From Erysipelotrichia bacterium (GTDB taxonomy: Bacteria > Bacillota_I > Bacilli_A > Erysipelotrichales > Erysipelotrichaceae), in NCBI GenBank assembly GCA_009929095.1, contig SABF01000003.1:1-30019 (forward strand): a stretch of 30,019 nt of DNA. The letters run 5' to 3'. The notes under the pieces are model-generated. The model saw nothing but the letters and a program-made list of their open reading frames with translations, was not told the origin of the DNA and ran no database searches. The translations under genes and the position numbers were made by a program. This document shows positions 1-30,019 of the stretch, in pieces; positions within the stretch are counted from its first letter, which is position 1, and every line of letters begins with the position of its first letter.

Positions 1-1094
1 CAGCAGCTGCAGTAAAGGCCGCAAAGGATGCGCTTGACGAATCAAAGCTAAGCGATGCGGAGCGGAAACAGGTCAGCGATTTTTCTAAGCAGATTGATAT
101 CACTGCAACCAATACCATTCTGCAGTATGGATCGTCTGCCCAGAAGAAAGTAACAGATTTTTCGGATACTGCATTGAAGAATGTCCGCACCAAGGATCTT
201 GGCGAAGTAGGCGAACTGCTGGGTACCCTGGTTACGGAGCTGAAAGGCTATGACACCGCCAAACCGGAGGAGAAGAACGGTTTCTTCGGTATGTTCAAGA
301 AGGGTGCCGACAAGATCGAATCCTATAAAGTGAGATATGACAAGGCAGAAGCTAACGTTGATAAAGTTGCTGCAGCTCTGGAAGATCATCAGATACAGCT
401 GCTCAAGGACATTGCCCTGCTTGATCAGCTGTATGAGCGCAATGCACAGAATACCAAAGAACTGTCCATGTATATCATTGCCGGCAAGAAGAAGCTGAAC
501 GAAGTCCGTCAGACAGAGCTTCCGGAACTTGTTGCCAAGGCTAAGCAGAGCGGACTTCCTGAAGATGCTCAGGCAGCCAACGACCTTGCACAGGCCTGCG
601 ATCGCTTTGAAAAGAAGCTTTATGACCTGGAACTGACCAGGCAGATATCGATCCAGATGGCTCCGCAGATCCGGCTTGTTCAGAACAACGATACATTGAT
701 GACCGAGAAGATTCAGAGTACTCTGGTTAATACAATTCCTTTGTGGAAGAATCAGATTGTTCTGGCAATGGGTGTTTCTCATTCTCAGGAAGCAATGAAA
801 GCAGAGCGCGATGTCACAAATATGACCAATGATCTGCTGAAGAAGAATGCTGAAACACTGCATCAGGCAACCGTTGATACAGCCAAGGAATCAGAGCGCG
901 GAATTGTGGATATCGAAACACTTCAGCATACGAATGAGCAGCTGATTGCAACACTGGATGAAGTGATTCAGATCCAGAAGGAAGGCCATGATAAACGTGT
1001 TGCAGCGGAAGCAGAGCTTTCCAAGATTGAGGGTCAGCTTAATTCCAAACTGCTGGAAATCCAGAACGAGAAAGACATTACAAAGCATCAATAA
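1..1094 (+). CDS. TelA-family (toxic anion resistance) protein, 5' end missing
   Basis: The reading frame is open from the left window edge (first complete codon at position 3) to the TAA at 1092-1094, so the gene starts outside the window. About 363 residues are visible. They are almost entirely charged alpha helix, with a GFFGMFKKGADKIESY segment and a later helix containing QLYERNAQNTKELSMYIIAG; both are typical of the TelA/KlaA family (Pfam PF05816). Members are linked to tellurite and other toxic-anion resistance and to cell-envelope stress, but their biochemical role is not settled. They are usually encoded beside a partner such as a 5-bromo-4-chloroindolyl phosphate hydrolase-like protein; any such partner would lie left of the window. 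An internal ATG at 174 is not the real start because conserved family sequence continues upstream of it. A terminator follows directly. The family call is confident; the function is inference. Confidence 0.9.
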   Translation, partial: AAAVKAAKDALDESKLSDAERKQVSDFSKQIDITATNTILQYGSSAQKKVTDFSDTALKNVRTKDLGEVGELLGTLVTELKGYDTAKPEEKNGFFGMFKKGADKIESYKVRYDKAEANVDKVAAALEDHQIQLLKDIALLDQLYERNAQNTKELSMYIIAGKKKLNEVRQTELPELVAKAKQSGLPEDAQAANDLAQACDRFEKKLYDLELTRQISIQMAPQIRLVQNNDTLMTEKIQSTLVNTIPLWKNQIVLAMGVSHSQEAMKAERDVTNMTNDLLKKNAETLHQATVDTAKESERGIVDIETLQHTNEQLIATLDEVIQIQKEGHDKRVAAEAELSKIEGQLNSKLLEIQNEKDITKHQ

Positions 1095-1104
1095 TACAGT
1101 TCAG

Positions 1105-1138
1105 AAGAACCGGGGCAGAAATGCTTCGGTTCTTTTAT
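1105..1138 (+). terminator. Rho-independent terminator after telA-like gene
   Basis: Stem AAGAACCG (1105-1112) pairs with CGGTTCTT (1127-1134), followed by a T-rich run to about 1138. It lies 10 bases after the stop codon of the telA-like gene. Confidence 0.8.
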
Positions 1139-1272
1139 TTTGATTGTGTTCGTTTTGTGAAATTAAAAAAACATGAGAACTGTTTCAGTGAAAGAATGAT
1201 GAAACATAGCAATTTATGTCAAACTTTCAGAAATGTCAATTGACTTAAAGTCAGATATCAGTGAAAATTCGC

Positions 1273-1302
1273 TTGTCAAGGCATTCAATACATGTCTTAA
1301 TA
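1273..1302 (+). promoter_or_regulatory. Weak candidate promoter for the 100-residue protein
   Basis: TTGTCA (1273-1278) is followed after 18 bases by TTAATA (1297-1302) in an AT-rich stretch. The -10 match is poor, so this is only the best candidate in the gap 1139-1361, which otherwise shows nothing clear. A TTGACT at 1240-1245 has no good -10 partner. Confidence 0.25.
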
Positions 1303-1361
1303 AGAAATCAAATGTGAAAAAAGAATTTTGATGCACCCAAAAATAAGAGAGGAGCAGTTCA

Positions 1362-1664
1362 ATGCAGGTAGATCACAGTGTATCGGTAGACTCCAAAGGA
1401 GCAGTTACCGCAAAAGTTACGACAACTTCCATTGTTGGTTCAGAAGAACACATGATGGAGGCGTCTGTGGAAATCGTTATCAATTACAGAGAGGTGACTG
1501 ATGGTCCGAGAATGGAGGAACTGATTGCGGCAGATGAAGCACGAGTCCATGAATTATTTGAAAGAGAAATCACCAAAGAACAGCTGGATGAAATCTTTTC
1601 AGATATCCGCAAGGCAGCCGCCGGAAGAAATGATAAACTGAACAGTCAGGTAAAGATCCGCTGA
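1362..1664 (+). CDS. Small hypothetical protein, 100 aa
   Basis: The gene encodes a short soluble protein with no signal peptide or membrane segment. The ATG at 1362 is preceded by GAGAGGAG at a good distance. The N-terminal half reads as beta strands (QVDHSVSVDSKGAVTAKVTTT, EASVEIVINYREV) and the C-terminal half as acidic and basic helix (MEELIAADEARVHELFEREI). I do not recognise a family. Good codon structure, a strong ribosome binding site and a close terminator support a real single-gene unit. It stands alone between the telA-like gene and a minus-strand HAD gene, so context gives no function. Confidence 0.7.
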   Translation: MQVDHSVSVDSKGAVTAKVTTTSIVGSEEHMMEASVEIVINYREVTDGPRMEELIAADEARVHELFEREITKEQLDEIFSDIRKAAAGRNDKLNSQVKIR

Positions 1665-1686
1665 TACTGAACATCGTCTGAATAAG

Positions 1687-1712
1687 AAAAGACTGGGAAA
1701 CCAGTCTTTTTT
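1687..1712. terminator. Probable bidirectional terminator
   Basis: AAAGACTGG (1688-1696), loop GAAA, and CCAGTCTTT (1701-1709) form a nine-pair stem with A-rich sequence on the left and T-rich sequence on the right. It can stop the small gene on the plus strand and the convergent HAD gene, whose stop is at 1775, on the minus strand. Confidence 0.85.
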
Positions 1713-1774
1713 GTATCTCAAGCAGGCATTTCAGTTCTGCTGGAAGAGAATAGGAACAGATTGCAGGTCCGCAG

Positions 1775-2497
1775 CTATGATGCAGATATCTGAATTGTCC
1801 GAAGTATTTCCAGAAGATCCATCGGTTTATGAACAAACGGATGAATACCGTCAGAAACGGATCCGGGCATTGCCAGTGACTGTATGCCGCGGATACCGAA
1901 CGCTTCAGCACCAGCTAGATTCATGGAAAGATCATCAATAAAGATGGTCTGATCTGCCGGCAGATTCATCTGTTTCAGTGCATCTTCATACATAATCGGC
2001 GAAGGCTTAAATACACCAAAGGCAAAGGAATACGTATAGGTATCAAAGAGATCCAGGATGCTGATATGGCGCAGGTTGTTTTCCACACTCGGAAAGGTAT
2101 CGGAAATGATGCCGGTGCGATATCCCTGGCTGCGCAGTGTCCGCAGGAGCGTTTCTGCCCCTTCCAGGGCAATATAATTTTCATTTTGATAAGTGTGATC
2201 ATGAGCGATGATTCTGGCGACGTCTTCGGAAATAGAACAATCAGGCAGAGAATTTACCAGCGTCATATAGTACCGAGTAAAAATATCCATCTCTTCAGCA
2301 AGGCCATGCAGCAGGTGATTGTGAAGAATAATATCTTGGGCTTTCTGATTCGCCTGCTGCCATACCTGCGGTTCATAATTTTCAGGTCTGACATCTGGAT
2401 AATATTCATAAAACATTCTGGTACGATTCCAGTCGTCAGCTGCCGGCCGCTCCAGTGTCCAGCCAAGATCAAAGAAGATGCCCTTTACAGTGTTCAT
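1775..2497 (-). CDS. HAD-like hydrolase, 240 aa
   Basis: This is a haloacid-dehalogenase superfamily protein. Its four motifs are visible in order: motif I FFDLGWTLE with the nucleophile at D10, motif II around GIISDTF, motif III lysine in FKPSP, and motif IV FIDDLSMNLAGA. The region between motifs I and II is helical, as in subclass I cap domains (YjjG or YihX-like enzymes that act on small phosphorylated substrates). The second aspartate of motif I is replaced by glycine (DLGWT instead of DxDGT); related HAD proteins with DLGG or DLGN motifs exist, but this could alter or remove phosphatase activity. The start has GGAG eight bases upstream on the minus strand. It is divergent from the GH25 gene with a gap of only about 34 bp. 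The family is confident; the substrate is unknown. Confidence 0.88.
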   Translation of the reverse strand: MNTVKGIFFDLGWTLERPAADDWNRTRMFYEYYPDVRPENYEPQVWQQANQKAQDIILHNHLLHGLAEEMDIFTRYYMTLVNSLPDCSISEDVARIIAHDHTYQNENYIALEGAETLLRTLRSQGYRTGIISDTFPSVENNLRHISILDLFDTYTYSFAFGVFKPSPIMYEDALKQMNLPADQTIFIDDLSMNLAGAEAFGIRGIQSLAMPGSVSDGIHPFVHKPMDLLEILRTIQISAS

Positions 2498-2517
2498 AAT
2501 ATAGTCTCCGTTGGTGT

Positions 2518-2526
2518 ATCATATCA
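2518..2526 (-). promoter_or_regulatory. Extended -10 element for the HAD gene
   Basis: On the minus strand TGATATGAT reads as an extended -10 (TGn plus TATGAT, the hexamer at 2523-2518), placing transcription start about 14 bases before the HAD start codon. No good -35 is seen. It lies in the very short divergent gap to the GH25 gene. Confidence 0.35.
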
Positions 2527-2531
2527 TTCAG

Positions 2532-3374
2532 ATGGTTCGTAAACGGAAAAAAAAAATCAGAGTCGGCAGGATCATCCTGCTGGCAGGAATCGCAGCTGCG
2601 ATAATCATTGCCGTTTCGGCAGTGTTCAGCAGCTGTATTTCAAGATCGGCATCATCGCTGGAACCGACCCCGACTCCGGATCCACGATATCTTAATTCGT
2701 ATGACTGGTCAAATCTGAATGCAGATTCAGATATTTACATATATGAAGATGACAGCTATACATCCAGATACGGCATAGATGTTTCCTTTCATCAGGGAGT
2801 GATTGACTGGCAGAAAGTAAAAGCTTCCGGAGTAGAATTCGCAATTATCCGGGTTGGATATCGCGGCTACGAGTCCGGTATTCTGAATGAGGATACGAAG
2901 TTCCGGGCAAATATGGAAGGGGCGGCCGCGGCCGGCATTGATCTGGGGGTATATTTCTTTTCATCTGCGATTACCCGAGAAGAGGCAGAGGAAGAAGCAG
3001 CCTACGTACTGAATGAAATCAAGGATTATTCCATAACCTGCCCGGTTGTCTATGATATGGAGAACGTCGGCAGCAATGATCGCATAGCCGTACTGGATCT
3101 GGCTTCAAGAACAGAGATGGCAGCCGCATTCTGTGCCAAGATCAAGGCGGCCGTCTATGAACCAATGGTCTATGGCAGTGCAAACTGGCTTTCAACAATG
3201 CTGCAGACATGGAATCTGCAGGACAGCTATCCCTTCTGGGTGGCTTCCTATCATCAGACAGTAAAAGATCCGGAGTATCCCTATGTATTTGAAATGTGGC
3301 AGTATGACAATACCGGTACAATTGACGGCATTGATAAATCAGTCGATCTGAATATCTGGCTGAAGAAGAAATAA
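2532..3374 (+). CDS. GH25 family lysozyme-like muramidase, membrane anchored, 280 aa
   Basis: The product probably cleaves the N-acetylmuramic acid to N-acetylglucosamine bond of peptidoglycan outside the cell. Residues 1-12 are very basic (MVRKRKKKIRVG) and are followed by a hydrophobic helix at about 13-34, then a Ser/Pro/Thr linker containing EPTPTPDP, then the GH25 barrel from about residue 80. Catalytic residues are visible: D83 in GIDVSFHQG and the D175-M-E177 pair in VVYDMEN. I chose the ATG at 2532; in-frame TTG 2511 and GTG 2514 upstream are possible, but none of the three has a good Shine-Dalgarno site. A cysteine after the helix (FSSC) is a poor lipobox. It may act in wall remodelling. 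Its stop directly abuts the stop of the convergent yigZ gene. Confidence 0.9.
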   Translation: MVRKRKKKIRVGRIILLAGIAAAIIIAVSAVFSSCISRSASSLEPTPTPDPRYLNSYDWSNLNADSDIYIYEDDSYTSRYGIDVSFHQGVIDWQKVKASGVEFAIIRVGYRGYESGILNEDTKFRANMEGAAAAGIDLGVYFFSSAITREEAEEEAAYVLNEIKDYSITCPVVYDMENVGSNDRIAVLDLASRTEMAAAFCAKIKAAVYEPMVYGSANWLSTMLQTWNLQDSYPFWVASYHQTVKDPEYPYVFEMWQYDNTGTIDGIDKSVDLNIWLKKK

Positions 3375-3980
3375 TCAGGCATCTGTTTCAGTTTCTCTCT
3401 GTCCTTTTGAAACTGCCTCGACAGTTCCCCGGGAAATGTCACGGATACGCTCCGGAATATCATTGCGCTGGGTTTCAAACAGGCAGGTGACCTGTTCCTG
3501 ATAGCTGATATCTGTAATCGTTACATTTCTTCTGAGCCAGCTTTCCAGGGTTCCGGAAAGAGTGTAGGGATAAGTGACAGACCATTGATCCAGAAGAACA
3601 GTTTTTAGCCGCGGTGCATCTTTCAGAGCATCCGAAACAGAGCCGGAATAAGCCCGGATCAGTCCGCCAGCCCCAAGTTTGATTCCACCGAAGTAGCGTA
3701 CGGTGCAGGCACAGATATCTGTGATATCTGACTGCAGCAGTGCTTCCAGCATAGGAATTCCTGCAGTTCCTGATGGTTCGTTATTATCACTGGAACGCTG
3801 GATTTCTCTATGCGGACCAAGGACAAATGCAGTACATACATGGCTGGCTTCTGAAAACTCTCTGCGAATGGCTTCAATATACAGGCGTGCTTCTTCTTCT
3901 GAACGCACCGGCATCAGGCAGGCAATGAACCTGCTCTTTTTGATCACTGTCTCCTGTCTTATTTCGTGTTTCAATCGCAT
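3375..3980 (-). CDS. YigZ/IMPACT (UPF0029) family protein, 201 aa
   Basis: The protein matches the YigZ/IMPACT family along its length: KKSRFIACLMPVRSEEEA near the N terminus, then HVCTAFVLG, the hallmark SSDNNEPSGTAGIPMLEAL, and VRYFGGIKLGAGGLIRAYS. The C-terminal part, from about residue 135, is the smaller ferredoxin-like domain. Eukaryotic IMPACT binds GCN1; the bacterial role is uncertain, possibly ribosome or nucleotide related. The ATG at 3980 on the minus strand has GAGGA at normal distance. The gene is divergent from mutL across a gap of 95 bp and converges on the GH25 gene with no bases between the two stops. The family is confident; the function is unknown. Confidence 0.92.
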   Translation of the reverse strand: MRLKHEIRQETVIKKSRFIACLMPVRSEEEARLYIEAIRREFSEASHVCTAFVLGPHREIQRSSDNNEPSGTAGIPMLEALLQSDITDICACTVRYFGGIKLGAGGLIRAYSGSVSDALKDAPRLKTVLLDQWSVTYPYTLSGTLESWLRRNVTITDISYQEQVTCLFETQRNDIPERIRDISRGTVEAVSKGQRETETDA

Positions 3981-4048
3981 GGCAGATTCCTCAATGCATT
4001 CATTGTATTACATAGGAATAGGAGAATGCGAATGACGCGGCCATGCAG

Positions 4049-4054
4049 TATAAT
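4049..4054 (+). promoter_or_regulatory. -10 element of the mutL operon promoter
   Basis: A perfect TATAAT at 4049-4054 lies 21 bases before the mutL ATG, in the yigZ-mutL divergent gap. No convincing -35 is seen about 17 bases upstream. The GAGG ribosome binding site follows at 4061-4064. Confidence 0.5.
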
Positions 4055-4075
4055 ACGAACGAGGAACACTGAACA

Positions 4076-5848
4076 ATGGGAAGAATCAGACAGCTTGATG
4101 AACAGACCGCCAACATGATCGCCGCTGGAGAAGTAGTGGAACGGCCGATGGGTGTGGTGAAGGAACTTGTAGAGAATGCCATAGATGCCGGCAGTACGAG
4201 AATTACGATTGCTGCAGAACAGGGCGGCATTCAGAAGATCACAGTATCAGATAACGGGTGCGGCATGGATGCCAAAGATGCGTCCATGGCTTTTGAGCGT
4301 CATGCGACCTCAAAGATCAGCAGCGAGAAAGATCTCTTTGATATACATACACTTGGATTCCGCGGTGAAGCCCTGCCGTCCATTGCATCGGTTTCAAAGC
4401 TGACCATGACCACAAGTGACGGCAGAGAAGCGACAAGAGTAAAGATTGAATACGGAAAACTGATTTCTGTATCGTCATATCCCTGCAGCCAGGGAACGGA
4501 GATCTCGGTGGAAGGACTGTTCTACAGAACACCGGCACGGCTCAAGCATCTGAAATCAGGTGCTTATGAAAACTCTCTGATACAGGATGTGATATCCAGA
4601 TTTGCCATGTCACATCCGGAGATTGCATTCAACTTCATCAGTGAAGGAAAGGAATCCTTTCGGACCTCAGGGCAGAACAGTCTTCTGGAAGTGCTGTATG
4701 CCTGCTGGGGACGGGAAGCTGTCGAGAATGTTATCCCGGTGGAGTTTTCTGACTTTGATTATAAAGTGACCGGCTGCCTGGTGAAGCCGAATGTCACAAG
4801 ATCGTCCCGAAATTTCATGCATGTATTTCTCAACGGGCGCATGGTGCGCACCTACCGATTGTATAAGTCTATTCAGGATGGTTATGAGGATTTCATTGTC
4901 AAAGGCAGAAATCCGCTGGCAGTTCTGTCAATTGAGATGGATGCACATCTTTTGGATGTGAATGTGCATCCGTCCAAATGGGAAGTCAGAATTTCAAAGG
5001 AGAATCAGCTGGAATCGCTGATTACCGAGAATATCCGCAGGGCGCTTCAGAATACGATGCTGGCGCCAAAAGCGGAAGTGCGTCAGCCGCAGGAATCTTT
5101 CTATGAACCGCTGCGCATGAATATGGATGCTCCGGTACAGCAGATATCTGGCGATGAACCTCTGCCCCGGCCGGTGAATCTTCGGACAGAAGAACCGGCA
5201 GAAGAAAAATATATCATCCATGAGATGCCTGCTCCTGCGGTGCGGCCGATCGAAAAGACGGAACCGGAACAGCAGAAATTCCCGGAGATGCAGGTGATTG
5301 GTCAGCTTCATGGCCGCTTTATTCTGTGTGCAGTCAGCGATGGTCTGGCCGTGCTGGATCAGCACGCCTGCCAGGAACGGGTTCATTATGAAGAAATTCG
5401 AAATAAACTGAATGTGAATCCGGTCATGACAGATCTTCTTGTACCAGCTGTTATTCATTCCGGCAGCGATCTTGTGAATCGCATTGACGAAATCAACGCG
5501 GCACTGACAGATCTGCATATCACGATGGAGCCGTTTGGGCCGGACACCATTGCTGTTCGTACAGTTCCGCTATGGATGAAGGATGTCAATGCGGAAGAAT
5601 TTCTGCAGGATGTGCTGGATAATTTCCGCAATGATACACAGTCGGCGTATGCTCATATGGAGAAGAAAACGATAGCGACCATGGCCTGCCACCATTCCAT
5701 CCGATTCAACCGGAATCTGACTATGGCAGAGATGAATGAAGTGGTGCGTCAGCTGGCACAGTGCGAAAATCCCTATCATTGTCCGCATGGCCGACCGACT
5801 TTTGTCATTCTTGATGAGAAGACCCTGACTAAGGAGTTTCTGCGGTGA
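4076..5848 (+). CDS. mutL: DNA mismatch repair protein MutL, 590 aa
   Basis: MutL couples MutS mismatch recognition to strand removal. The N-terminal GHKL ATPase is clear: IAAGEVVERP, ELVENAIDAGS with the catalytic Glu at about residue 30, DNGCGMD at about 59-65, and TLGFRGEAL at about 92-100. A variable acidic and proline-rich linker covers about 340-400. The C-terminal domain contains DQHACQERVHYE, matching the DQHA(X)2E(X)4E metal-binding nuclease motif, plus CPHGRP near the end. This makes it a nicking MutL as in Bacillus, rather than the MutH-dependent type of E. coli. The length is slightly short for the family. It starts the mutL-miaA-tcdA operon; mutS is 8.5 kb away rather than adjacent. 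The stop overlaps the miaA start by four bases. Confidence 0.97.
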   Translation: MGRIRQLDEQTANMIAAGEVVERPMGVVKELVENAIDAGSTRITIAAEQGGIQKITVSDNGCGMDAKDASMAFERHATSKISSEKDLFDIHTLGFRGEALPSIASVSKLTMTTSDGREATRVKIEYGKLISVSSYPCSQGTEISVEGLFYRTPARLKHLKSGAYENSLIQDVISRFAMSHPEIAFNFISEGKESFRTSGQNSLLEVLYACWGREAVENVIPVEFSDFDYKVTGCLVKPNVTRSSRNFMHVFLNGRMVRTYRLYKSIQDGYEDFIVKGRNPLAVLSIEMDAHLLDVNVHPSKWEVRISKENQLESLITENIRRALQNTMLAPKAEVRQPQESFYEPLRMNMDAPVQQISGDEPLPRPVNLRTEEPAEEKYIIHEMPAPAVRPIEKTEPEQQKFPEMQVIGQLHGRFILCAVSDGLAVLDQHACQERVHYEEIRNKLNVNPVMTDLLVPAVIHSGSDLVNRIDEINAALTDLHITMEPFGPDTIAVRTVPLWMKDVNAEEFLQDVLDNFRNDTQSAYAHMEKKTIATMACHHSIRFNRNLTMAEMNEVVRQLAQCENPYHCPHGRPTFVILDEKTLTKEFLR

Positions 5849-6747
5849 AAAAAGTGCTGGTTATCGTTGGGCCGACAGCATCCGGAAAGACTGCATTCTC
5901 TCTGGATATGGCAGAATCCCTGAATGGAGAGATCATCAGCGGGGATTCCATACAGGTATATCGCAGTCTTGATATCGGCTCAGGCAAGATCACGGAGTCT
6001 GAGATGAGAGGGATTCCTCATCATCTGATAGATGTGCTGGATCCGCATGAGCGATACAGCGCTGCTGATTTTCAGAAGGCCGCAAGAAAAGAGATCGATG
6101 ACTGCCAGGGGTTTCCAATTGTCTGCGGCGGCACCGGCCTATATCTGAAAGCCTGTCTTTATGACTATTCTTTTTCTGAAGAAGCAGAAGAAACTCCGGC
6201 TGATCCTGAATTTGAAGCGATGGACACAGAAAAGCTGTATCGACTGCTGATGGAACGAGATCCGCTGCAGGCAGAAAAAATCCATCCGAACAATCGGAGA
6301 AGAATGATTCGCACTCTGACGATATTCAAGCGGACTGGGAAGAGGCAGTCGGAAACAGAACAGGAACAGTCGCATCAGATGATCTACGATGCCTGGATTG
6401 CCGGCTGTACCATGCCGCGAGAGATTCTCCATGCACGCATTGAACAGCGGGTATGCATGATGTTTGAAGAGGGTTTGGAAAGAGAAGTGGAAGAGCTTCT
6501 GGACCAGGGTGTTTCATTTGATGATCCGGCAATGCGCGGCATCGGCTATCAGGAATTCAGACCGTACTTTGAACATAAGACAGAGTTAGACTCAGTGAAG
6601 GAAGAAATCATCAGACATTCAAGACAGTATGCAAGAAGACAGTATACCTGGCTGAACCATCAGATGCCGGTGCACTGGTTTGAAAGCCTGGATCCGGATG
6701 CCTGCATCAGGATGAAGAAGGAGATTCTAGCATGGGCGAAACAGTAA
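5845..6747 (+). CDS. miaA: tRNA dimethylallyltransferase MiaA, 300 aa
   Basis: MiaA transfers a dimethylallyl group from DMAPP to N6 of A37 in tRNAs that read codons starting with U. The P-loop GPTASGKT is at residues 9-16, followed by SGDSIQVYRSLDIGSGK, the GIPHHLIDVLDP segment, CGGTGLYLKA and RRMIRTL, all normal for MiaA. The start is GTG at 5845, overlapping the mutL stop (GTGA), which indicates translational coupling. The next gene starts 16 bases before this gene ends. Pairing of miaA with mutL is common in bacteria. Length and motifs are intact. Confidence 0.96.
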   Translation: MKKVLVIVGPTASGKTAFSLDMAESLNGEIISGDSIQVYRSLDIGSGKITESEMRGIPHHLIDVLDPHERYSAADFQKAARKEIDDCQGFPIVCGGTGLYLKACLYDYSFSEEAEETPADPEFEAMDTEKLYRLLMERDPLQAEKIHPNNRRRMIRTLTIFKRTGKRQSETEQEQSHQMIYDAWIAGCTMPREILHARIEQRVCMMFEEGLEREVEELLDQGVSFDDPAMRGIGYQEFRPYFEHKTELDSVKEEIIRHSRQYARRQYTWLNHQMPVHWFESLDPDACIRMKKEILAWAKQ

Positions 6748-7475
6748 AACCGGAAGAACTGCGAACTCAGCTGCTGCTGGGGAAAGATGCTATGGAGATA
6801 CTCCACAGAAGCACAGTACTGACTGCCGGGGTTGGCGGGGTTGGCTCCTACGCGATTGAAGCACTGGCTCGAAGCGGCATCGGACATCTGATCATAGTGG
6901 ATAAAGACGATGTGGATCCAACTAATCTCAACCGCCAGATCATGGCGGGATATGATACCATCGGTCAGAGCAAGTGTGTCGCAATGAAAAACCGTATAGC
7001 AGAGTACAATCAGAGCTGTGAAGTTGCATGCATACAGGCATTTTTCTCCAGAGAGAATGCGGAAGAACTGCTGAAAACAGCAGATTTTGCGATTGATGCA
7101 ATAGATACTGTAGCCAGCAAACTGGACTTCATGGAAGCATGCATGAAACTGAATGTTCCTTTTATTTCATCCCTTGGCATGGGAAATCGTCTGGATCCAT
7201 CCGCTGTCAGGATCACGGATCTGTGGAAAACTTCCGGCGATCCGCTGGCACGGTGTGTCAGAAAACAGGCAAGGAAAAGAAATATTACAAAGGCAGTGCC
7301 CGTAATGTTCAGCGCAGAGACACCGCGTCTGATTCAGCACGAGGAAGTCAACCCTGACGGGACAACCCGCAAGGACAGAATTCCGCCAGCCAGCGCAGTC
7401 TTTGTTCCGGCAGCGGCAGGACTGCTTGCGGCCAGCGCGGCAGTACGCAGTCTGCTTGGAGAAAAAATACTATGA
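6732..7475 (+). CDS. tcdA: tRNA threonylcarbamoyladenosine dehydratase (TcdA/CsdL-like), 247 aa
   Basis: This E1-like ThiF-fold protein probably uses ATP to cyclise t6A37 of tRNA to ct6A. The start RTQLLLGKDAMEIL is typical of TcdA; the nucleotide-binding GVGGVGS is at about residues 33-39 and is followed by DKDDVDPTNLNRQI and DAIDTVASKLDF. PASAVFVPAAAGLLAAS near the C terminus is also family-like. No ubiquitin-like partner is nearby, which argues against a sulfur-carrier E1 role. It overlaps miaA by 16 bases, so two enzymes acting on tRNA position 37 are translationally linked. The downstream gene overlaps it by four bases. Confidence 0.9.
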   Translation: MGETVKPEELRTQLLLGKDAMEILHRSTVLTAGVGGVGSYAIEALARSGIGHLIIVDKDDVDPTNLNRQIMAGYDTIGQSKCVAMKNRIAEYNQSCEVACIQAFFSRENAEELLKTADFAIDAIDTVASKLDFMEACMKLNVPFISSLGMGNRLDPSAVRITDLWKTSGDPLARCVRKQARKRNITKAVPVMFSAETPRLIQHEEVNPDGTTRKDRIPPASAVFVPAAAGLLAASAAVRSLLGEKIL

Positions 7476-8395
7476 AAAACACAAATCTGGAAAGAATCAA
7501 AAAAGAAATTATTTCCACAGCACTTCTGCGCGGCTGCGCTGTCGGCTGTGCTGCTGCGGCCATCATTCTGGTTCTGGGCGTATCCAGCACTTACTGGTAT
7601 ATCATGCGCAGTGCGGTCACCTATCTTTCACTGGCGTTTCTTCTGATCGCTGTGTTTGCCTTCTGGCGAGGCGGCGCAGCTTCCTATAAGAAGATTGCAA
7701 ATGAGATTTATTATGCGGAACAGGCATACGGCGGCAGCTTTAATGCTGAGCCGATTCAGGAATTCGCAGACAGCGGATATTTCTATACCACAGGAAAATT
7801 TCTGATCTGGTATCGTGACCTGACCTATTATATCTGGCATCAATGTGGAATTGCCCGAATTGATAATGTTGGCAGAAAGACACAGCCAGGCAATCAGATT
7901 GCTCTGGTTCGCATTACCAGCCGCCAGGGCAGGGAACTGGTGCTTCCCTACCAGCTTCATCCTGCACATCATTTCATGATTGAACTGGTAGACTGGGTCA
8001 ATCCGGATGCAAGAAAGAAAGAAGAAGTGCCGGAAGAGCTTCCCGAGTCAAAGACCTGTTCTTCCTGCGGGGCTGTCAATCGCGGTACTGCGCTGTTCTG
8101 TGCCTATTGCGGCAGCGAACTGAAACCGGCACAGGAATCAGCTGACGTACATGAAAGAAGTCTCGCTGATATGGGCTATGTACCGCTGGAAGAAATACCG
8201 GGAAGTGTTCAGACCAATCCCGTCAGCGGCACTGCAGCTGTGCATCGATCCTCTGAACCCAGCTATTCACGGATCAATATAGATGAACAGAGACGCCAGA
8301 ATATCACTTTCTGGATTCTGTTTGCGGCACTGATCGTGCTCGCAGTTATCATCATGATAATATTTCGTCAGGCAGGACAGCCGCATTACTGGTAA
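7472..8395 (+). CDS. Membrane protein with cytosolic zinc ribbon, 307 aa, unknown function
   Basis: I do not recognise a named family. Two hydrophobic segments lie near the N terminus (about residues 18-40 and 48-66), followed by a soluble domain of about 110 residues with IWYRDLTYYIWHQCG and LVRITSRQGRELVLPY, perhaps a PH-like sheet domain. A four-cysteine zinc ribbon (CSSCG and CAYCG) lies at about 197-215. A linker and a last hydrophobic segment at about 279-300 follow. The ATG at 7472 overlaps the tcdA stop (ATGA), so it is the last gene of the mutL operon. Similar zinc-ribbon membrane proteins are common in Bacillota and mostly uncharacterised. Confidence 0.8.
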   Translation: MKNTNLERIKKEIISTALLRGCAVGCAAAAIILVLGVSSTYWYIMRSAVTYLSLAFLLIAVFAFWRGGAASYKKIANEIYYAEQAYGGSFNAEPIQEFADSGYFYTTGKFLIWYRDLTYYIWHQCGIARIDNVGRKTQPGNQIALVRITSRQGRELVLPYQLHPAHHFMIELVDWVNPDARKKEEVPEELPESKTCSSCGAVNRGTALFCAYCGSELKPAQESADVHERSLADMGYVPLEEIPGSVQTNPVSGTAAVHRSSEPSYSRINIDEQRRQNITFWILFAALIVLAVIIMIIFRQAGQPHYW

Positions 8396-8422
8396 CGATA
8401 GACAAATAACAGTGTATGTTGA

Positions 8423-8450
8423 TTGACTCGCGGTCAGAAATAAATACAAT
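8423..8450 (+). promoter_or_regulatory. Promoter of the Bax-inhibitor-1 family gene
   Basis: TTGACT (8423-8428), a 16-base spacer and TACAAT (8445-8450) form a good sigma-A type promoter; a second TATAAT is directly behind at 8451-8456. The leader carries a consensus AGGAGG at 8465-8470 with no ATG at normal distance. Confidence 0.6.
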
Positions 8451-8515
8451 TATAATATAAAAGCAGGAGGACTCTTCATCTGCTGAATGAAATCCTGAAA
8501 GGATGGTACTTATCT

Positions 8516-9235
8516 ATGAGCGAATATAGAGATTCAAATGCATACACATCAGCCGCAGATACCTTTAAAAACTATCTGACTAAAGTCTTCACAAAGATGG
8601 GCATTGCCCTGGTAATAACGGCAGTGACTGCATTTGCAGTATATTACAATATTATGAGCGGCGGCATCATGCTTCAGCTGCTGGGCAGCACCTTTGCAGT
8701 AATTGCCCTGTTCGCAGTTCAGATTGGGCTGTGCATCTATATGAGCACACATCTTGCCAAGATGAGCCAGACTACCTGTTCGACCCTGTTCTATGCCTAT
8801 GCAGTGATCACTGGCATCACCTTCAGCACACTCTTTCTTGTCTATGATCTCGGTACAATCTTCATTGCCTTTGCCTTTACGGCGGTGATGTTCTTCGCCT
8901 GTGCAGTGATCGGTCATACTACCAATGCTGATCTGTCCAAATTCAGCGGTCTGCTGATCGGCGGCTTGATTGCTGTTGCTCTGGCAAGCGTATTGTCCCT
9001 GTTCATTCCGGTTCTGAGAGACAGCCTGCTGATTTCCTATATTGGAATCTTCGTCTTCCTTGGTCTCACCGCATGGGATGTTCAGAAGCTCAAGACATTC
9101 TACTATCAGACAGGCGGCGATGGCGTTCTGCAGGGCAACCTGGCAGTATATGGCGCTTTCCAGCTGTATCTCGACTTTATCAATATCTTCCTGTATGTGC
9201 TTCGCATTCTTGGCAGAAACTCCAGCAACGACTGA
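8516..9235 (+). CDS. Bax inhibitor-1/YccA family membrane protein, 239 aa
   Basis: This is an integral membrane protein of the BI-1 (TMBIM) superfamily. After a short polar N terminus (about 30 residues) there are six to seven hydrophobic helices filling the rest of the chain. The YLTKVFTKMGIALVITA opening, GLTAWDVQKLK and the terminal ALYLDFINIFLYVLRILG-like stretch (here FQLYLDFINIFLYVLRILG) match the family. Bacterial homologues such as BsYetJ are pH-sensitive calcium leak channels, and others interact with FtsH; which applies here cannot be told. The ATG at 8516 has AAGGATGG upstream. It is a single-gene unit with its own promoter. Confidence 0.92.
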   Translation: MSEYRDSNAYTSAADTFKNYLTKVFTKMGIALVITAVTAFAVYYNIMSGGIMLQLLGSTFAVIALFAVQIGLCIYMSTHLAKMSQTTCSTLFYAYAVITGITFSTLFLVYDLGTIFIAFAFTAVMFFACAVIGHTTNADLSKFSGLLIGGLIAVALASVLSLFIPVLRDSLLISYIGIFVFLGLTAWDVQKLKTFYYQTGGDGVLQGNLAVYGAFQLYLDFINIFLYVLRILGRNSSND

Positions 9236-9236
9236 A

Positions 9237-9291
9237 TTGAAAGCAGAATCTTCAAATTACAGAGATGGCCAGAGATGGCTGTCTCTTTCAA
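9237..9291 (+). terminator. Possible terminator or hairpin after the BI-1 gene
   Basis: GAGATGGC and GCTGTCTC can pair with two G-T wobbles, followed by TTTCAAAT. A wider pair, TTGAAAG (9237-9243) with CTTTCAA (9285-9291), encloses it. The T tract is poor, so termination is uncertain. Confidence 0.35.
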
Positions 9292-9303
9292 ATGGACAGT
9301 ACT

Positions 9304-9333
9304 CTGACAGAATTCTGTATGATGTGCTATGAT
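9304..9333 (+). promoter_or_regulatory. Extended -10 promoter for the unknown-CpXC-GNAT unit
   Basis: CTGACA (9304-9309), an 18-base spacer and TATGAT (9328-9333) preceded by TGC make an extended -10 promoter. Transcription would begin near 9340, directly at the GGAGG ribosome binding site. An alternative -10 (TATGAT) is at 9318-9323. Confidence 0.4.
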
Positions 9334-9348
9334 GCAGTCGGAGGCCTA

Positions 9349-10056
9349 ATGATATTTACTGATCTTGATTTCCGTGACTATTATCATTGCTATGCAGTCT
9401 TCGAGGCGGATGCTCTGACAGAGCGACTTGATGGAACTGTCAGGATCGGCATTGATGACTGCTTTGTGCTGTGCTCTTCCTATGTAGCTAAGAACGGACA
9501 GCTGACATTCAACGCACTGTCAGTCGGCCGCAGCTGGGAGAAATGCGATCGCGGTCTTGCTCGGAAGAAAATGCTTGGCAGCTATCTGCCGGATGAACTG
9601 GAAAATATAAATGTCCGATTGATCAGACCGGATGAACGGATGATCGCAAAGAATCAGAAGTGGATTGAACACATGGAATCATTAACAGATCCGGATCTGA
9701 TGGAAACCAGAATGGATGCACGACTCGATAACGTACGAGATAACTGCTGGCCGGATCATGTAAAGGTTGGAATTCTGATGGAGAATGGCATTCATGAATA
9801 TGAGATGCGCATTCTTCGCTTCAATGGGCCGTTTGTTGAAGGCCGTCTGATTGATCTGAAGAAAAATGAGGGAAGCCTCAGAGATGATGAACTGGTTAGA
9901 GCACTGCCCTATATGATCAGCGGGGAATACCGGCTGCTGGCAGTATTTGTCGGCGACCATCTGACCAATGAACAGAAAACTCGCTATCAGCAGCTGATTG
10001 CTGAAGGCAGTAAGGCCGGCTTTGGTTTCAGTGTGCCAGGCAGTATGAGAAGCTGA
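9349..10056 (+). CDS. Hypothetical protein, 235 aa
   Basis: I do not recognise this protein. It appears soluble and acidic, with two similar-sized halves: one around RIGIDDCFVLCSSYVAKNGQ and one around VKVGILMENGIHEYEMRILR. A helix rich in charged residues (DERMIAKNQKWIEHMESL) lies between them. The ATG at 9349 is preferred because GGAGG lies just upstream (9340-9344, a rather short spacing) and the reading frame before it lies in promoter-like sequence. It ends 32 bases before the CpXC gene and is probably co-transcribed with it and the acetyltransferase. Confidence 0.7.
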   Translation: MIFTDLDFRDYYHCYAVFEADALTERLDGTVRIGIDDCFVLCSSYVAKNGQLTFNALSVGRSWEKCDRGLARKKMLGSYLPDELENINVRLIRPDERMIAKNQKWIEHMESLTDPDLMETRMDARLDNVRDNCWPDHVKVGILMENGIHEYEMRILRFNGPFVEGRLIDLKKNEGSLRDDELVRALPYMISGEYRLLAVFVGDHLTNEQKTRYQQLIAEGSKAGFGFSVPGSMRS

Positions 10057-10088
10057 ATAGAACTCAACAGAACGGAGATATGAAATAG

Positions 10089-10742
10089 ATGAGTGAGTCA
10101 AGAACGATCAGGGCAAAATGCCCTTACTGCGGACATGAGTTTGAATATGAGATATGGGATACTGTCACTGCTGATGCAGATCCGGACTTGAGAGACAGGT
10201 GTGTCAGCGGTGATCTGTTTTCTGCTACCTGCCCGCACTGCCACAAAGAATTTATGTTTCAGTATCCGCTGATCTATATTGATCAGGCACACCAGTTTGT
10301 GCTCTGGCTGTCCGAGCGCGATCCAGGAAAAAATCTAAGCGATTCATGCCGGTCTCTGGCAGAGAAGGGCTATATCCTCAGAAGGTGTGCAACCGTGCGG
10401 GAATTCACTCAGAAGATTGAAATTCTGGAAGATGGTGCAGATGATGTTCTGGTGGAACTGGCAAAGTTTGATGCAGTTATCGACTTCATCAACAACAAAA
10501 ACAAGAAGCCGGAAGACATTTCTTCAGTAGAATATCAGCGTATGGAAAACGGAACAATTGTCATCAATCTGCGCAGCGGTGAGGAAGGTGACCTTGGCTG
10601 GTCTGAACACTTTCCGGTCAGGATGCTGAAGGAAGAGATTGAAGAATCTGATCAGATGGAACAGCCGGACAACGAGAACTTTCCGCTGGTCAATGAAGAC
10701 TGGATTGTTTCCATGTTTTCTGATCCGGCAGGAAAGGCCTGA
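10089..10742 (+). CDS. CpXC-domain protein, 217 aa
   Basis: The N terminus carries two Cys-pair knuckles, CPYCG (C11 and C14) and CPHCH (C48 and C51), in a pattern matching the CpXC domain (Pfam PF14353), a presumed zinc-binding domain of unknown role. YPLIYIDQAHQFVLWL, just after the second knuckle, is also typical. The rest is an acidic region of mixed helix and strand. The ATG at 10089 has GGAG 12 bases upstream. The stop overlaps the next start by one base (TGATG), so translation is probably coupled. The domain call is good; the function is unknown. Confidence 0.8.
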   Translation: MSESRTIRAKCPYCGHEFEYEIWDTVTADADPDLRDRCVSGDLFSATCPHCHKEFMFQYPLIYIDQAHQFVLWLSERDPGKNLSDSCRSLAEKGYILRRCATVREFTQKIEILEDGADDVLVELAKFDAVIDFINNKNKKPEDISSVEYQRMENGTIVINLRSGEEGDLGWSEHFPVRMLKEEIEESDQMEQPDNENFPLVNEDWIVSMFSDPAGKA

Positions 10743-11179
10743 TGGAGCTGATATGTCGGTCATTTGAGGAACTTTCTGTTCGGGAACTCTATGAAATTCT
10801 AAAACTGAGAGTGGATGTATTTGTCGTAGAGCAGAACTGCCCATACGAAGAACTGGACCGCAGAGATTTCCAGGCAATGCATATCTTTATGAAAGATGAA
10901 GATGGAATTGAGGCTTATCTCAGAGTCATGGAGCGCGGTGTTCAGTTTGAAGATGCGGCTGCGATCGGAAGAGTGGTAGTACGCCGACGGCGGCAGGGCT
11001 ATGGAACAGCACTGCTTGCGGCAGGTATCAAATGTGCTGAAACAAAGATGAACGCAAAGCGCATACGTCTGGAAGCACAGACCTATGCAGTGAAATTCTA
11101 TGAGAATGCCGGATTTCAGATCTGCTCAGAACCATTTCTTGAGGATGGCATTCCGCATGTTCAGATGATGCGTCAGTAA
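10742..11179 (+). CDS. ElaA-like GNAT N-acetyltransferase, 145 aa
   Basis: This is a small GNAT-fold acetyl-CoA dependent acetyltransferase. The start ELSVRELYEILKLRVDVFVVEQNCPYEELDRRD is the signature of the ElaA group. The acetyl-CoA pyrophosphate-binding segment appears as IGRVVVRRRRQGYGTALL (about residues 75-92), and AVKFYENAGF near the C terminus is the usual end of the fold. The length is normal for ElaA. The substrate is not known. It is the last gene of the three-gene unit and is followed by a probable terminator. Confidence 0.88.
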   Translation: MELICRSFEELSVRELYEILKLRVDVFVVEQNCPYEELDRRDFQAMHIFMKDEDGIEAYLRVMERGVQFEDAAAIGRVVVRRRRQGYGTALLAAGIKCAETKMNAKRIRLEAQTYAVKFYENAGFQICSEPFLEDGIPHVQMMRQ

Positions 11180-11183
11180 GCAG

Positions 11184-11211
11184 AGATCCCTCAGCAATGA
11201 AGGATCTTTTC
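11184..11211 (+). terminator. Probable terminator after the acetyltransferase
   Basis: AGATCC (11184-11189) and GGATCT (11202-11207) form a six-pair stem with a 12-base loop, followed by TTTT. It is short but well placed behind the stop at 11179. Confidence 0.5.
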
Positions 11212-11301
11212 TGTATCCTGGATTTCGGTTCCGCATTCATGGGGACATGTATGCATGACCAGTGCGAAACAGCCATATTGCGGCATGCCGTTCGAGTTCT
11301 G

Positions 11302-11331
11302 TTCCATGAATAATTCTGACTGCGGTATAAT
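11302..11331 (+). promoter_or_regulatory. Promoter of the Y-family polymerase gene
   Basis: A perfect TATAAT (11326-11331) follows TTCCAT (11302-11307), a weak -35, after 18 bases. Just upstream and touching the -35 lie three GTTC units at 11290, 11296 and 11301. The rest of the 11212-11385 gap shows nothing else. Confidence 0.5.
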
Positions 11332-11385
11332 CGAATCACGCGGACTGAATTCTGATCATTGATGAAACTAAGGAGGAACAGATTC

Positions 11386-12894
11386 ATGAATGAACATACT
11401 TATATTGCCATAGATCTGAAATCCTTTTATGCTTCTGTGGAATGTGTCGAGCGAGGACTTGATCCGCTGAAAACGAACCTGGTAGTAGCGGATGAATCAA
11501 GAACAGAAAAAACAATCTGTCTCGCCGTGTCGCCATCTCTGAAGGCCTGCGGGATCTCGGGCAGAGCTCGTCTGTTTGAGGTGGTGCAGCAGGTAAGAAC
11601 GGTTAATCGCGAACGTCAGCGCAGAGCACCGAATGGATTATTGAAAGGATCCTCAGCAGATGCCGGAGAACTGAAGTCCAATCCGGCACTTGCCCTCAGC
11701 TACATTGCCGCTGTTCCGAGAATGGCTTATTATATGCAGTACAGCACAAGAATCTACCAGATTTATCTGAAGTACATCGCTCCGGAAGATATTCATGTCT
11801 ATTCCATCGATGAAGTATTTATGGATGTGACAGCCTATCTGAAACACTATCAGATGAATGCCCGGCAGATGGCAATGATGATGATCCGGGATGTGCTGAA
11901 AACTACCGGCATTACCGCAACTGCGGGCATCGGCACAAATCTTTACCTGTGCAAGGCGGCGATGGATATCGTGGCTAAGCATATTCCGGCAGACAAAGAC
12001 GGTGTACGTATTGCCGAGCTGGATGAGATGGGCTATCGCAGACAGCTGTGGGATCATCGGCCGCTGACCGATTTCTGGCGGGTTGGAAGAGGCATTGCAA
12101 AGAAACTGGAAGATAACGGGCTGTATACGATGGGAGATATTGCCAGATGTTCAGTCGGCTCGGCAATTGATAAATACAATGAGGACTTTCTGTATCAGCT
12201 GTTTGGTATCAATGCTGAATTGCTGATTGATCATGCCTGGGGCTGGGAGCCCTGCACAATCAGGGAGATTCGAGCATATCGGCCAGCCTGTCACAGTGTC
12301 GGCTCCGGACAGGTTCTGCCGTGTGCCTATACGCATGAAAAGGCAGCTGTCATTGTCAGAGAAATGGCAGAGTCTCTGGCAATGGATCTGGTGGACAAGG
12401 TTCTGGTAACGGATCTGCTGACCCTAAATATCGGTTTTGACATTGATAATCTGACGGCGGATTCTTTTGGCGGATATCAGGGAGAAGTGACAGAAGATCG
12501 ATATGGAAGAAAAGTCCCGAAAAGTGCACATGGTTCTTCCCGTCTGAGCTATTGCACGTCTTCGGCATCTGTGATTGCGAAGGAATTCCTCAGGCTGTTT
12601 GAACGCATTGCCGATCAGAATCTTACAATCCGCAGAATTGCTGTTTCTGCTGATCATACGATGAACCGGGGTGAAGCAGAAAAGCTGGACAGCTTTGAAC
12701 AGATGAGTCTGTTTTCACAGCCAAAGAACCATAACATTCAGCCAGAGGAAGATATTCGGGAACAGAAAGCACAGGAAGCGATTTTGGCTCTCAGAAAGAA
12801 GTTCGGTAAAACGGCAGTGATCAAAGGAACGGATCTTGAAGAAGGAGCGACTGCAGTGCAGCGCAGCAGTCAGATCGGAGGACATCGGGCATGA
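11386..12894 (+). CDS. Y-family DNA polymerase (UmuC/UvrX-like), 502 aa
   Basis: This is a translesion DNA polymerase. The first metal-binding aspartate is D10 in AIDLKSFYASVE and the second pair is D142-E143 in YSIDEVFMDVT. TATAGIGTNLYLCKAAMDIVAKH and the WRVGRGIAKKLEDNGL helix-hairpin-helix thumb follow, with a little-finger domain after about residue 270. At about 500 residues it is longer than DinB and closer to the UmuC/UvrX type. The ATG at 11386 has AGGAGG nine bases upstream; upstream in-frame TTG 11359 is rejected. It overlaps a YolD-like gene by four bases, an arrangement known from SOS and phage mutagenesis cassettes. SOS control is likely from the family but no canonical LexA box is seen. 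Confidence 0.93.
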   Translation: MNEHTYIAIDLKSFYASVECVERGLDPLKTNLVVADESRTEKTICLAVSPSLKACGISGRARLFEVVQQVRTVNRERQRRAPNGLLKGSSADAGELKSNPALALSYIAAVPRMAYYMQYSTRIYQIYLKYIAPEDIHVYSIDEVFMDVTAYLKHYQMNARQMAMMMIRDVLKTTGITATAGIGTNLYLCKAAMDIVAKHIPADKDGVRIAELDEMGYRRQLWDHRPLTDFWRVGRGIAKKLEDNGLYTMGDIARCSVGSAIDKYNEDFLYQLFGINAELLIDHAWGWEPCTIREIRAYRPACHSVGSGQVLPCAYTHEKAAVIVREMAESLAMDLVDKVLVTDLLTLNIGFDIDNLTADSFGGYQGEVTEDRYGRKVPKSAHGSSRLSYCTSSASVIAKEFLRLFERIADQNLTIRRIAVSADHTMNRGEAEKLDSFEQMSLFSQPKNHNIQPEEDIREQKAQEAILALRKKFGKTAVIKGTDLEEGATAVQRSSQIGGHRA

Positions 12895-13307
12895 GCAGCT
12901 ATGATGACATCATTCATCTTCCGCATCATGTTTCCAGAAATCATCGGCCGATGTCCATGTCAGACAGGGCGGCGCAGTTCATGCCGTTTGCAGCACTGAC
13001 AGGATATGACGCAAAAATCAGAGAATCCTCTCGGCTGACAGAAGAACGGATGGATCTGGATGAGAATGAACAGGATGAACTGAATATGAAACTGCAGACT
13101 CTCAAAGAGCGGCTTGCTTATGGACCGATTGCAGAGATTGCATACTTTCAGGAAGATGAGCGCAAGGAAGGCGGCAGGTACCTGACGAACCGAAATGAAG
13201 TGAAAAAGATAGAAGATCTGGAGCATCGGCTGATCATGAAAGATGGTACAGCGATCAATTTTGAGGATATGATTCACATTGAAATCTGTGAATTTGAAGA
13301 TAATTGA
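12891..13307 (+). CDS. YolD-like protein, 138 aa
   Basis: The protein carries the YolD-like signature near the N terminus: YDDIIHLPHHVSRNHRPMS, then DRAAQFMPFAALTGYD, followed by a charged helix and a small C-terminal sheet (LEHRLIMKDGTAINFEDMIHIEI). YolD-like proteins are habitually encoded directly after UvrX/UmuC-type polymerases and have been proposed to act as UmuD-like accessory subunits. The start overlaps the polymerase stop (ATGA at 12891), so the two products are probably made together. No clear terminator follows; the 240 bases after it hold the next promoter. Confidence 0.85.
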   Translation: MSSYDDIIHLPHHVSRNHRPMSMSDRAAQFMPFAALTGYDAKIRESSRLTEERMDLDENEQDELNMKLQTLKERLAYGPIAEIAYFQEDERKEGGRYLTNRNEVKKIEDLEHRLIMKDGTAINFEDMIHIEICEFEDN

Positions 13308-13486
13308 AAAAAACATTAAGAAAAAGTTTAAAAGAATGACTGCAGGATTTCGTCTGCTTGTCGAACACGCAACCATTCATAATGGTGCAGAGTCATCACA
13401 GAATCGTCAATTTTCTCTCTTCAGAAGAGACCATGAATGCATGGAAATAGTTGGAAATCAAACCATTTTATCGCATAAATAAGGGC

Positions 13487-13516
13487 TTGACTTGCACTTT
13501 TGAGATTGCCTATAAT
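13487..13516 (+). promoter_or_regulatory. Strong sigma-A type promoter of the secreted-protein gene
   Basis: TTGACT (13487-13492), an 18-base spacer and a perfect TATAAT (13511-13516) form the clearest promoter in the window. Transcription should start near 13523, giving an untranslated leader of about 27 bases. Confidence 0.85.
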
Positions 13517-13523
13517 AATCGCG

Positions 13524-13540
13524 TTACCCATTTATTACCC
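13524..13540 (+). repeat. Direct repeat TTACCC, one helical turn apart
   Basis: TTACCC at 13524-13529 and again at 13535-13540 are spaced 11 bp start to start, directly behind the predicted transcription start and before the ATG. The position suits an operator or an RNA-level site. Confidence 0.4.
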
Positions 13541-13549
13541 TTAATTAAA

Positions 13550-14218
13550 ATGAAAAAATTAAAAAAACTGACATGTGCGCTCAGCGCCGCTGCAATGCTT
13601 GTACTGACTGCAGGATTCACTGCTGAAGATTTTTCTGTTGACTCTTTCAAGAACTACGCTCGTGAATTCAAGTCAACTTCCATCGGTGCATGCTCTACAT
13701 CCAGCACCAAGACATATGAGGACTATCGGATGATTACTTCAACCGGCAGTGCTCAATATCAGTACATCCACAATCGCATGACGATAGATGATGAATCCGG
13801 ACTGCTCTATGACGAGGAGGGGTTTGTCGGAGTTGCAATGGGCTATAACTTCGGTGCCATTGGAACTCGATACTATATTGTTCTTGACACGGGAACCATT
13901 ATTCCGGTTGTTAAAGTAGATGCCAAGGCATCCGTAGATGCACCGAACGGCTGCAGTGCTGCTGCTGACGCAAGTGTCATTGAATTTGTTATTGATTCTG
14001 ACCGGGCAAAAGAATTCTTTGGTCAGGGAGCCACTGGTCTGGCTGCTCAGGGCAATCTGAACAACTATGATTCTCTGCACGGAAATATTAAAGATATTGA
14101 ACTGGTATCGGATGAAAAGCTGGAATCCGGTGTCATCTATCAGGATATGCAGACAGCAGATCCGCTTAAGGGTGATGAAGATTCTGATAACATCAAACTG
14201 GTTGAAGGCGGTTACTGA
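13550..14218 (+). CDS. Secreted protein, 222 aa, possible double-psi beta-barrel domain
   Basis: The N terminus is a clear Sec signal peptide: MKKLKK, a hydrophobic core (LSAAAMLVLTAGF), then cleavage near TAGFTA. The mature part contains GVAMGYNFGAIGTRYYIVLDTGTIIPVVKVDAKA followed later by SVIEFVID, which resembles a domain seen in secreted Bacillota proteins with a double-psi barrel fold (3D or RlpA-like); this is recalled by pattern and not certain. The ATG at 13550 is chosen because the signal peptide begins there and the strong promoter lies inside the longer frame. There is no Shine-Dalgarno sequence before it, unlike most neighbours. A strong terminator follows, so it is a single-gene unit. 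Confidence 0.75.
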   Translation: MKKLKKLTCALSAAAMLVLTAGFTAEDFSVDSFKNYAREFKSTSIGACSTSSTKTYEDYRMITSTGSAQYQYIHNRMTIDDESGLLYDEEGFVGVAMGYNFGAIGTRYYIVLDTGTIIPVVKVDAKASVDAPNGCSAAADASVIEFVIDSDRAKEFFGQGATGLAAQGNLNNYDSLHGNIKDIELVSDEKLESGVIYQDMQTADPLKGDEDSDNIKLVEGGY

Positions 14219-14245
14219 TTCACCGTCAAAAATTGCTGAATATAG

Positions 14246-14272
14246 AAATGCCGCAGATGTGCGGCATTTTCT
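14246..14272 (+). terminator. Strong terminator after the secreted-protein gene
   Basis: AAATGCCGCA (14246-14255), loop GATG and TGCGGCATTT (14260-14269) form a perfect ten-pair stem, with T-rich sequence after it. Confidence 0.92.
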
Positions 14273-14361
14273 TTCATTCATCATTGATATGGATTCGCAG
14301 TCAGATCAGATGAAATTGAATCAGTTAGGAAGATTGCGCACCGTGTTTATTCAGTGGTATC

Positions 14362-14370
14362 TGCTATAAT
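14362..14370 (+). promoter_or_regulatory. Extended -10 promoter of mutS
   Basis: TGC followed by TATAAT (14365-14370) is an extended -10 element; no good -35 is seen. Transcription would start near 14377, about five bases before the first ATG of mutS. Confidence 0.55.
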
Positions 14371-14381
14371 TACCTACGCGT

Positions 14382-16967
14382 ATGAACGAAGAAGAAATGA
14401 AAAAGGAAAACTCTGTGACGGCAGTAAAGAAGGAAGATTATTCCCCGATGATGCAGCATTATCTGAGCGTCAAGGAACAGTATCCTGATGCTCTGCTCTT
14501 CTATCGTGTTGGTGACTTCTATGAGATGTTTTTAGAGGATGCAGTCATCGCAAGCAAAGAACTCGACCTGGTGCTGACAGGCAAGAATGCCGGACTTAAG
14601 GACAGAGTGCCGATGTGCGGTGTTCCTCATCATGCAATCAGCAGCTATCTGCAGAGACTGACTCAGCGAGGCTACAAGATAGCCATCTGTGAACAGATGG
14701 AAGACCCCGCAGCTGCAGTTGGTCTTGTCCAGAGAGATGTGATCCGGGTTGTCACTCCCGGAACAGTCATGGACGAAGATGAGGTAGGCAGTGCCAAGGA
14801 TTCAGTCTATCTCTGCGCAGTAGAAGACTGCAGCTATGGATATTCACTTGCATTTGCGGAGATGTCCACCGGAGAAAACTTTATCGAACGGATTCCCCAT
14901 AAGGAAAGTCTGCTTCTTCAGACACTGCTCAAGAATGATGTCAGAGAGGCGGTTTTAAAGACCGGCTTTGACCACCATGCAATCAAGCTGCTCAGAGAAA
15001 TGAGAGTGGTAATTTCTTATTGCGATGCTGCAGATATTCATGACAACTATTTGCCGCTGGCTGAACGGATCACGAAAGATTCCGATCGAGCAGCCTACGG
15101 CCGTATGCTGAATTACCTGGAAGCGACACAGAAACATGCACTTGAGCATCTTCAGACAGCTGCCATCGAATCGGAAGATGAAGTTCTGTATATGGATTTC
15201 AATACACGCCAGAATCTGGAACTGATTGCACCGCTGCACCCAGGGGCGGCGAAATGTGAAACGCTCTGGACATTCCTGGATGCGTGCCGCAGTGCCATGG
15301 GATCCCGCCTGCTGAAGAAATGGATTGAAAAGCCTCTGGTGAAACAGGCGCAGATCGAACAAAGATATGATCGTACTGGCTGGCTGATCCGGCATTTTAT
15401 GGAGCGGGCAAAACTGAGAGATCATCTTTCTGGTATATATGATCTGCAGAGATTGATCGCCAGAGTAGCGATGAACAGCGCCAATGCGATTGACTGTCAG
15501 CGTCTTTCCAAGACACTGCTGGAAGTACCGGGCATTCTTTCGGCTGTGAAGTCTGAAGAATTTGCGTCCTATGAAACAGCAGATCCGCTGCTAGCGCTGT
15601 CTGACGTTCTGAAGAATGCGTTTGTGGATAATCCGCCGGTGCTCATATCAGAAGGCGGAATATTCAGAGACGGCTATTCCAAAGAACTTGATGAAGCAAG
15701 AGCGATTCAGAACAGCGGACGTCAGTTTATCATAGATATGGAAGCGCGGGAGAAGGAACGCACCGGCCTCAAAATGCTGAAGATCGGCTATAACCGTGTA
15801 TTCGGCTATTATATTGAAGTTTCCAAAGCGGCCGCAGCCCAGGTAAAGGATGAATGGGGCTGGGTGCGCAAGCAGACACTGGTCAACAATGAACGATTCA
15901 TCTCACCGGAGCTTAAAGAGAAGGAAGACCAGATTCTGCACGCAGAAGAGAATGCAATTCGCATTGAGAAGCAGCTGTTCGCTTCGGTGATTGAACGGAT
16001 TCGTCAGGATCTTCCCAGGCTCCAGAAACTCTCTCTGGTTCTTTCGGAACTGGACTGCTACGGAGCATTCGCTGAAGTATCTTCAAAATTCGGCTATGTT
16101 CGGCCCGTGTTTACGGAAGACGAATTGAATATAGAACAGGGACGTCATCCGATTCTGGATGAGATGATGAAAGACCCGAGATATGTATCCAACAATCTGC
16201 AGATGGATAAGGACAGATCTATCCTGCTGATTACCGGACCGAATATGGGCGGCAAATCCACCTATATGCGTCAGGTGGCACTGACGGTCATCATGGCTCA
16301 GATTGGCTGCTTTGTATCGGCTAAGAAGTGTGAGATGCCGCTTTTTGACAAGATCTTTACTCGCATTGGAGCCTCTGATGATATTCTCAGCGGTCAGTCA
16401 ACATTCATGGTGGAAATGACAGAGGCCAACCGGGCTCTGCAGGAAGCGACTTCTCATTCTCTGATCATCTTTGATGAGATCGGAAGAGGAACTTCAACTT
16501 ATGACGGTATGGCTCTGGCTCAGGCAATGATCGAATACATTGCCGCATGTCTCCATGCCAAGACACTTTTCAGCACCCACTACCATGAACTGACTACCCT
16601 GTCAGAATCTATCGGAGTGGTAAAGAATGTACATGTGGCGGTCAAAGAAGATAATGAAAAGGTTACCTTCCTCTACAAGATCAAGGATGGCTCTGCAGAT
16701 CGTTCTTACGGCATCAACGTAGCACGACTGGCCGGTCTTCCGGAATCCGTACTGGAGCGCGCCAAAGGGCTGCAGAAAGAACTGGAGTCCCATAAGCGAG
16801 TCGTACAGCAGTCTTATCAGCTGGTGGAGATGAAGAAAGAGGATCCGCAGGCAGAAGAAATCAAGAACACTCTGAAGACAATCAGGGCAGATGATCTGTC
16901 ACCGCGCGAGGCATGGCAGCTGATCGCGGATCTTTCCGAATTGGCAAACAAGAAAGAAGATGAGTAA
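14382..16967 (+). CDS. mutS: DNA mismatch repair protein MutS, 861 aa
   Basis: MutS recognises mismatches and small loops and recruits MutL. The mismatch-reading Phe-x-Glu is visible as F46-Y-E48 in RVGDFYEMF. The connector, lever and clamp domains follow, then the ATPase with Walker A GPNMGGKS at residues 619-626, Walker B in [13 protein letters not shown] and STHYHEL. The length is normal. The start is uncertain: ATG 14382 has no Shine-Dalgarno and lies close to the predicted transcription start, ATG 14397 is also possible, and GTG 14415 has AAAGGA seven bases upstream and would give an N terminus closer to other MutS proteins. The stop directly precedes the uvrA ATG, so mismatch and nucleotide excision repair genes form one unit. 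Confidence 0.97.
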
Positions 16968-19835
16968 ATGACGGAACAGGACAAAATCATTATCCGGGGA
17001 GCCCGTGAGAATAATCTGAAAAATATCTCGCTGGAGATTCCCCGCAATAAACTCGTAGTCATGACGGGTCTTTCCGGTTCCGGAAAGACCTCTCTTGCCT
17101 TTGATACGATTTATGCAGAAGGACAGAGAAGATATGTAGAATCACTGAGTGCCTACGCCAGACAGTTTCTTGGCGGCGTATCCAAACCGAATGTAGAATC
17201 AATCGAGGGGCTTTCTCCGGCTATATCAATTGATCAGAAGACCACTTCCAATAATCCGCGATCCACAGTTGGGACAGTGACTGAGATCTATGACTATCTT
17301 CGACTGCTCTATGCAAGAGTTGGTATTCCCTACTGCCCGAATCACAGCATACCGATTACCGGTCAGACCATTGCTGAAATGATGGATGCAGTATGGAAGT
17401 ATCCTGATGGCACAAAGATGACGGTCATGGCGCCTATCATCCGAAACAAGAAGGGGACCTATAAAGAGACCTTTGATAAACTGCAGCGCGATGGCTATGT
17501 GCGTGTACGCGCAGATGGCGAGATCAGAATGCTTGAGGATGACATCACGCTTGATAAGAACAGGAAACATGATATCGATGTGGTTGTAGACAGAATCATC
17601 AAGAAAGAAGATGCACGGGGCCGTCTCCATGATTCTATGGAAACTGCACTGAATCTGGCTGACGGCATGGTGCTTGTGCTGGCAGATGATCAGGAGAATC
17701 TGTATTCAAGCAACTATGCCTGCAAGATCTGTGGATTCTCAGTGCCGACACTTGAGCCGAGGCTGTTTTCATTCAATGCTCCGCTGGGGGCCTGTGATGT
17801 TTGCCATGGCCTTGGATTTACGGAAGAAGTAGATGTAAATCTGCTGATTCCGGATCCTTCAAAATCTATCCGTGAGGGCGGTATCAGATTCTATAAAAAT
17901 ATTGTTGATTCCGATAATATCGAATGGCAGACATTCGAAATACTGTGCCGTGCTTATAAGATCGATCTGGACAAACCGATTAGTAAGCTGACAGACAGTC
18001 AGATGCAGACTATTCTGCATGGCTCGGATAAGCCGATTAAGTATTCCATTACGTCTTCCGGCGGCAATACGTATTCTCGCAACGATTATATAGAAGGCAT
18101 CAAGGATTTGATTGAACGCCGCTATGTTGAGACTGCAAGCGCCATGACCAAGGACTGGTATCATTCTTTCATGACTGAATCAGTATGCCCGAAATGTCAC
18201 GGTGCCAGACTGAATGAACAGGCACTGTCAGTCAGAGTGCAGGATAAGAATATCAATCAGTTCACGTCCATGTCAGTAATTCAGTCACTGGCCTGGATTG
18301 AGCATCTGAAATTGAATGAGACTCAGACAAAGATCGCTGATCTTGTACTGAAGGAAATTCGCAGCCGTCTCACCTTCCTAAAGGACGTAGGTCTTGAGTA
18401 TCTTACCCTGGACCGGCTGGCCGGGACCCTTAGCGGCGGTGAAGCACAGCGCATCCGCCTTGCAACGCAGATTGGATCCAGACTGTCCGGTGTTCTGTAT
18501 GTACTGGATGAGCCCAGTATCGGTCTGCATCAGAGAGACAATGCCAAGCTGATTGCGACTCTGAAGAATATGCGGGATCTTGGCAATTCGTTAATAGTTG
18601 TAGAACATGATGAAGAGACCATGATGTCTTCGGACTGGATTGTGGATATCGGACCGGGAGCTGGAATTCACGGCGGCCGTCTTGTGGCAGAAGGCACTCC
18701 GCAGGATATTATCAATAATCCGAATTCCATAACCGGACAGTATCTGTCCGGCATCAAACGCATCGAAGTTCCGGAGACCAGAAGAAAAGGATCCGGCAAG
18801 TGTGCTGAGATCAAGGGTGCTTCTGAACATAACCTGAAGCATATTGATGTGAAGCTTCCGCTAGGCAAGCTGGTGCTGGTAACCGGTGTATCAGGATCTG
18901 GCAAGAGCACACTCGTCAATGAAGTGTTTATGAAGGCAGTACTTCAGAATCTTGGGCGATCCAAAATCAGACCTGGAAAGTATGATTCCATTAGGGGTCT
19001 AGATCATATTGATAAGGTGGTCCAGATCGATCAGGATCCGATCGGAAGAACACCGCGATCCAATCCAGCCACCTATACCGGTGTATTCGATGATATTCGT
19101 GACGTGTTTGCAAGAACGCCGGAAGCGAAGCTGAGAGGCTATGACAAGGGTCGATTCTCTTTCAATGTGAAAGGCGGACGCTGTGAAGCATGTCAGGGCG
19201 ATGGAGTAAGAGTGATATCGATGAACTTCCTGCCGGATGTATATGTGCCATGTGAAGTGTGCCATGGCAGAAGATACAATGAAGAGACACTGCAGTGTAC
19301 CTTTAAAGGCAAGTCCATCTATGATGTGCTGGAAATGACAATTGAAGAGGCACTGGAATTGTTTGTCAACCAGCCGAAGATCAAAAACAAGCTGCAGACG
19401 CTGTATGATGTAGGTCTTGGCTATATGAAGCTTGGACAGTCTTCAACAGAGATATCCGGCGGCGAGGCACAGCGGGTCAAGCTTGCCAGTGAACTGCAGA
19501 AGAAGCCAACCGGGAAAACAGTCTATGTACTGGATGAACCGACTACCGGACTGCATACCGATGATGTGAAGAGACTGATTGAAGTACTGCAGCGCATTGT
19601 GGACGGCGGCAATACAGTACTGGTTATTGAACATAATCTGGATGTCATTAAGTGCGCAGACTGGATTATTGATCTGGGACCAGAAGGCGGAGATCATGGC
19701 GGTGAAATCATTGCGGAAGGAACCCCGGAAGACGTTGTTAAAGTTAAGCGGTCCTGGACAGGCCAGTATCTGAAAAAAGCGCTGGACTGGACCAGAGATA
19801 TGGAACAGAAGGCAAGAGAAAAGCAGCAGAATTAG
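16968..19835 (+). CDS. uvrA: UvrABC system protein A, 955 aa
   Basis: UvrA is the damage-scanning ATPase of nucleotide excision repair. Two ABC modules are visible: Walker A GLSGSGKT at residues 34-41 and GVSGSGKS in the second half, signatures [17 protein letters not shown] and [15 protein letters not shown], and Walker [12 protein letters not shown] and [11 protein letters not shown]. Zinc modules appear as CKICG with CDVCHG and as CEACQG with CEVCHG. The length is normal. The ATG follows the mutS TAA with no gap and only a weak ribosome binding site, suggesting coupling. uvrB is not next to it, which is unusual because uvrB-uvrA is the common pair in Bacillota. A strong terminator follows. 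Confidence 0.98.
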
Positions 19836-19841
19836 CCGGAG

Positions 19842-19873
19842 GAAGATCAGCTGGAAACAGTTGATCTTCTTTT
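19842..19873 (+). terminator. Strong terminator of mutS-uvrA
   Basis: GAAGATCAGCTG (19842-19853), loop GAAA and CAGTTGATCTTC (19858-19869) form a 12-pair stem with one G-T wobble, followed by TTTT. A group IIC intron relic begins four bases further on. Confidence 0.95.
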
Positions 19874-19876
19874 CTG

Positions 19877-20250
19877 GTGCGCCCGGCATAGCGATAGCAA
19901 GGTAATGAAAGTCCACTGCGTACTTGGCAGCAGGAAACGTTAGCCGAAAGCAGGGGTGTCCGTCGCAAGGCGGAATCTGAAGGAAGCCGGATGAGGCGCT
20001 TAACCAAAGCGGGCAAATCTCTGAATTGACGAATAGAAATGTCATATGAGTCAGAATCGCACGGACAAGAGCACCAAACAGTTCAAAGTCCAGTACTGCA
20101 CGGAATGCGAAGCATTAAATAGCACAGGTACATGGAGAGAAAGCGGTCAGTCTGGCATCGGGCAGAGGAAGATGCCGGAAGATCCTGAACGCGATATGGA
20201 TTGGGACATTCCAGAAAGATGAATCTATCAAACGCATATTGTGCATGCGG
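19877..20250 (+). mobile_element. Group IIC intron relic (5' ribozyme domains, no reverse transcriptase)
   Basis: The sequence starts GTGCGCCCGGCAT, the usual 5' end of a bacterial group IIC intron (compare GTGTGCCCGGCAT recalled from the Oceanobacillus iheyensis intron). Further landmarks appear in the same order as in that ribozyme: GTGAAAGTCC-like (TGAAAGTCC), CGTTAGCC, GGGGTGTCCGTCGC, GGAATCTGAAGGAAGC, TCATATGAG, CAAAGTCC, and a domain II-III like GAGAGAAAGC. It sits directly behind the uvrA terminator hairpin, the known target type of class C introns. The reverse transcriptase/maturase gene and a domain V hairpin are not found, so it cannot move by itself and probably does not splice. 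The left edge is sharp; the right edge near 20250 is a guess. Confidence 0.8.
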
Positions 20251-20418
20251 CGATTAGCAAAAGGCGAAACAGCAAATAATCAATACATCTGGTTCAGTGA
20301 AAAAACAGAATTCAGAGTATTGCGGATAAGGTTGCTATATTCTGGTTTCTTTGAATGACACTGTTCATTCTCAATGTCTGGAAACTGCCAGACGCCACCG
20401 TTTGAAGAGGTGAAGTGA

Positions 20419-20643
20419 CCAGGCAAACTCTGGTTTATCTTTTTTGAACGCAGTCTTGATTATCATCATAGAGAAACAGATTCGCTGAGGACAGATGCGG
20501 TCTGGTTTCCGTATGAACAGCATGGACTGTCGGGGCAGAGACTGCTGCAGGTATCAGAAGATATTAAGGAGAATTGTCGTTTGCTGAATTTATCAGTAAT
20601 TAATCACTCGCACTGGAGTTCTGACATTGCACCGATCGATTGA
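20419..20643 (+). pseudogene. Possible gene relic, 74 codons, no start
   Basis: Between a TGA at 20416 and a TGA at 20641 one frame is open and reads as plausible protein, including DYHHRETDSL, AVWFPYEQHGL and INHSHWSSDIAPID. There is no start codon with a ribosome binding site and I cannot name a family. It could be chance. Confidence 0.2.
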
Positions 20644-20711
20644 AATCATCGGCAGTATCCGGCACCGCATAGTCTGAAAGTGCCCGGGGATTCTTTTATA
20701 TTGGAAAACAA

Positions 20712-20760
20712 GTGAATATAACGCGCGAATTCACAATATGTGTACAAAAATATGTACATA
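20712..20760. promoter_or_regulatory. Pair of AT-rich palindromes, possible operator
   Basis: GTGAAT (20712-20717) and ATTCAC (20729-20734) form an interrupted inverted repeat. TGTACA occurs at 20741-20746 and 20753-20758, the second inside the perfect palindrome TATGTACATA (20751-20760). They lie upstream of the CRISPR locus. The function is unknown. Confidence 0.3.
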
Positions 20761-20837
20761 CAGCCGGAAACGTATTGCATCTGCGGGATACAGGAATAAA
20801 ATAGAAATGACAGGAATTGAAAGCATCTGCCCATAAA

Positions 20838-20860
20838 ACAAAAAAAGCCTCCTACGAGGC
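20838..20860 (-). terminator. tracrRNA terminator
   Basis: On the minus strand GCCTC, loop GTAG and GAGGC are followed by seven T (plus-strand A run 20840-20846). This is the last hairpin of the tracrRNA. Confidence 0.9.
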
Positions 20861-20945
20861 ACTGGCGAACCAGCAGTTTTACTGCCGAAGCAGATTGATT
20901 TTCACTTATCCTTGTCATTGCCAACAGCAGTAGTGTTCTGTTGAC
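20840..20945 (-). ncRNA. tracrRNA of the type II-A CRISPR-Cas9 system
   Basis: Read on the minus strand, the RNA begins near GTCAACAGAACACTAC, then has an anti-repeat of about 24 bases (ACTGCTGTTGGCAATGACAA and GGAT) that pairs with the array repeat with one wobble and one mismatch. An AAGT bulge and GAAAAT then pair with the first bases of the repeat (GTTTTC). This lower stem, bulge and upper stem order is the same as in the Streptococcus pyogenes duplex. After the anti-repeat come CAATCT, hairpin CTGC-TTCG-GCAG, hairpin ACTGG-TTCG-CCAGT-like (CTGG/CCAG) and the terminator hairpin with T7. Its orientation, opposite to cas9, and the GTTTT start of the plus-strand repeats agree with crRNA transcription on the plus strand. 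The 5' end is inferred from the promoter and the 3' end from the T run. Confidence 0.9.
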
Positions 20946-20951
20946 ATACAA

Positions 20952-20979
20952 ATAATAGCACAAGTCGGGGAGGCGTCAA
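20952..20979 (-). promoter_or_regulatory. tracrRNA promoter overlapping the cas9 ribosome binding site
   Basis: On the minus strand TTGACG (20979-20974), a 16-base spacer and TATTAT (20957-20952), preceded by TGC, form an extended -10 promoter. Transcription would start near 20945. The -35 and spacer lie in the cas9 ribosome binding site GGGGAGG (20966-20972), directly before the cas9 ATG at 20981. Confidence 0.7.
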
Positions 20980-20980
20980 G

Positions 20981-23900
20981 ATGGAAAACAAAGGAAATAA
21001 AGAGGTAAACTACAGCATTGGTCTAGATATTGGCACTACATCAGTTGGTTGGGCAGTCACAGACGAGCAGGCGAAACTTCTCAAGAAGGGAAACCAGCCT
21101 CTCTGGGGCTACAATCTGTTTGAAGAAGCTAGTGCAGCTGATGACAGACGAGTCTTCAGGGGCACAAGGAGAAGATATAAGCGGAGAAAGCAGCGGGTAA
21201 AACTGCTGCAGGATTTCTGCGCACCGATGATTTCAGAAGTGGATCCGCTGTTTTACAGGCGGTTGGAAAACAGCTATCTGGTTGAAGAAGACAGAAAAAG
21301 AGCAGTGATGGGAGATCCGGGCAACATCTTTTTCGTGTCAGGCATTACCGACAAGGAATTCTATAAAAAGTATCCAACGGTCTATCATTTGCGAAAAGCG
21401 CTCATGCAGTCTGATGAAAAAGCAGATCCGCGGCTGATTTATCTGGCTCTGCACCATATTGTCAAGTACAGAGGAAATTTTCTATATGAAGGACAGGATC
21501 TGCAGAAAGCAATTGGGGAAGACGCTGCTGCAGAGAAGATGAAGGTTCTGATTGAGGATTTGTTTTCTGACGCTGATAATGGCTGTTTTGCAATTGACTG
21601 CAAGCAGCTGATCTCTATCCTGATCAATTCCGAGATTTCTAGAAAAGAGCGCCTTAAGAACTGTCAGAGTCTTGTGACCGACAAAACTGCTAAAGAATTC
21701 ATCAAGGAAATCGCAAATGCAGTTCTTGGATATAAGTTCAGCGTAGAGAAATTATTCGGTGTCGAATCAAAGACAATCAGTTTCTCTGATTCTGATATTG
21801 ATGATAAAAAGACAGAACTGGAGTCCAGTCTCAAAGACAGCTATGAAAATTTCGAGATTCTGGAAAGCATCTATAGCTTTGCTGTTTTAAAGAATATCCT
21901 GAGCAAATCCAGCGATATGTCCATCAGCAGCAATATGATTGCCATATATGAGAAACACGGGAATGACTTGACACTCCTTAAATCGGTCCTTAGACAGAAC
22001 AAAAATGCTTATGAAAAGATGTTTTCTGAAAATGGAATCTATCAGAAGTATATTAAGAATCCGTCTAAAACATCACAGGATGATTTATACAAAGGTATCG
22101 AGAGTGTGCTCAAGGAACTGGATGACACCTCTGACATTCAGAAAATACGCAGTGAAATGCAGATCCTTGCATTTCTGCCGCGTCAGAACTCCATTTCCAA
22201 CGGCGCAATTCCTTACCAGCTTCATCTTGAGGAGATGAAACAGATCATCAGAAAACAAGGCAGATATTATAGATGCCTGAAAGAGAATGAAGGCAAACTG
22301 GAGTCGATTGTATCTTTCAGAATTCCATACTATGTCGGTCCGCTTGTGAGCCATGAACAGAATCAGTTTGCCTGGATGAAACGCAGTGACAATTCCAGTG
22401 ATCCAATTCGTCCGTGGAGCTGGGATAAACAGATCGACCGGGAAGCTACCGCAGCAGAATTTATTAAGAGAATGCAGAATCATTGTACTTATCTGCTGGC
22501 AGAAGATACACTGCCGAAGAACTCAATTCTGGTTAATCGGTTCAATGTGATGAATGAATTGTGCAAAATGAGAGTTGACGACAAACTTCCGTGTGCTGAA
22601 GTAAGGAATCAGATTATTGATGATCTGTTTCTGAAGAAAACCGAAGTAAAGAAAAAGGATCTGAAAAACTGGCTGATAGATCATCAGCTTGCATCAGCAG
22701 AAAGTGCAATCACCGGCATTAATGATCAGAAATTCAATTCGAGCCTGAAATCTGAGATCAAGTTCAGAAGCATATTCGGGGAGGATTTTGACCGAAGAAT
22801 TGAAGATATTGAAACACTGATTGACTGGCTCACAGTATATAATAGCAAGGACATTCTCAAAACAAGAATAGAAAATACATTCAAAGGCGAACAAAAGCTT
22901 ACCGATCAGCAGATGAAAGAGGTTTTAAGTCTGCACTACACGGGATATGGCAGATTTTCCAGGAAGCTGATCAATGGGCTGGTATCCAGAAACCAGACAG
23001 ACTATGTCGGCACCATCATGGAGATCATGGAGCAGTCACAGCCGCCTAAAAACGAGAATTTCATGCAGATACTCAATAACCCTGATTATGGTTTTTTGCA
23101 GCAGATCGAGGACGAAAATGAAGTGGACAGCGGACATCTGTCGTATTCACGTGTCGCGGAACTTCCAGGATCACCTGCACTAAAGAGAGGAATCTGGCAG
23201 TCTATCAGAGTTGTGCAGGATATTGTCAAGTATATGAAGAGAGAACCTGAGAATATCTATCTTGAATTTGCCAGAAACGAAGGAGAGAAGAAACAGACCA
23301 TCAGCAGATACAGACAATTGGAAAAAATCTATAAAGAGTATCTGTCCACAAGCGATATCAAGAAAGAACTTGAGAAGAATGAGAAGAATCTTGATAATGA
23401 CAGACTTTACTTGTACTTCATACAGCAGGGAAAATGCATGTATTCCGGGTTGCCGCTTGATATCAGCCAGCTAGATAAATATCAGATAGATCATATTCTT
23501 CCACAGTCCTATATTGTCGATAATTCAGTCGAGAATCGTGCGCTGGTGATTTCTGAACAAAATCAGAGAAAAGCAGATTCATTGCTTCTTGATGACAGCA
23601 TTGTGAAACATCAGTATCTGTGGTGGAAATCACTAATGGACATGAACCTCATCGGCAGCAAGAAATTTCATAACCTAACAAGAAAAACAGTAACAGAACA
23701 AGAAAGAGCAGGGTTTGTTGCAAGACAGCTTGTAGAGACAAGGCAGATCTGTGTTCATGTAAAAAACATTCTTTCCAGTTACTATACAGCGAGCAATGTT
23801 CGTACGCTTCATGCCCCATTATCAAGTGAATTCAGAAAAAAGTTTGGGATTTATAAAATTCGAGAACTTAATAGTGTTCATCATGCTCAGGATGCATATC

Positions 23901-25009
23901 TTGCCTGCCTAATGGGCGGATTTGTTCAGAATCGTTTCCCGTATCTTGGCAGCGAAGGGAAAATAGAATATCGCTATATAAAGGATGACATAGTTGATCG
24001 TATCAAGATCGAATATGTCAAGCATCATGGACGTGACACGGTAAAGGATGAACGTATCATGTACAGCTTTATTGTTAATAAAATGAAAGATGAAATTCTT
24101 TATAACAAGGATACCGGAGTGGTTTACTGGGGTGGCACTGAACAAATTGAATATATCAAGAAAATCTTCAGTTATAAGAATTACTTCTTTAGTTACCAGA
24201 CAAGGCAAGCGGATGGGAAGCTATACGATGCAACGATATATTCAAAAGATGAATTTGCAAAGGAAGTGAATACTGGAATCGCCACAAAGAGAACCAAACC
24301 CGTGAATAAATACGGCGGTTATAAGAGTATAAAGAAATCTTATGGATTGGCTGTCAGATACAGTAAAGGAAAAAAGACTCTGGGGACAGTAGTCAGTATT
24401 CCAATCGCGTTACTGCAGAGGCCAGACCAAGAAGCAGATTATGTTAAAAAAGAGCTTGGTGTACCAAATGTGGAGATCATCAGAAAGATCGAACTTGGAC
24501 AGGCATTCATTGAAAACAATTGTCTGTTTACAATGACATCTCCAGAAGAGTGGAGAGTCCGGCAGCCAATATTCCTCTCTGCGGAAGATCGAACTGTTTT
24601 ATATGCGGCAAAGCATAGAAAGGATAAGCCTTCCACAGAAGAACTTTCTCGAGTGTATTTTAACCTACTTAAGAAGATATATTTGCAGATACCGCTTCTG
24701 CGTCGCAAGATCGATGGTGCTCTTGGGAAAATTATCAACGCAGATGAGACGAATGTGCTTTCGTCTGAAGAATTAACAAAACAAGCAATGACTGAATTCG
24801 AAAAGACAGATACGGAGACGCAGATCAAGGAAATTGATCAATTGTTGTATGCGATCACGATTAGCGGCGGAGGAAGTATGGACATTGGAAGCGTGCCGGT
24901 TTATGCTTCGCAATTTGGTAGATTTTATTGTAAGTCAATAAACCTGGATGCGACTCAGTGGGTCTTTACTTCTCCGTCAGGTATCTATAAAACAACTGTT
25001 AAACTATGA
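20981..25009 (+). CDS. cas9: CRISPR-associated endonuclease Cas9, type II-A, 1342 aa
   Basis: Cas9 binds the crRNA:tracrRNA duplex and cuts both strands of matching DNA. RuvC-I is LDIGTTSVGWAV with catalytic D16, followed by the arginine-rich bridge helix RRVFRGTRRRYKRRKQRVKL. RuvC-II is IYLEFARNE with E762. The HNH nuclease has YQIDHILPQS with H838 and NRALVISEQNQRKAD near 859-873. RuvC-III is HHAQDAYL with D971. All catalytic residues are present, and length and positions are close to those of S. pyogenes Cas9, so it should be active. The ATG at 20981 has GGGGAGG eight bases upstream. The stop overlaps the cas1 start (ATGA). No convincing plus-strand promoter is seen directly before it. The PAM preference cannot be read from the sequence. 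Confidence 0.98.
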   Translation: MENKGNKEVNYSIGLDIGTTSVGWAVTDEQAKLLKKGNQPLWGYNLFEEASAADDRRVFRGTRRRYKRRKQRVKLLQDFCAPMISEVDPLFYRRLENSYLVEEDRKRAVMGDPGNIFFVSGITDKEFYKKYPTVYHLRKALMQSDEKADPRLIYLALHHIVKYRGNFLYEGQDLQKAIGEDAAAEKMKVLIEDLFSDADNGCFAIDCKQLISILINSEISRKERLKNCQSLVTDKTAKEFIKEIANAVLGYKFSVEKLFGVESKTISFSDSDIDDKKTELESSLKDSYENFEILESIYSFAVLKNILSKSSDMSISSNMIAIYEKHGNDLTLLKSVLRQNKNAYEKMFSENGIYQKYIKNPSKTSQDDLYKGIESVLKELDDTSDIQKIRSEMQILAFLPRQNSISNGAIPYQLHLEEMKQIIRKQGRYYRCLKENEGKLESIVSFRIPYYVGPLVSHEQNQFAWMKRSDNSSDPIRPWSWDKQIDREATAAEFIKRMQNHCTYLLAEDTLPKNSILVNRFNVMNELCKMRVDDKLPCAEVRNQIIDDLFLKKTEVKKKDLKNWLIDHQLASAESAITGINDQKFNSSLKSEIKFRSIFGEDFDRRIEDIETLIDWLTVYNSKDILKTRIENTFKGEQKLTDQQMKEVLSLHYTGYGRFSRKLINGLVSRNQTDYVGTIMEIMEQSQPPKNENFMQILNNPDYGFLQQIEDENEVDSGHLSYSRVAELPGSPALKRGIWQSIRVVQDIVKYMKREPENIYLEFARNEGEKKQTISRYRQLEKIYKEYLSTSDIKKELEKNEKNLDNDRLYLYFIQQGKCMYSGLPLDISQLDKYQIDHILPQSYIVDNSVENRALVISEQNQRKADSLLLDDSIVKHQYLWWKSLMDMNLIGSKKFHNLTRKTVTEQERAGFVARQLVETRQICVHVKNILSSYYTASNVRTLHAPLSSEFRKKFGIYKIRELNSVHHAQDAYLACLMGGFVQNRFPYLGSEGKIEYRYIKDDIVDRIKIEYVKHHGRDTVKDERIMYSFIVNKMKDEILYNKDTGVVYWGGTEQIEYIKKIFSYKNYFFSYQTRQADGKLYDATIYSKDEFAKEVNTGIATKRTKPVNKYGGYKSIKKSYGLAVRYSKGKKTLGTVVSIPIALLQRPDQEADYVKKELGVPNVEIIRKIELGQAFIENNCLFTMTSPEEWRVRQPIFLSAEDRTVLYAAKHRKDKPSTEELSRVYFNLLKKIYLQIPLLRRKIDGALGKIINADETNVLSSEELTKQAMTEFEKTDTETQIKEIDQLLYAITISGGGSMDIGSVPVYASQFGRFYCKSINLDATQWVFTSPSGIYKTTVKL

Positions 25010-25878
25010 GTTGGCGTACAGTATATATATCAAGTCAATGTCATTTGAGTTTTAAAAATAATTATCTGATGATACGGACAGATGAAGTTAAACAGATTCA
25101 TCTGTCCGAAATCAACACACTCATCATTGATACCAATATGTCTACTATGTCAGTGTATGTCATGAATGAATTGATTAAAGCAAAGATAAAAGTGATTATT
25201 TGCGATGAAAAGCATAATCCATCAATGGAACTGACACCATATTATGCGGCTTATAACAGTTCAAAAATGGTTTCAAAAGAAGTAAACTGGCAGCTGCAGA
25301 ATTGCGGAGAAATCTGGAAGAAAATAGTAAAGTACAAGATCATGTATCAAGCAAGAGTTCTTGCATATGCAGATAAAGAGATAAGCCAGAAACTCATTAC
25401 ATACATTGATCAAATTGAAAATGATGATGTGACCAATCGTGAAGGACATGCGGCAAAGGTGTACTTCAATTCTTTGTTTGGTACAAATTTTTCGCGAGAC
25501 GACGAAAACAATATCAATGCGTATCTAAACTATGGATATACGATACTTCTTTCTATGTTTAACAGGGAGATAGCCAATAACGGATATATTACTCAGATCG
25601 GCATACATCACAGAGGCCCTACTAATCCATTTAATCTATCCTGTGATTTTATGGAACCGTTCAGACCGCTGATAGATAAGTTTGCATATGATAATCAGGA
25701 AGTGTACTTTGGAAAGAACGCAAAACTGGATCTGGTAAATCTGACAAACAGACAATTGATATATCAAGAGAAAAAAATGTACTTAACAAATATCATAGGA
25801 ATCTATGTAACAAAACTGTTGGCGGGAATAGAGGCTGGGGGAATTGATGATCAATGGTTCGAATACAGCGAGGTGTAG
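25006..25878 (+). CDS. cas1: CRISPR-associated endonuclease Cas1, type II-A, 290 aa
   Basis: Cas1 is the integrase that, with Cas2, inserts new spacers at the leader end of the array. Catalytic residues are visible: E146 in NREGHAAKVYF, a histidine at 201-202 in GIHHRGPTNPFNLSCD, and E217 in DFMEPFRP. The start SWRTVYISSQCHLSFKNNYL is typical of type II-A. The ATG overlaps the cas9 stop by four bases, so translation is coupled. The base composition from here to csn2 looks more AT-rich than that of the chromosomal genes to the left. Confidence 0.97.
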   Translation: MSWRTVYISSQCHLSFKNNYLMIRTDEVKQIHLSEINTLIIDTNMSTMSVYVMNELIKAKIKVIICDEKHNPSMELTPYYAAYNSSKMVSKEVNWQLQNCGEIWKKIVKYKIMYQARVLAYADKEISQKLITYIDQIENDDVTNREGHAAKVYFNSLFGTNFSRDDENNINAYLNYGYTILLSMFNREIANNGYITQIGIHHRGPTNPFNLSCDFMEPFRPLIDKFAYDNQEVYFGKNAKLDLVNLTNRQLIYQEKKMYLTNIIGIYVTKLLAGIEAGGIDDQWFEYSEV

Positions 25879-25882
25879 ATTT

Positions 25883-26188
25883 ATGAGAATGCTTGTATTC
25901 TTTGATCTACCGGTGATAACAAATGCAGACAAAAAAGAATATAGGCACTTTCGTACTTATATGATCAAAGACGGATATTTGATGGTTCAAGAAAGTGTTT
26001 ATTCAAAACTTGTGACTAATTATGGTGCTTGTGAACTTGAATTAGAAAAATTGAAAAGGAATAAACCTAAATCAGGCCTTGTACAATGTCTCATAGTTAC
26101 AGAGAATCAGTTTGCAGGCATTACATATATATGTGGAGAAAGTCCATATAGAGAATGCAATACAACTGACAGATTGGTGATTATATGA
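25883..26188 (+). CDS. cas2: CRISPR-associated protein Cas2, 101 aa
   Basis: Cas2 bridges the two Cas1 dimers in the spacer integration complex. The start RMLVFFDLPVITNADKKEYRHFR has the ferredoxin-like first strand with the conserved D8, followed by GYLMVQESVYSKL, usual for type II-A Cas2. The ATG at 25883 is chosen because the family begins here and GAGGTG lies eight bases upstream, inside the end of cas1; the longer frame from 25844 would add 13 unrelated residues that overlap cas1. It starts four bases after the cas1 stop and overlaps csn2 by four. Confidence 0.96.
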   Translation: MRMLVFFDLPVITNADKKEYRHFRTYMIKDGYLMVQESVYSKLVTNYGACELELEKLKRNKPKSGLVQCLIVTENQFAGITYICGESPYRECNTTDRLVII

Positions 26189-26868
26189 AGGTGTCAATCA
26201 ACGGAATTGATCAACAGTTATGTATACAGGAGCCGGGTGTTGGACTGCTGAATGTACACAACAAACAATTGTATCGTTCAACATGCAGGTTTCTGCGAAC
26301 AAAGCTTGATGAATCAGATTACAATGACATAGTTTTCTTTGAAGATAACGAGCGAATTAATAGTAAGGAGATTCTGTATATTCAAGATATTGATTTATAT
26401 AGTTTTGACACCAAGCAGATCGTGGAAAGAATTGTTAAGTCTTATATTGCAGAATTGCATGAGTCGGTAATAGAGAAAAACAAAGAAACAGAAAGATATA
26501 GGAGCCTGATTCAGCCCGTTTTACAATCGTTGAATCTCCTAGAAGTTGACTACGATTACAAAGAGGAACTTGATTCATCAATGTATTACAAAATGCTCGG
26601 AATTGTAATTGAACCTGATGAGGAAATGCCAATTGTTGAGCGAATGAAATCTATAATTAATGTTGAATCAAAGATTTTTAGAAAGAAGTTCTATATTATC
26701 AATCACGTATTACCAATGTTGACAGGAAGTGAAATTACAGAGTTAAATAAGTATGTCAATACCAGTAACTGCTATCTGTTGTTTGTGGATTATTTAGCCG
26801 ATAGTGATGTAGTGGTCACTAACAATCTCATTGTAGATGAAGATTACGGCGTATATAGCATTCACTGA
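26185..26868 (+). CDS. csn2: CRISPR-associated protein Csn2, type II-A, 227 aa
   Basis: Csn2 is the subtype II-A marker. It forms a tetrameric ring that slides on double-stranded DNA ends and is needed for spacer acquisition. Position and length (the family is usually about 220 residues) and recognisable stretches such as LLNVHNKQLYRSTCRFLRT near the N terminus and CYLLFVDYLADSD near the C terminus support the call. The ATG overlaps the cas2 stop (ATGA). The gene ends 16 bp before the first CRISPR repeat, so its last part must also hold most of whatever leader functions the array has. Confidence 0.93.
   Translation: MKVSINGIDQQLCIQEPGVGLLNVHNKQLYRSTCRFLRTKLDESDYNDIVFFEDNERINSKEILYIQDIDLYSFDTKQIVERIVKSYIAELHESVIEKNKETERYRSLIQPVLQSLNLLEVDYDYKEELDSSMYYKMLGIVIEPDEEMPIVERMKSIINVESKIFRKKFYIINHVLPMLTGSEITELNKYVNTSNCYLLFVDYLADSDVVVTNNLIVDEDYGVYSIH
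26831..26857 (+). promoter_or_regulatory. Candidate array promoter inside csn2
   Basis: TTGTAG (26831-26836) and TATATA (26852-26857) are spaced 15 bases within the last codons of csn2; transcription would start near 26864, about 20 bases before the first repeat. The match and spacing are only fair. Read-through from the cas operon is an alternative. Confidence 0.3.
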
Positions 26869-26884
26869 AATGAAAGGATTTGAG
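26869..26884 (+). promoter_or_regulatory. Very short CRISPR leader with leader-anchoring sequence ATTTGAG
   Basis: Only 16 bases separate the csn2 stop from the first repeat. The last seven, ATTTGAG (26878-26884), are identical to the leader-anchoring sequence known from streptococcal type II-A systems, where Cas1-Cas2 uses it to choose the integration site. This fixes the leader end on the left, so spacers nearest csn2 are the newest. Confidence 0.85.
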
Positions 26885-29800
26885 GTTTTCGATCCTTGTC
26901 ATTTCCAACAGTAGTAGAACATAAATCCATGAGCAATTCTGGAGTCAGCAGTTTTCGATCCTTGTCATTTCCAACAGTAGTAGAACAATCTGTTGAGCTT
27001 GAAAATGCCATGCTTGGTTTTCGATCCTTGTCATTTCCAACAGTAGTAGAACTCTACTATCCGAATAATTCAGATATGCATGGTTTTCGATCCTTGTCAT
27101 TTCCAACAGTAGTAGAACCCAAAAAATCGAATGAAACTTTTAAACCGTGTTTTCGATCCTTGTCATTTCCAACAGTAGTAGAACCCTTTTACATTCTCCC
27201 GAATCATGCGGATTGTTTTCGATCCTTGTCATTTCCAACAGTAGTAGAACTGGCGCGTATGGAGTTCAATGCGTCGATGCGTTTTCGATCCTTGTCATTT
27301 CCAACAGTAGTAGAACGTGATTTCGCAGAATAATCAGACTATCCAAGTTTTCGATCCTTGTCATTTCCAACAGTAGTAGAACACGGCATCCGGCAACTAC
27401 ATTGCTAACTTCGTTTTCGATCCTTGTCATTTCCAACAGTAGTAGAACACAGATCGCTCTTTCTTTTGCGTATGAACTGTTTTCGATCCTTGTCATTTCC
27501 AACAGTAGTAGAACGACGCGCAGGCACTACGGTCCAGTGCCATGGTTTTCGATCCTTGTCATTTCCAACAGTAGTAGAACTACTTAGTCAGATCGAACTT
27601 GTCAGCGTTCGTTTTCGATCCTTGTCATTTCCAACAGTAGTAGAACGATTCATAGACAAAGACTACCTCTTCCTTTGTTTTCGATCCTTGTCATTTCCAA
27701 CAGTAGTAGAACGCGGCGATTAGTGCGTTGAGGTATTCACCAGTTTTCGATCCTTGTCATTTCCAACAGTAGTAGAACTCTAGTAAAGTATAGTATGCCT
27801 ATTTGTCAGTTTTCGATCCTTGTCATTTCCAACAGTAGTAGAACCCATGTTGTACAGTCCATCACTTTTCCTCCGTTTTCGATCCTTGTCATTTCCAACA
27901 GTAGTAGAACCAAACGTTTTGAATAACGATCGATCTTGGTGTTTTCGATCCTTGTCATTTCCAACAGTAGTAGAACACAGCCTGATTGCCGGAACCGATC
28001 TATGCGGTTTTCGATCCTTGTCATTTCCAACAGTAGTAGAACAGATAATTTTGATGGAAATACATATGTAGGGTTTTCGATCCTTGTCATTTCCAACAGT
28101 AGTAGAACCTTGCGGTAATTCGAAAGAACTTCGCAAGGGTTTTCGATCCTTGTCATTTCCAACAGTAGTAGAACTAACAGACGAAGATGTGGATGCCATT
28201 TTCTGTTTTCGATCCTTGTCATTTCCAACAGTAGTAGAACTGTGGCTAGGTTGAGATTCTTCGATGCCTGGTTTTCGATCCTTGTCATTTCCAACAGTAG
28301 TAGAACAATTCTGAAGGAATCGGAAGTTCTCTTATGGTTTTCGATCCTTGTCATTTCCAACAGTAGTAGAACTCTTCAGATGTGTCCAAGAAATATCAAC
28401 GGGTTTTCGATCCTTGTCATTTCCAACAGTAGTAGAACATATTTATGAAGAACCATACCTTCTTGTATGTTTTCGATCCTTGTCATTTCCAACAGTAGTA
28501 GAACGCAAACACACTATAAATCCGTGTTGCCACGGTTTTCGATCCTTGTCATTTCCAACAGTAGTAGAACAAATTGATGTTGTAGCTGTGATTGGCATAC
28601 GTTTTCGATCCTTGTCATTTCCAACAGTAGTAGAACTTCTTCTTCCGGAAGGAGAATATGAATTCAGTTTTCGATCCTTGTCATTTCCAACAGTAGTAGA
28701 ACTGATGAAGAAGATCTTCGATGATTCTTATTGTTTTCGATCCTTGTCATTTCCAACAGTAGTAGAACCAGACCGTATTCCAGGATTGAGATATTAGGGT
28801 TTTCGATCCTTGTCATTTCCAACAGTAGTAGAACACCTGCAGAACTGATCTGTTGAGATTCTCAGTTTTCGATCCTTGTCATTTCCAACAGTAGTAGAAC
28901 GTGTATCATCAGTTGCCAATTCAGCGGCTGGTTTTCGATCCTTGTCATTTCCAACAGTAGTAGAACGATCAAAGAAGGATCGTACATCAATGGAAGGTTT
29001 TCGATCCTTGTCATTTCCAACAGTAGTAGAACCTTCCGTTTCATCCAGTGATAGAGCTTCGTGTTTTCGATCCTTGTCATTTCCAACAGTAGTAGAACCC
29101 AACTTTCCATCCGCAGAATCCGAACACCGTTTTCGATCCTTGTCATTTCCAACAGTAGTAGAACACAGTTTCATCGTGGGAAATTGGAAGGACTGTTTTC
29201 GATCCTTGTCATTTCCAACAGTAGTAGAACAGTCCCTGTATCCGTAGTACCGAGGTATATGTTTTCGATCCTTGTCATTTCCAACAGTAGTAGAACTACA
29301 CTGGTGAGATCATGAGAAAAGCAAGAGTTTTCGATCCTTGTCATTTCCAACAGTAGTAGAACTATTTATGGCTTAATCATGCACTATTTTAGGTTTTCGA
29401 TCCTTGTCATTTCCAACAGTAGTAGAACTAGTTCGTGCAGGTTTAACAAAAAAGCAAGGTTTTCGATCCTTGTCATTTCCAACAGTAGTAGAACGCTCCA
29501 GCACGGCCACAGCCATCCTGGCATGTTTTCGATCCTTGTCATTTCCAACAGTAGTAGAACGTAGCATACTTAGTATGTCCACTGAAGCAAGTTTTCGATC
29601 CTTGTCATTTCCAACAGTAGTAGAACCCGTCGAGCCAGAGAACAACTGCTTCCGTGGTTTTCGATCCTTGTCATTTCCAACAGTAGTAGAACAACGCGAA
29701 AAAGATTTGCTAATTCTCATTAGTTTTCGATCCTTGTCATTTCCAACAGTAGTAGAACAAAAAGGCGAAAAAGCCACGACAATATATTGTTTTCGATCCT

Positions 29801-30019
29801 TGTCATTTCCAACAGTAGTAGAACGCAAGCCACACCTCAATCGCAGTTGGTGATGTTTTCGATCCTTGTCATTTCCAACAGTAGTAGAACATGCTCTATC
29901 GTTTGTCGACAATCCTCGACGTTTTCGATCCTTGTCATTTCCAACAGTAGTAGAACTTATGTTTAATGCTTTCGAAGCTTCTTGCTGTTTTCGATCCTTG
30001 TCATTTCCAACAGTAGTAG
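26885..30019 (+). CRISPR. Type II-A CRISPR array, 48 repeats visible, continues past the window
   Basis: The 36-bp repeat begins GTTTTCGATCCTTGTC and ends CAACAGTAGTAGAAC. It recurs every 66 bp without exception from 26885 to a last copy at 29987 that is cut after 33 bases by the window edge. This gives 48 repeats and 47 spacers of 30 bp. By eye all repeats are identical, including the last visible, so no degenerate trailer end is reached. The GTTTT start, the ATTTGAG leader on the left and the minus-strand tracrRNA all agree that crRNA is made from the plus strand. The spacers look unrelated to one another and none was seen to match the rest of the window. Confidence 0.99.

Follow-up and report, generated by a model that had tools for sequence, protein, structure and literature searches.

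A putatively complete type II-A CRISPR-Cas locus with its own tracrRNA and a Cas9 distant from named relatives in an Erysipelotrichia bacterium

Does the region downstream of uvrA in this Erysipelotrichia bacterium code for a complete CRISPR-Cas9 system, and do its Cas9 and guide RNA belong to an already characterized kind? The window, i.e., the whole stretch of 30,019 nucleotides that was analysed, stems from a fragmentary genome (74.6% complete) and contains a type II-A locus comprising a divergent tracrRNA gene on the minus strand, the genes cas9-cas1-cas2-csn2, a leader ending in ATTTGAG, and a repeat-spacer array. The left neighbour is uvrA (16968–19835, plus strand), with a piece of a group II intron (19959–20151, plus strand) between uvrA and the tracrRNA; the right neighbour, hprK, is located beyond the end of the array on another contig of this genome, C158. 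As read from the sequence, the genes, the array and the ability of repeat and tracrRNA to pair indicate that the locus very probably is a complete, intact-looking adaptive immune system. Its layout is of an ordinary, well-known kind; what is new are the sequences of the Cas9 protein and its guide RNA.

The cas9 gene (20981–25009, plus strand) codes for a protein of 1342 amino acids with bridge helix, REC, HNH, RuvC and PAM-interacting domains, as assigned by family match and alignment. It is followed on the same strand by a type II cas1 (25006–25878), whose start overlaps the cas9 stop codon, by cas2 (25883–26188; start read from the sequence), and by csn2 (26185–26868; 227 amino acids), which fits type II-A models. 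All cas reading frames are open, and the four proteins score over the curated family cut-offs. The genes overlap or abut, leaving no space for an additional gene such as cas4 between cas9 and the array. The locus thus combines a single large effector having RuvC and HNH active sites with csn2 but no cas4, a tracrRNA complementary to the repeat at the sequence level, and a conserved 3' leader end. In an alignment of 15 Cas9 proteins, residues D16, E762, H838, N861, H968 and D971 are invariant. The parts listed in an earlier note on this DNA, namely the tracrRNA, cas9 with D16, E762, H838 and D971, cas1, cas2, csn2, the leader heptamer and the long array, are all present, and its assignment to type II-A with an own tracrRNA agrees with the csn2 models, the leader end, and the placement of the tracrRNA. 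The near coincidence of the catalytic positions with those of SpCas9 is real but adds nothing, since it is usual among Cas9s of such size.

The tracrRNA core (20841–20938, minus strand), recognized by its duplex with the repeat, consists of an anti-repeat (20899–20933), a structured tail, and a terminator; the 5' end of the RNA probably lies slightly upstream of this core. A predicted promoter (20952–20979, minus strand; TTGACG-16-TATTAT with TG before the second hexamer) adjoins the cas9 start codon, and an intrinsic terminator is predicted at 20847–20860 on the same strand; one promoter and one terminator were found, as compared to 0.4 and 0.2, respectively, expected in shuffled sequences. 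With both elements, the tracrRNA unit spans 20841–20979, and its position and strand match those in most relatives. The repeat/anti-repeat duplex has a predicted energy of –43.6 kcal/mol, while 2000 random 42-base pieces drawn from window bases 1–20,000 gave a mean of –12.2 and a minimum of –29.3 kcal/mol.

Among 52 loci measured, nine are without an anti-repeat; in all 43 others, repeat position 6 is paired, by A-U in 34, G-C in eight, and C-G in one. Since this position pairs throughout despite base changes, the compensating differences support the repeat-tracrRNA duplex. The single C-G pair, the last of the lower stem, is that of the window locus. The S. pyogenes system has the gene order cas9-cas1-cas2-csn2, repeats of 36 and spacers of 30 nucleotides, and a guide with lower stem, bulge, and upper stem, all of which the window locus shares; the lower stem of the SpCas9 guide, however, ends in A-U. 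A guide pairing unlike that of SpCas9 is thus well supported by the sequence comparison, and because the C-G end sets the locus apart from the other 42, guide recognition probably differs from that of SpCas9 as well, in line with what the earlier note had considered possible.

The tracrRNA region might also yield a long form, tracr-L, directing Cas9 to its own promoter, as it reportedly does in S. pyogenes, and a repeat-like GTTTTCCATC-TTGAC indeed occurs at the start codon of cas9, on the strand of the tracrRNA. This element pairs weakly with the anti-repeat, though (–7.7 kcal/mol, as compared to values down to –17.8 kcal/mol for 20-base pieces taken elsewhere from that strand), and the long RNA does not fold the repeat mimic onto the anti-repeat, so that we rejected such autoregulation as highly improbable.

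The unfamiliarity of the repeat and tracrRNA remarked on in the earlier note also holds. Within a tree in which the window Cas9 is nested among type II-A Cas9s, it falls into a set of 18 entries (support 100, quick tree) which does not include any locus from a named record. The closest of 6637 scored matches, the scoring covering protein candidates that share most words with the window Cas9, is 63% identical and unnamed; a near-identical characterized Cas9 was not found in this search. The named organisms among the nearest belong to Sharpea, Kandleria, Thomasclavelia and Faecalibacillus. Their measured loci (L070, L072, L073 and L075) resemble the window in architecture and in the ATTTGAG leader end, and three of the four carry an anti-repeat upstream of cas9; in contrast, their Cas9s are only about 35–42% identical (38% for Sharpea azabuensis), form a separate set in the tree, and are accompanied by repeats beginning with GTTTTA instead of GTTTTC. 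Three loci on viral contigs also code for a Cas9, with 31–33% identity in the best segment. Solved-structure entries of 1368–1372 residues, which we take to be SpCas9, match most of the protein with about 540–549 bits, and the best chain is another Cas9, 9vj8 (571 bits); the last 264 residues alone matched no solved structure at an E value of 0.01, and of the two PAM-reading arginines, only one appears to be evident from the sequence. Published Cas9 catalogues are large, and the protein might have been characterized under another name. That seems very unlikely, given the low identity to anything named, the lack of matches for three pieces of the repeat in the literature text searched, and the absence of the taxon names and other terms looked for from the main text of a 2020 Cas9 catalogue.

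The leader (26869–26884, plus strand) comprises the 16 bases from csn2 to the first repeat and ends in ATTTGAG (26878–26884). According to a survey of type II-A loci (PMC5382924), 3' leader ends read ATTTGAG, CTRCGAG or CG, ATTTGAG being the group 1 motif, found in 87 of 167 loci. The array (26885–30019, plus strand) contains 47 identical repeats of 36 nt and the same number of 30-nt spacers, all different, followed by a 48th repeat cut by the window end; the repeats recur at a spacing of 66 bases with zero mismatches, and a reversed-pattern control gave no copies. The count of 47 spacers made earlier holds for the window, but the array continues on C158, whose overlap with the end of the window was compared over 91 bases (spacer 47 included) and which adds five spacers and a last repeat with three mismatches before hprK, resulting in a total of 52 spacers, all different. 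A decayed repeat at the end distal to csn2 is expected if insertion happens at the csn2 end.

Judging from the family, expression, processing and cleavage may be envisaged as follows. Cas1, Cas2 and Csn2 together with Cas9 would add 30-base spacers at the junction of ATTTGAG and the repeat, and transcription of the array would run toward hprK. The crRNA repeat would pair with the divergently transcribed tracrRNA, host RNase III would cut the duplex, and crRNA-guided Cas9 would cleave phage DNA beside a PAM. Alternatively, the locus, while intact in sequence, might be silent or decaying: the array would be a fossil record whose promoter was lost from the very short leader. The leader is indeed the shortest of the 52 loci measured (34–135 bases, median 72, in 34 relatives with a similar leader end; down to 19 bases in other relatives), a plus-strand promoter-like site is absent from 26500–26884, and exact protospacers were not found in the searches of the phage, plasmid, genus and family collections. 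However, the 47 repeats in the window are free of mismatches, the cas frames are open, and the catalytic residues are kept; moreover, transcription could start from a promoter within csn2 or from a weak promoter-like site inside the array (26962–26989), or could read through from the cas operon. We therefore regard a silent locus as improbable and an intact immune system as the better reading.

For the whole window array, no exact protospacer was found in 50,697 phage and 72,556 plasmid records; matches in 36 and two of these records, respectively (best E values, 0.08 and 3), were discarded, the listed ones crossing a repeat-spacer border. Likewise, 70 genus and 272 family genomes, with four and two candidates scored per genome, respectively, revealed no protospacer, the best match listed outside the own genome having per-genome E values of 0.02 and 8.6e-4, which is chance level. 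In IMG/VR, seven of the 52 spacers were tried and one, spacer 27, gave a credible target. Spacers 1 and 2, probed as exact 20-mers, and spacers 12 and 45, probed as wobble-masked patterns, had no match there; a 15-mer of spacer 7 occurred in 103 stretches, all of which were scanned (best, 22 of 30 bases; no credible target), and an 18-mer of spacer 6 hit one locus at 21 of 30 bases, judged to be chance. Among the 30 best matches of a scan at the peptide level, which covered 138 retrieved loci, no second convincing target appeared.

Spacer 27 (28637–28666, plus strand) probably originates from a phage gene of the family phrog_2698. Its wobble-masked pattern fits 27 IMG/VR loci, with up to 27 of 30 bases matched, and all 27 belong to this single family; they lie in the reading frame that had come out on top in a prior codon-usage ranking. 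Matching of spacers to phages, as suggested in the earlier note, has pointed to a likely gene family without yielding an exact protospacer from any collection searched, and the target appears to be known through its relatives rather than from an actual copy. The gene is present in 14 of the 272 family genomes, where spacer 27 matches at best 23 of 30 bases. Could the fit be due to chance? The spacer contains AAGGAG and ATG, resembling a ribosome-binding site with start codon, a common sequence type; matches of 20–22 bases to its middle recur across the genus genomes, and contig C75 of the own genome matches at 23 of 30 bases. Set against this are the single gene family and the favoured frame, and the finding that the other 51 spacers match at most 22 bases in the same 134 viral loci, which, having been chosen by patterns, do not provide a fair lottery. 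Chance is hence rather unlikely, and we retain the phage origin. The C75 match likely is a gene start and gives no evidence of self-targeting.

Faecalibaculum rodentium, the host of FrCas9, is also a member of the Erysipelotrichaceae. As described in PMC8931148, cas1, cas2, csn2 and cas9 adjoin the array in that system and the tracrRNA lies upstream of cas9 in opposite transcription, as in the window; its PAM, however, is NNTA, whereas in the sequence flanking the likely target of spacer 27, none of the 27 phage copies, counted by hand, has a T at position 3. A PAM of the form C-N-(G/A)-T would be compatible with this flank. The PAM may differ from those of the well-studied Cas9s.

Unexpectedly, in the closest relative uvrA is followed by a type I-E system, and a short relic resembling a II-A repeat precedes hprK; comparison of that relative's I-E genes with the window sequence from uvrA to the tracrRNA gave no match. 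Tentatively, and as a combined proposal that we consider possible rather than probable, the window Cas9 would represent a clade of II-A effectors that has a guide scaffold of its own (lower stem ending in C-G, different tail) and a PAM that is neither NGG nor NNTA, and entire CRISPR-Cas systems belonging to different classes would have succeeded one another at the junction of uvrA and hprK in this lineage, leaving II-A in the window and I-E, along with a decayed II-A repeat, in the closest relative. The locus adds a legible guide scaffold and a Cas9 from a branch for which laboratory work was not met in a limited literature search, and whether this branch has an orthogonal guide and a new PAM can be tested directly. 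The closest relative, having a I-E system in the same place, provides a modest natural example of how one CRISPR type may have yielded to another.

The last third of the window carries cas9, cas1, cas2 and csn2 on the same strand, with neighbouring genes overlapping or separated by a few bases. The Cas9 family match reached 806 bits against a cut-off of 100, and family searches agreed in identifying the remaining products as type II Cas1, Cas2 and type II-A Csn2. Residues D16, E762, D837, H838, N861, H968 and D971 are invariant across 15 aligned Cas9 proteins. These results bear out the complete type II-A Cas9 locus with conserved active-site residues proposed in the earlier note. The array (26885–30019; 36-nt repeats, 30-nt spacers) comprises 47 identical repeats at 66-base spacing and 47 different spacers, and the 3' edge of the window falls within a 48th repeat. 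In the source genome (507 contigs, 74.6% complete), the window corresponds to contig C38; another contig, C158, shares the window-end sequence (91 bases compared, spacer 47 included). C158 adds five spacers, followed by a last repeat with three mismatches, so that the full array holds 52 spacers, all different; hprK is located about 110 bases beyond this last repeat. The decayed end of the array is the one distal to csn2. In its anatomy, the locus is an ordinary, complete type II-A system; at the sequence level, it is new.

That the locus has its own tracrRNA, as also claimed before, was confirmed at the sequence level. An anti-repeat (20899–20933, minus strand) forms a duplex of –43.6 kcal/mol with the repeat, while 2000 random pieces of the window gave a mean of –12.2 and an extreme of –29.3 kcal/mol. 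A predicted promoter, TTGACG-16-TATTAT (20979–20952, minus strand), adjoins the cas9 start codon, and a terminator (20847–20860, minus strand) is located 3' of the structured tail. Two short hairpins ahead of the terminator are possible in the fold of a longer RNA; when the tail was folded alone, its lowest-energy form merged both into one.

Of 575 related loci, the best 80 were retained, and an array was obtained in 55 of these (56 of 81 with the window). Repeats of at least 34 bases were present in 53 loci including the window, 52 of which were measurable after one relative (L098) had been dropped. In 43 of these 52, again including the window, an anti-repeat occurs no more than 300 bases from the cas9 start, invariably on the minus strand; none was found within this distance in the other nine. 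Repeat base 6 pairs with the tracrRNA in all 43 loci (A-U in 34, G-C in eight, C-G in the window only). Since the duplex program looks for pairs, it is biased towards pairing at this base, but the G-C and C-G alternatives are genuine differences despite this bias; position 6 is A in 45, G in eight and C in one of all 54 GTTT-containing repeats.

The leader (26869–26884) comprises 16 bases and is the shortest among the 52 loci. In the 34 relatives whose leader end resembles that of the window, the leader measures 34–135 bases (median 72); 17 loci with a different leader end or a doubtful first repeat, among them Companilactobacillus leaders of 19, 20, 26, 26 and 31 bases, were excluded from this count. 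Given a leader of 16 bases, the array promoter must be situated upstream of it, within csn2 or beyond, or else inside the array. A scan of 26500–26884 revealed no promoter-like site on the plus strand, and a weak one is present within the array (26962–26989), with three sites found in all versus 1.8 expected. We infer that transcription of the array probably starts inside csn2 or results from read-through.

The best of 6637 scored Cas9 matches, 120 of which were listed, are 63, 50 and 48% identical to the window protein; two listed matches, P0014 and P0018, carry the label Erysipelotrichaceae. In a quick tree of 91 Cas9 proteins (the window, 22 listed proteins and 68 of the best 80 loci), the window Cas9 is sister to the scored match P0001 (support 100), and both nest in a set of 18 rows (support 100) that contains none of the 68 loci. 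The selection stopped at the best 80 loci, so this set may have a named member elsewhere. A Cas9 match occurs in 33 of 149 relatives, counting the window's own genome. Cas9 proteins of the same genus are 27–49% identical, the upper values stemming from short pieces, and vertical inheritance of Cas9 within the genus is not evident.

When every third base of spacer 27 (28637–28666) was left free, the resulting pattern matched 27 stretches in IMG/VR; the corresponding patterns of spacers 12 and 45 had no matches there. All 27 stretches code for a (V/I)LLP(E/D)G(E/D)Y(E/D)F context, in the frame ranked top beforehand by codon usage, and all 27 proteins (L262–L288) match phrog_2698, a conserved phage protein with the motif LLPEGDYDF. 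In L275, the single locus examined, a Sak4-like annealing protein adjoins phrog_2698, which makes a role in connection with single-strand DNA plausible. The closest viral copies match the spacer at 27 of 30 bases; the 27 copies represent relatives of the target rather than the target itself. Doubt is cast on the phage fit by the resemblance of the spacer to a ribosome-binding site plus start codon, by matches of 20–22 bases to the spacer that recur across genomes of the genus, and by a match of 23 of 30 bases in the own genome (G000:C75:11476–11505, L390). This C75 match, which itself has the look of a ribosome-binding site and start codon, is probably due to chance. A phage origin of spacer 27, with the phrog_2698 gene as likely target, is considered quite probable.

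By hand count, the 3' flanks of the 27 viral copies show C (26) or T (1) at position 1, G (14), C (8), A (4) or T (1) at position 2, G (19) or A (8) at position 3, and T in all 27 at position 4. If the true target keeps the viral codons, a PAM requiring T at position 3 is disfavoured, and NGG or NGR is a possible PAM of the window Cas9. SpCas9 uses two arginines to read its PAM, one of which is kept in the C-terminal alignment of the window Cas9, the profile alignment being ambiguous on which. The PAM of FrCas9, given as NNTA in PMC8931148, needs T at position 3, where the flanks of the spacer 27 target relatives have G or A.

Distances between uvrA and hprK were tallied by hand over 70 genomes of the genus. 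Both matches share a contig in 45, with a gap of up to 600 bases in 33 and of 1.7–11.2 kb in 12; in two of the wider gaps, open frames were read by eye and no cas genes were seen. Cas1 is present in 14 of the 70 genomes and shares a contig with uvrA only in the window genome and in G038, its closest relative (HprK 91%, UvrA 90%). A group II intron piece (19959–20151) is located between uvrA and the tracrRNA in the window, and similar pieces occur elsewhere in the own genome and in 18 other genomes of the genus. The next ~690 bases (20152–20840) contain no recognisable gene and no match to the type I-E genes of G038.

G038 is 62% complete and absent from the genomes with a Cas9 match. Directly after uvrA, it encodes cas3, cas8e, cse2, cas7e, cas5e, cas6e, cas1e and cas2e (G038:C8; L349, L363), with an array that has a different repeat and stops about 290 bases short of the contig end. 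On a separate contig, about 130 bases before hprK (G038:C9:1–1300, L350), a repeat-like relic, GATCCTTGTCATTCTCAACA, matches GATCCTTGTCATTTC-CAACA, the core of the II-A repeat, when one gap is allowed. The I-E set and the II-A-like relic adjoin uvrA and hprK, which are both neighbours of the window II-A locus. The ungapped match of the relic amounts to 21 of 36 bases, and 60 shuffles reach 20; moreover, the full II-A repeat (up to three mismatches) was not found in the G038 genome, and the I-E and relic contigs are not joined. That a II-A ancestor was superseded by the I-E system in G038 is therefore possible but unproved. On a bold reading, the window Cas9 would represent a clade that has a guide and a PAM of its own, and the uvrA–hprK interval would be a site at which such systems are swapped.
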